Shown one piece after another: positions 1-64,000 of a stretch of 64,000 bases of DNA. A program made the translations under genes and the position numbers. Each line of letters opens with the position of its first letter. Position 1 is the first letter of the stretch. Source of the DNA: Pseudomonadota bacterium (lineage in GTDB: Bacteria > Pseudomonadota > Gammaproteobacteria > Steroidobacterales > Steroidobacteraceae); NCBI GenBank assembly GCA_021815925.1, contig JAKAZL010000001.1:88463-152462 (forward strand), written 5' to 3'. Below the pieces are notes generated by a model. The model ran no database searches. It saw only the letters and a program-made list of their open reading frames with translations, and was not told the DNA's origin.

Positions 1-1
1 G

Positions 2-916
2 ATCCGCGCCGTCCGCGATCTGCTGGCGCAGGACCGCCGGAACGTCGCCCTGGTGAGCGGTGCGGTAGCGGCCGGCTCGGAGCCCCGTCTCGATGTGCTC
101 ACCGCCCAGACCGAGCTCGCCGGCGACGAGACGCTGCTGCCGCCGCTGTATCAGAAGCTCACCACGGCCCGGCACGCGCTCGCCGTGCTGCTTGGGCAGG
201 CGCCGGCAGCGTGGCATTCGCCCGAGCCGGCGTGGAGCGAACTCACGCTGCCGCACCAGGTGCCGGTGAGCCTGCCGTCGCGACTGCTGCAGAGGCGACC
301 GGACATCCGTGCCGCCGAGGCGCAGCTGCGCGCGGCGACCGCGGCGGTCGGTATCGCGACCGCAAACCTGTATCCGCAGATCACCCTGAGCGGCTCGCTC
401 AGCCAGGAGGCGCTGCGGCCGCAGCACCTCTTCGATGCGAGTTCTCTCGCCTGGTCGCTGATCGGCGGACTGACCGCTCCGTTGTTCGAGGGCGGAAAAC
501 TCCAGGCGCAGCGCCGCGCGGCGCTGGACGTCCTGCATGAGCGCGCGGATCTGTATCAGCAGGTGGTCATCGCCGCCTTCGGTCAGGTCGCCGATGCTCT
601 CGATGGACTGCGTCACGATGCCGAGCTGCGCACCGCGCAGGCGCGCGCGCTCGAGCTGTCGCGCCACCGCCTGACGCTTGAGCGGGAGAGCTATCGTGCC
701 GGCAACAGCGGCCTGCTGCCGGTGCTCGACGCACAGCGGCAGCGGGCGCGCGCCGAACTCGGCCTGCTCGGTGCCGAGGAGCGCCAGTACCTGGACACGA
801 TCCGGCTGCTGCTGGCCGCCGGAGGCCGGGTGGGGCTACCGGACCTGTCGGCCGCGGCGTCGACTGCCGTCAAATCCCCGAAAGACTCAGGCCGCCGGCC
901 TTCGCCTGGACTTTGA
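2..916 (+). CDS. TolC/NodT-family outer membrane efflux protein, 5'-truncated by window edge
   Basis: Frame is open to the window start (IRAVRDLLAQDRRNVALVSG...); motifs SLPSRLLQRRPDIRAAEAQLRAATAAVGIATANLYPQITLSG typical of OprM/NodT family. Confidence 0.9.
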   Translation: MRAVRDLLAQDRRNVALVSGAVAAGSEPRLDVLTAQTELAGDETLLPPLYQKLTTARHALAVLLGQAPAAWHSPEPAWSELTLPHQVPVSLPSRLLQRRPDIRAAEAQLRAATAAVGIATANLYPQITLSGSLSQEALRPQHLFDASSLAWSLIGGLTAPLFEGGKLQAQRRAALDVLHERADLYQQVVIAAFGQVADALDGLRHDAELRTAQARALELSRHRLTLERESYRAGNSGLLPVLDAQRQRARAELGLLGAEERQYLDTIRLLLAAGGRVGLPDLSAAASTAVKSPKDSGRRPSPGL

Positions 917-1577
917 CCAGCGAGCAACTCTGACGCGCCTTGCGCAGCTGCGCGCACGCGGCGAGTGCCGCGGCCCGGCTCATCTGCTGTGAGCGCAGCG
1001 TGGTGAGCTTTTCGGCGCCCGAGGGGGCGATCACCTGCACGGCCGTCAGTACGCCGGCAAATCGCGACCGCAGCTGCTGGGCGGCGGCCGTGGCGGCCGC
1101 CGTGGTTCGATAGCGGCCGAGTTCGAGCTGATAGCCGGCAAGCCTGTCGATTTCCGCCTGGGCCTGCGTGGCCTGCGGCGCATGCGGGAACTCCCCGACA
1201 AACCCCTCGTAGGCGGTGGCGGTGCCCGCTGTCCGGGCGGCCTGCCACGCCGCGGTCTCTTTCAGGGCGGTCAGTGCGCCTTGGGCCTGCGCGGTGAAGG
1301 CGCCGTTGGGATAGTCGGAGAGGTACTGTCGGTAAGCCTGCTGCGTGGCGGCACTGCGGGCCCTGGTCCAGGCGTGCTGATCCTCGAGCGATTCGATGCG
1401 ATTGCGAGCCTGCTGCACCCGCGGGTCGTCGGGGTGATCCTTGATGAAGCTGCGATATGCGGCGACCGTGCCCTGGGCCGAAGTCTTCTGCCAGTCGGCG
1501 TTCGGCGAGCTACAGGCGGCGAGCGTGCCCGCGGCGAGCACGCACACGATCCGGATCGCATGGGAAGTCTTGATCAC
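870..1577 (-). CDS. SPOR-like domain lipoprotein/periplasmic protein
   Basis: GTG start; lipobox-like signal (VLAAGTLAACSS); repeats of TPR/YbgF-like segments; C-terminal YQLELGRYRTTAAATAAAQQLRSRF SPOR-like. 3' end overlaps the TolC-like gene by 47 bp (convergent). Confidence 0.6.
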   Translation of the reverse strand: MIKTSHAIRIVCVLAAGTLAACSSPNADWQKTSAQGTVAAYRSFIKDHPDDPRVQQARNRIESLEDQHAWTRARSAATQQAYRQYLSDYPNGAFTAQAQGALTALKETAAWQAARTAGTATAYEGFVGEFPHAPQATQAQAEIDRLAGYQLELGRYRTTAAATAAAQQLRSRFAGVLTAVQVIAPSGAEKLTTLRSQQMSRAAALAACAQLRKARQSCSLVKVQAKAGGLSLSGI

Positions 1578-1660
1578 GGCATACCCCGCGCACACTGGTG
1601 GGGCGCCTAAACTACCGCAGCCGCCGCAATTGTTCCAGGCACGCCCCCGCTGCGTTGGTC

Positions 1661-2239
1661 TCAGTGACACAGTGCCGTGTCCGCTGGACGCGAACCTTGT
1701 GGCTCGGGCCAGCGCTGCGGGCTCTTGCGCAGCTTGCGCACGTCGTAGCCCATCCGCGCCACCCGGGCGACCATGTCGGCGTAGGCGTGAGGCGAGATCT
1801 GGGGCGTGCGCGCCATCAGCCAAACGTAATCGCGCGCATCGCGTGCCACGATGACACGGCTGTAATCGGGCGCGAGCCAGGCGACGAGGTACTGCAGGCG
1901 CAGCAGCCAGTACAGATGCACCCGCCAGTCCGCGTTGCCCCTGTGCGCCACCACCGTCGCGGTCGAGTGGACGGTCTTCAGCGGCGCGGAGAAGCCGTGG
2001 TCGCGGAAGCGGAACAGGGTGCAGATCGAGCCGTTCGGCTCGAGCCGGTAGGTTTCGACCGGGTTGTAGTCGTGACGCTCGATGCGCGTCGGGATGGCTG
2101 CAATCACGTACCAACGGCCCATGTAGCGGCCCAGGTCGACATGCGCCACCGGTACGATCGCCTTCTCGGCCGCGGCGCCGCGGCACGCGGCCAGCGCGCA
2201 AATCGCGAGCGCAGCGAGCGCGGTGCGGGCGCGGCTCAT
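1661..2239 (-). CDS. blc: Lipocalin family protein (Blc-like)
   Basis: HVDLGRYMGRWYVIAAIPTRIERHDYNPVETYRLEPNGSI, lipocalin GxW motif; signal peptide MSRARTALAALAICALAAC. Confidence 0.85.
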   Translation of the reverse strand: MSRARTALAALAICALAACRGAAAEKAIVPVAHVDLGRYMGRWYVIAAIPTRIERHDYNPVETYRLEPNGSICTLFRFRDHGFSAPLKTVHSTATVVAHRGNADWRVHLYWLLRLQYLVAWLAPDYSRVIVARDARDYVWLMARTPQISPHAYADMVARVARMGYDVRKLRKSPQRWPEPQGSRPADTALCH

Positions 2240-3333
2240 GCCGTCACCGCGTCGAGCGGGCGCACGAAGCGGTAGTGCGCGACCAGCCACTCGCTGCCGT
2301 CTGCATAGCCGAACAGCTCGGCGCACGCCATCCAGAAGATCCGCCAGCGCGCGAACCACAGCGGCGCGGCGGCTCCATAGGTCGCGTGCAGAACTTCCAT
2401 GACGTGCTCGCGGTGCTCATCCTGGTTGGCCAGCCACAGCTCGGCGGTGCGTCGGTAATGCGTGCCGTCGATCAGCCAGCGGCGCTCGAGCGCGAGGTGG
2501 GACTGGAAGTGCAGCAGCGTGTCGGCCGAAGGCATCAATCCTCCCGTGAAGAAGTGTCGCCCCAGCCAGTTGTCGTGTCCTGCGGTTTCGAACGGATACA
2601 GCAGCGTCCGGTGCGCGAACAGATGAGCGAACAGCTTGCCGCCGGGCGCGAGCCAGGTGGCGATGCGCTGCATGAGCGTCGCGTAGTTGCGCATGTGCTC
2701 GAACATCTCGATCGAAACGCAGCGGTCGAATCGTCCGGCATCGAGGATCAGCGCGTTGACGTCGCGCGTCAGGACATGGACGTTGCTTAGGCCGCGCGCC
2801 CGGCACTGCGCCTCGATGTGGCGGCGCTGGCTGTGCGAATTGGACACCGCGGTAATGTGCGCATTGGGCAGGCGCTCGGCCATCCACAGCGTGAGTGCGC
2901 CCCAGCCGCAGCCGAGTTCGAGAATCTGCTGTCCGTCGGCGAGCTCGGCCCGCTCCAGGTACAGCTCGAGCATGGCCTGCTCGGCGACCCCGAGACTCTC
3001 GTTCCCGGAGGGGAAGTAGCAGCAGGAGTACTTCAGGTGCGGACCGAGACATTGCGCGAAGAACGCTGCCGGCAGCTCGTAGTGTTGGGTGTTGGCAGCT
3101 TCCGTGAAGATTGCGACCGGGCTCGCGCGTAGCGCATCGAGCTGCTTGGCGAGCCGCTCCGCCTCGACCGCCGGACCGCCGCGACGCTCGGTGCGCAGCC
3201 GCTCGGCGCACAGCCGGCGAATGCCCAGACGCACCAGGGCGTCCGGCAGCAGACCGCGCTCGGCGAGACCGAGCAGACCCCGGGCGGGTCGGTCGGCGGG
3301 CAGTTCAGCGGAGGTGGACAGGGCAGTGCTCAT
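2236..3333 (-). CDS. SAM-dependent methyltransferase, cyclopropane-fatty-acyl-phospholipid synthase-like (COG2230)
   Basis: ILELGCGWGALTLWMAERLPNAHITAVSNSHSQRRHIE; overlaps lipocalin start. Confidence 0.85.
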   Translation of the reverse strand: MSTALSTSAELPADRPARGLLGLAERGLLPDALVRLGIRRLCAERLRTERRGGPAVEAERLAKQLDALRASPVAIFTEAANTQHYELPAAFFAQCLGPHLKYSCCYFPSGNESLGVAEQAMLELYLERAELADGQQILELGCGWGALTLWMAERLPNAHITAVSNSHSQRRHIEAQCRARGLSNVHVLTRDVNALILDAGRFDRCVSIEMFEHMRNYATLMQRIATWLAPGGKLFAHLFAHRTLLYPFETAGHDNWLGRHFFTGGLMPSADTLLHFQSHLALERRWLIDGTHYRRTAELWLANQDEHREHVMEVLHATYGAAAPLWFARWRIFWMACAELFGYADGSEWLVAHYRFVRPLDAVTA

Positions 3334-4124
3334 CGGTCAACTCCAGAGGGACGAGAAAGGGGGAACCAGGGAAAGAAGACGGACGTGCGGCGCTGGTAGT
3401 CGCGATAGTCCTCGCCGCGCGTGCGCAGCGCCTGCTGCTCGGTCCACGGCACACCGCTCAGGTAGCGCAAAAATATGAACATGGCGAGCGGACCGAGCCA
3501 GGCGAGCGGAGCCAGCGGCGAGCCGACCGACCATGCCACGTAGGCGAACCAGTGCAACCACTCGAAGAAGTAGTTCGGGTGACGCGAGTAGCGCCACAGG
3601 CCCGTCCGGCAGGTCCGGCCCCGATTGCCGGGAACGCTGCGCCAGCGGGCGAGTTGCCGGTCGGCGAGCGATTCCCCGAGCACGCCGGTGAACCAGAACA
3701 GCGCCCCGGCGGCGAGCCATGCCGCCCCAGGATGCCGGTTGGCCGCGACGGGCACGAACGGCAGCGCGAACAGCACGACCGACAGGGCCTGCAGCTGAAA
3801 GAAGGCGAACCAGTTCCCCGCCCGGTCGCTCCAGCGCGCCCGCAGCGCCTGATAGCGCCCATCCTCGGGCTCCCGGCGCACGCGCCGCAGCAGGTGCACG
3901 CTGAGGCGCAGGGCCCAGCCGCCCCCCAGCAGCGCGAGCAGTGCGCGCGGCGCGCTCGAGCCGGCGCCCCAGGCCGCCAGCGTCCAGGCGCCTACCGCCA
4001 GCAGTGCGGACCAAAGTACGTCGGCCACTCCGGCATTGCGCCGCCGGTGCTGCCACCACCAGCCGGCGGACATCACCGCGCTGGCGAGGATCCATAGCGC
4101 GGCGAGCGCGTGGAGGGGGCTCAT
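3330..4124 (-). CDS. DUF1295 / steroid 5-alpha-reductase-like membrane protein
   Basis: GLWRYSRHPNYFFEWLHWFAYVAWS and YQRRTSVFFPWFP motifs; multiple TM segments. Confidence 0.85.
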   Translation of the reverse strand: MSPLHALAALWILASAVMSAGWWWQHRRRNAGVADVLWSALLAVGAWTLAAWGAGSSAPRALLALLGGGWALRLSVHLLRRVRREPEDGRYQALRARWSDRAGNWFAFFQLQALSVVLFALPFVPVAANRHPGAAWLAAGALFWFTGVLGESLADRQLARWRSVPGNRGRTCRTGLWRYSRHPNYFFEWLHWFAYVAWSVGSPLAPLAWLGPLAMFIFLRYLSGVPWTEQQALRTRGEDYRDYQRRTSVFFPWFPLSRPSGVDR

Positions 4125-4654
4125 GCGCCGCTCCCGGCCGCGCGCGGCTCGAGGGTCCGGCGGGCAAGCGTGGTGAGGGCAGGTAGTGCGGCACCCCAGC
4201 CGACGGCCAGGGCGAGCAGACTGGGCCATCGGGGTGCAGGAAAGAACACGGCGTGCCAGCCGTGCGCGGCAGCCGAGTAGGACAGCGGCCCGCCGAGAGC
4301 GCCGAGGAGGGCGGCCAGCCCGGGCCGACGGTGCAGATAGCCGAACAGCGGCACGATGGTCAATCCGAACGCCCCCCACAGCGCGAGTAGCCATGCAGGG
4401 CAGCAGGTCAGCGGCCAGGCGGCCGCGTAGCGAAGCATTCCGGTGCTGACCCAGCAGGTCTCGAGCGCCGCACCGATCAGCAGCGCTGCCGCGAGCAGCC
4501 GCGTCTCGAGGCGCAACCGTCTCGAGACGGCGAGCCGCCAGGTGGCAAACAGCACTGCGGCGCCCACTCCGGGCCACACCACACCGCGTCCCGCACCGCA
4601 GACGGCGGCGAACCACACCAGTTCGTAGCCGACGAACGTCAGGCAGGCATCCAC
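4121..4654 (-). CDS. DUF2878-like membrane protein
   Basis: Polytopic ORF between DUF1295 and CFA synthase, with overlapping ends; GTG start inferred ([15 protein letters not shown]). Confidence 0.7.
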   Translation of the reverse strand: MDACLTFVGYELVWFAAVCGAGRGVVWPGVGAAVLFATWRLAVSRRLRLETRLLAAALLIGAALETCWVSTGMLRYAAAWPLTCCPAWLLALWGAFGLTIVPLFGYLHRRPGLAALLGALGGPLSYSAAAHGWHAVFFPAPRWPSLLALAVGWGAALPALTTLARRTLEPRAAGSGA

Positions 4655-5931
4655 GCGGTGCTCTCCTCGCCGGTAGGCCGCCACAAGGGCTTCACGAGCT
4701 TCAGATGCGCCACGCCGATCGAGCGCTCGTGGAAGCCTCCTTCGCAGTAGGCGAGATAAAACTCCCACAGCCGGATGAACCGCTCATCGAAGCCAAGGGC
4801 GCGCACTGCGGGCAGCTGCCTGAGGAAGCGGTGGCGCCATGCTTCGAGCGTGCGGGCGTAGGAATCCCCGAAGTCCTGCAACGCCACGGGAGTCAGATTG
4901 CTGGCGCGCGAGTTGGCCGCCAGCATGGCGCTCACCGAGGGGATGAAACTGCCGGGAAACACATGGCGCTGAATGAAGTCCACGCCGCGCAGTGCCTGCT
5001 GGTAGCGATGGTCCTCGATCGTGATCGCCTGCACGAGCGCGGCACCGTGCGGTCGCAGCAGGCGACCGAGGGTGGCGAAGTAGGTCTCGAGGTGATCGGC
5101 GCCTACCGCCTCGATCATCTCGATCGAGACCACCTTGTCGTAATGACCGGTGAGATCGCGGTAATCCGCCAGACGCAGCTCGATGCGCTGCTCGAGACCG
5201 GCGGCCTGAACCCGCTCGCGCGCAAGATCGTACTGGCTGCGCGATATCGTGGTCGTGGTCACGCGGCAGCCGTAATGACGCGCGGCATACAGGGCAAATC
5301 CGCCCCAACCGGTCCCAATCTCGAGTACGTGGTCGGAGTCGCTGAGGCCGAGGCGACGGCAGACGGCCTCGAGCTTGCGGGCCGAGGCCGTCTCCAGCGT
5401 ATCGGCCGCATCGCTCCACAGCGCCGAGGAGTACATCAGATCTGCGCTGAGGAACAGACCGAAGAACTCGTTGCTTAGATCGTAGTGTGCGGCAATGTTG
5501 CGCCGGCTGCCGGAGCGGCTGTTGCGCCGTGCCGCGTGCCACAGCCGCCGCAGGCTGCCGGCGAGGGTGGCCCAGCCGGACTCCAGCCCATCCAGCAGGT
5601 CGCGATTGCGCACCAGGAGCCGCACCAGCGCGACGAGCGCGTCCGACTCGTCCATTCCCGGTGCCGAACAGCGCCACAGTCCGTCGATGTAGGCCTCACC
5701 CGCGCCGACGCTGCCGCCGGCGGCCACACGGCGGTAGAACCCCATGTCCGACACCAGCAGACGCACGCTGGGCTCGGCTGCGCCCGGGCCGAGGACGACG
5801 GTGCCGAGCGCATCGCTCACCTCGAGTCGGCCGTGTCGCAGGCCTGCAAGTCGCGACAGCAGTCGCGCACGCAGGAAGCGCTCCGCGGAGCTGCCGAGCG
5901 AGCCGGCCAATGGGGCGACAACGGTGTTCAT
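4639..5931 (-). CDS. cfa: Cyclopropane-fatty-acyl-phospholipid synthase
   Basis: [64 protein letters not shown]. Confidence 0.9.
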
Positions 5932-6707
5932 GCGGTACCTCGAAGACGTCGGGGATGGTCGTACGTGGGCGTGCGCTTCATCCACAAGCGCGCCGCCTGC
6001 CAGTAGATGCCGCCGATGACCTGCAGGCTCATCAGCGGGTAGCGCCACAGCACTCGAGCCAGGTTTGCGCCGGTGAGCGGCCGACGCACGAGATCCAGAT
6101 TCGCTTCAAGTTCGCGCTCGCCACCGCGTCGAACCGACATGTGCACCCGCAGGCGCTCCCCGGGCGCGCTGAAGCGCCACTGGTAGGTGCGCTCGAGCGG
6201 CAGGAAGGGCGAGACGTGGAACGCCTTGTCGAAATCCCACCGCCAGTGCCCGCCGCGACGCTGCGCCAGTGAGACCGGCAGGACGTAGGCGTGGCGTTCG
6301 TTCCACGGCGTGTTGGTTATTTCGGCAATGACCGCCTCGAGCGCCCCGTCGGTCCCGTGGCAGTAGTAGAAGCTGACGGGGTTGAATACGTATCCGGCGT
6401 ACCGCACGTGCGTCAGCAGTCGCACCGCGCCGGCGGGGCGCGCCCCGGTGCGCTGCTCGACCAGGTTGCGTGCCGCCTCGGCCAGCGGCAGTGCCGCGGG
6501 CGCGAGGTAGTCGGCGCGGCGGAACTCGGCGAGATTCCGACCGCCGACTGACCACAGCCAGCGGCCCGCGAACACCCGATCGAGCTCATCGAGGTCCAGA
6601 CACAGCTGGGCAATGCGGTAGGCGAAGGCGTGCGGTCTCGGCCCGAGCCGCCAGTGTCGGACCACGCCCTCGTACACCGCGCTGTTCGGCGCATCGGGTT
6701 CGCTCAT
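5928..6707 (-). CDS. DUF1365 domain-containing protein
   Basis: [47 protein letters not shown]; start overlaps FAD oxidoreductase stop. Confidence 0.9.
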
Positions 6708-7975
6708 GCGGCCACCTCGTTCGCCGGTTGCTGCTGCGCACGTGTCTCGAGTGCCTCGGCGAGGGTGTGTGCGCTGCGCATGCCGTCCTCGTGAAAGCCC
6801 CAGCCCCAGTAGGCCCCTGCGAACCAGGTGCGCTTGATGCCCTGAATCTGTGCTCGCCGGCGCTGCGCGGCGAGCGCCTCGTGGGTGTGGACCGGGTGTT
6901 CGTAGCGCATGGTGCGCAGCACCTTGGTCGGGTCGATCGCAGCGCTGCGATTCAGCGTGACGATCAGCGGTTCGGGGCAGTCGAGCGACTGCAGCAGATT
7001 CATGCAGTAGCTGACGGCGCACGGTGCACCGGGCTCACGCGGGACGTAGGCATTCCACGCCGCCCAGGCCTTGCGCCGCCGGGGCAGCACCGAGGCGTCG
7101 GTATGCAGCACCGCTTCGTTCGCTTGATAGGCGATTGCGCCGAGGATCGATCGCTCCGCCGCGCTCGCATCGGCGAGCAGCGCCAGTGCTTGGTCGCTGT
7201 GGCAGGCCAGCACGAGCTGATCGAAGCGCTCGGTACCGCCCTCGAGACCCACGGTGACCGCGTCAGCGTCGCGCCTCACCCAGCGTACCGGGCAGCCGGG
7301 CCGCTCGCGCACCCGCCAGCGCCTGCGCAATGCGTGCACGTAGCTTGCCGATCCGCCGCGTACCACGCGCCATTCAGGCCGCTCGCGCACCGAGAGCATC
7401 TGGTGATTGGCCATGAACTGCACCAGGTACCGGGCCGGAAAGCTCAGGATCTGCGCCGGGGGCGAGGACCACAGCGCCGAGGCCATGGGCACGAGGTGAT
7501 CGTCGCGAAAGGCCGCGCCGTAGCCGCCGGCGGCGAGGTACTCCCCGAGCGTCGGTCCCGGATCGCTGCGCCCGAGCAGGGCGGGTGCCTCGCGATAGAA
7601 GCGCAGCAGGTCGCGCACCATCCCGAGGAAGCGCGGCGAGGCGAGATTGCGCCGCTGGCAGAACAGCGTATCGAGCCGGGTGGCGTTGTACTCGAGCCCG
7701 CTGGCCGCGTTGTGCACCGAGAAGCTCATCGTCGTCGGCTGCGAGGCGACGCCGAGCTCATCGAGCAGCGCGCTGAACAACGGATAGTGCCGGGGGCTGA
7801 ACACTATGAATCCCGAGTCGACCGCGAAATTTCGTCCGCTCACGGCGATCTCATGCGTGTGGGTGTGGCCCCCGAGGTAGGTGTTCGCCTCGAACAGCGT
7901 CACCTCGTGCCGAGGCGAAAGCAGCCAGCTCGAGGCGAGCCCGGCGATGCCTGAACCGACCACCGCGATGCGCAT
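6704..7975 (-). CDS. NAD(P)/FAD-dependent oxidoreductase, amine oxidase-like (COG2907)
   Basis: [43 protein letters not shown] Rossmann/FAD signature. Confidence 0.9.
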
Positions 7976-7979
7976 GGCC

Positions 7980-8939
7980 TCACCGCCCCGCCGTTTCGAG
8001 CACGCGCGCCGGCACCGGCTTTAGGTTACGGATCAGTCCGAGGAGCGCGAGCAGCCGCAGCCCGTACCAGGTGAGGTCGATTTCCCACCAGCGAAAGCCC
8101 TGCCGGGCTGCGGCCGGGAAGCGGTGGTGGTTGTTGTGCCAGCCCTCGCCAAAGGTGAGCAGCGCGAGCAGGACATTGTTGCGGCTGTCGTCCGGGGTTG
8201 CGAAGCGGCGTGTACCCCAGCGGTGCGCCAGTGAATTGATGGTCACGGTTGCGTGAAAGAGCACCACCGTCGAGATGAAGAACCCCCACACCAGCAGCTG
8301 TGGGCCGTCGGTGCCGAGCTGCGGCGCGAACCGATGCAGCGCAGCACCCACCCCGAATACCGCTGCGGCGAGGACCACCGGTACGGCGATGTCGTAGCGA
8401 TCGAGCCAGCGCAGCTCGGGGTACTTCGCCAGATCGGCGACTCGCTTCAGGTCCGTGTGGAAGGCGCGCCGGGTGAGAAACCAGCCCATGTGGCTCCAGA
8501 GGAAGCCACGCATGCGCGGGGAGTGCGGATCGCGGGGCGTGTCGGCGTCGCGGTGGTGGTTGCGGTGATGCGCCGCCCACCACAGCGGTCCGCGCTGCAC
8601 GCACGATGCGCCGATGAGCGCGAACAGCAACTGCACCGGGCGCGAGGCGTGGAAGGTGCGGTGGGAGAAGCCACGGTGGTAGAAGCCGGTGAGCGCGAAC
8701 ATGCGCACCGCGTAGAGCACACCGGCTGCCACCAGGGCGCCTGCCGAGACGCCCGTCCAGATCGCCGCGAGGCAACCCAGGTGCAGCCCGATGAACGGCA
8801 CAGCCCGCAACCAGTCGATGCGGTCGGCGTCGGCCGGATTAACCGGGCTGCCGGACTGGTGAGTGTCGAACCAGCGTCGCAGCGTCTGGCGAAGCGACGG
8901 GGCTGGGCCGGCCGGGGCGGGTTGCGGGGTGATGCGCAT
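7980..8939 (-). CDS. Acyl-CoA / delta-9 fatty acid desaturase
   Basis: Three His boxes: HRGFSH, HHRNHH, HNNHH. Confidence 0.9.
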   Translation of the reverse strand: MRITPQPAPAGPAPSLRQTLRRWFDTHQSGSPVNPADADRIDWLRAVPFIGLHLGCLAAIWTGVSAGALVAAGVLYAVRMFALTGFYHRGFSHRTFHASRPVQLLFALIGASCVQRGPLWWAAHHRNHHRDADTPRDPHSPRMRGFLWSHMGWFLTRRAFHTDLKRVADLAKYPELRWLDRYDIAVPVVLAAAVFGVGAALHRFAPQLGTDGPQLLVWGFFISTVVLFHATVTINSLAHRWGTRRFATPDDSRNNVLLALLTFGEGWHNNHHRFPAAARQGFRWWEIDLTWYGLRLLALLGLIRNLKPVPARVLETAGR

Positions 8940-8943
8940 CGTG

Positions 8944-8969
8944 GGACACCATCGGTAGTTGTGGTGTCC
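8944..8969. repeat. Inverted repeat GGACACCA-N10-TGGTGTCC immediately upstream of the desaturase start
   Basis: Read directly: ggacacca tcggtagttg tggtgtcc; 8-bp perfect arms. Confidence 0.8.
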
Positions 8970-8970
8970 T

Positions 8971-8997
8971 ATACGGAGCCGGGGCGGATTTGGATGC
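8971..8997 (-). promoter_or_regulatory. Candidate ECF-type promoter (GCATCC-N15-CCGTAT on minus strand) for the desaturase operon
   Basis: Hexamer pair upstream of the desaturase; resembles the SigK-type CCATCC...CCGAAT pattern but with a short spacer. Confidence 0.3.
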
Positions 8998-9059
8998 AGC
9001 CGGCCCGATCTGATTCGCACGCGACCGCGCCACGCAGCCCCGGAGGGGGCTGCGGCGGG

Positions 9060-9827
9060 TCAGGCCGGGCGGCGAGCGGATCGCACGAGGTGCATCGCGG
9101 TGGCCGGACCCGCGGCGGCGCCAATGGCGCCGGCGGCAATGACCGGCCCGGTGGGCTGGCCAGTCGGCGAGCCACCGTGCGGTTCGATCGAAACGGCAAG
9201 CCGCGCGGTCGGCCCGAGCCGTGCCACCAGGCCCGCGCTGAGGTCAAGCGTGATCGGCGACTGGGCCGAGATCAGGCCGACGGCGATCGGTCGGCCGCCG
9301 TGCGGAATCAGCCACAGCTCCGGGGAGCGTCCGGCCGGTATCGCCTGCGGCATCGCGGGCACGACGATCATCCGCGATTTGCCGATATCCATGGTCGCCG
9401 TCCAGCCGACCTGGCCGTTGTGCTCGGCAATGGTCGCCGCCATGTACGGGATGGCCGGAGCGGGTGGACGGCCCACGGCGATGAAGATCAGGGCGGCGCA
9501 GGCGGCTGCCAGCAGCGCGCCGCTGCCGAGGGTCAGCCAATGCCACAGCCGCAGGTTCTCCCACAGTCCGGGCTTGCTCAGCGGGGCTGGCGCATCGAAT
9601 TCGAGCGCTGCGCGGATTCGCTGCCACAGTCGCGCCGGCGGGCTCTCGGGCGGGACGGCTTCCGCCAACGGCAGCAGTCGCCGCTGCCAGAACGCAACGG
9701 CAGCCGACGCGGCGCCATTCGAGGCCGCTTCCCGCTCCACCGCAGCGCGCTCATCGGCTTCGAGCACGCCGAGTACATACTCCGCGTAGCGCAATTCGCC
9801 GGGGTCGTCATGGGCGGGCGTATTCAT
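9060..9827 (-). CDS. Anti-sigma factor (RskA/anti-sigma-K family)
   Basis: LRYAEYVLGVLEADERAAVEREAA N-terminal ZAS-like domain, one TM, C-terminal RskA domain (VGWTATMDIGKSRMIVVPAMPQAIPAGRSPELWLIPHGGRPIAVGLI); alternative start at 9839. Confidence 0.85.
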   Translation of the reverse strand: MNTPAHDDPGELRYAEYVLGVLEADERAAVEREAASNGAASAAVAFWQRRLLPLAEAVPPESPPARLWQRIRAALEFDAPAPLSKPGLWENLRLWHWLTLGSGALLAAACAALIFIAVGRPPAPAIPYMAATIAEHNGQVGWTATMDIGKSRMIVVPAMPQAIPAGRSPELWLIPHGGRPIAVGLISAQSPITLDLSAGLVARLGPTARLAVSIEPHGGSPTGQPTGPVIAAGAIGAAAGPATAMHLVRSARRPA

Positions 9828-10381
9828 GTCTCGAGGCACGTGCGCAATTGCATCAGGGCGCGTCGGATCCAGCTCTTCATCGTGGCGAGCGGCACCTGGC
9901 AGCGCAGCGCCAGCTCCTTATACGTAGCGCCGGTGAAAAAGGCTTCACGCACTGAACGGCCGTGCTTTGGGTCGAGCTGCTTGAGACAGTGCTCGAGTCG
10001 GGCGTAGTCCTCGCTGGCCTCGGCGTGCGCCGCCGGGCCGCGGTCCTCGTCGGGCAGCCGGTCCAGATCCAGCGGGTCGGCGCCGGTGTCTTCGCGGCGC
10101 TGGCGCAGCCGGTCGATCGCGCGGTTGCGCACCAGTGTGGTGAGCCAGGTGTTGGCGCTAGCCAGCGCCGGATTGAATCCTTCCGCGCGGCGCCAGACGG
10201 CGATGAACGCCTCCTGCAGAACCTCCTCGGCTTCGCCCCGGTCGCGCATCATGCGCACACACAGCGCGAACAGCCGCGGCGAGGTGCGCTGATAGAGTTG
10301 TTCGAAAGCGGCGCGCTCGCGCAGCGCAGTGCGGGCGAGCAGTTCCTCGAGCGTGCTGGAGTCGGTGGGCGTGTCGTTCAT
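9824..10381 (-). CDS. RNA polymerase sigma factor, sigma-70 family ECF (SigK-like)
   Basis: FEQLYQRTSPRLFALCVRMMRDRGEAEEVLQEAFIAVWRRA and C-terminal sigma4 region; overlaps anti-sigma. Confidence 0.9.
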   Translation of the reverse strand: MNDTPTDSSTLEELLARTALRERAAFEQLYQRTSPRLFALCVRMMRDRGEAEEVLQEAFIAVWRRAEGFNPALASANTWLTTLVRNRAIDRLRQRREDTGADPLDLDRLPDEDRGPAAHAEASEDYARLEHCLKQLDPKHGRSVREAFFTGATYKELALRCQVPLATMKSWIRRALMQLRTCLET

Positions 10382-10850
10382 CGGCTGACCGCGTTGCCTG
10401 CATCCGGGGGGGCGGGCCTGGTCTCCTGCGCACTGCCAACCGGGCGGCGTCAGGCTGCTCATTGTCAAGGATAGGCTTGCCGCGTTCAAGCCTGCCCTCA
10501 CGCCCGCGCTTGCGCATGATCTGCAAGTCGGTAATTTCCGCATCCGCGGTGGAGCGACCCGCATTTCACAGACGAGCGCTCCTGTACTAGTCTTTCGGCG
10601 CCGTGGCCGTACTGACGCTCATAGGTTCCATAACCACTGCGCCGCAGGGCCGGGCGCAGTCTGGCCCCGACGCCGCCGCGCGAGGCAGCGGGCCGCGGGC
10701 GCTGGGCATGGCATGCCGGGCACGCGGATGCCGCCCGATCGGTCGCCCAGTCGGGTCGCAGGCACCCCGGGGCGGCCGGCCGCAAAGGCTGCGGCGTCGC
10801 GTTCCCGTGCTGACCTCGGCGTGCGGTCGCAACACCAGAGGGTGGAAACA

Positions 10851-12461
10851 ATGATCAACGGAACCGTTGTCGATCTGTCCCGGATACAGTTTGCCGCCAC
10901 GGCCCTGTACCACTTCCTTTTCGTGCCATTGACGCTGGGACTTAGCTTCCTGCTCGCAGCGATGGAGACGGTCTACGTCACCACCGGGAGGCCGATCTAC
11001 AAGCAGATGGCGGTGTTCTGGGGCAAGTTGTTCATGATCAACTTCGCGCTCGGCGTCGCCACCGGACTGACCATGGAATTCCAGTTCGGCACGAACTGGT
11101 CGTTCTATTCCAGTTTCGTCGGCGATATCTTCGGTGCGCCGCTGGCCATCGAGGGTCTGATGGCGTTCTTCATGGAATCGACGTTTGTCGGCCTGATGGT
11201 GTTCGGCTGGCAGCGCCTCTCCAAGGGGCAGCACCTGGCGGTCACCTGGCTGGTGGCATTGGCCTCGAACCTCTCGGCGCTGTGGATTCTGGTGGCCAAT
11301 GGGTTCATGCAGGACCCCACGGGCGCCGCCTTCGATCCGGTCACGATGCGCATGCGCCTGACGAGCTTTCAGGATCTGATCTTCAGCCCCGATGCGCAGT
11401 CGAAGTTCGTGCACACCAGCATCGCCGGGTACGTCACCGGGGCGATGTTCGTCGCCGGGGTGAGCGCCTTTTACATGCTGCGCAAGCGGCACATGGATCT
11501 TGCGAAGCGATCTTTCCGCATCGCGGTGCTGTTCGGCGTGCTCGCCACGATCGGGGTGGTCACGCTGGGCGATGCGCTGGGGTTCGTCGACGCCAAGGCG
11601 CAGCCGACCAAGCTTGCCGCCATGGAGGCGCTCTGGCACCCGGAGCCCGCGCCCATGCCGTTCAACCTGATCGCCTTCCCGAGCCAGGCGCAGCAGCGCA
11701 ACCTCGGTGCGGTGCGGGTGCCGGGGGTGCTGTCGCTGCTGGTCACGCACTCACTGGACGGGACGGTGGCGGATATCTCGACGCTCGAGCAGGAGGCGCA
11801 GCAGAAGATCGAGAACGGGATCCCGGCCGTGCAGGCGCTGAAGACGCTCGCGCACAATCCGCAGGATCCCGCCGCGCTGGCGCAATTCGATGCGCATCAG
11901 GCGGATCTCGGCTACGGATTCCTGGTGCAGCGCTACGCACCTCATTTGAGTCAGGTGACGCCGGCCGATATCGAGGCGGCGGCGAAGGACTCGATCCCGC
12001 CGGTGGCCGGCGTGTTCTGGTCGTTCCGGATCATGGTGGGACTAGGACTGCTGATGCTCGCGTTCTTCGTGCTGAGCACGCTGTACTCGCTGCGCAACAA
12101 GATCGAGCGCAAGACCTGGGTGCTCAAGGTCGCCGTGTGGATGATTCCGGTGCCGTTCCTCGCCGACGAGGCGGGATGGCTGGTCGCCGAGCTCGGCCGC
12201 CAGCCCTGGACGGTCTACGGGGTGCTGCCGACCTGGATGAGCGCCTCGACGCACAGCGTCGGCTACATGGCGTTTTCCCTGATCGGCTTCGTGGCGCTGT
12301 ACTCGGTGTTCATCGTGGTGGAGATGTATCTGATGGTCCGGGCCATCCGCATCGGTCCCGGCGAACAGGGCGGCTCCGGCGGCGGGCAGGCGCAACCGCG
12401 CCCGACGCTCGCGCCCCGCGCCGTTCCGGCCGCACCGTACGGCAGCAAGTTGGAGGGCTGA
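10851..12461 (+). CDS. cydA: Cytochrome bd ubiquinol oxidase subunit I
   Basis: LSRIQFAATALYHFLFVPLTLGLSFLLAAMETVYVTTG; long Q-loop; LADEAGWLVAELGRQPW. Confidence 0.95.
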   Translation: MINGTVVDLSRIQFAATALYHFLFVPLTLGLSFLLAAMETVYVTTGRPIYKQMAVFWGKLFMINFALGVATGLTMEFQFGTNWSFYSSFVGDIFGAPLAIEGLMAFFMESTFVGLMVFGWQRLSKGQHLAVTWLVALASNLSALWILVANGFMQDPTGAAFDPVTMRMRLTSFQDLIFSPDAQSKFVHTSIAGYVTGAMFVAGVSAFYMLRKRHMDLAKRSFRIAVLFGVLATIGVVTLGDALGFVDAKAQPTKLAAMEALWHPEPAPMPFNLIAFPSQAQQRNLGAVRVPGVLSLLVTHSLDGTVADISTLEQEAQQKIENGIPAVQALKTLAHNPQDPAALAQFDAHQADLGYGFLVQRYAPHLSQVTPADIEAAAKDSIPPVAGVFWSFRIMVGLGLLMLAFFVLSTLYSLRNKIERKTWVLKVAVWMIPVPFLADEAGWLVAELGRQPWTVYGVLPTWMSASTHSVGYMAFSLIGFVALYSVFIVVEMYLMVRAIRIGPGEQGGSGGGQAQPRPTLAPRAVPAAPYGSKLEG

Positions 12462-12464
12462 GTC

Positions 12465-13595
12465 ATGCACACATTCGCAATTGCACAGGTCATCTGGTGG
12501 CTGCTGCTCGGCGTGCTGCTCATGGGGCTTGCGGTCATGGTCGGAATGGACATGGGCGTCGGCGCGATTCTGCGCTACGTCGGCCGCACCGACGCGGAGC
12601 GGCGCGTGGCACTGAATATCATCGGACCGCACTGGGACGGCAACCAGGTCTGGTTCATCCTGGGTGGGGGTGCGATATTCGCGGCCTTCCCGCTGATCTA
12701 CGCGACCGCGTTTTCCGGCTTCTACGTGGTGATGCTGCTGCTGCTCTGGACGATGATCATGCGGCCGATCGGCTTCGAGTACCGCAGCCGGATGCAGCAG
12801 CCGGCGTGGCGGAATGTCTGGGACTGGGCGCTCACCGTCAGTGGCGCAGTGCCGATGATCGTGTTCGGCGCGGCCTTCGGTAACCTGTTCCGCGGTGTGC
12901 CGTTTCACTTCGACTGGGACATGACGTCGTATTACACCGGCAGCTTTCTCGGACTGCTCAATCCCTTCGCCGTCATGACCGGGGTGCTGTCGCTGTCCCT
13001 GGCGGCGATGATGGGTTCGCTGACCATCATGAACGGCGCCGAAGGCGCAATGCATCAGCGCGCGCGGGGACTGGCACAGGTGGCGGGACTTGTGGCGACG
13101 GTGCTGTTCGCCCTCGGCGGGCTCTGGGTGCGCGCGCTGCCCGGTTACGAGCTGCTCAGCAGTCCCGGCGCCGGCGTGCCGCAGACGCCGCTGCAGCAGA
13201 CGGTCGGCGTCGGCGGCAGCTGGCTGCACAACTTCGGTGCGCATCCGGTGCTGTGGCTGTTGCCCCTGCTCGGCTTCGCTGGAATCATCGGGGCGGTGCT
13301 GTCAGCGCGCGCAGGACGTTCGCATCTGGGCTGGTGGCTCGGTGCCGGTGCGTGGATCGGCGTGATCGGCACGGCCGGAGCCGCGCTTTTTCCCTTCATG
13401 CTGCCCTCAAGCAGCGATCCGTCGATGAGCCTCACGGTCTGGAACTCCAGTTCGAGCAAACTGACGCTGCTGTGGATGATCGGCTTCGCCGCGGTGTTTG
13501 TGCCGCTCATCCTGTGGTACACCAGCTGGGCATTCTGGGTGATGCGCGGCAAGGTCACCCCCGAGATGGTCGCTGGCCACGATCACGCTTACTGA
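12465..13595 (+). CDS. cydB: Cytochrome bd ubiquinol oxidase subunit II
   Basis: GMDMGVGAILRYVGRTDAERRVALNIIGPHWDGNQVWFILGGGAIFAAFP. Confidence 0.95.
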   Translation: MHTFAIAQVIWWLLLGVLLMGLAVMVGMDMGVGAILRYVGRTDAERRVALNIIGPHWDGNQVWFILGGGAIFAAFPLIYATAFSGFYVVMLLLLWTMIMRPIGFEYRSRMQQPAWRNVWDWALTVSGAVPMIVFGAAFGNLFRGVPFHFDWDMTSYYTGSFLGLLNPFAVMTGVLSLSLAAMMGSLTIMNGAEGAMHQRARGLAQVAGLVATVLFALGGLWVRALPGYELLSSPGAGVPQTPLQQTVGVGGSWLHNFGAHPVLWLLPLLGFAGIIGAVLSARAGRSHLGWWLGAGAWIGVIGTAGAALFPFMLPSSSDPSMSLTVWNSSSSKLTLLWMIGFAAVFVPLILWYTSWAFWVMRGKVTPEMVAGHDHAY

Positions 13596-13605
13596 GGGCA
13601 CGAAG

Positions 13606-13821
13606 ATGCGCAGCTTTTTGTACTTTGTCCTGTTTCTCATGATCGCCGTCATCGTCACGGTGCTCGCTGCGATCCTCGGCGATGAGGGGGCCTGGTACTT
13701 CGCGTGGCTGATCGGCACCACCATGATCGTGCTGGTCAGCGCGGCCGGCGGTGCGATGATGGATGCGCACGAGGAGCAACTCGCCGAGCAGCAGAGGGCC
13801 GAGGCGGGTCGGCGAGGCTGA
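13606..13821 (+). CDS. cydX: CydX-like cyd operon small protein with an extra N-terminal TM segment
   Basis: AWYFAWLIGTTMIVLVSAAGG aligns with the E. coli CydX start MWYFAWILGTLLACSFG; preceded in frame by MRSFLYFVLFLMIAVIVTVLAAILGDEG; upstream gaggg. Confidence 0.75.
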   Translation: MRSFLYFVLFLMIAVIVTVLAAILGDEGAWYFAWLIGTTMIVLVSAAGGAMMDAHEEQLAEQQRAEAGRRG

Positions 13822-13835
13822 TCGGGCCGCGCCGA

Positions 13836-15614
13836 GTGTCCTTCACGGGCGCGACGGAGGCATCGCCCGCTTCCCGCGTCGAGCCGACCGCAGGGCAATG
13901 GCTGCGCCGGGAGGCCAGAGGCATCCGCGGGCCGCTGGTGCGCACCGGCGTGCTCTCTGCGCTGCTCGCACTGGCGCTCGTCGGGCAAGCCTGGGTGCTG
14001 TCCGGAATTCTCGCCATGGGTGTGCTTGCCCATGCCGGCTTTACCGCGCTAGGAGGACTCGGGCTCGCGCTGCTGCTCCTGGCAGTGCTGCGGTTCGCTC
14101 TCGCGGTGGCCGCACGACGCAGCGCGTTCCAGGGCGCTCAGCAGCTGGCCCAGCGGCTGCGCGCGCGAATCCTGCAAGGTACCCAGGCGCTCGGCCCCTA
14201 CGGGCTGCGGGCCGAGGCCAGCGGCGATCTGATCACGCGTCTGGTCGACGGCGTCGAGGCCATTCTCGGGTACTTCGCTCGCTACCTGCCACAGGCAAGC
14301 GCGGCAGTTCTCGTCCCGGCGCTGCTGCTGGCATTCGTCTTTCCGGCCGATTGGCTCTCGGGGCTGATCCTGCTGGTGACGGCGCCGCTCATACCGCTGT
14401 TCATGGTGCTGGTCGGACGGGCCGCCGCGCAGGCCAGCGAGCGGCGCTACGCCCAGCTGACGCGGCTGGGCGCAGCCTTCATCGATGCCCTTGGCGGGCT
14501 CGTGACGCTGCGCCAGCTCGGCGCGGCGGAGCGCTTTGCGGCGCACCTCGAGGCGCAGAGCGAGGAGTACCGCGTGCTGAGCATGCAGGTCCTGCGCGTG
14601 GCCTTCCTCTCCGCCCTGGTGCTCGAGTTCTTCGCGATGATCAGCATCGCGGTCGTCGCGGTCCTGGTCGGCTTCCGTCTGTTGTGGGGCGAGATGCACC
14701 TGCGGGCAGGTCTGTTCGTGCTGCTGCTGGCGCCGGAGTTCTACCTGCCGTTGCGCGCGCTGGGCGGTCTGCGCCACGCACGCATGGACGCGCTGGCTGC
14801 CGCACGGCAGCTTGCGGCGCTCGATGCGCTCGCGCCGGGAGGCGCTGCGCCGCAACCGGTCGGCGCGCCAGTCAACCTCACCGCGGCACCGAAGATCTGC
14901 CTCGAGGCCGTCACGTACCAGCATCGCGGGCGCGCGGCCGGACTGCGCGAGTGCAGCCTCGTGATACCGGCCGGGCGCGTAACGGCACTGGTCGGCGCCA
15001 CCGGCTGTGGCAAGAGCACGTTACTCAACCTCATCCTGGGATTTGCCCGTCCCGGGCAGGGCCGTGTCCTGATCGACGGCCAGGATCTGGCCACGATGGA
15101 TGCCGCGCAATGGCGCGAGTGCATCGCCTGGGTGCCGCAGCACACGCACGTCTTCGAAGGCACCGTGCGCGAGAACCTGCTGTTGGCCGAGGAGCGGGCG
15201 GACGCGCGCGCGCTCGAGCGCGCGGCTCTCGAGAGCGGCCTCGGCGCGGTACTCGCTCGATTGCCGCAGGGGTGGGATACACCACTCGGGGAACGCGGTC
15301 TCGGATTGTCCGGCGGGCAGCTGCAGCGACTGGCCATCGCGCGCGCGTTGCTGCGTGCGCGCGCTCGCGTCTGGTTGCTTGATGAGCCCACGGCGCACCT
15401 GGATGCCGAGGGCGCACGCTCGCTCGAAAGGATGATCCGTGCGGCGGCGCCCAGCCGTACGGTGCTCCTGGCGGTGCACCGCCTGAGCACGGCACGCTCG
15501 GCCGACTGGGTAATCGTGCTGCGCGAGGGATGGATCGTCGAGCAGGGAGCGCCGGACGAGTTGGAACGGGGCGAGGGATACTATGCGCGGTTGCTGCAGG
15601 CGGAGCACGCATGA
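13836..15614 (+). CDS. cydD: Thiol reductant ABC exporter subunit CydD
   Basis: ABC exporter with TM domain and Walker A GATGCGKST, signature LSGGQLQRLAIARALL, downstream of cydABX; GTG start inferred. Confidence 0.9.
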   Translation: MSFTGATEASPASRVEPTAGQWLRREARGIRGPLVRTGVLSALLALALVGQAWVLSGILAMGVLAHAGFTALGGLGLALLLLAVLRFALAVAARRSAFQGAQQLAQRLRARILQGTQALGPYGLRAEASGDLITRLVDGVEAILGYFARYLPQASAAVLVPALLLAFVFPADWLSGLILLVTAPLIPLFMVLVGRAAAQASERRYAQLTRLGAAFIDALGGLVTLRQLGAAERFAAHLEAQSEEYRVLSMQVLRVAFLSALVLEFFAMISIAVVAVLVGFRLLWGEMHLRAGLFVLLLAPEFYLPLRALGGLRHARMDALAAARQLAALDALAPGGAAPQPVGAPVNLTAAPKICLEAVTYQHRGRAAGLRECSLVIPAGRVTALVGATGCGKSTLLNLILGFARPGQGRVLIDGQDLATMDAAQWRECIAWVPQHTHVFEGTVRENLLLAEERADARALERAALESGLGAVLARLPQGWDTPLGERGLGLSGGQLQRLAIARALLRARARVWLLDEPTAHLDAEGARSLERMIRAAAPSRTVLLAVHRLSTARSADWVIVLREGWIVEQGAPDELERGEGYYARLLQAEHA

Positions 15615-17329
15615 GCCGAGTGTTGCCACCGATGCTGCGTCGCCTGCTCGCGGTGCTGCATCCTGAGCGCAGTTGGATGCTCGGCGGCGCGGCGCTCGCG
15701 GTCCTCGCGGCGTTAGCGGCCATCGGTCTGATGGCCGTTTCAGGCTGGTTCATCGCGGCCATGGCGGTAGCCGGCGCGAGCGCTGCGGCGATCAATTACT
15801 ACACGCCTGCCGCGGCCATCCGCCTGTGCGCGATCCTGCGCAGTGGCGGACGCTATGGTGAGCGGCTGGTCACACACGAGGCGACGCTGCGCAGCCTGTC
15901 ACGTCTGCGGGTCTGGCTGTTCCGACGCCTGATCCCGCTGGCACCGGCGCGCCTGGCGGCATTGCGCAGCGGGGAGTTGTTTGCTCGGTTGCGCGCCGAT
16001 GTCGATGCGCTCGAGCATTTCTACCTGGCGGTACTGGTGCCGGGGGCCGTCGCGCTCGCCAGTGTCGCCACCGCCATCGTCCTGTGCCTGATCGTGCTGC
16101 CGGCCGCCGGTCTCGCCGTGCTGATCGGCGCGCTGCTCGCAGGCGTACTGGTGCCCGCTTGGCTGCAGCGGCGCGCCGCGCCCGATGCCGCCACGGCCGT
16201 GCGCGAAGGTGGCGCGCTGCGCGGGCTGCTACTGGATGCGCTGCGCGGGCATCCGGAGCTGCTCGCCTGGGGGCGTGTCAGCGCGCATGGCGCGCGCATC
16301 GAGCAGTTGGCGCGACAGCTGGATGCGCGCCGCGCCCGCCTCGAGGTGCTCGAGGCGACCGGGGGGGCGCTGGTGGGATTGTGTGCGCAGCTGACGCTCC
16401 TTGCAGTGCTCGGCATTGCGCTGGGCGCGGCGCACCGACACACGCTCTCGCCGCCGCTGCTGGTGATGCTCGCGCTGCTGGCCCTGGCGCTGTTCGAGGT
16501 CATCGGGCCGCTGTCCGAGGCGCTGGCCAGATGGTCGGCGACGCTGACTTCGTGCGCGCGCGTGTTCACGCTCGCAGACACGCCCGCACCGTTCGTCGAG
16601 CCGGAGGTCTCGGCCTCTGTGCCGCTGCGCCCTGCCGTCGTGTTCGAGGACGTGTCTCTGCGCTACGACGAGGCGGCGCCCTGGGCGCTGACGCAGGTGA
16701 ATCTCACCCTCGCCCCGGGGGCGCGGGTCGCGCTCGTCGGCGCCTCGGGGGCGGGCAAGAGCTCCCTCGTCGCCGCGCTCCTGAAGCTCTATCCGCTGCA
16801 GCACGGGCGGATCCTGTTCGGTGGACGGCCTCTGGAGTCGCTGCACGGGGATGAGCTGCGCCGGCACATCGCGGTCATCGCGCAACACAGCGTCCTGTTC
16901 AACCAGTCACTGCTCGAGAATCTGCTGCTGGCCGCGCCGCAGGCAACCGCCGCGCAGATCGAGCGAGCCGTCAGTCTCGCGCAGCTCGATGGATTCGTGG
17001 CATCGCTGCCGGACGGCTACGACACCCAGCTTGGCGAGGCTGGCGCGCTCGTTTCCGGCGGTGAGGCGCGGCGCATCGCGATTGCCCGCGCGCTGCTGCA
17101 GGATGCGCCGGTGTTGGTGCTCGATGAGCCCACCGAGGGGCTGGATGCGGTGACGGCCCGGGATCTGTACACGGCGCTGGATGCGGCTGCGAATGGACGC
17201 ACGTTGCTGCTGATCACCCACCGCCTGAGCGGGCTTGCCCGGCTCGTGGACGAGGTGGTGGTCATGGAGGCAGGCGCTGTGCAGGCGCGCAAACCGGTTG
17301 CGCAGTATCTGGCTGAGGTCGGCGGCTGA
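15611..17329 (+). CDS. cydC: Thiol reductant ABC exporter subunit CydC
   Basis: GLMAVSGWFIAAMAVAG; GASGAGKSSL; VSGGEARRIAIARALL; overlaps cydD stop. Confidence 0.9.
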   Translation: MSRVLPPMLRRLLAVLHPERSWMLGGAALAVLAALAAIGLMAVSGWFIAAMAVAGASAAAINYYTPAAAIRLCAILRSGGRYGERLVTHEATLRSLSRLRVWLFRRLIPLAPARLAALRSGELFARLRADVDALEHFYLAVLVPGAVALASVATAIVLCLIVLPAAGLAVLIGALLAGVLVPAWLQRRAAPDAATAVREGGALRGLLLDALRGHPELLAWGRVSAHGARIEQLARQLDARRARLEVLEATGGALVGLCAQLTLLAVLGIALGAAHRHTLSPPLLVMLALLALALFEVIGPLSEALARWSATLTSCARVFTLADTPAPFVEPEVSASVPLRPAVVFEDVSLRYDEAAPWALTQVNLTLAPGARVALVGASGAGKSSLVAALLKLYPLQHGRILFGGRPLESLHGDELRRHIAVIAQHSVLFNQSLLENLLLAAPQATAAQIERAVSLAQLDGFVASLPDGYDTQLGEAGALVSGGEARRIAIARALLQDAPVLVLDEPTEGLDAVTARDLYTALDAAANGRTLLLITHRLSGLARLVDEVVVMEAGAVQARKPVAQYLAEVGG

Positions 17330-17493
17330 ACGCGACGCGCGCTGCGCGCGCCGGAATATGTCGTGTGGAGCATTGGCGCGGACAAAATCAAGGAGTAAAT
17401 TCACAAAAACACGAACCGGCGCGCGCGAACAGACGGGGTCGGGTTGCGGATCGCCACGACGCCCCCGCAGCGCGAGTGGGCAGGGAGATACCA

Positions 17494-18021
17494 ATGAGAA
17501 AATCGTCCAGCAGGCTGCTGATCGCGCTGTGGCTCGCACTCGCAGGGCCGGCTGTTGCCGGTGCGCGGTCCTTCGGTCATTGGCAGGTCGATACGACCGG
17601 AAACGGCCGTTACACCTACGCCGCCACGGTCAACCGCGGCGGGGAGTTGTTCGGTAAGTTCTGCGACCTGCGCTCGGCGTCCTGCCACTGGCTGCTCGCG
17701 GTGCGCACGCCGTGCCGCTTCGGCGACGTCTACCCGGTGCTGGCGAATTCGGCCGCCGGCGCCAGCCCCATCGTGATTTTCTGCGTGGGTTCGATCGGCC
17801 GTCACAGCTACGGCATGGCGCTGATGAACCGGCGCAAACTCCGGGCCAGCATCACGCACGCGCGGCGGATCGATTTCGCCTTGCCGATCGATGGTGGCGG
17901 TTTCGCGCTGACCCGTTTCGCCCTGGCCGGACGGCTCCACGCAACCGCCGTGCTGCGCCGAGCCATGGCCGCGCGGATCGCACAACAGCGACGCATCCGC
18001 AGCGCCGAACTGCACCTCTAG
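17494..18021 (+). CDS. Hypothetical secreted protein
   Basis: Signal peptide MRKSSSRLLIALWLALAGPAVAGA; ends before the RND operon. Confidence 0.55.
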   Translation: MRKSSSRLLIALWLALAGPAVAGARSFGHWQVDTTGNGRYTYAATVNRGGELFGKFCDLRSASCHWLLAVRTPCRFGDVYPVLANSAAGASPIVIFCVGSIGRHSYGMALMNRRKLRASITHARRIDFALPIDGGGFALTRFALAGRLHATAVLRRAMAARIAQQRRIRSAELHL

Positions 18022-18229
18022 GGGACCCCGGGGACACCCCCGCCCGCTGGGGCGGCTGCGGCGCCGGCGGCGGCCGACTGCCCCCTCTGGCAGAGGGCGG
18101 CGGGCCGGGCGGTGTGGTTAAAATAGTAGCCTGTAGCCTTTAGATGCGCGTCGCGCGCCGCAGCCGGCCCCGGAGGGCCGGCCGGGCCCCTGTGCGTGCG
18201 CTCCCAGACCACACAGGAGATCGGGAATC

Positions 18230-19366
18230 GTGGAGAAACGCGTGATGTGGCTGCGGCTGCTCATCGTGCTCGTGGCGATGGCGGTCGTGCTGGGCGGAGT
18301 GACGGCATGGAATGCCATCAAGGCGCATTTCATACACCAGTTCATGGTGAAAAACGCCGCGCAGCCGCAGACGGTGAGCACGACCATTGCGGGCTACTCC
18401 GAGTGGCAGCCCGAGGTGAGCGCCGTCGGGAGCTTGCGCGCGGTGCACGGCGTACAGGTGACGGCGCAGCTGGCCGGCCTGGTCGAGCGCGTTGAATTCC
18501 ACTCCGGTCAATCCGTGCGCGCCGGGCAGGCCCTGGTGCAGCTCAATGCGGCGCCGGACATCGCTCAGCTGCATTCGCTGCAGGCGACCGCGCATTACGC
18601 GGCGCTGACCTACCAACGCGAGGTCATCCAGTACAAGGACCAGGCTATCGGCAAGGCGACGCTCGATGCTGCAACGGCGAACTGGAAGAGCGCCGAAGCC
18701 CAGGTCAAGGCACAGGCGGCGCTGGTGGCCGAGAAGACCATCCGCGCGCCGTTCAACGGTCGGCTCGGGATCACGACCGTCAACCCCGGTGAGTACCTGC
18801 AGCCCGGCACCCCGATCGTCAGTCTGCAGTCGCTCGATCCGATCTTCGTGGATTTCTACCTGCCCCAGAGTGATCTGTCCCGCATCCACCTCGGGGATGC
18901 TACGCGGGTGACGGCAGGGGCGTTCGCGGGCCGAACCTTCACCGGACGGGTGACCTCGATCGACCCGCTGGTCAATCCGGCGACGCGCAATTTCGAGGCG
19001 GAGGCCACGATCAATAATCCGCAGCGCCTCCTGCGTCCCGGGATGTTCGTGACGACGGCGGTCGCATCGGGTGCCCGGCGCCGCTACCTGACGCTGCCGC
19101 AGACGGCGATCAGCTACAACCCGTACGGGGACACCGTGTTCGTCGTGCGCCAGGGTTCCGGAGCGAAGGCGACCGAGACCGCCGAGCAGGTGTTCGTGAC
19201 GCTCGGGCCGACCCGCGGCGACCAGATCGCGGTTCTGAAAGGCATCCGGGCGGGGGATGTCATCGTGACGAGCGGACAGCTGAAACTGAAGAACGGTTCG
19301 TCGGTGGCCGTCAACAACTCCGTGCAGCCGCTCAACAACCCCAACCCCTCGCCGCAGGAACACTGA
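18230..19366 (+). CDS. RND efflux periplasmic adaptor (membrane fusion) subunit
   Basis: TIRAPFNGRLGITTVNPGEYLQPGTPIVSLQSLDPIFVDFYLPQ; GTG start. Confidence 0.9.
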   Translation: MEKRVMWLRLLIVLVAMAVVLGGVTAWNAIKAHFIHQFMVKNAAQPQTVSTTIAGYSEWQPEVSAVGSLRAVHGVQVTAQLAGLVERVEFHSGQSVRAGQALVQLNAAPDIAQLHSLQATAHYAALTYQREVIQYKDQAIGKATLDAATANWKSAEAQVKAQAALVAEKTIRAPFNGRLGITTVNPGEYLQPGTPIVSLQSLDPIFVDFYLPQSDLSRIHLGDATRVTAGAFAGRTFTGRVTSIDPLVNPATRNFEAEATINNPQRLLRPGMFVTTAVASGARRRYLTLPQTAISYNPYGDTVFVVRQGSGAKATETAEQVFVTLGPTRGDQIAVLKGIRAGDVIVTSGQLKLKNGSSVAVNNSVQPLNNPNPSPQEH

Positions 19367-19376
19367 GGCTGCCGGC

Positions 19377-22300
19377 GTGAAGTTCACGGAAATCTTCATC
19401 CGCCGGCCGGTGCTGGCGGCGGTCGTCAGCCTGCTGATGCTGGTGCTCGGCCTGCGCGCGATCTTCCAGCTGCCGGTCACGCAGTACCCCAAGACCCAGA
19501 GTGCGATCATCACCGTCACCACGGACTATTACGGGGCGGATGCGAAGACGGTCGCCGGGTTCATCACCCAGCCGCTCGAGGCGGCTGTCGCCCAGGCGCA
19601 GGGCATCGACTACATGTCCTCGTCCTCGAGCACCGGCAGTTCGGTGATCACCGCGACGCTGCGACTCAACTACAGCGCGAACCGCGCGCTGACCGAAATC
19701 AGTGCCCAGGTCAACGCGGTGCGCAATCAGCTGCCGCCGCAGTCGCAGTTGCCGGTCATTCAGCTGGCGAAGAACCAGACGACCGACACGATGTACCTTG
19801 GGTACTTCAGCACCGCGATCCAGACCAACGCGCTGACCGATTTTCTGCTGCGCGTCGTTCAGCCGCAGTTGAACGCCATTCCTGGCGTGCAGAACGCCGA
19901 GATTCTCGGCGGACGCGCGTTTGCTCTGCGTGCCTGGCTCGATCCGGACCGAATGGCCGCGCACGGCGTCACTGCCGCGGATGTGGATCAGGCGCTCGCG
20001 GCCAATAATTACCTCTCGGCCGCCGGGGAGACCAAGGGACAGATGGTGAGCATCAAGCTCACCGCCTCCACCGATCCGCATACGCTGCAGGAATTCCGCA
20101 ACCTGGTAATTCGTGACCAGAACGGGGCGATCGTGCGTCTGAAGGACGTGGCGACAGTGGTGCTGGGCGCCCAGAATTACGACGCGGCGGTCCGCTTCAG
20201 CGGCCGGCCGGGCGTGTTCATCGGCATCAAGTCCGCGCCGAGCGCCAGCGTGCTGAGCGTGGCGAAGAGTGTCAAGGCGGAACTGCCGGTGATCGACCGG
20301 GAACTGCCGAACGGGATCACCCAGAAAGTGGTCTTCGACGGCACGACCTTCATCTATGCCTCGATCGTCGATGTCGTGCGCACGCTGATCGAAACGCTGT
20401 TGATCGTCACGGTGGTGATCTTCCTGTTCCTCGGCAGCGCGCGCGCCTCGGCGGTGCCCGCGCTCGCCATGCCGCTGTCGATCGTGGGCGCGTTCGTCTT
20501 CATGCTGGCTCTCGGTTACTCGATCAACCTCTTGACGCTGCTCGCACTGGTGCTCGCGATCGGACTGGTGGTCGACGATGCGATCATCGTCGTCGAGAAC
20601 ATCGACCGACACATCAAGGAGGGGCGCTCGCCGCTCGAGGCCGCAATACTCGGCGCGCACGAACTCAATGGCCCGATCATCGCCATGACCGTCGTGCTGG
20701 TGGCCGCCTACGCACCCATCGCGTTTCAGACCGGGCTGACCGGTGCGCTGTTCACCCAGTTCGCCTTTACGCTGGTCGGCGCAGTGATCTGCTCGGCGAT
20801 CGTTGCACTCACGCTCTCGCCGATGCTCTGCTCACGGATTTTCCGCGGCGAGCAGGAAGAGAGTCGATTTGCGCGTTTGCTCGATCGCGCATTCCACCGC
20901 ATGCGCTCCGGCTACCGGCGCGTGCTGTCGAGCTGGCTAACAACCTGGCCGGTGCTGATCGTGCTCGGCCTGGTGCTGCTCGGTAGTGTGTTCTATCTGT
21001 TTCTGACCTCGAAGTCGCAACTCGCGCCCACGGAAGACCAGGGGGTTGTGCTGTATCAGCTGATCGGGCCTCCGGATGCCACGCTGCAGCAGATGCAGGC
21101 CTATACCGGGCAGATCTTCCAGGCGGCCCGCACCCTGCCGGAGTACCGCCAGGCGTTTCAGTTGATCGGCACGCCGTCGGTCAACCAGGGCTTCGGCGGC
21201 GTCCTGCTCAAGCCGTGGGATGAACGCAGCCGCACGGCCACCGAGCTGCAGCAGGTGCTGCAGCAGCGCTGGAATCACATCGCCGGGGCGCACGTCGCGG
21301 CATTTCAGTTCCCCTCGCTGCCGGGGGCGCAGGGGTTGCCGGTGCAGTTCGTGATCACCACCGCCGAACCGGTCCGCGACCTGTACCCGGTGGCGCAGAA
21401 GGTGCTCGACAAGGCGCGTGCGAGCGGTCTGTTCTTCTTCGTCGATTCCGACCTGAAGATCGATCAGCCGCAGGACCAGATCGTGGTCAACCCGTACAAG
21501 GTTGCAGACCTCGGGCTGACCCAACAGGACGTGGCCAATACGCTCGGCGCCGCGCTGGGCGGTGGCTACGTCAACTATTTCGAATTGGGCGGGCGCTCCT
21601 ACCAGGTCATACCGCAGGTGCTGCAGAAATACCGGCTCAATCCGAGCCAGGTGCTCAACTATCATCTGCGCACGGCGGGCGGAGCGCTGGTGCAGCTCGG
21701 CACCGTGGCGACACTTAAGCGCGAGGTGGTTCCGGAGTCTATCAACCACTTCCAGCGGTTGAACTCTGCCACCATAGCCGGTGCCGCCGGCGTGCCGCAG
21801 GGTCAGGCGCTCGCGTTCCTGCGCCAGGCACTGCAGGAGGTCGCCCCGAGCGGCTTCACCGCCAATTATTCGGGACAGTCGCGCCAGTTCATGCAGGGCT
21901 CGAACGGCTTTCTGCTTACCTTCGGCTTCGCGCTGATCATCGTGTTCCTGTCGCTTGCCGCACTGTTTGAGAGTTTCCGCGACCCGGTGGTCATTCTCGT
22001 GTCGGTGCCCGCGGCGCTGTTCGGCGCGCTGCTGTTCATCAATGTCGGGGTGACGACGCTCAACATCTACACGCAGGTGGGGCTGGTGACGCTGCTCGGC
22101 CTGATCAGCAAGCACGGCATCCTCATGGTGCAGTTCGCCAACGATCTGCAGCGCGCCGGTCACAGCAAGCGGCAGGCGATCGAGGAGGCCGCCGAGGTGC
22201 GATTGCGACCGATTCTCATGACCACGGCGGCCATGGTCGTGGGTGTGCTGCCGCTGGTGCTCGCCTCGGGTGCCGGTGCGGCGGGACGGCGAGCCATGGG

Positions 22301-22433
22301 CATCGTGATCGCGACCGGCCTGTCGATCGGCACGCTCTTTACGTTGTTCATCGTACCGGCGGTGTATCTGGTGCTGGCGGCCGATCATGAACGCGCGCGC
22401 ACCGAGGCTGCAGCGCAGCTCGCGTCCGAGTAA
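19377..22433 (+). CDS. RND efflux pump permease subunit (AcrB/MexB-like superfamily)
   Basis: FIRRPVLAAVVSLLMLVLGLRAIFQLPVTQYP; VLAIGLVVDDAIIVVENIDRHI; 1018 aa. Confidence 0.95.
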   Translation: MKFTEIFIRRPVLAAVVSLLMLVLGLRAIFQLPVTQYPKTQSAIITVTTDYYGADAKTVAGFITQPLEAAVAQAQGIDYMSSSSSTGSSVITATLRLNYSANRALTEISAQVNAVRNQLPPQSQLPVIQLAKNQTTDTMYLGYFSTAIQTNALTDFLLRVVQPQLNAIPGVQNAEILGGRAFALRAWLDPDRMAAHGVTAADVDQALAANNYLSAAGETKGQMVSIKLTASTDPHTLQEFRNLVIRDQNGAIVRLKDVATVVLGAQNYDAAVRFSGRPGVFIGIKSAPSASVLSVAKSVKAELPVIDRELPNGITQKVVFDGTTFIYASIVDVVRTLIETLLIVTVVIFLFLGSARASAVPALAMPLSIVGAFVFMLALGYSINLLTLLALVLAIGLVVDDAIIVVENIDRHIKEGRSPLEAAILGAHELNGPIIAMTVVLVAAYAPIAFQTGLTGALFTQFAFTLVGAVICSAIVALTLSPMLCSRIFRGEQEESRFARLLDRAFHRMRSGYRRVLSSWLTTWPVLIVLGLVLLGSVFYLFLTSKSQLAPTEDQGVVLYQLIGPPDATLQQMQAYTGQIFQAARTLPEYRQAFQLIGTPSVNQGFGGVLLKPWDERSRTATELQQVLQQRWNHIAGAHVAAFQFPSLPGAQGLPVQFVITTAEPVRDLYPVAQKVLDKARASGLFFFVDSDLKIDQPQDQIVVNPYKVADLGLTQQDVANTLGAALGGGYVNYFELGGRSYQVIPQVLQKYRLNPSQVLNYHLRTAGGALVQLGTVATLKREVVPESINHFQRLNSATIAGAAGVPQGQALAFLRQALQEVAPSGFTANYSGQSRQFMQGSNGFLLTFGFALIIVFLSLAALFESFRDPVVILVSVPAALFGALLFINVGVTTLNIYTQVGLVTLLGLISKHGILMVQFANDLQRAGHSKRQAIEEAAEVRLRPILMTTAAMVVGVLPLVLASGAGAAGRRAMGIVIATGLSIGTLFTLFIVPAVYLVLAADHERARTEAAAQLASE

Positions 22434-22463
22434 GCGCGAGGTGCGGTGCGATGCGCCGCAAAA

Positions 22464-22477
22464 TTGATCCGCATCAA
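22464..22477. promoter_or_regulatory. FNR-type box TTGATCCGCATCAA upstream of ubiD
   Basis: Exact match to TTGAT-N4-ATCAA; centre is 28.5 nt from candidate -10 TAGGGT (22499-22504). Confidence 0.75.
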
Positions 22478-22512
22478 GCCCGGGCGCATGAGCTGCGCTA
22501 GGGTGCGCGCGG

Positions 22513-23985
22513 ATGGCATTTCACGATCTGCGCACATTTCTCGCGCACCTGGAACAGCGCGGCGATCTGCGCCGCATTTCCGCTGCGGTGAACCCCGAGC
22601 TGGAGAGCACCTCGTTCTGCCTGCGCGCCCTGCGCCGGGAGGGGCCGGCGTTGCTGTTCGAGCGGCCCACCGGCGCCGAGCACGCCTTGCTCGGCAACCT
22701 GTTCGGGCACGCGCGCCGAATCGAGGCCGCGCTCGGGCGGGAGGGCACCGGTGCGCTGCGCGAGCTCGGAGAACTGCTTGCGGCGCTGAAGGAGCCGCAC
22801 TGGCCGTCGAACCTGCGCGAGGCGCTCTCTAGCTGGCCACAGTTCGCGCAGCTGGCGCATGTGGCTCCCCGCCGCCTCGCGCGCGCACCGTTCCAGGACA
22901 ATACCCTCGGCGGCGGACAGGTCGATCTGGCGCGTCTGCCGATTCAACGCTGCTGGCCGGAGGACGTCGCGCGCCTGATCACGCTCGGCCTGGTCGTGAC
23001 GCGCGGCCCGCGCAAAGCGCGGCAGAACGTGGCGATCTACCGCCAGCAGGTGATCGGGCGCGACCGGCTGATCATGCGTTGGCTGGCGCACCGGGGCGGG
23101 GCGGGCGACTTCGCCGACTGGCAGGCGGACCGTCCCGGTGAGCCTTTCCCGGTGCTCATCGCGATCGGCACCGATCCGGCGACGCTGCTCGCGGCGGCGG
23201 CGCCGATCCCCGACACGCTTTCGGAGTACGAGTTCGCGGGCCTCCTGCGCGGGGAGCGCAGCAGCGTCGTGCGCTGCGAGCTCACCGGGCTTGATGCCCC
23301 GGCGGGTGCGGAGATCGTTCTCGAGGGGTTCATTCAGGCGGGCGATACGGCCGTCGAGGGACCGTTCGGCGATCACACCGGCTACTACAACTCGCAGGCG
23401 AGCTTCCCGGTGCTCACGCTCGAGCGGATGCACCTGCGCGATGGGGCGATCTATCAGGGCAGTTACATGGGTCGCTCGCCGTACGATGAGCCCTCGGTCA
23501 TGGCGGTAGCGCTGAACGAGGTGTTCGTGCCCGTGTTGCGGCGCATATTCCCGGAGATCGTCGACTTCTACCTGCCGCCGGAGGCTTGCTCCTACCGTCT
23601 CGCGGTCGTCAGCATCCGCAAGCAGTATGCCGGGCACGCCCGCCGCATCATGATGGCGATCTGGTCGTACCTGCGTCAGTTCACCTACACCAAGTTCGTC
23701 ATCGTGACCGACGAGGACATCGACGTGCGCAACTGGCAGGAGGTGATCTGGGCCGTTGCGACGCGGGTCGATCCGGCGCGCGACAGTATGCTGATCGAGA
23801 ACACCCCGATCGACTATCTCGACTTCGCCAGTCCCGTGAGCGGGCTTGGCTCGAAGCTCGGCCTGGATGCTACGCACAAATGGCCCGGAGAGAGCACGCG
23901 CGAGTGGGGTCGTGCGATCCGGCTCGATGCGATGGTCGAGCGCCGGGTCGATGACCTGTGGCGCGAGTGCATCGGCAATGGCTGA
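22513..23985 (+). CDS. ubiD: UbiD family 4-hydroxy-3-polyprenylbenzoate decarboxylase
   Basis: [83 protein letters not shown]-type UbiD signature. Confidence 0.95.
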
Positions 23986-24991
23986 CCGGCGCGGCATTGA
24001 GCTGGTCTGCCCCGCGGGTAGCCTGCCGGCGCTGCACGCGGCGGTCGACAACGGCGCCGATGCCGTTTATCTAGGCTTTCGGGACGGCCTTAATGCACGC
24101 AACTTCCCCGGCTTGAATTTCTCGCCGGCCGATGCGCGCAGTGGCATCGAATACGCACATCGGCACGGTGCGCGGGTGTTTGTCGCCCTCAACGTGTATC
24201 CGCGGCCGAGCCGCTGGTCGGCGGCCACCGCCGCCGTCGATGCGGCGGCCGACGTCGGTGCCGATGCGCTCATTCTCGCCGACGCGGGGCTGCTGGGCTA
24301 TGCCGCGGAGCGCCATCCTCAGCTCAACCGGCACCTGTCGGTGCAGGCTTCTGCGAGCAACTGGGGCGCGCTGAAGTTCTACCAGGAGCGCTTCGGCATT
24401 CGCCGCGCGGTGCTGCCGCGCGTGCTGTCGGTCGCGCAGGTGCAGCGCGTGATCGAACGCAGCGGTGTCGAGATCGAAGTCTTCGGATTCGGCAGTCTGT
24501 GCATCATGGTCGAGGGGCGCTGTGCGCTCTCGGCGCACGTGACGGGAGAGTCGCCCAACACGCACGGCGTGTGCTCGCCGGCGCATGCCGTGCGCTGGAC
24601 CGAACGGCCGAGCGGCCGGCAGGCCCGCTTGAGCGGCGTGCTCATCGATGAGTTTGCCCCGGGTGAGGCGGCGGGTTACCCGACGCTGTGCAAGGGCCGG
24701 TTCGAGACGCTCGGCGAGATCATGCATGCGCTCGAGGAGCCGACCAGCCTCAACGTGCTCGACATTCTGCCGCAGCTGCTCAGCGCCGGTGTGAGCGCCA
24801 TCAAGGTGGAAGGGCGTCAGCGTGGCCCGGCGTACGTGGCACAGGTCACCCGGGCGCTGCGCGCGGCCCTCGATGCGTGCCGGCGTGATCCGGCCGCCTA
24901 CCGGCCGCCGGTTGCGCATGCCGCCGCGCTCGCGCGGCTGGCCGAAGGGCATACCCATACACTGGGGGCGTACAGCCGGCCATGGCAATGA
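23978..24991 (+). CDS. ubiU: Ubiquinone anaerobic biosynthesis protein UbiU (peptidase U32 family)
   Basis: [43 protein letters not shown]; overlaps ubiD stop; followed by a second U32 gene. Confidence 0.92.
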
Positions 24992-25004
24992 GAGGCATCC
25001 TGCA

Positions 25005-25868
25005 ATGAAGCTATCGGTCGGTCCGCTGTTGTATTACTGGGAGCGCGCGGAAGTGTTCGCCTTCTATCAGGCCCTCGCGTCGGCGCCGGTCGACAGCGTC
25101 TATCTCGGCGAGGTGGTCTGCTCGAAGCGCAGAGCGTTGCGGCAGGCGGACTGGGCGGCCATCGCGCGCGATCTCGCGGATGCCGGCAAGGAGGTCATCT
25201 TCTCGACGCTTGCGTTGATGGAGGCCGAATCGGAACTGGCGGCGCTCGGCCGTATTGCGGCCGGGAGCGTGACCATCGAGGCGAACGACATGGCGGCAGT
25301 GCAACTCGCCGGCGGCCATCCGTTCGTCGCCGGTCCGCACCTGAATGTCTACAACGGGCAGACGCTGCGACTGCTTGGCGCACTGGGAGCTCGGCGTTGG
25401 GTTGCGCCGCTGGAACTCGACGCCAGTGCGCTCGTGGAGCTTCTTGCCGAGCGCCCGGATGGGATGGAGTGCGAGGTGTTCGCGTATGGACGGATGCCGC
25501 TGGCGTTCTCGGCGCGTTGCTTCAGCGCGCGGGTGCGACGGCGCAACAAGGACGACTGCAGCTTCGTGTGCGGCGAGGACCGGGATGGTCTGACAGTCTA
25601 TACGCGTGAGCATGAGCCGCTGTTCGCGCTGAACGGCGTGCAAACCCAGTCGGCGCAGGTCTGCAATCTCATCGACCGCGTGGCGCAGCTTGAATCTGCC
25701 GGGGTGAATATCCTGCGCCTCTCACCGCAGTCGGATGCCGCGGCGCCATTCGCGCAGGTGATCGAGGCGTTCGCCCGGGCCGGACGCGGCGAGCCTGCCG
25801 CGGCGTGCCCGCCTAGCGCCCTGCCGGGCGGCTACTGCAGCGGCTCGGTACGCGAGGGTCATCACTGA
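25005..25868 (+). CDS. ubiV: Ubiquinone anaerobic biosynthesis protein UbiV (U32 family)
   Basis: [43 protein letters not shown]; adjacent to ubiU. Confidence 0.92.
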
Positions 25869-25872
25869 GCCG

Positions 25873-26376
25873 TTAGTGCGGCCGCCGGTGGCGCCCGAAA
25901 GGGTTGCGCGGTGGGGGTGGCAGGGGGCGCAGCGCCGCGCGCACCAGGCGCGCCGCGCCAGCCGGCACGAGCGTCGCGAGGTGGCCGCGCCAGTCCCACT
26001 CGAGCGCGTCCAGTGCGTTCTTGATGACCAACCCGGTTTCGGTCTCGCCCTCCAGGCTCAGCCGTCGCTGGAAGAACAGCGTATCGGAGTCCTCGCTGCG
26101 CGAGGCGAGGCGCGCGAAATCGGCCAGCCGTCCGCGCAGGGTGACGTGCGGCTCGCTGGCAGCGGGGGCGACTTTGAGCGCCCCGCCGGCGATGCTCAGG
26201 TGCAATTGCAGTGGGGCGTCCGTGACGCAGATGCGTACCCGCTTGCCCTCGATCTGCGCCAGTGCGGCACCGATGCTCTGGCCGCGCGCCAGGTGATTGA
26301 ACAGACGTACGAACAGCTGGGCGAACGGGTCCAGGTCCGCGAGCCACGGCGGACGACGGGGCGGAAAGGCAATCAT
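25873..26376 (-). CDS. ubiT: SCP2 sterol-binding domain protein, UbiT
   Basis: SCP2-like core (VTLRGRLADFARLASRSEDSDTLFFQRRLSLEGETETGLVIKNALDALEW); convergent to ubiV. Confidence 0.88.
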   Translation of the reverse strand: MIAFPPRRPPWLADLDPFAQLFVRLFNHLARGQSIGAALAQIEGKRVRICVTDAPLQLHLSIAGGALKVAPAASEPHVTLRGRLADFARLASRSEDSDTLFFQRRLSLEGETETGLVIKNALDALEWDWRGHLATLVPAGAARLVRAALRPLPPPPRNPFGRHRRPH

Positions 26377-26409
26377 GTGCCAATGGTAGCGGGCTGACGG
26401 GCGCGAAAC

Positions 26410-26423
26410 TTGATCCGTGTCAA
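26410..26423. promoter_or_regulatory. FNR-type box TTGATCCGTGTCAA between ubiT and fnr
   Basis: One mismatch to TTGAT-N4-ATCAA; centre 28.5 nt from minus-strand -10 candidate TACCAT (26388-26383) of ubiT. Confidence 0.65.
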
Positions 26424-26476
26424 GTGCTGACAATCCGCAGCGGGCCGCGCGGCGCACGACGATATACTCGCCCGGC

Positions 26477-27214
26477 GTGAGCGCCAAGCGTCAACCCAGC
26501 GGAACGGTCGCACCGGCATGCGTGTCCTGCCGTGATTGTGCGCTGAAGCCCATTTGCCTGCCGGCGCACCTGTCGGGCGAGGAAGCCCGCATGCTGGAGG
26601 CGGCGGTGCAACGCGGCCGCCAGCTGCCGACGGGTGTCGCGCTGATGCGCGCCGGTGAGCCGATGACGGCGCTGTTCGTGGTGCGCAGCGGTTCGGCCAA
26701 GCGCTACAGCGTGACACTCCAGGGCTGCGAGCAGGTGCACGGATTCGTTCTGCCCGGTGAGGCGGTCGGTCTGGAGGGCTTTGCGAGCGGTCGTTATACC
26801 TGCGAGGTGAGCGCGCTGGAGCCGCTCAGCTATTGCCGCGTCCCGATCCGCCGGCTGGAGCCGCTGCTCGAGCGGTTGCCCGGCCTGCGGCGCGAAATTC
26901 TGCGTCTGCTGGGCCAGGCGCTCGAGGAATCTCAGCGGCTGCGCTGCGAGCTGGCGCAGATCGATGCCCGCGGACGCGTTGCGCATTTCCTCGCCGACCT
27001 CTCGGGCCGGCTCGCACGGCGCGGACTCTCGCCCGTCGAGTTTCGTCTCAGCATGAGCCGCGCCGATATCGCCCGTCACCTCGGTCTCACGCTCGAAACC
27101 GTCAGTCGCGCGCTCGGCACTTTCAAACGGGAAGGCTGGCTGCGGGTGCGGGCTCGCGACATCAGCGTGCTGCAACCCGCTGCCCTCGTCGCACTCGGCA
27201 GCGGGCTCGCCTGA
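26477..27214 (+). CDS. fnr: FNR-type transcriptional regulator (Crp/Fnr family)
   Basis: N-terminal CVSCRDCALKPIC cysteine cluster plus internal Cys residues; HTH FRLSMSRADIARHLGLTLETVSRALGTF. GTG start preferred; ORF opens at 26417 inside the FNR box. Confidence 0.88.
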   Translation: MSAKRQPSGTVAPACVSCRDCALKPICLPAHLSGEEARMLEAAVQRGRQLPTGVALMRAGEPMTALFVVRSGSAKRYSVTLQGCEQVHGFVLPGEAVGLEGFASGRYTCEVSALEPLSYCRVPIRRLEPLLERLPGLRREILRLLGQALEESQRLRCELAQIDARGRVAHFLADLSGRLARRGLSPVEFRLSMSRADIARHLGLTLETVSRALGTFKREGWLRVRARDISVLQPAALVALGSGLA

Positions 27215-27226
27215 GCCGCGCGACCG

Positions 27227-29104
27227 TCACACGAGCGGTGCGCTCGCGCGCAGTTGCAGCCGGAATGGCCAGGCATGCGGGACGATCGGCGCGTGCAGTG
27301 ATCCGGCGTCAATGGAGACCCGGTCGGCGAAGCGTTGCAGTCGGCGCAGCAATCGGCGCAGACGCAGCAGATCGGCCGTGCTGATCTGCTCAATCCTCAG
27401 CGTCAGCCGCGCCGGAGTCTCGCGCAGCACGGCGCCGAGATCGGCGCCGATGCGCCGCAGCGCCCGGCCTGGCAGCGCGTGCAGCCGCAGATCGAGGACC
27501 AGCGAGGAATCTTGCGCCTCGGCGGGACTCACCGTGACTTCTCCGGCGCGGGCGCGGCGCAGCGTGCGCGCGAGCCGCGCGAGGCGATCGCCGGCCGACT
27601 GTGTCTGCGCGGCTGCGGTGGCGCCGAAGTGCCGGCGGGCATAGTCCTGCATCGACAGTCCCACGATCCAATCGCCGACCACGACCGGCAGCTGCCAGGG
27701 CTTCAGCCACGGAATCGTGCGCAGAAAATGCCACTGACGGATCGGGCCGCCAGGCAGGATTCCGCGCCACAGCAGGCGCAGCAGGATGCTCAGACCGGTC
27801 GCCGCGCCGTATTCGGTGCCGCCGGCGGGTCGGCCGAAGACCCGGCGCTTGTTGATGATGCGCCGCGCGATCGCTCCGTCGGCCAGCAATCGGCGGTGCA
27901 GCTCCCGGTAGCCGTCGATGAGCTGCTCGCGAGTCAGGTTCAACGGCTCGACGTTGGTATCTAGCTTGGTGTTGTCGCCGGCGCTGTCCGCCTCGCGCAG
28001 CCGGCCGGCGGCGCGCAGGCGCTCGTACAGGGGCGTGCGCGGCATGGCGTGCAGCAGGCCGATCATTGCCGTCTGAATGCCCGAGCGGGCGATGAACTGA
28101 TATTGGCGCTCGAAGGTCGAGGGCGTGTCGTTGTCGAAGCCGACGATGAACCCGGCCAGCACTTCAATGCCGTGAGCGTGGATGCGCTGCACCGATTCGA
28201 GCGCATCGACGCGCATGTTCTGCACCTTGCGCATCTCGCGCAGACTTGCCTCGTCGGGCGATTCGATGCCGATGAACGTCCAGCGAAATCCCGCGCCCCG
28301 CATCAGCTGCATCAGCTCCACGTCCTCGGCGAGGTTCAGCGAGGTCTCGGTGCCGAAGCTGAATGCGTAATCGTGCTCGCGCTGATAGTCGGCGAGAAAG
28401 CGCAGCAGCTGTTTCGCGACGGCGCGGTTGCCGATCAGGTTGTCGTCGACGAAGAAAACTTTCCGTACGTCGAGGGCGCGCAGCGCGTCGAGCTCGCGGC
28501 CGACTTGTTCGAGACTTTTCTGACGCGGCTTGCGGCCGAACATGACGATGATGTCGCAGAACTCACACAGGTAGGGACAGCCGCGCGAGAACTGCATCGT
28601 GGCCGTGGTGTACAGATGCAGCGGCAGCAGATCGAAGCGCGGTACCGGTGAGTCGCGCAATTCGATCGCGCCGCCCTCCCGATACAGCCTCTCGGGGACG
28701 CCGGCTTCGAAGTCCGCGCAGAAGCGCGGCCAGATGTGCTCGGCTTCCCCGGAAATGACGGCATCGGCGAGGTCCTGGTAGCGCTCCGGGCAGAGCGAGG
28801 CGAAGCTGCCACCGGCGACGACGAAGTGACCGCGCGCGCGGTAGTACTCGATGAGCTCGCGCTGGCGGGGAAACTGCACGCCCATGCCGCCGATGCCGAT
28901 CAGGTCCGCCTGCGGATCGAGTGGCAGCGGCTCGACGTTCTCATCGACGATGCGGACCTGCCAGTGCGGCGGACACAGCGCGGCCAGGGTGGCGAGTCCG
29001 AGCGGCGGATTGACCGCGCGCTTGCCGGGGAGCACCTCGCTCACTGCCCAGTGGAAGTTCCAGAAGCTCTCGGGGGATTTGGGATTGATGAGGAGCAGGC
29101 GCAT
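27227..29104 (-). CDS. B12-binding domain radical SAM protein with DUF4070-like region and extended C-terminus
   Basis: MRLLLINPKSPESFWNFHWAVSEVLPGKRAVNPPLGLATLAAL; radical SAM CPYLCEFC. Confidence 0.88.
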   Translation of the reverse strand: MRLLLINPKSPESFWNFHWAVSEVLPGKRAVNPPLGLATLAALCPPHWQVRIVDENVEPLPLDPQADLIGIGGMGVQFPRQRELIEYYRARGHFVVAGGSFASLCPERYQDLADAVISGEAEHIWPRFCADFEAGVPERLYREGGAIELRDSPVPRFDLLPLHLYTTATMQFSRGCPYLCEFCDIIVMFGRKPRQKSLEQVGRELDALRALDVRKVFFVDDNLIGNRAVAKQLLRFLADYQREHDYAFSFGTETSLNLAEDVELMQLMRGAGFRWTFIGIESPDEASLREMRKVQNMRVDALESVQRIHAHGIEVLAGFIVGFDNDTPSTFERQYQFIARSGIQTAMIGLLHAMPRTPLYERLRAAGRLREADSAGDNTKLDTNVEPLNLTREQLIDGYRELHRRLLADGAIARRIINKRRVFGRPAGGTEYGAATGLSILLRLLWRGILPGGPIRQWHFLRTIPWLKPWQLPVVVGDWIVGLSMQDYARRHFGATAAAQTQSAGDRLARLARTLRRARAGEVTVSPAEAQDSSLVLDLRLHALPGRALRRIGADLGAVLRETPARLTLRIEQISTADLLRLRRLLRRLQRFADRVSIDAGSLHAPIVPHAWPFRLQLRASAPLV

Positions 29105-29206
29105 GGTGTTGAGGCAACCTGATGGGTGAGCTCGGATGGACCGGCTCCCGCCGTGGCGGGCGCAGGGTGTGCTGCGGCAGGGTACGGCGGTGTCGGGGTG
29201 CGGTTT

Positions 29207-29220
29207 TTGACGGCCGTCAA
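29207..29220. promoter_or_regulatory. Perfect palindrome TTGACGGCCGTCAA (FNR/FixK-like TTGA-N6-TCAA) between B12-rSAM and esterase
   Basis: Read directly; 14-bp perfect dyad in a divergent intergenic region; minus-strand -10 candidate TACCCT (29184-29179) 29.5 nt from centre. Confidence 0.6.
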
Positions 29221-29299
29221 GTCGCGGTCCCGCCGACCGTGATCGGCCGGAGCGCGCGAGCGGCTGCCGTGGCGGCAGGATCGTGCTACGTTTTGAGCC

Positions 29300-30994
29300 A
29301 TGCTCACTGTGAATGACGACCGCTGGACTGACGGCCGGCGGGCACCGGATACCCAGGCGCAGCACCGGCAATGCCCGTGCGGAATGCCGGGCGGTGGCGC
29401 ACACGTTCGCTTGCCGCGCGCGCACACCGCCGGGACCGTGGCACTGGCTCTGGCGCTCGGCCTGGCGGGTGGGCCGGCCTCGGCCACCCAAGCATCGCTG
29501 CTGGTGAAGACGCAGTACGGCCGCGTCCGCGGCGCGCTCGCTCAGGGCGTCATCGCGTTCAAGGGGATTCCGTACGCGGCTGCGCCTCGGGGCGCACTGC
29601 GTTGGGCGGCGCCGCAGCCGGCACCGCCCTGGCGCGGGGTACGCCCGGCGCGCACCTTCGGTGCCGATTGCATGCAGCGGCCGACCCCGGGAGACATGGC
29701 GCCGCTGCGCACGCGACCGAGCGAGAACTGTCTGTACCTCAACGTGTGGCGCCCCGCCGAGACCTCGCTCAAACCTCTGCCGGTGATGGTGTGGATCTAC
29801 GGCGGCTGGTACGTCGATGGCGGCACGTCGCCGGCGATTTATGACGGATCCTCATTTGCACGCCGCGGCGTGATCCTGGTGAGTTTCAATTACCGGCTCG
29901 GAAATTTCGGCTTCTTCGCCTTTCCGGCGCTGCTGCGGCGCGCGCTGCCCGCGGGCAATTTTGGCCTGATGGACCAGATTGCCGCGCTGCGATGGGTGCA
30001 GCGCAATATCGCCGCGTTCGGTGGCAATCCGCATGAGGTTACGCTGTTCGGTGAATCGGCCGGAGGCGCTTCGGTCAACGCGCTGCTGATCAATCCGCAG
30101 ACCCGTGGCCTGTTCCAGCGGGCGATCATCGAGTCCGGCGGCGGAGCGGGGTGGCTCGGACCGGACCGACCGCTCGCCGGCGGGGCAGGTTCCGCCGCGG
30201 CCGCGGGCGTGCGACTCGCGCGCCGCTTCGGCATCACGGGGCAGGGGCGGGACGCTCTCGAGGCGTTGCGTCGCTTGCCGGCCGCGACGGTGCTCGAGGG
30301 GGTCAATATGCAAACCCGCGGTTACACCGCGGGCTACGTCGGTGGTCCGATCGTCGATGACCGGCTGTACTTCGGTCCGGCGGTCCAGCAGTACGCCAAG
30401 GGCATGGGTGCGCGAGTGCCCGTTCTGATCGGCACGAACAGCGCCGACCTGGGTTCGATGCAGGCCAGATCGCGCACGGCGCTGTTCCGCGAGTTCGGCC
30501 CCGAGGCGAGTGCGGCGCGCCGTCTGTTCGATCCGCGCGGCACGCTTTCTCTGCAGCAGGTCGCAGGCGAGGTCGGCGCCATTCTGTGGATGATCGAGCC
30601 GGCCAGGGCCATCGCGCGGACCTTGGCCGCACGCGGCCAGCCGGTCTATGTGTACCGCTTCTCCTACGTCGCGCACAGCCTGCGCGGGGTCTGGACCCTG
30701 GGTGCGCCCCATGCAAGCGAGATCCCGTTCGTCTTCGGCACGCTCAGGGCCCATTACGGCGGCGCCGTCACCCCGGCCGATGCGGCGATGTCACGCGCGC
30801 TGCAGCGGTATTGGGTGGCCTTCGCGCGCACCGGACGGCCGGACCCGCGCGGCGAGCCGGTCTGGCCACGTTACCAGCCCGACGCCGACCGGCTGATGGA
30901 CTTCACGGAGCACGGGCCGATCTTCGAGCCGGATCCGTATCGGCAGAGGATCGATCTGGTCCTGCACGCCGGGCTGCAGAAACCGGGGACTTGA
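29300..30994 (+). CDS. Carboxylesterase type B family protein
   Basis: GVIAFKGIPYAAAPRGALRW; nucleophile elbow GESAGG; true start may be 29384 with signal peptide. Confidence 0.88.
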   Translation: MLTVNDDRWTDGRRAPDTQAQHRQCPCGMPGGGAHVRLPRAHTAGTVALALALGLAGGPASATQASLLVKTQYGRVRGALAQGVIAFKGIPYAAAPRGALRWAAPQPAPPWRGVRPARTFGADCMQRPTPGDMAPLRTRPSENCLYLNVWRPAETSLKPLPVMVWIYGGWYVDGGTSPAIYDGSSFARRGVILVSFNYRLGNFGFFAFPALLRRALPAGNFGLMDQIAALRWVQRNIAAFGGNPHEVTLFGESAGGASVNALLINPQTRGLFQRAIIESGGGAGWLGPDRPLAGGAGSAAAAGVRLARRFGITGQGRDALEALRRLPAATVLEGVNMQTRGYTAGYVGGPIVDDRLYFGPAVQQYAKGMGARVPVLIGTNSADLGSMQARSRTALFREFGPEASAARRLFDPRGTLSLQQVAGEVGAILWMIEPARAIARTLAARGQPVYVYRFSYVAHSLRGVWTLGAPHASEIPFVFGTLRAHYGGAVTPADAAMSRALQRYWVAFARTGRPDPRGEPVWPRYQPDADRLMDFTEHGPIFEPDPYRQRIDLVLHAGLQKPGT

Positions 30995-31080
30995 TGGCGG
31001 GCGCGAGAGGCGGGGCGGGAAACCTGAGCGCCGCAGAGCGCTCAAATCCGGTGGTGTGGTACTCAGCGGGAGGTCGCGAC

Positions 31081-31635
31081 ATGAAGCGTTTGCAGGGTAT
31101 TGCGCTCGGGTTCTTGCTGGCGGTGGCTTCGGCGGCAGCCCCAGCCGCAACCACGGCCGCAGCACACGTCAGCGGGTCGGCGGGCCGGCCGGCGATCTGG
31201 CGGGCGTACGATATGGACGTGGATCTGCAGAATCTGCCGCGGACCTACACGTGCGATCAGCTCTGGTACGTGTTTCACGGCATTCTGCTGCGCCTCGGCG
31301 TGCCGATCGCCAGCCTCAATGTCCTGCCGTACCGCTGTAGTACGAGCCCCACGGGCGATCTGCGCTCCCCGCATGTGCAGGTGAGCTTCCGCATGCCGGC
31401 CGTGGTGACGGGCGCTGCGGTCAAATGGTCTCAGCTGTCCGCCGTGCGCCGTCTCGTACTCATCCGGGCGGGGGAGCCGAAGAAGCTCGAGGCCGGCGAC
31501 TGCCGGCTGCTGCGGCAGATTCGCGAGACGCTGCTCGCCTCCCTGCCGGTGCAGGTGGTTCACAGCAGCCTGCACTGCGGCACGGCGGCGCCGTTCAGCG
31601 TGACCGTGCGGACCTGGGTGGCCGCTGCGGGATAG
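31081..31635 (+). CDS. Hypothetical secreted protein
   Basis: Signal peptide MKRLQGIALGFLLAVASAAAPAATTA; 184 aa; no family recognised. Confidence 0.6.
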   Translation: MKRLQGIALGFLLAVASAAAPAATTAAAHVSGSAGRPAIWRAYDMDVDLQNLPRTYTCDQLWYVFHGILLRLGVPIASLNVLPYRCSTSPTGDLRSPHVQVSFRMPAVVTGAAVKWSQLSAVRRLVLIRAGEPKKLEAGDCRLLRQIRETLLASLPVQVVHSSLHCGTAAPFSVTVRTWVAAAG

Positions 31636-31709
31636 GATGCCGGCGTATCGAGGTGCCGTCTGAGGAGGCACCGCGCGCTGCGGTCTCCCCAGACGGTGCG
31701 CCCGACGGA

Positions 31710-32318
31710 TCAGGCCGCGGCGAGCTGTGCCGCGGCGAACTCGAAATTGGCGAGCTTGGCCAGGAAGTTGTCGACGAAGTCGGGGCGACGGTTGCGGAAG
31801 TCGACGTAATAGGCGTGTTCCCACACGTCGATCACCAGCAGCGCCTTGCCCTCACCCGTGGCGAGCGGCGTGCCCGCATTGCCGGTCTTGGTGATCTTCA
31901 GCCGTCCGTCCTGGGCGAGCACCAGCCAGGCCCAGCCGGAGCCGAACTGGCCGAGTGCAGCGGCCTTGAACGTCTCTTTGAATTTCTCGACGCTGCCAAA
32001 GTCGCTGACCAGCTTCTTCTCGAGGGCGCCCGGGATGCCACCCCCCGTGGCCGAGAGGGAATTCCAGAACAGGCTGTGGTTCCAGTGCTGGCCGGCGTTG
32101 TTAAACACCGGCGTGAGGTCCTCGCGCCCGTGAGCCGTGCGGACGAGTTCCTCGAGGCTCTTGCCCTTGAGCGCGTCGTTCTTCTCCACCAGACCGTTCA
32201 GTGCGTTGACGTAGGCCTGGTGGTGCTTGCCGTGATGCAATTCCAGGGTCTCCTGGCACATGCCGCGGGCGGCGAGCGCGCCAGGGGCGAAGGGAAGCGA
32301 GGGTAGAGTGAAGGTCAC
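31710..32318 (-). CDS. sodB: Superoxide dismutase Fe/Mn type
   Basis: HHGKHHQAYVNALNGL; GQHWNHSLFWNSL; VIDVWEHAYYVDFRN; GTG start. Confidence 0.95.
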   Translation of the reverse strand: MTFTLPSLPFAPGALAARGMCQETLELHHGKHHQAYVNALNGLVEKNDALKGKSLEELVRTAHGREDLTPVFNNAGQHWNHSLFWNSLSATGGGIPGALEKKLVSDFGSVEKFKETFKAAALGQFGSGWAWLVLAQDGRLKITKTGNAGTPLATGEGKALLVIDVWEHAYYVDFRNRRPDFVDNFLAKLANFEFAAAQLAAA

Positions 32319-32528
32319 GGTGGCTCCTCCGTCAATGAAACCGATCCCGGTTGGGCGGGCTCCGAAGGCTAGGAGACTTTTTGGAATTTGTCTAGGAGTC
32401 TGCCGGCGGCTCTTCGGGCATAATCGCGCGCTCAGGAACCTGTCCCCGCTCTGGGGAAGGCGATTCAGCTGAAGGTCCAGGCCCGAAAACTCGCCCGTCA
32501 TCCGCTCGCCCTGCTGCTGCGGCTGCGC

Positions 32529-34247
32529 TTGGCGCTCTTCGGGCACGAGGAGCTCGCCGGCATCGTGTTTTGGGCGACCCTCGTGGGCATCGCCGGGGCG
32601 CTCGCGAGCGTGGTGTTCCGCGCCGGCATCCGGCTGTGCATCCGGATTTTCAGCGGCTACTGGCCGTACTCCGAGCACGGCTCGGGGCTGGTCGAGGTGG
32701 CGGTGCGCCTGCCGTGGTGGCACCGGGCGATCATGCCCGCGGTGGGCGGGCTGCTCGCCGGCGGGGTACTGCTGCTGTTGCGGCGCCGGTTCGTTTCCTC
32801 CCAGGCCGCCGATTACATCGAGGCGGTCAACGTCAGCGACGGACGGATCGGTTTCCGTGCCTCGATCCTGAAGAGTCTGGGCTCGATGCTCACCATCGCC
32901 TCGGGCGGCTCGATCGGGCGCGAGGGCTCGATGGTGCAGCTGGCCGCGATGCTCGGCTCGCGGATCGGCCAGCTGGCCCGTGCCCCGGTGCCACGCCTGC
33001 GTCTGATGGTCGCGTGCGGCGTCGCGGCCGGTATCGCGGCAGCCTACAACGCGCCGATTTCGGGCGCCCTGTTCACCTCCGAAATCGTCCTCGGCTCGAT
33101 GTCGATGGAGAGTTTCGTTCCGCTGGTGATCTCCTCGGTGATCTCCAACGCGACGCTGAGCCGGGTCGTGCACGTCAGTCCCGTGTTCACCGTGCCGCAC
33201 GTCACGGTCGCCAATAACTGGGAGCTGGTGTTCTACATCCTGCTCGGCGTACTGCTCGGCCACATCGCCCCGCCCTTTCTGGCGCTGCTCGACTTCAGCA
33301 AAGCGCAGTTCGTGAAAGTCAAGCTGCCGGTGTATTTTCAGCTGGCGCTCGGTGGCCTCGGCGTCGGGATCATCTCGGTATTCGTGCCGGAGGTCTGGGG
33401 CAATGGATACAGCGTCGTCAGCCATATGCTGCTCGGTGATGTGATTGGCTGGACGCTGCTCGTGATCCTGCTGGCTAAGGTGGTTGCGACGGCCTCGACC
33501 GTCGGCTCCGGTGGGGTCGGTGGCGTGCTGACGCCCTCGTTGTTCATCGGTACGGCGGTGGGAACTCTGTTCGGCGAAGCGCTGCAATGGCTGATGCCGC
33601 ACGTTATCTCGCAGCCCGTCGCCTTCGGCGTGATCGGCATGGGGGGCTTCCTGGCGGCTACTACGCAGGCACCGCTCACCTCAATCCTGATGATTTTCGA
33701 GATGACCGTCGATTACAACGTGGTACTGCCGCTGATGCTCACCTGCGTGACGGCGTACTTCACCGCCAAGGTCTACCGGCATGGCAACTCGGTCTACACC
33801 GCGACGCTCGCCCAGGCAATCGTCGCCGAGCACGGCGATGACTGGCGGGTGCGCACGGTTCAGCCGCTGATCAAGCCCGCCCCGGTGGTGGTGGCGCGCG
33901 AGACGCCGCTTACCGACGTGTTCGATCGGCTGGCGCGCCGCCCGGTGCGCCGGGTGTATGTCACCGACGGCGAGGAGCTGGTGGCTTGGTTCAGGCCGCG
34001 GGAAGTGCACGAGCGGCTGCAGAAGGGCGAGATCAGCTGGGATGCTCCGGCCGGGTCGGTCGCCGCGCCGGTCAACGAGGCGCTCTCGCCGGAGATGTCG
34101 CTCACCGAGGCGCTCGATGCGTTTCTGCGCGAGAAGGCGCGCACCCTGCCGGTGACCCCGGGACAGTGGCGCTACACGCTGCTCGGCGAGGTGTCCCGCG
34201 ATGACGTGCTGCTCGCGATCCGCGACCGGCTCACCGTGACGAAGTGA
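32529..34247 (+). CDS. ClC chloride channel/transporter with C-terminal CBS-like region
   Basis: GGSIGREGSMVQLAAMLGSRIGQ; GVAAGIAAAYNAPISGALF; TTG start in ORF track, but CTG at 32469 with upstream GGGGAAGG may be the real start. Confidence 0.9.
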   Translation: MALFGHEELAGIVFWATLVGIAGALASVVFRAGIRLCIRIFSGYWPYSEHGSGLVEVAVRLPWWHRAIMPAVGGLLAGGVLLLLRRRFVSSQAADYIEAVNVSDGRIGFRASILKSLGSMLTIASGGSIGREGSMVQLAAMLGSRIGQLARAPVPRLRLMVACGVAAGIAAAYNAPISGALFTSEIVLGSMSMESFVPLVISSVISNATLSRVVHVSPVFTVPHVTVANNWELVFYILLGVLLGHIAPPFLALLDFSKAQFVKVKLPVYFQLALGGLGVGIISVFVPEVWGNGYSVVSHMLLGDVIGWTLLVILLAKVVATASTVGSGGVGGVLTPSLFIGTAVGTLFGEALQWLMPHVISQPVAFGVIGMGGFLAATTQAPLTSILMIFEMTVDYNVVLPLMLTCVTAYFTAKVYRHGNSVYTATLAQAIVAEHGDDWRVRTVQPLIKPAPVVVARETPLTDVFDRLARRPVRRVYVTDGEELVAWFRPREVHERLQKGEISWDAPAGSVAAPVNEALSPEMSLTEALDAFLREKARTLPVTPGQWRYTLLGEVSRDDVLLAIRDRLTVTK

Positions 34248-36415
34248 GCGAACTGACGCTCCTTGCGACCGTGCCGCGCGGGCTGGCCGATCTGGCCGCC
34301 GCGGAACTCGCCGTGCTCGGGGCGAACACGATCCGCGAGCACAACGCTGCCGTCGCATTCAGCGGCACTCTCGAGACCGCATACCGCGCCTGCCTGGAAT
34401 CGCGGCTGATCAACCGGGTGCTGCTCGAGATCGGGCGTTTCGAGGCGCCGAGCACCGAGGCGTTCTATCTCGGTGCGCGGGCGCTGCCGTGGAGCGAACA
34501 TCTCGGCGAGGGCGCGAGCCTTGCCTGCGAGTTCACCGGGCAGCATCCCACGATCGGGCACAGTCATTTTGGCGCGTTGAAGCTCAAGGACGCCATCGTC
34601 GATGCCCTGCGCGCCGAGCGCGGCAGCCGGCCGGAAGTGGCGCGCGAGCGCCCGGATGTGCGCGTCCACGCCCACGCCCGTGGCGCGACCATCAGTCTGT
34701 ACATCGACCTCGCCGGGGAGAGTCTGCATCGGCGCGGCTACCGCAGCGAGGCGCTCGCAGCGCCGCTGAAGGAAAACGTCGCCGCCGGGGTGCTCGTGCG
34801 CAGTCTCTGGCCACAGCTGTGCACCGATGGAGCACAGTTTCTCGATCCGCTGTGCGGATCCGGTACGTTGGTGATCGAGGCGGCGTTGATTGCCGCGCAG
34901 CGCGCGCCGGGACTGACACGCCGGTACTTCGGCTTCCTCGGCTGGCGCGGTCACGACGCGGCGCTGTGGCAGCGCTTGTGCGAGCAGGCGCGAGCGCGCT
35001 GCCGCGAGCCGGATGCCGGCCGGCCGCCGCTGCGCGGACGGGATCGCAATCCGGCGGCTGTGCGTGCGGCCATCGCCAACGCCGAGCGCGCCGGCGTCGG
35101 CGCGTGGGTGCGCTTCGAGGTCGGCACGCTCGAGGCGGCACGCCCCGAGGCGCCGGGGCCGGGGTTGCTGTGCACCAATCCGCCCTATGGGGCGCGCCTG
35201 GAGGATCTGGCGGCGGCGCGCCTCGTGCACCGCCAGCTCGGCGTGGTGCTGCGCGAGCACTTCCAGGGTTGGCGCGCCGCTCTGTTGACCGGGGCGCCGC
35301 AGCTCGGGATGGAGCTCGGCATTCGCGCCGAGCGCACCCACACGCTGTGGAACGGCGCGATCGAATGCCGTCTGCTGCGCATGCGCATCGAGGCGCAGAG
35401 CCTGCGCGAGCCGGGCTCCCTGGCGCGCCCGGACAGCGCACTCGCCGAGACGCCCGGTGCGCGCATGTTCGGCAACCGACTGGCGAAGAATCTCAAGCGT
35501 CTGCGCACCTGGGCGGAGCGCGAGTCGGTCACCTGTTATCGGCTGTACGACGCCGACATGCCCGAGTATGCCTTTGCCATCGACCGGTACGTGACCGTTG
35601 GGGACGCGCTCGCCTGGCTGTACGTGCAGGAGTACGCCCCGCCGCGCACGATCGAGCCGGAGGCGGCGCGCCGCCGCCGCGGCGAGATGCTGGCGAGCCT
35701 GCCGCAGGTGACCGGCGTGCCGCGCGAGCGGATCAAGCTGCGCACGCGGCGGCGGACCCGGCGCGGGGAGCAGTATGCCAAGCTCGCCGGCGAGGCCGCC
35801 TTTCACGTGGTGAGCGAGGGTGGGCTGAAGTTCGAGGTCAACTTCACCGATTACCTCGATACCGGGTTGTTCCTCGATCACCGGTTGACGCGCGAGCGGC
35901 TGCGCCGCGCGGCGCGCGGCGCACGTTTTCTCAACCTGTTCGCGTACACCGGAACGGCGACGGTTTATGCAGCGAGCGGCGGTGCGGCCAGCACCACGTC
36001 GGTCGACCTGTCGAATACGTACCTGGATTGGGCGCGACGCAACCTGGCGCTAAACGTCCCGGCCGACGGTCGTCACGAGTTCGTGCAGGCCGACTGCCTG
36101 CGCTGGTTGGGCGAGACGGTGCGCACCGGTGCGCGCTTCGAGCTGATCTTTCTCGACCCGCCGACCTTCTCCAATTCAAAGCGGATGGATGGCGTGCTGG
36201 ATGTACAGCGCGACCACCGCACGCTCATCGAGCAGTGCATGCAGCTGCTCGCACCCGGCGGGCTGCTCGTGTTCTCGACCAATGCGCAGCGCTTCCGCAT
36301 CGATCCGGAGCTCGAGCGTCGCTATACGCTACTCGATATCTCCGCGCCGACCCTGCCGCCGGATTTCGCGCGCAATCCGCACATTCACCGCTGCTTCGAG
36401 CTGCGGGCGCGCTGA
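34244..36415 (+). CDS. rlmKL: Bifunctional 23S rRNA methyltransferase RlmKL
   Basis: THUMP-like N-terminus; DPLCGSGTLVIEAALIA; TNPPYG; second MTase domain with FLNLFAYTGTATVYAA and IFLDPPTFSNSKRM. Confidence 0.95.
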   Translation: MSELTLLATVPRGLADLAAAELAVLGANTIREHNAAVAFSGTLETAYRACLESRLINRVLLEIGRFEAPSTEAFYLGARALPWSEHLGEGASLACEFTGQHPTIGHSHFGALKLKDAIVDALRAERGSRPEVARERPDVRVHAHARGATISLYIDLAGESLHRRGYRSEALAAPLKENVAAGVLVRSLWPQLCTDGAQFLDPLCGSGTLVIEAALIAAQRAPGLTRRYFGFLGWRGHDAALWQRLCEQARARCREPDAGRPPLRGRDRNPAAVRAAIANAERAGVGAWVRFEVGTLEAARPEAPGPGLLCTNPPYGARLEDLAAARLVHRQLGVVLREHFQGWRAALLTGAPQLGMELGIRAERTHTLWNGAIECRLLRMRIEAQSLREPGSLARPDSALAETPGARMFGNRLAKNLKRLRTWAERESVTCYRLYDADMPEYAFAIDRYVTVGDALAWLYVQEYAPPRTIEPEAARRRRGEMLASLPQVTGVPRERIKLRTRRRTRRGEQYAKLAGEAAFHVVSEGGLKFEVNFTDYLDTGLFLDHRLTRERLRRAARGARFLNLFAYTGTATVYAASGGAASTTSVDLSNTYLDWARRNLALNVPADGRHEFVQADCLRWLGETVRTGARFELIFLDPPTFSNSKRMDGVLDVQRDHRTLIEQCMQLLAPGGLLVFSTNAQRFRIDPELERRYTLLDISAPTLPPDFARNPHIHRCFELRAR

Positions 36416-36600
36416 GCGGCCCCCGACTCTTCCTCCGGCCGCCACGGCCGGCCCTGCTTCGTCTCGATGAATCCACGAATGAGTCGCCGCACGACCTGCG
36501 ACGGCGTGGCGTCCTCTTCGGCGCACAGCCGCTCGAAGACGGCCTTTTTGCGCGGATCGATCAGCACAGTGAGGCGGGCGGTTCGCGTTTCGAGGGACAC
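36385..36600 (-). CDS. Small ribbon-helix-helix/CopG-like protein
   Basis: MSLETRTARLTVLIDPRKKAVFERLCAEEDATPSQVVRRLIRGFIE; RHH-like beta strand plus two helices; overlaps rlmKL 3' end by 31 bp. Confidence 0.65.
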   Translation of the reverse strand: MSLETRTARLTVLIDPRKKAVFERLCAEEDATPSQVVRRLIRGFIETKQGRPWRPEEESGAAQRARSSKQR

Positions 36601-36641
36601 GGGCGGATCCTATTCACATTTGAGCTGCTTCCAATGATAAT

Positions 36642-38681
36642 ATGATGCACCTTCCGGTGCATCCTGTGATCACCCTATCGCCCATGCTGCTCGTCGGCTG
36701 CGTCGCGCTCTTGCTGGGCTGGACGGCGATTGGGCTCGCCGGTCTGCTGCGCCCGCGCAGCGTCGTCCTCTCCGGCCGCGTCCTGTTTCCGCTCGGGGCG
36801 CTGCTCGGATTCGCCCTCGCGGTGCTGGCCGGGGCAAGCCTGCTCGGCGGGGGCATCGAGCGGCTGGTGCTGCCCCTCGGACTGCCCGGTCTGCCGGCGC
36901 ACCTGCGGCTCGATCCGCTCTCGAGCGCCTTCCTGGTGCTGCTCGGGGCGGCCTCCGGCGGGATCTCGTTGTTCGCGGGCGGGTATTTCCGCGCCGGGGA
37001 GGGCGCAGCCCCCGGGCTGCTGTGCCTGCAGTACCACCTGTTTCTGGCCAGCATGGGGCTGGTGCTGCTCGCCGATGACGCCTACAGCTTCCTCGTAGCC
37101 TGGGAGGCCATGGCGCTGTCCTCCTATTTCCTGGTCACGACCCAGCACCGCCTTGCCGAGATCCGTCGCGCCGGATTCCTCTATCTGCTCATGGCGCACG
37201 TCGGGGCGATCTGCCTGCTGCTCGCGTTCGGGGTGCTGCAGGGCGGCAGCGGGCTGTTCACCTTTGCCGCCATGCGCGCGGCGCATCTGTCCCCGGGCTG
37301 GGCGGCAGCGGCCTTCCTGCTCGCGCTCCTCGGTTTCGGGGCCAAGGCGGGTCTGGTGCCGCTGCATGTGTGGTTGCCGGAAGCACACCCGGCGGCACCC
37401 TCGCCGGTCTCGGCGCTCATGAGCGGCGTGATGCTCAAGACCGCCGTGTACGGCGTGCTGCGGGTCGGGCTTGATCTGCTCGGGCACCCGGTCTGGTGGT
37501 GGGGGCTCGCGCCGCTCGCCCTGGGGCTGCTCACGATCGTCTATGGGGCGTTGTTCGCGGCCGTACAGACGGACATGAAACGCCTGCTCGCATACTCCTC
37601 GGTCGAGAACATCGGCATCGCCTTCACGGGCGTCGGTCTGACGATGGTCTTTGCCGGCTCGGGCATGCCGGTGGTGGCGGCGCTCGCCTTGTTGGCCACG
37701 CTCTATCACTGCCTCAACCACTCGTTCATGAAGAGTCTGCTGTTCCTCGGCACCGGGGCGGTGCTGCACGCCACCGGCGAGCGCAACCTCGGACGTCTTG
37801 GCGGGCTGATGCACCGCATGCCGTGGGTCGCCTGGCTGACGCTGGTCGGGACGCTGGCGATCGCGGGCCTGCCGCCGCTCAATGGTTTCGTGTCGGAGTG
37901 GCTGCTGCTGCAGTCGTTCCTGTTCACCGATGGCCTGCCGCACGCGCTGGTGAATCTGCTGATCCCGATGGGCGCGGCACTCGTGGCGCTCGGCGCAGCG
38001 CTCGCCGGCTATGTCATGGTCAAGTTCTACGGCATCATCTTTCTCGGCCAGCCGCGCGAGGCCTCGCTGGTCCACGCCCACGACTGCGGTTGGCTCGAGC
38101 GGATCGGGCTGCTGTGGCTCGCACTCGGCTGCGTGTTGCTCGGCCTGTTTCCGCTGCAGGTCATCGGGGCGCTCGGTGCGGTCACCGCCGAGCTGGTGGG
38201 AGCCGTCGTTCCGCAGGCCTCGCCCCATTGGTGGCTGCTCGCCCCGGTGCCCGGGCGCCCGGTGTCCTATGGGCCGGTGGTGTTCCTGACAGCCACTCTC
38301 GCGGTGGTGCTCATGACGGTGCTGATCGTGCGCCTGACCTATCGTCAGCGCGTGCGGCGAGCCCCGGCCTGGGACTGCGGCTTCGGCGCTCTCACGGCGC
38401 GCATGCAGGACACCGCCGAGGGATTCGGGCAGCCGATCCGGCACATTTTCCAGCCGTTCTTCGAGATCGAGCGGGAGTTGCCCGCGCCTGCGGATCGCGC
38501 GCCGCGCTATCGCATCGCCATCGCGGAGCGGATCTGGAAGCTTCTCTACGAGCCGCTGGTCCGCGCCGTCGAGCGTCTCGCCAACACGGTCGCGCGCGTG
38601 CAGCAGGGGCGGATCTCCGTCTACCTGCTCTACAGCTTCGCAACCCTGCTCGTGCTGCTGGCGGTGGCGATGGCCTCATGA
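36642..38681 (+). CDS. Proton-translocating antiporter-like subunit (HyfB/HycC/NuoL-type)
   Basis: HPAAPSPVSALMSGVMLKTAVYGVLRV; KRLLAYSSVENIGIAFTGVG; start may be internal because a palindrome overlaps the first ATG. Confidence 0.9.
   Translation: MMHLPVHPVITLSPMLLVGCVALLLGWTAIGLAGLLRPRSVVLSGRVLFPLGALLGFALAVLAGASLLGGGIERLVLPLGLPGLPAHLRLDPLSSAFLVLLGAASGGISLFAGGYFRAGEGAAPGLLCLQYHLFLASMGLVLLADDAYSFLVAWEAMALSSYFLVTTQHRLAEIRRAGFLYLLMAHVGAICLLLAFGVLQGGSGLFTFAAMRAAHLSPGWAAAAFLLALLGFGAKAGLVPLHVWLPEAHPAAPSPVSALMSGVMLKTAVYGVLRVGLDLLGHPVWWWGLAPLALGLLTIVYGALFAAVQTDMKRLLAYSSVENIGIAFTGVGLTMVFAGSGMPVVAALALLATLYHCLNHSFMKSLLFLGTGAVLHATGERNLGRLGGLMHRMPWVAWLTLVGTLAIAGLPPLNGFVSEWLLLQSFLFTDGLPHALVNLLIPMGAALVALGAALAGYVMVKFYGIIFLGQPREASLVHAHDCGWLERIGLLWLALGCVLLGLFPLQVIGALGAVTAELVGAVVPQASPHWWLLAPVPGRPVSYGPVVFLTATLAVVLMTVLIVRLTYRQRVRRAPAWDCGFGALTARMQDTAEGFGQPIRHIFQPFFEIERELPAPADRAPRYRIAIAERIWKLLYEPLVRAVERLANTVARVQQGRISVYLLYSFATLLVLLAVAMAS
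36644..36663. repeat. Perfect inverted repeat GATGCACC-TTCC-GGTGCATC at the start of the hyf/ehr-like operon
   Basis: 8-bp perfect arms, 4-nt spacer, overlapping the first in-frame ATGs. Confidence 0.85.
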
Positions 38682-39628
38682 GCGCGATCGAGTGGATCAC
38701 CCAGGTGCTCGAGGTGGCGCTGGCACTGGCGGCCGCCCCGGTGTTCCTCGGCTGGCTGAACCAGTGCCGTGCGTGGCTGCAGAACCGCCGCGCGCCGAGC
38801 CTCTGGCTGCCCTACCGCAACCTGCGCAAGCTCTTTCACAAGGAGGCGGTGATCGCCGAGAACGCCTCGCCGCTGTTTCGGATCGCGCCCTACGTCGTCT
38901 TCGGCGCAATGGCATTGGCCGCCGGAATCATCCCGTCCATGGGCACGCAGCTGCCGCTGGTCGTCTCGGCGGATGCGATCGCACTGGTCGGCCTGTTCGC
39001 TGCAGCCCGCATGTTCATGACGCTCGCCGCAATGGACGTCGGCACCGCCTTCGGCACGCTCGGCGCCCGTCGCGAGATGATGGTGGGGTTCCTCGCCGAA
39101 CCGGCGCTGCTGATGGTGATCTTCGTGGCCTCCATGCTCTCCTCGAGCACGGCGTTGCCGGTGATCACCCGCAATCTCGCCTCCGGGCACCTCGGGCTGT
39201 CCCCCGGACTGGCCTTCAGCGCCGTCGCATTCGTGCTCGTGCTGCTGGCCGAGAATGCGCGCATTCCGGTCGACAATCCGGCCACGCATCTCGAGCTCAC
39301 CATGATCCACGAGGCGATGGTGCTCGAATACTCCGCGCGCCATCTGGCGCTGATCGAATGGGCCGCGCAGCTGAAGCTGTTCAATTACGTCTGCATCGGC
39401 TTCGCGCTGTTTCTGCCCTGGGGCGTGGCGCGCGCCCAGATCGGGCCGCTCGGCCTGCTGGTGGCCATTCCGGCGCTCGCGGCGAAGCTGGCCGCCGCCG
39501 GCGCGGGCCTGGCGCTTATTGAGACGGTGTCGGCCAAGATGCGGGTGATGCGCATTCCGGAGTTCCTCGCGAGCGCATTCCTGTTCGCGGTCCTGGGTCT
39601 GCTGGTGCACGTGCTGCTGGGAGCGTGA
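38678..39628 (+). CDS. NuoH-like membrane subunit (HyfC/HycD-type)
   Basis: AENARIPVDNPATHLELTMIHEAMVLEYSARHLALIEWAAQLK. Confidence 0.9.
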   Translation: MSAIEWITQVLEVALALAAAPVFLGWLNQCRAWLQNRRAPSLWLPYRNLRKLFHKEAVIAENASPLFRIAPYVVFGAMALAAGIIPSMGTQLPLVVSADAIALVGLFAAARMFMTLAAMDVGTAFGTLGARREMMVGFLAEPALLMVIFVASMLSSSTALPVITRNLASGHLGLSPGLAFSAVAFVLVLLAENARIPVDNPATHLELTMIHEAMVLEYSARHLALIEWAAQLKLFNYVCIGFALFLPWGVARAQIGPLGLLVAIPALAAKLAAAGAGLALIETVSAKMRVMRIPEFLASAFLFAVLGLLVHVLLGA

Positions 39629-40302
39629 CTGCGATGACACATCTGACCCTGGGCCAACAGCTGCTCGATTCGTGCGCAGCGCTGCTGCTGCTGCTGTCCT
39701 TCGCGATGCTCTCGCAGCGGCGCGTGGTGACGCTCGTCAACCTCTACGCGGTGCAAGGCGCGGTGCTCACCGCCGCGACGCTGCTGCTCGCCTGGCGGAC
39801 GGGCGAGGGACACCTTTATCTCTCGGCCGCGCTCACCCTCGGGCTGAAGGTGGCGTTCCTGCCCTGGCTGCTGCACCGGTTGATCCGCCGACTCGGGGTG
39901 TACTGGGATACCGAGCCGTTGCTGAACGTGTCCGGAACCATGCTCGTGGGCCTCGTGATCGTGGTGTTCGCCTTCGCGTTGGCGCAACCGATCACGCTGC
40001 TCGCGAGCACCGCCACGCGCAGCGCAGTCGGGATTGCCGTGAGCGTTGTGCTGCTCGCCTTCCTCATGATGATCACGCGCCGCAAGGCCATGTCGCAGGT
40101 GGTGGGATTCCTGTCGATGGAGAACGGGGTGTTCTTCGGCGCCATGAGCGCCAGTTACGGCATGCCGATGGTCGTTGAGCTCGGCGTCGCCCTCGATGTG
40201 CTGGTGGGCGTGCTGGTGCTCGGGGTGTTCTTCTTCCAGATCCGCGAGCGCTTCGAGAGCCTCGACCTGCATCACCTCGAGGCACTGAAGGAGCACGAGT
40301 AG
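39625..40302 (+). CDS. HyfE/NuoK-like membrane subunit
   Basis: VVGFLSMENGVFFGAMSASYGMPMVVELGVALDVLVGVLVLGVFFFQI. Confidence 0.88.
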   Translation: MTAMTHLTLGQQLLDSCAALLLLLSFAMLSQRRVVTLVNLYAVQGAVLTAATLLLAWRTGEGHLYLSAALTLGLKVAFLPWLLHRLIRRLGVYWDTEPLLNVSGTMLVGLVIVVFAFALAQPITLLASTATRSAVGIAVSVVLLAFLMMITRRKAMSQVVGFLSMENGVFFGAMSASYGMPMVVELGVALDVLVGVLVLGVFFFQIRERFESLDLHHLEALKEHE

Positions 40303-40303
40303 G

Positions 40304-41761
40304 ATGGAGCTGCTGCTACTGCTGGCCGTTCCGATCACGGGCGCTGCCCTGCTTGGGATTCTCGGTGCGCATCGGCGCGCACCGGAGCTCAATGCCGCGT
40401 TCAGCCTGGCGACGCTGCTCGCCGCCGGCGCGCTTGCGGCCCGGGTGATCCGCCACGGCGATCTGCTGCTCGGGGCCGAGCAGTTCTACATCGACCCCTT
40501 CAACGTCTTTCTGGTGGCGCTGACCGCCTTCGTGGGGCTGACCACGGCGCTGTTCTCCCGGCCCTACATGCGCGTCGAGCTCGAGCATGGCCGCGTCACG
40601 CCCGGGCGGCTGCGGCTCTACCACGCGATGTATCAGCTGTTCATGTTCACCATGCTGCTGGCGCTGACGACCAACAACATGGGGCTGATGTGGGTGGCCA
40701 TGGAGGGCGCGACGCTCTCGACGGTCCTGCTGGTGACCCTGTACCGCACGCCGGAGAGTCTCGAGGCGGGCTGGAAGTACTTCATACTCTGCGGTGTCGG
40801 CATCGCCCAGGCGCTGTTCGGGACCATCCTGCTGTACGTCGCCGCCGGCAAGGTGCTCGGCGCGCAGGGCATGACGGCGCTGCTCTGGACGCATCTGGAT
40901 GCGGTGAAATCGCAGCTCGAGCCGACGGTGCTGGCGCTGGCGTTCGTGTTCCTGCTCATCGGCTACGGCACCAAGGTCGGTCTGGTGCCGTTGCACAGCT
41001 GGCTGCCCGATGCGCACGCCGAGGGGCCGACCCCGATCTCCGCCGTACTCTCGGGCCTGCTGCTCAACGTTGCGCTCTACGCGGTGGTGCGCAGCAAGGT
41101 GCTGGTGGAAGGGGCGCTGCACTCGCGCCTGCCCTCGATGATGCTCATGGGCTTCGGCCTGCTGTCGGTGGTGCTGGCCTCACTGCTGCTGTGGCGCCAG
41201 CGCGATATCAAGCGGCTGTTCGCGTATTCCTCCATCGAGCACATGGGCATCGCGACATTCGCCTTCGGGATGGGCGGTCCGATGGCCAATTTCGCGGCGC
41301 TCCTGCACATGACGGTGCACTCGCTGACCAAGTCCTCGATTTTCTTCACGGCCGGTCACGCCGCGCAGAAGGCCGGTACGCAGCTGATGGAGCAGATCCG
41401 CGGCCTCATCACGCTCTCACCCACGGTGGGCTGGGGTCTGATGCTCGGCTCGCTCGCTATCCTCGGGGTGCCGCCCTTTGGCGTGTTCGCCAGCGAGTTC
41501 CTCATCCTGACGACCGCCATGCATGCCCAGCCCTGGGCCACCCCGATCCTCCTGGGGGCGCTGGCCGTCGCCTTCGCCGGGATTTTCTCCAAGGTGCAGC
41601 CCATGGTGTTCGGTGAGACCAGCGGGCGCCGACTGCCGCATCCGCCGGCGTTGCTGCCGGTATTCGCGCACCTGGCCATCGTGCTGATGCTGGGACTGTA
41701 CATCCCGCCGTACCTCGCCGAGTGGTACCGCGCAGCAGCGCACCTGATCGGAGGGCCCTAG
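40304..41761 (+). CDS. Proton-translocating antiporter-like subunit (HyfF-type)
   Basis: GTKVGLVPLHSWLPDAHAEGPTPISAVLSGLLLNVALYAVVRS; KRLFAYSSIEHMGI. Confidence 0.9.
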   Translation: MELLLLLAVPITGAALLGILGAHRRAPELNAAFSLATLLAAGALAARVIRHGDLLLGAEQFYIDPFNVFLVALTAFVGLTTALFSRPYMRVELEHGRVTPGRLRLYHAMYQLFMFTMLLALTTNNMGLMWVAMEGATLSTVLLVTLYRTPESLEAGWKYFILCGVGIAQALFGTILLYVAAGKVLGAQGMTALLWTHLDAVKSQLEPTVLALAFVFLLIGYGTKVGLVPLHSWLPDAHAEGPTPISAVLSGLLLNVALYAVVRSKVLVEGALHSRLPSMMLMGFGLLSVVLASLLLWRQRDIKRLFAYSSIEHMGIATFAFGMGGPMANFAALLHMTVHSLTKSSIFFTAGHAAQKAGTQLMEQIRGLITLSPTVGWGLMLGSLAILGVPPFGVFASEFLILTTAMHAQPWATPILLGALAVAFAGIFSKVQPMVFGETSGRRLPHPPALLPVFAHLAIVLMLGLYIPPYLAEWYRAAAHLIGGP

Positions 41762-41798
41762 CAATGGGCGCGTTGCGGCGCAGCGCAAGGGGCGGGCG

Positions 41799-43271
41799 AT
41801 GCCGTTGAGGCGTTGGTGGGAGCGCGCACGAACCGTCGCGGGGGCACCCCGCGCCCGGGGCCTGGGGGTTGGCGAGGACGAGTGGCTGCAGGTGGCGCGG
41901 GACGTCGCCGCCTCGGGCGGCACGCTGCTCTCCCTGTGGGCGGGTGAGGATCCGACCGAGGGCCCGAGCGTGTACGGCGCTTATCTCACGGACCCCGGCG
42001 TGCTGCTGATCGAGCTGGCGCTACCGGCTGCGGTGCTGCCGCGCTACCCGGGACTCGAGGAGATTTTTCCGGCGGCGTCGCGGCTGCAGCGGGTGGCATT
42101 CGAGATCAGCGGGGTGCGCGCGAGCGATCCGGACCAACGCCCCTGGCTGGATCACTCGGCACCCTACGAATTCATCCGCGTCGACGGCGAGGGCGTCCAC
42201 GAGATCGCCGTGGGACCGGTGCACGCCGGCACCATCGAGCCGGGGCACTTCCGCTTCTCGGCGGTGGGCGAGAAGGTGCTGCGGCTCGAGCAGCACCTCG
42301 GCTATGCACACAAGGGTATCGAGCAGCGCTTCACGCAACTGCCCATCCTGCAGGGCCATCGTCTGGCGGCACGCATATCGGGCGACTCGGCGGTGGCGTT
42401 CTCCTGGGCCTACTGCCAGGCCCTCGAGGGCATGAGCGGCTGCGAGGTGCCGCCGCGCGCGGTCAGGCTGCGCGCGGTGTGCCTGGAACTCGAGCGTCTC
42501 GCCAATCACCTCGGGGATCTTGGCGCGCTTGGCAACGATGCCGGGTTCGCGTTCGGACTCGCCCAGTTCTCGCGTCTGAAGGAAAATCTCCTGCGTGCGG
42601 TGTCGGCCGCGTTCGGCCGGCGCTACCTGTTCGACGTTCTCGTGCCCGGTGGCCTGGCGATGGATGTGCCGACCGCGGTGGCGGGCGCGCTGCTGCATGC
42701 CGTGCATGCCGTGTGCGCCGAGACGGTCGAACTGCGCGAGATCTACGAGGCGCACGCCGGGGTGCGCGACCGCTTCACGGGTACCGGCTGCCTGGAGCCG
42801 GCGCTCGCGGCTCGGCTCGGAGTGCTCGGACTTGTCGGCCGCGCGAGCGGGCAGGAGCGCGACCTGCGTGTTGGCCTGCCGTGGCCGCCCTACACGGAGC
42901 TGCCGGTTGCGATGTGCGTGCAACGTGGGGGGGACGTCGCGGCGCGGGTGGCGGTGCGCTTCGATGAGGTGCAGGAGTCGGGGCGGCTGCTGGGTGAGCT
43001 GCTCGCGGCGCTGCCCGACGGCGGGTTCGCGGCAACACTGGAAGCGCCGGCGTGCGACGCGTTCGGCGTGGGCGTCATCGAGGGCTGGCGCGGGCCGGTA
43101 CTGCTGGCCCTGCAGGCCGGGCCGGGGGGGACGATCCGCCGCTGCCATCCTCACGATCCCTCATGGCAGAACTGGCCGGCACTGGAGTACGCCATCATCG
43201 GCAACATCGTGCCGGACTTTCCGCTCATCAATAAATCCTTCAATCTCGCCTACAGCGGCGTGGATCTGTGA
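41799..43271 (+). CDS. NuoCD/HyfG-like large subunit lacking the NiFe-ligand CxxC motifs
   Basis: GPVHAGTIEPGHFRFSAVGEKVLRLEQHLGYAHKGIEQ (CD-like); L1 position reads RISGDSAVAFSWAYC, C-terminus SFNLAYSGVDL with no DPCxxC. Confidence 0.88.
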   Translation: MPLRRWWERARTVAGAPRARGLGVGEDEWLQVARDVAASGGTLLSLWAGEDPTEGPSVYGAYLTDPGVLLIELALPAAVLPRYPGLEEIFPAASRLQRVAFEISGVRASDPDQRPWLDHSAPYEFIRVDGEGVHEIAVGPVHAGTIEPGHFRFSAVGEKVLRLEQHLGYAHKGIEQRFTQLPILQGHRLAARISGDSAVAFSWAYCQALEGMSGCEVPPRAVRLRAVCLELERLANHLGDLGALGNDAGFAFGLAQFSRLKENLLRAVSAAFGRRYLFDVLVPGGLAMDVPTAVAGALLHAVHAVCAETVELREIYEAHAGVRDRFTGTGCLEPALAARLGVLGLVGRASGQERDLRVGLPWPPYTELPVAMCVQRGGDVAARVAVRFDEVQESGRLLGELLAALPDGGFAATLEAPACDAFGVGVIEGWRGPVLLALQAGPGGTIRRCHPHDPSWQNWPALEYAIIGNIVPDFPLINKSFNLAYSGVDL

Positions 43272-43777
43272 CCATGCTCAAGACGCTGCACAAGATCGTC
43301 TCGGTGGGCCTGGTGTCGGAAGCGGTGCCCCCAATCGATGAGCTGCTACGCGTGCGCCGCGTGCTCGACGGGCGGATTGCCGCGGTGCTCGGTCGCGCGC
43401 TGTGCATCCGTCATGTGGACGCCGGTTCCTGCAACGGTTGTGAGCTGGAGATCCAGGCGCTCGGCAATCCCTATTACAACCTCGAGGGGTGCAACATCCG
43501 CTTCGTCGCCAGCCCCCGCCATGCCGATATGCTGCTGGTCACCGGCCCGGTGGTGCGGAATATGGAGGCGGCGTTGCGGCGCGTCTACGCGGCTGCCCCG
43601 GATCCGAAGCTGGTGGTGGCGCTCGGCGACTGCGGCTGCACCGGCGGTGTGCTCGGCGAGTGCCCCGCGTCCCTGGGTCGCGTCGCGAACGTCATTCCGG
43701 TGGATGTGGCCGTTCCGGGCTGCCCGCCGAGTCCGGTGCGGATCCTGCAGGGGATTCTGACCGCGATCGGTGCTTGA
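43268..43777 (+). CDS. NuoB/HyfI-like Fe-S small subunit
   Basis: SCNGCELEIQALGNPYYNLEGCNIRFVASPRHADMLLVTGPV; GDCGC; PGCPPSP; GTG start or ATG 43274. Confidence 0.92.
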   Translation: MTMLKTLHKIVSVGLVSEAVPPIDELLRVRRVLDGRIAAVLGRALCIRHVDAGSCNGCELEIQALGNPYYNLEGCNIRFVASPRHADMLLVTGPVVRNMEAALRRVYAAAPDPKLVVALGDCGCTGGVLGECPASLGRVANVIPVDVAVPGCPPSPVRILQGILTAIGA

Positions 43778-43793
43778 ACGGGCGCCGCACGGC

Positions 43794-45209
43794 TCACGGT
43801 GTCGAGGCGATAATCCACGGCGCGGTCTTCATCAGCGCGTCGAGACATTGACCATCGATGGCGCTGTCGCGCTCGCGCTCCATCAGGGCGAGGGCCTGCT
43901 CGAGCGCAATGGCGCCGCGGTACGGGCGGGCAGCCGTGATGGCGTCGAAGATGTCAGCGGCGGTGATGATTCGTGTTTCGAGCAAAATGGCATCACCGGC
44001 GAGACCCTTGGGGTAGCCCGTGCCGTCGGGTCGCTCGTGATGCGCGCCGGCGATCGGGGCGATCTCGCCGAATACACGCACGCGCAGCAGGATGTCCTCG
44101 GTGAAGCGTGCATGCCTCTTTACCGCCTCCCACTCCTCGGCAGCGAGTCGCCCCGGCTTGTCGAGGATCCCGTTGCTCACGCCCAGCTTGCCGATGTCGT
44201 GCAGCAGCGCACCGCGGCGTAGCCAGCGACGTCGGCGCGCGTCCATGCCCAGTTCGACGGCGATCGCATCGGCGTATTGCGCCACGCGTTGACTGTGTCC
44301 ATAGGTGAAACTGCTCTTCGCGTCGATGACGTCGGCGAACGCCTCGGCGATCGAGTCGAGCCGCTCTTCGTCGATCACGATGGTGTGCGCCGCCGGCTCG
44401 AGGGCCCAAACGCGCTCCTCCAGGTCGGGCTCGCGCAGCCCGGACCAAAGCGCAGTGTGCTTCGCCGCGGCGAGGAATGCCGCGGCAACTTCGGGGTCGA
44501 ACCATGAGCCGATGCGGCGGCGCACCTCCGTGCACGCGCTCTGCTCGCCCGCGACGGTGTTGAAGACATCTACAACCTGTGCGAGCAGCGCGATCCTTGC
44601 GTTGAGTGGTATCGCCGCTGCGCGCAGTCCCTGCGGGCGTCCGTGGCCGTTCCAATGCTCGTCGAGGCTGAAGATGCCCTCAGCAACGCTCTCGCCAAAC
44701 CCCAGCCGTCGGACGATGTCCGCGCCGCGCTCGCAGCGCGTGTGCACCAATTCGGTGGCGAGCCGCTCGCCGTTGCGATAGAGATTGATCAGCCGCTTGA
44801 CGCGCTCGCGCAGCGCCTCGCCTGGGCCAGCGTGACGCAGCACGAAGCGCGCGAGTTGCAGCATGCTTTGCGAATCGACCTGCTTGAAATTCCGTTTGGT
44901 GACAAGCTCATCGCCGCCGTAGAGCTCCCACAGCCGTGCGGCATTGCTGCTGCAGCCGGTGTCCTTCAGTAACAGCGTGTAGTACAGCTGTGAGAGTGCA
45001 CCGGGGTCCAGACCCAGCGCCCGGCCGGTATGCATGCCTATCCAGCAGCATCGCAGGCAATGGCCCGGCGGTTGGCCCTCGGTGAGGTCGAGCGCATAGC
45101 TCAATGCACCGATAATCTGCGCGAGGCGCAGCGTCCCGGAAAGCTCCCCGTAGCACAACGCGCGCTTGAGCCGGTCGGGGCGGCCGGACGGTTCGACGAC
45201 GGCGTTCAT
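43794..45209 (-). CDS. HD-GYP domain protein (putative c-di-GMP phosphodiesterase) with degenerate N-terminal HD domain
   Basis: LLHDIGKLGVSNGILDKPG...HHERPDGTGYPKGL; N-terminal LLLKDTGCSSN. Confidence 0.85.
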   Translation of the reverse strand: MNAVVEPSGRPDRLKRALCYGELSGTLRLAQIIGALSYALDLTEGQPPGHCLRCCWIGMHTGRALGLDPGALSQLYYTLLLKDTGCSSNAARLWELYGGDELVTKRNFKQVDSQSMLQLARFVLRHAGPGEALRERVKRLINLYRNGERLATELVHTRCERGADIVRRLGFGESVAEGIFSLDEHWNGHGRPQGLRAAAIPLNARIALLAQVVDVFNTVAGEQSACTEVRRRIGSWFDPEVAAAFLAAAKHTALWSGLREPDLEERVWALEPAAHTIVIDEERLDSIAEAFADVIDAKSSFTYGHSQRVAQYADAIAVELGMDARRRRWLRRGALLHDIGKLGVSNGILDKPGRLAAEEWEAVKRHARFTEDILLRVRVFGEIAPIAGAHHERPDGTGYPKGLAGDAILLETRIITAADIFDAITAARPYRGAIALEQALALMERERDSAIDGQCLDALMKTAPWIIASTP

Positions 45210-45517
45210 GACGGGTCTCCTTGAGCAGCGAGGGGTCCGGTAAAGCACGTACCGCGCCTCGATCCGGTGGGCCGCTCCCCACGTTATACGGCGCGATGGG
45301 CGCGACGGATGCCGCCGGCGGGCCCGCTCGCCTGCACCCAGAGGGGCTAAGCATGATTTGTACCGAAGCAGGCTGGCGCAGCTCGTGCGCCGGATCACGC
45401 TTCGAAGAAAGCGACCCGGCCCGCCCCGCCCGATGCGGCCGGAGCCGCCCAGGCAGGCGCACTTTTGCGGTGGGTCGCTTTACAGCGCCGGGAGCTTCCG
45501 GTAGCTTCGGGATCATC

Positions 45518-45592
45518 ATGAGGCCGATTAAAAAGCGCACGCCCACCCTGAAGACGCCCGGTAGCGGGGCTCTGGGGGAGTACGTGCGCTGA
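45518..45592 (+). CDS. Candidate leader peptide MRPIKKRTPTLKTPGSGALGEYVR upstream of asd
   Basis: 24-codon ORF containing I, 3 K and 3 T, followed by competing hairpins and a poly-T terminator before asd. Confidence 0.45.
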   Translation: MRPIKKRTPTLKTPGSGALGEYVR

Positions 45593-45620
45593 GCGCGCCG
45601 GGACGTCCCGAAGACACCAG

Positions 45621-45659
45621 AGGCCCCGCCGGAACCCCCGTCGGGGCCTTCGTTTTTTT
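45621..45659 (+). terminator. Rho-independent terminator/attenuator upstream of asd
   Basis: AGGCCCCG-N13-CGGGGCCT stem then T7 (cgttttttta). Confidence 0.8.
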
Positions 45660-45684
45660 ATAGCCTGAAATTCGGAGCTAGCAC

Positions 45685-46710
45685 ATGCCATCTGGACGTT
45701 CGGCCGGCGCCCTGCCGGTGGTTGCTATCGTCGGCGCTACCGGGGCCGTTGGCGTCGAGTTGATCCGCTGTCTCGAGCGGCGCAACTTTCCCCTCGCAGC
45801 CCTGCGCCTGCTCGCTTCGGCGCGCTCGGCGGGCAAGACCTTGACCTATCGTGGTGAGGCGCTGGCTGTGGAGACGCTCACCGAGGCGAGCTTCCGCGGG
45901 GTCGACATCGCGTTGTTTTCCGCAGGCAAGGCGATCTCCAAGCAGTTCGCGCCGCTCGCCGTCGCCGCCGGAGCCGTGGTCGTCGACAACTCCTCGGCAT
46001 TCCGGCGTGATCCGGCCGTGCCGCTGATCGTGCCGGAGATCAACCCGCAGGCGCTCAAGGGACATGGTGGCATCATCGCCAACCCCAACTGCTCGACGAT
46101 CATCGCGATTACCCCGCTCTGGCCGGTGCATCGGCACAACCCCATCCGGCGGATGATTCTCGCCACCTACCAGGCGGCCTCCGGCGGGGGCGCCGCGGCA
46201 ATGGAGGAGCTGAGTGAGTCCACTCGGGCCTATCTCGAGGGCCGACCGTACGAGCCCCGGGTCCTGCCGCACCCGTATGCCTTCAACTTGTTCAGCCACA
46301 ACTCGCCCATCGACGCCGAGAGCGGCTACAACGAGGAGGAGCTGAAAGCGGTGCATGAGACGCGCAAGATCTACGGTGATGCGGCGATCCGGGTGACGGC
46401 GACCTGCGTGCGCGTGCCGGTGCTGCGTGCGCACTCCATCGCCATCAACATCGAGTGCGAGCGGCCCATCACGCCCGCGCAGGTGCGCGCTCTCATGGCC
46501 GATGCGCCGGGAGTGAAGCTCGTCGATGACCCCGGACGCAATTACTTCCCGATGCCGATAGACGCCTCCGGCGGCGATCCGATCCTGGTCGGGCGTATCC
46601 GCGCGGACATCTCCGACCCGAGCGGCCGGTCAGTGGCGCTGTTCGTGGCCGGGGATCAGCTCCTCAAGGGAGCGGCTCTGAACGCGGTGCAGATCGCGGA
46701 GCTGCTCTGA
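45685..46710 (+). CDS. asd: Aspartate-semialdehyde dehydrogenase
   Basis: VAIVGATGAVGVELIRCLERRNFP; GIIANPNCSTI; YQAASGGG. Confidence 0.95.
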   Translation: MPSGRSAGALPVVAIVGATGAVGVELIRCLERRNFPLAALRLLASARSAGKTLTYRGEALAVETLTEASFRGVDIALFSAGKAISKQFAPLAVAAGAVVVDNSSAFRRDPAVPLIVPEINPQALKGHGGIIANPNCSTIIAITPLWPVHRHNPIRRMILATYQAASGGGAAAMEELSESTRAYLEGRPYEPRVLPHPYAFNLFSHNSPIDAESGYNEEELKAVHETRKIYGDAAIRVTATCVRVPVLRAHSIAINIECERPITPAQVRALMADAPGVKLVDDPGRNYFPMPIDASGGDPILVGRIRADISDPSGRSVALFVAGDQLLKGAALNAVQIAELL

Positions 46711-46729
46711 GGGCTGCGCCGCGGCCGGC

Positions 46730-48001
46730 TCAGAGCAGGTCGCGGAGCCGGTAATAGAGCATCGCCAGGGCCAGCAGCGGGCGGCGCGCCAGTGCGCCGC
46801 CGGGAAAGCTGCGATGCGATATGCGGGCGAACACATCGAAGCGCTCGGCCTGTCCAGCCAGCGCCTCGGCGAGGAGCTGGCCGGCCATTCCCGCGAGCGC
46901 GATGCCGTGACCGGAGAAGCCCTGCAGGAAGTAAACCCCGGGGGCGAGATGGCCGAAGTGCGGCGCGCGGTTGACGGTCAGGTCGAGCAGTCCGCTCCAG
47001 GTGTACTCGATGCGAGCCGCGCTGAGCTGCGGAAACACGCGCAGCATGCGCACGCGGTTCGCCGCCCGGCCGGCGGTGAGTCCCTGGTCGCCGGCGTAAC
47101 TGATCGCACCGCCGAACAACAGCCGATGGTCGGCGGTGAGCCGGAAGTAATCGAGCGCCCAGTTCATATCGCTCACCGCCGCGTTGTTGGTGATCAGGGC
47201 GTGCGCGCGCTCCTCGCCGAGCGGCTCGGTCGCGATGATGTGGGTGGTGACGGGGATGATGGCAGCGGCGAGCGGCGGTGCGAGCGAGCCCAAGTAGGCG
47301 TTGCCGCAGAGCGCAATGTATCGTGCGCGCACCTCGCCGCCGTCGGTGCGCACGCATCCGGGACGAACCTCGACGGCGCGCGACTGCTCGAAGATGCGCG
47401 CCCCGCGCCGCAGGGCTGCTGCGGCGAGTCCGCGCGTGTAGGCGAGCGGATGCAGATGTCCGCCGTTGGCATCGAACATGGCGCTGAGGTAGCGGCTGCT
47501 CGCGATCACCGCACTGATCTCATCGCGCGGCATGTAGCGGACGCTGTGATAGTCGTACCGCTCGCGCAGCTCGTCTATTTCGGCGCGCAGCGCCCGGTCG
47601 TGGCGCGCCTTCAGGGCGGTGAGCATGTAGCCATCCACCCAGTCGCACTCGATCCGGTGACGGGCGATCAGCGAGCGCGTGAGGTGTACCGCCTCGTTGG
47701 CCAGCATCCAGGCCGCGCGTGCGCCGGCCGCTCCGATCAGCCGCTCGAGCGACTGTTGCCCGCAGGCGACGCCCTGGATGACTTCCCCGCCGCTGCGCCC
47801 GGATGCGCCCCAACCGATATGATGCTGCTCAATCAGCACGGTAGAATAGCCCCGTTCGGCCAGGTGCAGGGCGGCCGAGCAGCCGGCGATTCCCCCACCG
47901 ACGATGCACACATCCGCGCTCAGCGTGCCGGCAAGGGGTGGCCCCAGGGGCTCCGATGAGACGGAGGCGGCATAATAGGATGCGGCTTGGGCGGCAGGCA
48001 T
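46730..48001 (-). CDS. puuB: FAD-dependent oxidoreductase, gamma-glutamylputrescine oxidase-like
   Basis: ADVCIVGGGIAGCSAALHLAERGYSTVLIEQHHIGWGASGRSGGEVI; adjacent to puuD and puuA. Confidence 0.88.
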   Translation of the reverse strand: MPAAQAASYYAASVSSEPLGPPLAGTLSADVCIVGGGIAGCSAALHLAERGYSTVLIEQHHIGWGASGRSGGEVIQGVACGQQSLERLIGAAGARAAWMLANEAVHLTRSLIARHRIECDWVDGYMLTALKARHDRALRAEIDELRERYDYHSVRYMPRDEISAVIASSRYLSAMFDANGGHLHPLAYTRGLAAAALRRGARIFEQSRAVEVRPGCVRTDGGEVRARYIALCGNAYLGSLAPPLAAAIIPVTTHIIATEPLGEERAHALITNNAAVSDMNWALDYFRLTADHRLLFGGAISYAGDQGLTAGRAANRVRMLRVFPQLSAARIEYTWSGLLDLTVNRAPHFGHLAPGVYFLQGFSGHGIALAGMAGQLLAEALAGQAERFDVFARISHRSFPGGALARRPLLALAMLYYRLRDLL

Positions 48002-48032
48002 GGCGATTCTTCTATAATACCCCTGCAGTCCT

Positions 48033-48788
48033 ATGACATCGGCGCGCCCCCTCATTGGCCTCCCCGCGGACCGGCGCTTCGTCGGCGCGCAGCCATTTCA
48101 TATGGCCGCCGAGAAATATGCCCGTGCGCTGCTCGATGCCGCCGACGCGCTGCCGCTGGTGATCCCCTCGCTCGCCGAGGAATTGCGCGTCGACGAGCTG
48201 CTCGAGCGCCTCGACGGGCTGCTGTTCACGGGCAGTCCGTCGAATGTCGAGCCGCACCATTATGCCGGTCCGCCGAGCGTGCCGGGTACCCTGCATGACC
48301 CGGCCCGCGATGCCACCACGCTGCCGCTGATCCGCAAAGCCGTTGCGCGCGGCGTGCCGGTGCTGGGGATCTGCCGCGGCTTCCAGGAGGTGAATGTCGC
48401 CTTCGGCGGCAGCCTGCATCAGCGCGTGCACGAGGTGCCGGGGTATCTCGATCATCGCGACGACGAGAGTCAACCGCTGGACGTCCAGTACGGACCGGCG
48501 CACGAGGTCACGCTCGAGCCCGGCGGGCTGCTGCACACGCTGGCCGATAGCGAGCGCGTACGCGTCAATTCCTTGCACTGGCAGGGCATCGACCGGCTGG
48601 GCGAGGGACTGCTCGTCGAGGCGCGTGCGCCCGATGGCCTGATCGAGGCGTTCCGGATCGGGCAGGCGTCGGGATTCGCGCTGGCCGTGCAGTGGCATCC
48701 GGAATGGAAGGTGATGAGCAATTCGTTCTCGCGCGCCTTGTTCGCCGCCTTCGGGGCGGCGTGCCGGCAGCGCGCGGACAGGCGTTGA
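48033..48788 (+). CDS. puuD: Gamma-glutamyl-gamma-aminobutyrate hydrolase
   Basis: GVPVLGICRGFQEVNVAFGGSLHQ; VQWHPEW. Confidence 0.92.
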   Translation: MTSARPLIGLPADRRFVGAQPFHMAAEKYARALLDAADALPLVIPSLAEELRVDELLERLDGLLFTGSPSNVEPHHYAGPPSVPGTLHDPARDATTLPLIRKAVARGVPVLGICRGFQEVNVAFGGSLHQRVHEVPGYLDHRDDESQPLDVQYGPAHEVTLEPGGLLHTLADSERVRVNSLHWQGIDRLGEGLLVEARAPDGLIEAFRIGQASGFALAVQWHPEWKVMSNSFSRALFAAFGAACRQRADRR

Positions 48789-48799
48789 AAGGCGAAAAC

Positions 48800-50140
48800 A
48801 TGGTCAGCGAAGTCGGTCAATTCTTCCGTGATCACGGGATCTCCGAAGTCGAGGCCATCATCCCGGACATGGCGGGCATCGCCCGCGGCAAGATCATGCC
48901 GGCGGAGAAGTTTGCCGACGACGGCGGGATGCGCCTGCCGGAGAGCGTGTTCCTGCAGACCGTCACGGGCGATTACCCGCCCGATACCGGACAGGCGATG
49001 AGCCCGGCCGAAATCGACATCATTCTCAAGGCAGATCCGAAGACGGTGCGCCGCGTGCCCTGGGCTGCCGAGCCGACCGCCCAGGTGATCCATGACTGCT
49101 TCTACGGCGATGGGCGGCGGGTGACGATGGCGCCGCGGCACGTGCTGCGCAACATCGTCGAGCTCTATGCCCAGCGCGGCTGGGAGCCGGTGGTGGCGCC
49201 CGAACTGGAGTTCTACCTGGTTGAGCAGAACAAGGACGCCGACTATCCGCTGCGCCCGCCGGTGGGGCGCTCGGGACGTGCCGAGCCGGGCCGCCAGTCC
49301 TACAGCATCGCCGCGGTGAACGAGTTTGATCCGCTGTTCGATGACATCTACCAGTTCTGCGAGGATCAGGACATCGAGATCGACACCCTGATCCACGAGG
49401 ACGGTCCGGCGCAGATGGAGATCAACCTGATCCACGGTCATCCGATGGACCTGGCCGATCAGGCGTTTTTGTTCAAGCGCACGGCACGCGAGGCGGCGCT
49501 GCGGCACAAGATGTACGCGACTTTCATGGCCAAGCCGCACGCCAAGGAGCCGGGTAGCGCCATGCACATCCATCAGAGCATCGTCGACGTCAAGACACGC
49601 CGCAACGTATTCAGCAACCCCGACGGCAGTCCCTCGGCGCTGTTCTTTGCGCATATCGGCGGGCTGCAGAAATATCTGCCGGCGGCGATGGCGCTGTTCT
49701 GCGCCAACGTCAATTCATACCGGCGCCTGACGCGCTATCTGTCGGCGCCCATCAACGCCCAGTGGGGTTACGACAATCGCACGGCGGGTCTGCGTGTGCC
49801 GATGTCCGGCCCCGAGGATCGGCGGGTCGAGAACCGCATCTGCGGCGCCGACGCCAATCCATACATCGCGCTCGCCGCCTCGCTCGCCTGCGGGTACCTC
49901 GGCATGGTCGAGGGACTGCAGCCATCCGAACCGGTCTCCGGCAGCGCGCACGAGCTGCCGTTCGGTCTGCCGCGCTCGCTCGATGAGGCGCTGCGCGAGC
50001 TGCGCCGCAGCGCCGCCCTGGTCAAGATCCTGGGCGAGCCGTTCGTCTCCGCGTTCACCATCGTCAAGGAGGCCGAGTACGAGGTCTTCCTGCAGGTGAT
50101 CAGCTCGTGGGAGCGCGAGCATCTGCTGCTGAACGTCTGA
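48800..50140 (+). CDS. puuA: Glutamine synthetase-family gamma-glutamylputrescine synthetase
   Basis: IIPDMAGIARGKIMPAEKF; GSAMHIHQSI; NRICGADANPYIALAASLACG. Confidence 0.9.
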   Translation: MVSEVGQFFRDHGISEVEAIIPDMAGIARGKIMPAEKFADDGGMRLPESVFLQTVTGDYPPDTGQAMSPAEIDIILKADPKTVRRVPWAAEPTAQVIHDCFYGDGRRVTMAPRHVLRNIVELYAQRGWEPVVAPELEFYLVEQNKDADYPLRPPVGRSGRAEPGRQSYSIAAVNEFDPLFDDIYQFCEDQDIEIDTLIHEDGPAQMEINLIHGHPMDLADQAFLFKRTAREAALRHKMYATFMAKPHAKEPGSAMHIHQSIVDVKTRRNVFSNPDGSPSALFFAHIGGLQKYLPAAMALFCANVNSYRRLTRYLSAPINAQWGYDNRTAGLRVPMSGPEDRRVENRICGADANPYIALAASLACGYLGMVEGLQPSEPVSGSAHELPFGLPRSLDEALRELRRSAALVKILGEPFVSAFTIVKEAEYEVFLQVISSWEREHLLLNV

Positions 50141-50219
50141 TGGCGTGCGGCGCGGGCCAGGGGATGATGATACAGTCGGGCGCGGCGGCGGGCCGGCGCT
50201 GTCCTTGAAACACGCGAGC

Positions 50220-50975
50220 ATGACCATGACGGGCTATGTGCTGGGTATCGATGTCGGCGGGTCCTCGATCAAGGCCGGGGCGGTGGACGTCGAGGCCGGG
50301 CGCCTGGTCGGTGAGCTGATTTCGGCGCCCACGCCGCGCCCGGCGACACCGGAGGCAATGATGCCGGTGATCGCAGCGCTCGCTGCGCGCCTGCCCCAGG
50401 CGACCGGGCGGATCGGACTGGCATTCCCGGCGGTGGTCAAACACGGTCGGGCGCGCACCGCCGCGAACGTCGATCACGCCTGGATCGGGGCCGACGGCGG
50501 GGCGCTGGTGCACCGGACGCTGAATCGTCCGGGGCTGTTCCTGAATGACGCCGACGCGGCGGGTCTCGCCGAGGTGCGCTTCGGTGCCGGGCGGGGCGAG
50601 TTGGGCACGGTGATCATGCTCACCTTCGGTACCGGCATCGGCACGGCGCTGTTCACCGGCGGGCACTTGTTTCCCAACACCGAACTCGGTCACATGGAGC
50701 TCAACGGCATGGACGCGGAGAAGTGGGCCTCGGCGCACGTCAAGACCGTGCAGGGCCTCGACTGGGAGGGTTGGATCGAGCGCGTCAACGTGTATCTCGA
50801 GCGCATGCACGCGATGTTCTGGCCGGACTTGTTCGTTCTCGGCGGTGCGATCAGCGAGCGCTTCGCGGATTTCGCCCCGTTGCTGCGCTCCGAGGCGCGC
50901 ATCCGCGCGGCCCAATTCGCCGGCCAGGCCGGGGTGATCGGCGCGGCGATTGCCGCTGCCGAAGCCGGCAACTGA
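50220..50975 (+). CDS. ppgK: ROK-family polyphosphate glucokinase-like protein
   Basis: GYVLGIDVGGSSIKAGAVDVEAGRL; TFGTGIGTALFTGGHLFPNTELGHMEL. Confidence 0.85.
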   Translation: MTMTGYVLGIDVGGSSIKAGAVDVEAGRLVGELISAPTPRPATPEAMMPVIAALAARLPQATGRIGLAFPAVVKHGRARTAANVDHAWIGADGGALVHRTLNRPGLFLNDADAAGLAEVRFGAGRGELGTVIMLTFGTGIGTALFTGGHLFPNTELGHMELNGMDAEKWASAHVKTVQGLDWEGWIERVNVYLERMHAMFWPDLFVLGGAISERFADFAPLLRSEARIRAAQFAGQAGVIGAAIAAAEAGN

Positions 50976-51003
50976 TGCGCTGGGTGCGGTCCGTCTCCGC
51001 CCG

Positions 51004-52182
51004 ATGAGCTGGCTCGGACGCAGCAAGCTGCCCGACGTCGGCACGACGATCTTCACCGTCATGTCGCGCCGCGCGCAGCAGCTGGGCGCGATCAACCTCG
51101 GCCAGGGATTCCCGGACTACGAAATCGATCCGCTGCTCGTGGAGCTGGTTGCCCGTGCGATGCGCGACGGACACAATCAGTACGCCCCCATGGAAGGGCT
51201 GCCGACCTTGCGTGAGAGGATAGCGGCGAAGCTCGCGGCGAGTTATGGACTGCAATTCGATCCGCAGAGCGAGATCACGGTGACGCTCGGCGCCACCGAG
51301 GCAATCTACTCGGGGATCCAGGCGGTGGCCGGTCCCGGCGACGAGGTGATCGCGTTCGATCCGGCCTACGATGCGTACGAGCCGGCGGTGCGCCTCGCCG
51401 GCGCACGCTGCATTCGTCTGCCGCTGCTCGCGCCGCAATTCCGCTACGACTGGGACCAGGTCCGCGCCGCGCTCAGCGAGCGCACCCGTCTGATTCTCAT
51501 CAACTCTCCGCACAACCCCGCCTGCACCGTCGCCACGACACAGGATCTGCAGACGCTGGCCGAGCTGATCCGCGGACGCGACATCACGGTGCTGTCCGAC
51601 GAGGTCTACGAGCACATGGTGTTCGACGGCCGGCGCCATGCATCGGTGCTCGCGCACCCGGAGCTGCGCCTGCGCAGCCTGGCGGTGTTCTCATTCGGCA
51701 AGACGCTGCATGCCACGGGGCTGCGGATCGGCTACGGCGTTGCTCCGGCAGCGCTTACGACCGAGCTTCGCAAGGTGCATCAGTTCAATACGTTCAGCAT
51801 CGCCCACCCGCTGCAGCAGGCCATTGCGGACTATCTGCGCGAGCGGCCTGGGACCGGCGGCGATCTGCCGGCATTCTTCCAGGCGAAGCGCGAGCGGTTG
51901 CGTGCGGCCCTCGATGGCGGAGGGCTGCACCTGCCTCCGGCACAGGGCACGTTCTTCCAGCTGCTCGATTTTGCGGCTATCGCCCCGCCGGGCGATGTCG
52001 AATTCGCCGAGCGTCTGCTGACCGAGGCGGGCGTGGCGTCCATTCCGCTGTCGCCGTTCTACGCCGAGCCACCGCCGCTGTCATGCGTGCGCCTGTGTAT
52101 CGCCAAGCGGGACGCGACGCTCGATGCGGCCGCCGAGCGCCTGGCGGCGTTCGCGCACCGGCTGGCGCGCGCCGGGGCGTGA
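51004..52182 (+). CDS. PLP-dependent aminotransferase (methionine aminotransferase YbdL-like)
   Basis: INLGQGFPDYEIDPLLVELVARAM; INSPHNPACTVATTQDLQTLAELI; SFGKTLHATGLRIGY. Confidence 0.88.
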   Translation: MSWLGRSKLPDVGTTIFTVMSRRAQQLGAINLGQGFPDYEIDPLLVELVARAMRDGHNQYAPMEGLPTLRERIAAKLAASYGLQFDPQSEITVTLGATEAIYSGIQAVAGPGDEVIAFDPAYDAYEPAVRLAGARCIRLPLLAPQFRYDWDQVRAALSERTRLILINSPHNPACTVATTQDLQTLAELIRGRDITVLSDEVYEHMVFDGRRHASVLAHPELRLRSLAVFSFGKTLHATGLRIGYGVAPAALTTELRKVHQFNTFSIAHPLQQAIADYLRERPGTGGDLPAFFQAKRERLRAALDGGGLHLPPAQGTFFQLLDFAAIAPPGDVEFAERLLTEAGVASIPLSPFYAEPPPLSCVRLCIAKRDATLDAAAERLAAFAHRLARAGA

Positions 52183-52191
52183 GAACATCGC

Positions 52192-52392
52192 TCAGCGGCG
52201 CAGGATCCAGGCCACGATCGAGATCACCAGGCTCACCAGCAGCATGGTGGTGATCGGGAAGAAGAACTGGAAGCCCGGCCGGTCGATGACGATGTCGCCC
52301 GGCAGTTTGAACAGCGGCAGCCGCCGGACCCAGGACCAGGCGAGGCCGAGCACGATCAGCAGCAGGCCGAGCACGATGAGGATGCGGTTCAT
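52192..52392 (-). CDS. DUF2905 domain-containing small membrane protein
   Basis: LLIVLGLAWSWVRRLPLFKLPGDIVIDRPGFQFFFPITTMLLVSLVISIVAWILRR. Confidence 0.88.
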   Translation of the reverse strand: MNRILIVLGLLLIVLGLAWSWVRRLPLFKLPGDIVIDRPGFQFFFPITTMLLVSLVISIVAWILRR

Positions 52393-52466
52393 GGGGTAGC
52401 AGTCTAGCGGTTGGGCCGGCCCGATCAATGCCCCCGGCGGGCGCCTGCAAGAGCCGCGCGCACGGA

Positions 52467-53051
52467 TCAATCGAATTCGGTCGGCAGCTCGCGGTGCAGG
52501 TGGTGCTGGTACAGCCGCTCGATCTGCGGGGCGAGGATGCGCCCGGTGGACAGCTCCGGCAGAGCCCGTACGGGAAAGAACGCCACCGCATCGGTCTCGG
52601 TGCTGAGGGCAGCGACTCCGCCGGTCAGTTCGCAGACGAACATCAGTTTGTAGATATGATGGATGCTCGGGGGATGCGGATGTTTACGCCGGTCGAGGAG
52701 GGCGGCGAGCTTGACCGCCCGGGCGTGATACCCGGACTCCTCGTGGATTTCCCGCTCGACCGCCGCGGCGGGCGAATCATTGACGTCGACCCACCCACCC
52801 GGCAGCGTCCAGCGCCCGTCGGCCCGCTCGCGCACGAGCAGCACCTGCTCGGCCACGAATACCCCTCCGCGCACGTCGACCTTCGGCGTCGCGTAGCCCT
52901 CCTCGCCGTTCCAGAACGCCTCGGCCCGCTCGGCGGGGATCGCGAGCTCCCCGGCGAGCAGGTCCGCCGCGAGGCGCTGCAGTTCCGTGTAGCGCTCGCG
53001 ATCGAACGGATCGCGGGTGAACGTCAGTCCGTTCTGTGCCAGGGCCCGCAC
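52467..53051 (-). CDS. NUDIX hydrolase with N-terminal extension
   Basis: GGWVDVNDSPAAAVEREIHEESGY NUDIX box; frame continues upstream as IDRTGAILDWARR, so the true start may be non-canonical. Confidence 0.9.
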   Translation of the reverse strand: MRALAQNGLTFTRDPFDRERYTELQRLAADLLAGELAIPAERAEAFWNGEEGYATPKVDVRGGVFVAEQVLLVRERADGRWTLPGGWVDVNDSPAAAVEREIHEESGYHARAVKLAALLDRRKHPHPPSIHHIYKLMFVCELTGGVAALSTETDAVAFFPVRALPELSTGRILAPQIERLYQHHLHRELPTEFD

Positions 53052-53112
53052 CCGGCGTGCCCAATCGAGTATGGCCCCGGTCCTGTCGATGGATGCGCTC
53101 CCCGCCTGCGAC

Positions 53113-54417
53113 TCACAGATTACGGATCAGGGCATCGCCGAACGCCGAGGTCGACACCTCCGTCGCTCCTTCCATCAGTCGTGCGAAGTCATAGGTCACG
53201 ACTTTCTGGCCGATCGTCCGATCCATTGCCGCGATGATGACGTCGGCCGCCTCGGTCCAGCCCATGTAGCGGAACATCATCTCGCCCGAGAGCAGCACGG
53301 AGCCGGGGTTGACCTTGTCCAGGTTCGCGTATTTCGGTGCGGTGCCGTGCGTGGCCTCGAACACAGCGTGTCCGGTCAGGTAATTGATATTGCCGCCGGG
53401 CGCGATGCCGATGCCGCCCACCTGGGCTGCGAGCGCATCGGAGAGGTAATCGCCATTCAAGTTCAGTGTGGCGATGACGTCGAATTCGGCCGGTCGGGTC
53501 AGCACCTGCTGCAGGGTGATGTCGGCGATCGCGTCCTTGATGATGATCCGTCCGGCTCGCGTCGCGGCATCCATCTCGGCGTTCGCCGCCTTCTCGCCCT
53601 GTGCGGCCTTGGTCCGCTCCCACTGTTCCCAGGTATAGGTCTGGGCGGCGAACTCGCGCTCGGCGAGCTGATATCCCCAGTTGCGGAACGCGCCCTCGGT
53701 GAACTTCTGGATGTTGCCCTTGTGCACGAGCGTCAAGTTGCGGCGCTTGTTCGCGATGGCGTACTCGATTGCCGAGCGGATCAGCCGCTCCGAGCCCTCG
53801 CGCGAAACCGGCTTCAGGCCGATGCCGGAACTCTCGGGGAAGCGGATCTTGGCGAATGCCTTGGGGAAGCGCTCCTTCAGCAGCGCCAGGAACTCGCGGT
53901 TCTCAGCCGTGCCCGATTCGAATTCGATGCCGGCGTAGATGTCCTCGGTGTTCTCGCGGAAGATCACCATGTCCACCTTCTCCGGGTGCTTGACCGGGGA
54001 GGGCACGCCCTTGAACCAGCGCACCGGGCGCAGGCACACATAGAGATCCAGCAACTGGCGCAGCGCCACGTTCAGCGAGCGGATGCCACCGCCGATCGGT
54101 GTGGTGAGGGGCCCTTTGATGGAGACCAGGTAGTCGCGGCAGGCCGCCACCGTCTCGTCCGGCAGCCAGTTGCTGTACTGCTTGAAGGCCTTTTCCCCCG
54201 CATAGACCTCCATCCAGTGGATCTTGCGCCGTCCGCCGTATGCCTTCGCGACGGCCGCGTCCATCACCCGCACGCTGGCCCGCCAGATGTCCGGGCCCGT
54301 TCCGTCGCCCTCGATGAATGGAATGATCGGATTGTCCGGAACCGACAGCTTGCCGTCGCGGATGGTGATTTTGGCGCCCGCGGCGGGGGGAACGAGCGGG
54401 GCAGGGGCGCTGGACAT
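53113..54417 (-). CDS. icd: NADP-dependent isocitrate dehydrogenase
   Basis: [59 protein letters not shown]. Confidence 0.96.
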
Positions 54418-54501
54418 AGTGCGGACTCCTCAAATCGAGCGGATAGCGATCCGGCCGCCTCGGGCGCCGGACGGGCCGGCAATCGTAGCACGGGCCCCGA
54501 G

Positions 54502-54529
54502 GCGACGGCGTCCCCCAGGACGCCGTCGC
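54502..54529. repeat. Perfect 12-bp inverted repeat GCGACGGCGTCC-CCCA-GGACGCCGTCGC in icd/permease divergent region
   Basis: Read directly; no adjacent T-tract. Confidence 0.85.
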
Positions 54530-54598
54530 AGGCAGAGTGGGGCCATCTATGCGACACTTGCCGGCCATCCAGTTATGGGTCGGGGGGTTGCAGGGATC

Positions 54599-56083
54599 AT
54601 GAACGATGCCACCGAGAGCCGCGCGCAGGGCGCAGCGGGCCAGTCGTTGCTGCGCAAGCTGTTCGCGGTGCACCCGGTGGTCGCTCCCGACCGCTCCGGT
54701 GCCGAGCGACTGAAGCAGACGCTGTCGGTCTGGGCGCTGATGGCCATCGGTATCGGCGCGACCATCGGCACCGGTATCTTCGTGCTCACCGGCACCGTGG
54801 CGGCCAATCAGTCCGGTCCCGCGATCACGATCTCGCTGGGGATCGCGGCTTTCGGCAGCGGGCTCGCCGCGCTGTGTTATGCGGAATTTGCCGCGTTCCT
54901 GCCAGTGCCCGGCAGCGCCTACAGCTACACGTATGCGACGCTCGGCGAAGTGGTGGCATGGTTCATCGGCTGGAACCTGCTGCTCGAGTACGGCATCTCG
55001 GCGTCTGCCGTCGCGGTGAGCTGGTCGGCGTACGTGGCGAACCTGCTGGCCAGCTTCGGTCTGCACCTGCCGGCGGCCTGGATCAATGCGCCACTGCAGC
55101 AGAATGCGGCCGGGCACCTCGTGGTCACCGGCGCGATCATGAATCTGCCGGCGGTGCTGATCGTGCTCGCACTCAGCGCGCTGTGTTATGTGGGCATCCA
55201 GGAAACCGCCCGGGTCACGAATTTCATGGTGGCGCTGAAGGTCGCTGTAATCGTGGTGTTCGTGGTTGCCGGACTGAAGTTCATCTCGCCGGCGAACTGG
55301 CACCCCTACATACCGCCCAACACGGGAACCTTCGGTAACTTCGGCTGGACCGGCGTGCTGCAGGGTGCCGGGATCATTTTCTTCTCCTACGTCGGATTCG
55401 ATACCGCCTCGACCACGGCGCTCGAGGCGCGCAATCCGCAGCGCGACCTGCCGCTCGGCATCATCGGCACGCTGGTCATCTCCACGGTGCTGTACATGGC
55501 GATGGCGGCGGTGATCACCGGCATGGTGCCGTACTTCAAGCTCAACGTCGCGGCGCCGGTGGCCGTCGCGCTCGATGCGCACCCGGCACTGTCCTGGCTG
55601 CGCTCGCTCGTGATCCTTGGAACCATCATCGGTATGACATCCGTCATCCTGACCTCGATTCTCGGCCAGCCGCGCATCCTGCTGTCCATGGCCGACGATG
55701 GACTGCTGCCGCCGGTGATGAGCCGCTGCCATCCGCGCTTCAAGACGCCGCACATAGCCACCGCGATCACCGGCATCGTCGCCGCCCTGATCGCAGGGGT
55801 GTTCCCGCTCGATGTGCTGGCGGACCTGATCTCGATCGGCATCCTGCTCGCCTTCGCGGTCGTGTGTATCGGCGTGCTGGTCATGCGCTACACGCGTCCC
55901 GACGTGCCGCGTCCGTTCCGCGTTCCCTGGGCGTGGCTGCTGTGTCCGCTGGGCGCTGCCGTGTGTCTCGGGATGACGTACTTCCTCTCGGATGCGACCT
56001 GGATCCGGCTCGTGGTCTGGACCGTGATCGGCGGTGCGATCTACATGGCATACGGATTCAAGCACAGCAAGCAGCGCGCATGA
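54599..56083 (+). CDS. APC-family amino acid permease
   Basis: WALMAIGIGATIGTGIFVLTGTVAANQSGPAITISL; FAAFLPVPGSAYSYTYATLGEVVAWFIGW. Confidence 0.92.
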   Translation: MNDATESRAQGAAGQSLLRKLFAVHPVVAPDRSGAERLKQTLSVWALMAIGIGATIGTGIFVLTGTVAANQSGPAITISLGIAAFGSGLAALCYAEFAAFLPVPGSAYSYTYATLGEVVAWFIGWNLLLEYGISASAVAVSWSAYVANLLASFGLHLPAAWINAPLQQNAAGHLVVTGAIMNLPAVLIVLALSALCYVGIQETARVTNFMVALKVAVIVVFVVAGLKFISPANWHPYIPPNTGTFGNFGWTGVLQGAGIIFFSYVGFDTASTTALEARNPQRDLPLGIIGTLVISTVLYMAMAAVITGMVPYFKLNVAAPVAVALDAHPALSWLRSLVILGTIIGMTSVILTSILGQPRILLSMADDGLLPPVMSRCHPRFKTPHIATAITGIVAALIAGVFPLDVLADLISIGILLAFAVVCIGVLVMRYTRPDVPRPFRVPWAWLLCPLGAAVCLGMTYFLSDATWIRLVVWTVIGGAIYMAYGFKHSKQRA

Positions 56084-57225
56084 GCCTGTCCGACGCCGGT
56101 GCGCTTGCCGGCACGCCGGTCCGCGACGGCTGGTGGATGCCGGCGGAATTCGAGGCCCACGAGGGCTGCTGGATGCTCTGGCCGGAGCGCGCGGACAACT
56201 GGCGCGACCAGGCCCGGCCCGCCCAGGCGGCCTTTGCTGCTGTTGCAGCGGCCATCGCCCGCTTCGAGCCAGTGCATGTCGGCGTGTCGGCGGCGCACAC
56301 AGCGGTGGCGCGTGAGCTGCTGCCGCGCGGCGTCGAGGTCGTCACGCTTGCGCACGACGACTGTTGGATGCGCGACGTCGGTCCGACCTACCTGGTCGGC
56401 AAGCCGGGCGAGCTGCGCGGCATCCACTGGCGATTCAACGCCTGGGGCGGACTCGAGCACGGTCTCTATCATCCCTGGGACCAGGACGAGCGCGTGGCGC
56501 CTGAGGTGCTCGCCCGTGAGCGCCGGGCGCGCTACCGGGCCCCGATCGTGATCGAGGGCGGTGCGATTCACGTCGATGGCGAGGGTACCGCGTTGCTCGC
56601 CGAGGAGTGCGTGCTCAACCCCAACCGCAACCCGGGGATGACGCGCGCGACCATGGAGGCGACGTTGCGGGAGTATCTCGGCGTGACGCACTTCATCTGG
56701 CTGCGGCTCGGCGTCTACAACGACGAGACCGATGGGCACATCGACAACATGGCCTGCTTCGTCGCGCCGGGTACGGTATGCCTGACGTGGACCGACGATC
56801 GCGCCGATCCGCAGTACGAGCGCTCGCGCGAGGCGTGGGAACGCCTGACAGCGGCGCGCGACGCGCGCGGCCGACGCCTCGAGGTTGTGCGGCTGCCGAT
56901 GCCCGGCCCGCTGTACATGAGCGAGTCGGAAGCGGCCGGACTTGCGCCGAGTGCAGCCTGCAAGCCGCGCCGTGGTGGCGAGCGCCTTGCGGCCAGCTAT
57001 GTCAATTTCTACTTCGCCAACGGCGGGGTGGTCATGCCGTTGCTCGATGAGCGCACCGATGCGCAGGCCCGGGAGATACTCCGGAGCCTGTGCCCCGGCC
57101 GGGAGGTGCTTGGCGTACCGGCGCGCGAGATCCTGCTCGGCGGCGGCGGTATCCACTGCATCACCCAGCAGGTGCCGGACCCGCGAGCGGCCCGACTGAG
57201 ACCCGCGCCGCCGAACGCCGCCTGA
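56080..57225 (+). CDS. aguA: Agmatine deiminase
   Basis: MPAEFEAHEGCWMLWPERADNWR; DDCWMRDVGPTYL; GGGGIHCITQQVP. Confidence 0.93.
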   Translation: MSLSDAGALAGTPVRDGWWMPAEFEAHEGCWMLWPERADNWRDQARPAQAAFAAVAAAIARFEPVHVGVSAAHTAVARELLPRGVEVVTLAHDDCWMRDVGPTYLVGKPGELRGIHWRFNAWGGLEHGLYHPWDQDERVAPEVLARERRARYRAPIVIEGGAIHVDGEGTALLAEECVLNPNRNPGMTRATMEATLREYLGVTHFIWLRLGVYNDETDGHIDNMACFVAPGTVCLTWTDDRADPQYERSREAWERLTAARDARGRRLEVVRLPMPGPLYMSESEAAGLAPSAACKPRRGGERLAASYVNFYFANGGVVMPLLDERTDAQAREILRSLCPGREVLGVPAREILLGGGGIHCITQQVPDPRAARLRPAPPNAA

Positions 57226-57256
57226 GGCGCGCACGGACGGTGCGGTTCAGCTCAAC

Positions 57257-58243
57257 TCAACCTAGGCTTGCCGGGTCGGCGTGCGCGATCAGCGCGGCGA
57301 GGCGTCCCAGGTCGATGTTGCCTCCGGAGAGAATGACTCCGACGCGCTTGCCGCGCAGCGCGAGCCGACCGCCGAAGGCGGCGGCGGCGGCCAGAGCGCC
57401 GGTCGGCTCGACGACGATTTTCATGCGCTCGGCGAACCAGGCCATCGTCGCGGCCAGCTCGGCGTCGTTCGCGGTCACGATGTCGCGAACGAGCGCGGCG
57501 ATGACCGGGAACGTGTGCTTGCCCAGATGCTGGGTCTGGGCGCCGTCGGCGATGGTCTCGGGCGTGGCGATGTGCACGATGTGGCCGGCACGCAGACTCT
57601 GGCGCCCATCATCACCCGCCTCCGGCTCGACACCGAACACTGCGCATTCCGGGCACAGGTGCCGGGCTGCGACGGCGCTGCCCGAGAGCAGCCCGCCGCC
57701 ACCGAGCGGCACCAGCAGCGCATCGAGCGGTCCGGTCTGCTCGAGCAGTTCCTTCGCCGCCGTGCCCTGGCCGGCCATGATGTCCAGATGATCGTAGGGC
57801 GGAATCAGCGACAGACCGCGCTCGGCAGCGAGCTGGCGGCCAAGCGCCTCCCGATCCTCCCGATAGCGGTCGTAGAACACCACCTCGCCGCCGTAGCCTC
57901 GTGTTGCAGCAACTTTGCTGCGCGGGGCATCGCTCGGCATGATGATGACCGCCCGGCTGTCGAGCAATCGGCAGGCAAGCGCGATCGCCTGCGCGTGATT
58001 GCCGGAGGAGAACGCGACGACTCCGCGGGCACGGCGCGCCGGGTCGAGCTTGGCGATGGCGTTGTACGCGCCGCGGAACTTGAATGCGCCCATGCGCTGG
58101 AGGTTTTCGCATTTGAAGAACAGCTGCGCACCGGTCATCGCGTCCGCCGTGGCCGAAGTGAGCACCGGCGTTCGATGCGCGACGCCCGTCAGGCGCCGGT
58201 GCGCCGTGTTGATCTCGGCATAGGTGAGGGCAAGCTCATTCAT
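57257..58243 (-). CDS. PLP-dependent threonine/serine dehydratase
   Basis: FKCENLQRMGAFKFRGAYNAIAKL; SSGNHAQAIALACRLL; LVPLGGGGLLSGSAVA. Confidence 0.9.
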   Translation of the reverse strand: MNELALTYAEINTAHRRLTGVAHRTPVLTSATADAMTGAQLFFKCENLQRMGAFKFRGAYNAIAKLDPARRARGVVAFSSGNHAQAIALACRLLDSRAVIIMPSDAPRSKVAATRGYGGEVVFYDRYREDREALGRQLAAERGLSLIPPYDHLDIMAGQGTAAKELLEQTGPLDALLVPLGGGGLLSGSAVAARHLCPECAVFGVEPEAGDDGRQSLRAGHIVHIATPETIADGAQTQHLGKHTFPVIAALVRDIVTANDAELAATMAWFAERMKIVVEPTGALAAAAAFGGRLALRGKRVGVILSGGNIDLGRLAALIAHADPASLG

Positions 58244-58437
58244 GGTCTTGACCGAATATGGTTGCAGCGTGGCGAGGGTTCGTGGCGGGCGCCAGCTTGG
58301 ATGTGCGCCGCGGCTCGGTTATCGTTGAGCGGCTGATCCTAGAGCGCTGGGGCGCGTATGTACATCTGGACCGTCGGGCAAGGCGATTTGCGACTCCCGC
58401 TAGCGTGGCGAAACGGACTGCCGGCGCGGAGAAGTCC

Positions 58438-58911
58438 GTGAAGACCGCTGACCTGGTCGATGCGCATGATGATCGGGTTCTTTTGTGCCAGTTGCCCTGG
58501 CGCCGCTTTGGGCGCGTGCACTCCTTCTGGGGTCCGGTTGCGACGATACAGTGTTTTGAGGACAACGCGTTGCTGAAGACGGTGCTCGGGACGCCGGGCC
58601 GCGGACGCGTGCTGGTGGTCGACGGTGGTGGCGCCACGCGCCGGGCGCTGCTCGGCGATCAGATCGCCGCGCTGCTGCACTCGAGCGGCTGGGCGGGCAT
58701 CGTGATCAACGGGGCGATCCGCGATTCGGCCGAGATCGATGCGATGGATGTCGGCGTGTTCTGTCTCGGAACCTCGCCGAAGAAGAGTGCCAAAACCGGA
58801 GCGGGCGCGCAGGATGTTCCGGTCCGGTTCGGTGGGGTCGAAATGCGGCCCGGGCAGTACATCTACTGCGACGCCGACGGCGTGCTCGTGTCCGGCGAGA
58901 AGCTCCTGTAG
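58438..58911 (+). CDS. RraA-family protein (RNase E inhibitor-like / HMG aldolase-like)
   Basis: VKTADLVDAHDDRV; IQCFEDNALLKTVLGTPGRGRVLVVDGGGATRRALLGDQIA; retains R-D-x2-E (IRDSAEID). GTG start preceded by GGAG. Confidence 0.85.
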   Translation: MKTADLVDAHDDRVLLCQLPWRRFGRVHSFWGPVATIQCFEDNALLKTVLGTPGRGRVLVVDGGGATRRALLGDQIAALLHSSGWAGIVINGAIRDSAEIDAMDVGVFCLGTSPKKSAKTGAGAQDVPVRFGGVEMRPGQYIYCDADGVLVSGEKLL

Positions 58912-58962
58912 CCTGCCGGGGCGGCCGCGAGCGGTCGCGCCGGGGATCGCCCGCCCAGCACG

Positions 58963-59901
58963 ATGAATCTCAAGCAGCTCGAGTACTTCGTACGCGTCGC
59001 CGAGTTCGGCAGCTTCAGTCGAGCGGCGATGATTCTCGATGTCGCGCAGCCGGCCCTGAGCCGCCAGGTGAGGCTGCTCGAGGCGGACCTGCGCTGTGCG
59101 CTCCTGCAGCGCACGGGACGCGGTGTGGTGCTGACCGAGGCGGGCAAGCGGCTGTTCGAGCGCAGCGTCGGCATTCTGCAGCTCGTGCAGCAGGCACGCG
59201 AAGACGTGGAAGCCGGCCGCGGCGAGCCCTCCGGACGGCTGGTCGTTGGCCTGCCCCCGAGTCTGGGCCGGATGCTCACTCTGCCGCTGGTGGAGCGGTT
59301 CCGCGACCTGCTGCCCAAGGCGCATCCGGTGATCGTGGAGGGTCTCTCGACGCACATCATCGAGTGGATCGCGACTGGCCGCGTGGACATCGCGCTGGTG
59401 CACAATCCCGAGATCCAGCCAGCGATCGAGATCCAGCCCCTCCTGGACGAACCGCTGTGTCTGGTCGGGCCGGCACGGGGCCGCGCAGCGAGACCGGCGG
59501 CCGATGGGCTGCGGGTTGGGGCGGCCGTCACCTTCGCCGAGCTGGCGCGCCAGCCGCTGCTGATTCCCGATCATACCCAGGCCATCCGCCGGCTCATCGA
59601 TGCCCAGGCGGCCCTCTCGGGGCTGAAGCTGACGATAGCCTGGGAGGTCTCGGGCGTGCCCGCCATTCTCGATCTGGTGCGCGCCGGGCACGGCCATGCG
59701 GTACTCGGTTCGGCGGCGGTGCGGGCATCGCGCGAGCCGCAGGCCTTCATTGTCCGTCCCATCGAGCAGCCGCGTCTGCTGAGCAAGCTGTGCCTGGCGA
59801 CTTGCGCGCGCAAGCCGCCGAGCCCTCTCGTCCGTCATGCCCGCAGATTGCTCGGCGAGCTGGCGCTGCGCCATGCCGGGTCGCTGAATAGCACTCGCTG
59901 A
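58963..59901 (+). CDS. LysR-family transcriptional regulator
   Basis: MNLKQLEYFVRVAEFGSFSRAAMILDVAQPALSRQVRLLEADL. Confidence 0.93.
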   Translation: MNLKQLEYFVRVAEFGSFSRAAMILDVAQPALSRQVRLLEADLRCALLQRTGRGVVLTEAGKRLFERSVGILQLVQQAREDVEAGRGEPSGRLVVGLPPSLGRMLTLPLVERFRDLLPKAHPVIVEGLSTHIIEWIATGRVDIALVHNPEIQPAIEIQPLLDEPLCLVGPARGRAARPAADGLRVGAAVTFAELARQPLLIPDHTQAIRRLIDAQAALSGLKLTIAWEVSGVPAILDLVRAGHGHAVLGSAAVRASREPQAFIVRPIEQPRLLSKLCLATCARKPPSPLVRHARRLLGELALRHAGSLNSTR

Positions 59902-59952
59902 TATCTGCTAGCGCAAAGGACGCGCTTCCCCCGGGACCCGCCGTGGCTGAAA

Positions 59953-60975
59953 ATGACGGCTTTCCGCAGGCCAACCATGGACCACTCCACGCTGCGCCGT
60001 CGCATCGGCCCATTCACCGTCGCTCCGCTCGGACTCGGCTGCATGAACCTCAGTCATGCCTACGGCGCGCCGCCGCCGCAGGATCAGGCGGAGCGGCTGC
60101 TGCTCACGGCACTCGAGCTCGGGGTCGATCATTTCGACACCGCGGCGCTCTACGGTTTCGGCGCCAACGAGACGCTCATCGGTCGGGTGCTCTCGGCACA
60201 CCGGTCGCGCCTGCTGCTTGCGACCAAGGGCGGACTCGCCGGGGTGCTCGGCAAGCGCGTGATCGATGGTCGCCCCGAGGCGATCCGCAGCAACTGCGAG
60301 GAGAGTCTGCGGCGGCTGCGCACCGAGGTGATCGACCTCTACTATCTGCACCGCTGGGACCGGCGAGTGCCCATCGAGGAAAGTGTCGGGGCGATGGCGG
60401 AACTCGTGCGCCAGGGGAAGGTCCGCGCGCTCGGCCTCTCGGAGGTCTCGGCCGAGACGTTGCTGAAGGCGCACGCGGTACACCCGATCGCTGCGGTTCA
60501 GAACGAGTATTCACTGTGGACGCGCAATCCGGAAATCGCGATGCTCGAGGCGTGCCGCGCCATCGGCGCAACCCTGGTGGCATTCGCGCCGCTCGCGCGC
60601 GGATTCCTGACGGATACGCTACATGATGTGTCCGGACTCTCCCCGGGCGATCTGCGCCGCACGATGCCGCGCTTCTCTGCCGAGTGCTACCCGGCCAACC
60701 TGAGGCTGCTGAGCGGATTCGCTGCCGTCGCACGCGAAGTCGGCTGTACCCCGGGACAGCTCGCGCTTGCGTGGGTGATCGGGAAGGCCGAGCACATCGT
60801 GGCGATTCCCGGCACCACGCGCAGCGAGCATCTGCGCGAGAACCTCGGCGCGGCCGGCGTGAGACCCTCGCAGGATGTGCTCGCGCGCATCGACCGATTG
60901 ATCAATCAGCGGACCGTGACGGGCGCGCGCTACAGCGCGGCGGCGCAGGCCGACATCGATACCGAGGAGTTCTGA
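59953..60975 (+). CDS. Aldo/keto reductase
   Basis: VAPLGLGCMNLSHAYG; DHFDTAALYGFGANETLIGRVL; LGLSEVSAETL; alternative ATG at 59977. Confidence 0.93.
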   Translation: MTAFRRPTMDHSTLRRRIGPFTVAPLGLGCMNLSHAYGAPPPQDQAERLLLTALELGVDHFDTAALYGFGANETLIGRVLSAHRSRLLLATKGGLAGVLGKRVIDGRPEAIRSNCEESLRRLRTEVIDLYYLHRWDRRVPIEESVGAMAELVRQGKVRALGLSEVSAETLLKAHAVHPIAAVQNEYSLWTRNPEIAMLEACRAIGATLVAFAPLARGFLTDTLHDVSGLSPGDLRRTMPRFSAECYPANLRLLSGFAAVAREVGCTPGQLALAWVIGKAEHIVAIPGTTRSEHLRENLGAAGVRPSQDVLARIDRLINQRTVTGARYSAAAQADIDTEEF

Positions 60976-61029
60976 GCGGCCGGCGTCACGGAACACCCGT
61001 GCGGGCGCTGACACGATCGATCGAGACCG

Positions 61030-61046
61030 CTCATGGGACCCATGAG
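61030..61046. repeat. Odd palindrome CTCATGGG-A-CCCATGAG upstream of ligA
   Basis: Perfect 8-bp arms around a single base. Confidence 0.8.
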
Positions 61047-61125
61047 GGCTGGGCGGTTTATCCCCGTGATCTGCCGTGGATACTGAGAAGCATCGCGCTC
61101 CTGGCGCGACCGCGCAGGAGAGCCC

Positions 61126-61470
61126 ATGCCCCGCCCAGCGTCCATACCCGGCACCACCTTGTTCGACGGCGCCGCAGCCATGAAGGGCTACGCCCTGAAC
61201 AAGATGTGCTATTCGTTCAACTCGGCGGCCAACCGCGAGGCGTTCCGGCAGGACGAGGACGGCTACTGCGCCCGCTACGGGTTGAGCCCCGAGCAGCGCG
61301 AGGCGGTGCGCCACCGCAATGTGCTGGAGCTGATCGGCGCCGGCGGCAATGTGTATTACCTGGCCAAGCTGGCAGGGATCTTCGGACTCGACGTGCAGGA
61401 CCTCGGTGCACAGCAGACCGGGATGACCAAGGACGAGTTCAAGGCAAAGCTCATCGCGGCCGGGAGATAG
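61126..61470 (+). CDS. ligA: Protocatechuate 4,5-dioxygenase alpha subunit (LigA-like)
   Basis: ALNKMCYSFNSAANREAFRQDEDGYCARYGLSPEQREAVRHRNVLELIGAGGNVYYLAKLAGIFGLDVQDLG. Confidence 0.88.
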   Translation: MPRPASIPGTTLFDGAAAMKGYALNKMCYSFNSAANREAFRQDEDGYCARYGLSPEQREAVRHRNVLELIGAGGNVYYLAKLAGIFGLDVQDLGAQQTGMTKDEFKAKLIAAGR

Positions 61471-61473
61471 CTC

Positions 61474-62319
61474 ATGGCGAAGATCGTCGGAGCGATTACG
61501 ACCTCACACGTGCCGGCCATCGGTAAGGCCATCGCGCGCAATCTGCGCGAGGATCCCTACTGGAAGCCGTTCTTCGACGGCTTCGCGCCGGTGCATCGCT
61601 GGCTTGAGCGGGTGCGGCCGGATGTCGCGGTGATCCTGTATAACGACCACGGGTTGAATTTCTTTCTGGACAAGATGCCGACCTTCGCCGTTGGCGCCGC
61701 TTCCGAGTACCGTAACGCGGACGAGGGATGGGGCATTCCGACCCTACCGCCGGTGCCCGGGAGCCCGAAGCTCTCGTGGCACCTCATCGAACGTCTGGTG
61801 GGTGAGGAATTCGACATCACCACCTGCCAGGAGATGCTGGTCGATCACGCCTTCACCATCCCGATGGCGCTGCTCTGGCCGGGCAAGGGCGCCTGGCCGG
61901 TACGCACCGTGCCGGTGTGCATCAACACCGTGCAGCATCCGCTGCCCTCGGCCATGCGGTGCTACAAGCTCGGAGAGGCGGTCGGGCGGGCGATCGAGTC
62001 ATACGAAGAGGATCTGCGGGTGGTGGTGATCGGCACGGGCGGCTTGAGCCACCAGCTCGACGGCGAGCGTGCCGGATTCATCAACAAGGCGTTCGACCTT
62101 GAGTTCATGGAGAAGTTGCCGAGTGATCCGCTGTGGGCGGCCCGCCGCTCGATTCGCGATCTGGTGGAGCTCACTGGCACTCAGGGGATCGAGCTGCTGA
62201 TGTGGCTCGCCGCGCGCGGTGCCCTCGGCGGCGAGGCGGTCACGGTGCATTCCAATTACCACATCCCCATCTCCAACACGGCGGCCGGACTGATGCTCAT
62301 GGAGCGACGGGCGGCCTGA
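61474..62319 (+). CDS. ligB: Protocatechuate 4,5-dioxygenase beta subunit (LigB-like class III extradiol dioxygenase)
   Basis: IVGAITTSHVPAIGKAI; VILYNDHGLNFFLDKMPTFAVG; GTGGLSHQLDGERAGFIN. Confidence 0.92.
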   Translation: MAKIVGAITTSHVPAIGKAIARNLREDPYWKPFFDGFAPVHRWLERVRPDVAVILYNDHGLNFFLDKMPTFAVGAASEYRNADEGWGIPTLPPVPGSPKLSWHLIERLVGEEFDITTCQEMLVDHAFTIPMALLWPGKGAWPVRTVPVCINTVQHPLPSAMRCYKLGEAVGRAIESYEEDLRVVVIGTGGLSHQLDGERAGFINKAFDLEFMEKLPSDPLWAARRSIRDLVELTGTQGIELLMWLAARGALGGEAVTVHSNYHIPISNTAAGLMLMERRAA

Positions 62320-62424
62320 GCCGCATCACGACCGAGGAAATTCCGCTGCGAGGGCGGAATCCGCTGTGCCACAATCGCCCGACCCACCACAGTCCCCGGA
62401 CCGGGGACGCGGCCGGCATGAGCC

Positions 62425-63354
62425 ATGAGCGATTTGCAGTCCCTGCCAGCGCATCTGCTCGAGATCGACGGCCGCATGCTGCGGACCTTCCTCGCCGTGC
62501 TCGAGACCGGATCGGTCACCGCGGCGGCGGATCGACTGGGCGTGACCCAGTCGGCCGTCAGCCACGCCCTCGAGCGGCTGCGCGAAGTGCTGGGCGATCC
62601 GCTGTTCGTCAAATCGGGGCGCGGCATCGCCGCCACCACCCGCGCCGAGGCATTGGCTGCACCTGTCCGGCAGCTCCTGGCGGACTTGGAGCGGCTGGGG
62701 CGGCCAGGACGATTCGACCCCGAAGACACCGAGTTGGTGCTGACCTTGGCGGCCAACGATTTCCAGCGTGACCTGCTGTTGCCGGCACTGCAGCGGCGCC
62801 TGGCCGGTCGCCTGAAGAGTCTGAGGATGATTGTCATCCCGTCGCGGGCGCCCACCGCGCAGATGCTGCGTGCGGGTCATTGCGATCTGATCATTACGCC
62901 GCGCCCGCCGGAGAGTTCCGATCTGCTGCAGAAGCGACTGTTTACCGACCGTTATGTGTGCTTCTTCGATCCCCGGCAGCGCGATGCGCCGGCGACGCTG
63001 GAGGAATATCTCGCCGCACGCCACGTCACCGTGGCCTACGAGGACGGCCGCAGGCTGGAATTCGACGAGTTGCTGGAGGAACGCGGACTGCGCCGCGCGG
63101 TTGGCGTCGCGGTGCCGAATTTCAGCGGAATTGCTGCGTTTCTCGACGGCACGCAGATGCTGGCGAGTGTGCCTTCGCTGATGTGTCGGGGCCCGCTGGG
63201 CGCGCTGGCCAGTGCGCCGCTGCCGCTCGATGCCCCGGAACTGTCAATGTATCTCGTCTGGCATCGCCGCCGGCACGAGGATCCCGTTCACGCCTGGGTG
63301 CGCGCTCAGCTGGAGGACGTGGCTGGCGAGCTTGCCGGCCCGAACCGGACGTAG
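62425..63354 (+). CDS. LysR-family transcriptional regulator
   Basis: LRTFLAVLETGSVTAAADRLGVTQSAVSHALERLREVLGDPLFVKSGRGI. Confidence 0.93.
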   Translation: MSDLQSLPAHLLEIDGRMLRTFLAVLETGSVTAAADRLGVTQSAVSHALERLREVLGDPLFVKSGRGIAATTRAEALAAPVRQLLADLERLGRPGRFDPEDTELVLTLAANDFQRDLLLPALQRRLAGRLKSLRMIVIPSRAPTAQMLRAGHCDLIITPRPPESSDLLQKRLFTDRYVCFFDPRQRDAPATLEEYLAARHVTVAYEDGRRLEFDELLEERGLRRAVGVAVPNFSGIAAFLDGTQMLASVPSLMCRGPLGALASAPLPLDAPELSMYLVWHRRRHEDPVHAWVRAQLEDVAGELAGPNRT

Positions 63355-63380
63355 GCCGCTCGGCCGCTGCGCTGCGCCGG

Positions 63381-63611
63381 CTACCCACGGACGCTCGCCG
63401 GCGGCGCGCGCCGGTGCGGGGCAGCAGTGAAATCTGCGGCCCGGGCGTGCACTGCGACCCGGGCGATGTGCTGGGGCCAAGCCTTCGGCGTGTGCGCCAC
63501 GTACACCGTCATGCCGGCGCGCAGCCGCGCGGGTTCCCGGATCAGCCGCTCGTCGTGCGTCGCGATCTCCAGTGAGGCGCTGCGCGCAAATTCAATCACC
63601 GCGGAGCGCAC
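63381..63611 (-). pseudogene. Possible truncated methylenetetrahydrofolate reductase-like fragment
   Basis: VRSAVIEFARSASLEIATHDERLIREPARLRAGMTVYVAHTPKAWPQHIARVAVHARAADFTAAPH resembles an MTHFR N-terminal region and stops shortly after PH. Confidence 0.35.
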
Positions 63612-64000
63612 TGGGGTGTGCAACGCGCCGGTCGATGCGGCAGGTCGGTGTTGACCGACCTGATGACTTATCTGCGTTGCTCGTGGGTGCCGCGGGTGGC
63701 GAGCGCCGTGCAGGGATATGTTGCGGGGGGGGAGTTGGCCATTCCGACTTCGCTCTGCAAGTCGCACGTTGCGATATAAGCCATCGAGCACGGAACTATT
63801 GCTCCGTGATTTCCCTCGGCGGCGATCAGTGATTTCGCTGTGGGAAGAATGCCGGGGCTGACCGGTCGAGAAGTGGACTGCGCGCCCGTGCACGCAGCGC
63901 CGCGGCGGGACGTTCCCTGGGGATGCGTATAGAATTGCCGGCGAATGTCGGGATGCGTGCGGCACGTCGCGACGTGCGCAGTCCCGGCGGCACGCGGCGT

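Follow-up and report, generated by a model that had tools for sequence, protein, structure and literature searches.

A predicted hyfBCEFGI-type energy-converting hydrogenase-related complex without nickel ligands in a member of the Steroidobacteraceae

Energy-converting hydrogenase-related (Ehr) complexes stand between the hydrogenases and complex I, and the locus described here raises the question of what such a complex could do with a large subunit that appears to have lost its NiFe site and with no ferredoxin-like subunit beside it. We analysed a window of 64,000 nucleotides from a Pseudomonadota bacterium (Steroidobacteraceae; GCA_021815925.1, contig JAKAZL010000001.1, positions 88,463 to 152,462 of the forward strand). 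A sequence-only reading of this window had proposed an Ehr-like membrane complex.

The cluster consists of six contiguous genes on the plus strand (36642-43777 of the window), in the order HyfB-HyfC-HyfE-HyfF-large(CD)-small. All six reading frames are open and neighbouring frames overlap or nearly touch; the gene types and positions given in the sequence-only reading were recovered with open reading frames, Pfam and NCBIfam. The first gene (36642..38681, 679 aa) encodes a HyfB-type antiporter-like subunit of the NuoL/M family (NCBIfam 'hydrogenase 4 subunit B', E 1.4e-260, above cut-off) and is followed by genes for a HyfC/NuoH-type membrane subunit (38678..39628, 316 aa; PF00146 (NADHdh), E 6e-28), whose start was refined to 38678, where the ATG overlaps the HyfB stop, for a HyfE-type, NuoK-containing membrane subunit (39625..40302, 222-225 aa, with a start at 39625 or 39634; NCBIfam hydrogenase 4 membrane subunit, E 1.4e-28, below the curated cut-off) and for a HyfF-type antiporter-like subunit (40304..41761, 485 aa; NCBIfam hydrogenase 4 subunit F, E 2.7e-254, above cut-off). 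HyfB and HyfF are both Proton_antipo_M subunits (Pfam/NCBIfam, E 1e-53 to 1e-260). The last two genes encode a CD-fused, HyfG/HycE-like large subunit (41799..43271, 490 aa; PF00346 (Complex1_49kDa)) and a HyfI/NuoB-like small subunit (43268..43777, 169 aa; PF01058 (Oxidored_q6), E 7e-30). HyfB may start at 36684 instead of 36642, because the sole promoter-like site (36613-36641) lies directly against the first ATG. A divergent gene on the minus strand (36385..36600, 71 aa with a GTG start) encodes an RHH_9 ribbon-helix-helix protein (PF19839, E 2.5e-21), a candidate local regulator; 25 related loci have a homologue of it close to the cluster, and 23 others have an XRE-type regulator there. As the earlier reading had stated for a NuoI/HyfH ferredoxin, formate dehydrogenase and hyp genes, the window cluster contains none of these, nor does it contain NuoEFG, HyfA, HyfD or HyfJ.

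The large subunit is hydrogenase-like in sequence and predicted fold. The best PDB match of a profile built from 30 relatives was E. coli HycE (7z0s_E, E 3e-80), followed by P. furiosus MBH and then by NuoD. An AlphaFold2 model (pLDDT 87) likewise found HycE 7z0s_E as its best fold match (E 1.5e-29, TM 0.83 by query length). The second match, E. coli NuoCD, aligned over almost the whole length, in support of a fusion of C and D. The alignment with HycE/HyfG and NuoCD and the structure model had both been suggested in the earlier reading; HycE is nearest in sequence and in predicted fold, and the alignment lacks the Ni-ligand cysteines in the window protein. The Ni ligands of HycE, RVCGIC and DPCYSC, are replaced by RISGDS and NLAYSG in the window protein, which therefore lacks the group 4 [NiFe] hydrogenase motifs RxCGxC and DPCxxC. 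The loss of both CxxC pairs, claimed before for this one protein, turned out to be a family property: among 106 homologues the four Ni-ligand columns hold Ser (87, with 10 Cys and 8 Ala), Ser (81, with 20 Thr and 3 Cys), Ser (88, with 12 Ala and 1 Cys) and Gly (101, with 3 Ala and 1 Cys). The alignment with HycE also confirmed that the protein ends in SFNLAYSGVDL, without DPCxxC. It stops at the second motif (SGVDL), as NuoCD does, and so has no maturation tail, whereas E. coli HycE continues for about 30 residues and HycE and HyfG both extend beyond this motif into tails of the kind that is cleaved during maturation.

Other residues around the former Ni site did not drift. Three residues shared with HycE, namely the Glu in EPGHF, the His in GPxH and the Arg in WRG, occur in 106/106 homologues, and the family has acquired near-invariant residues of its own (the D of SGD, and NKS). 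At the positions of the quinone ligands of complex I, His38 and Tyr87 of NuoD, the homologues have Ile (106/106) and Gly (103/106), which gives no support to a classical Q site. Unusual (Ser/Asp) ligands in an otherwise functional [NiFe] hydrogenase would be compatible with the HycE-like fold and second-sphere residues, yet we consider such an enzyme extremely improbable: all four thiolates and the maturation extension are missing, a genuine [NiFe] hydrogenase is encoded separately in the host, and HydDB classes the HyfG of A. ferrooxidans, where the complex has been described as a non-hydrogenase hyfBCEFGI, as non-hydrogenase (PMC7735108).

The small subunit and the membrane arm are well preserved. 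The cysteines of CNGC, GDC and PGCPP in the small subunit (C55, C58, C122 and C152), which the sequence-only reading had noted as intact and which form one predicted [4Fe-4S] site, are kept in 105-106/106 homologues. Charged residues expected in the ion paths are invariant in HyfB (E155, K235, K364 and E419; 88 homologues), HyfF (E134, K224, K343 and E398; 100 homologues) and HyfC (E141, D199, E206, E212 and E217; 89 homologues), and HyfC has two fully conserved, family-specific histidines (H204 and H211) at positions occupied by Glu and Gln in E. coli HyfC. As the Fe-S cysteines and the ion-path charges are kept, the sequence argues for what would be a functional pump that contains a single Fe-S cluster but lacks a Ni site. 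The complex could also be a non-redox, Mrp-like ion antiporter with its hydrogenase-like arm left as a structural relic, and the loss of both the Ni and the quinone ligands as well as the lack of a conserved donor gene would fit this. A relic would drift, however, and the near-complete conservation of the four Fe-S cysteines over a large divergence and of the Glu, Arg and His of the pocket makes such an antiporter very unlikely. A second group of relatives, called type B here (L145-L151; the window belongs to type A), has the order C-E-F-L-S-B, in which HyfB comes last as one or two copies, is 31-36% identical, is also CxxC-less and has lost the GPxH His. In the copies read complete, its small subunit carries an N-terminal ferredoxin-like domain with two extra [4Fe-4S]-like motifs, and this fusion suggests that the arm is a working electron path.

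The subunit set, in which large and small subunits of the group 4 hydrogenase/complex I type are joined by antiporter-like membrane subunits, the loss of the CxxC Ni-Fe pairs across 106 homologues and the intact Fe-S and pump subunits support the assignment of the predicted complex as an Ehr of the hyfBCEFGI type and not a hydrogenase, as had been supposed. This family is discrete, with a clear score gap from true hydrogenases: 62 of the 399 sampled Pseudomonadota genomes, roughly one in six, contain a match above 410 bits, and true hydrogenases come next with at most 275 bits. Close homologues occur in 34/274 genomes of the class, and more than 570 relatives were found in named genomes, including those of Nitrospirota, Geobacter and Acidobacteriaceae. 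Further relatives lie on plasmids and chromids in Cupriavidus, Burkholderia, Rhizobium and Azospirillum (e.g. a homologous large subunit with 54% identity on the megaplasmid of C. metallidurans CH34). In the tree, 45/46 type A sequences group together (100/100), the window sequence stands beside other Steroidobacteraceae, and the first copy of L075 is the one outlier. The lack of a ferredoxin-like subunit, which had made the redox reaction of this locus seem a puzzle, is real but not peculiar to it, since in 92 complete loci the genes as a rule run B-C-E-F-L-S without interruption and without HyfH.

The exact six-gene type is already known and has been described as non-hydrogenase (PMC7735108, PMC6002666, PMC10284858, PMC4378227, PMC2864759). 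In A. thiooxidans an unexplained cluster shows the same replacement motifs (SGD[TS][TS][AV][GA]Y and NLSYSGHDL; PMC6002666), in Cupriavidus six hyf genes were considered of doubtful hydrogenase function (PMC2864759), and in comammox Nitrospira (PMC10284858) and Sulfobacillus (PMC4378227) an Ehr of unknown function was reported; the literature on the hyfBCEFGI complex (Ehr) of Acidithiobacillus, Cupriavidus, Nitrospira and Sulfobacillus also includes PMC5596200. We found no functional data in the literature on the C. necator genes H16_A2196-2201, and nothing relevant on low-oxygen expression in Burkholderia. New in the present analysis are the absence of the complex I quinone ligands as well, the absence of formate dehydrogenase as a neighbour and the recurrence of SulP and carbonic anhydrase neighbours.

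In the host genome (2.73 Mb, 93.8% complete), no HyfH-like gene, for which the earlier reading had recommended a search elsewhere in the genome, was present among the Fer4 matches read, which were all but one weaker match (C130) and comprised FdsA, a [NiFe]-hydrogenase Fe-S subunit, a molybdopterin-enzyme subunit, FdxA, RnfB and QueG. The idea that the Ehr replaces complex I, based on a missing NuoD, was rejected: canonical nuoLMN start contig C139 and nuoA-K fall in an assembly gap, so the host has a complex I whose genes are interrupted by contig ends. With nuoLMN and a genuine [NiFe] hydrogenase in the host, neither a lack of complex I nor a need of the complex for H2 applies.

The host also encodes an FdsAB-like formate dehydrogenase, which brings in the possibility that formate dehydrogenase, of all partners the one proposed most often, feeds the complex, making it an ion-pumping formate:quinone (or other acceptor) oxidoreductase. 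FDH-Ehr models have been proposed (PMC6349859, PMC7894505), A. thiooxidans has an fdh-mhy cluster (PMC6002666) and in Geobacter the abundance of Ehr proteins was higher on formate than with hydrogen (PMC7894505). FdsAB is, however, an NAD-linked enzyme with its own acceptor, and the neighbourhood of the 153 type A loci (genes called with a simple codon model, neighbours identified by tblastn with a few queries) gives no support: FdsA was found near the cluster in 0/153 loci and another molybdopterin enzyme in one, 3.9 kb off and on the opposite strand. We therefore regard the formate link as unlikely.

None of the neighbouring genes found was a conserved electron-transfer partner. Malic enzyme and spermidine-synthase-like neighbours recur mostly in betaproteobacteria, which we read as chromosomal synteny, and N-ATPase and USP neighbours on plasmids were limited to 1-3 loci.

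A further association is that with genes for inorganic carbon. SulP transporters lie within 3 kb of the cluster in 12/153 type A loci and in none of the 0.62 Mb of farther flank (binomial p 8e-4, which holds within this sample of partly related loci), and these SulP proteins are as little as ~20% alike. Carbonic anhydrase candidates adjoin four loci: those of L074 and L184 are of the gamma type, as assigned from Hexapep matches, that of L059 has a CsoSCA domain and that of L133 is a homologue of the latter without a Pfam match of its own. RuBisCO is found beside the cluster in one locus (L087). A label for any of these three kinds of neighbour requires no fewer than 8 changes on the tree and is scattered over lineages. 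In line with this, the hyf genes of A. caldus adjoin a beta-carbonic anhydrase gene (PMC3826726). Carbonic anhydrase genes were reported beside 'formate hydrogenlyase' genes in autotrophs with the Wood-Ljungdahl pathway (PMC10880623). The inorganic-carbon link is a real but minority signal.

It is conceivable, although rather unlikely, that the complex energises CO2 or bicarbonate uptake, either through an ion gradient made by the antiporter arm for a SulP bicarbonate symporter or through coupled CO2 hydration by carbonic anhydrase, as in NDH-1MS and DAB. The SulP and carbonic anhydrase neighbours speak for such a role; against it, only about 9% of the loci show them, the window locus has none, no SulP was found in the host genome, which does have a DabAB pair (contig C131), and sulfate and other anions are SulP substrates too. 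DabA (PF10070) was beside the cluster in 0/153 loci. RuBisCO is not significantly enriched in carriers (20/34 versus 122/240, p 0.46), and a tie to autotrophy was rejected on this ground, although the host has a RuBisCO/CBB operon with cbbS, cbbX and PRK-like genes. The wider idea that hyfBCEFGI Ehr complexes are redox- or pmf-coupled inorganic-carbon engines, paired per lineage with unrelated SulP proteins or carbonic anhydrases and forming, after NDH-1MS and DAB, a third CO2/bicarbonate system derived from complex I, is distinctly unlikely and is put forward as speculation.

We consider it fairly probable that the complex is a redox-driven ion pump (for H+, possibly Na+) that takes electrons from a soluble donor and passes them to an organic acceptor in the pocket once used for NiFe, and that it is unable to make or use H2. 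We infer its redox activity, pumping, donor, acceptor and direction as follows. A soluble low-potential electron carrier, by default guess ferredoxin-like, would dock directly on the small subunit and pass its electrons to the single [4Fe-4S] cluster there, from which they would reach a small organic acceptor bound at the ex-NiFe site, at the interface of the large subunit, the small subunit and HyfC. This acceptor would most likely be a quinone, but not one held by the His/Tyr ligands of complex I. The reaction would drive ion translocation through HyfC, HyfE, HyfF and HyfB, and might also run in reverse.

The literature cited here names no substrate for these widespread complexes. The loss of the Ni and quinone ligands together with a kept Fe-S site and recurrent SulP and carbonic anhydrase neighbours provides a concrete, testable hypothesis, and carriers include tractable species of Cupriavidus, Azospirillum and Rhizobium.

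In comparison with known systems, the window complex resembles E. coli formate hydrogenlyase and hydrogenase-4 (HycE, HyfG) in gene order, fold and second-sphere residues, but differs in the absence of the Ni ligands, of the C-terminal extension, of HyfA, HyfD, HyfH and HyfJ and of formate dehydrogenase. With complex I/NDH-1 it shares a core of NuoB, CD, H, K and L/M type and a single N2-like cluster; unlike complex I it has no NuoI or NADH module, and the His38/Tyr87 equivalents are Ile and Gly. Like DAB and the cyanobacterial NDH-1MS it has NuoL-like pump subunits, and some relatives lie beside SulP and carbonic anhydrase genes, whereas the window cluster contains no DabA or Cup protein and keeps its Fe-S and large subunits; a functional analogy to these systems may be drawn as a hypothesis only. 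The closest likeness is with the hyfBCEFGI Ehr complexes of Cupriavidus, A. ferrooxidans and Nitrospira, which have the same six genes without material difference. Compared with other complexes of this type the window has the divergent RHH_9 gene, and compared with the A. thiooxidans-type motif it has A for S in the C-terminal motif. The complex is a well-preserved member of a known family.

The host genome also encodes a genuine [NiFe] hydrogenase, in which the RICGVC motif is present, together with a small subunit and an Fe-S partner (locus L170 on contig C24, 4212-8960). Canonical nuoL, nuoM and nuoN genes were found at the start of contig C139 (L168, 102-5104), and nuoA-K are missing beside them because of an assembly gap. 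Contig C131 carries an inorganic-carbon operon with the order LysR-DabB-DabA (L169, 3493-8515).

The window itself holds cydAB (encoding cytochrome bd oxidase), followed by two ABC transporters of the cydDC type, the second of which was assigned by eye (10851-17329). Positions 22513-27214 hold genes encoding UbiD, two U32 proteins, an SCP2 protein and a Crp/Fnr regulator; the name UbiD is our assignment, as are UbiU/UbiV-like for the U32 proteins and UbiT-like for the SCP2 protein, and the group looks like an O2-independent ubiquinone cluster.

In other genomes, a Methylovirgula plasmid has type A Ehr (the six-gene, CxxC-less complex) adjoining an F-type ATP synthase operon, apparently of the N-ATPase kind (L223, 1-10971), and in a Nevskiales MAG a PEP carboxykinase gene is found immediately upstream of the antiporter-like HyfB (L036, 2401-4053). 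Among relatives of type B (the related complex with gene order C-E-F-L-S-B), one small subunit has a ferredoxin-like domain fused at its N-terminus (L146, 10600-11364), and locus L150 contains two clusters in divergent orientation.

The NuoH-type membrane subunit HyfC of the window (38678-39628) has invariant histidines at residues 204 and 211, possibly contributing to a tuned ion path; the corresponding residues in HyfC of E. coli are Glu and Gln.
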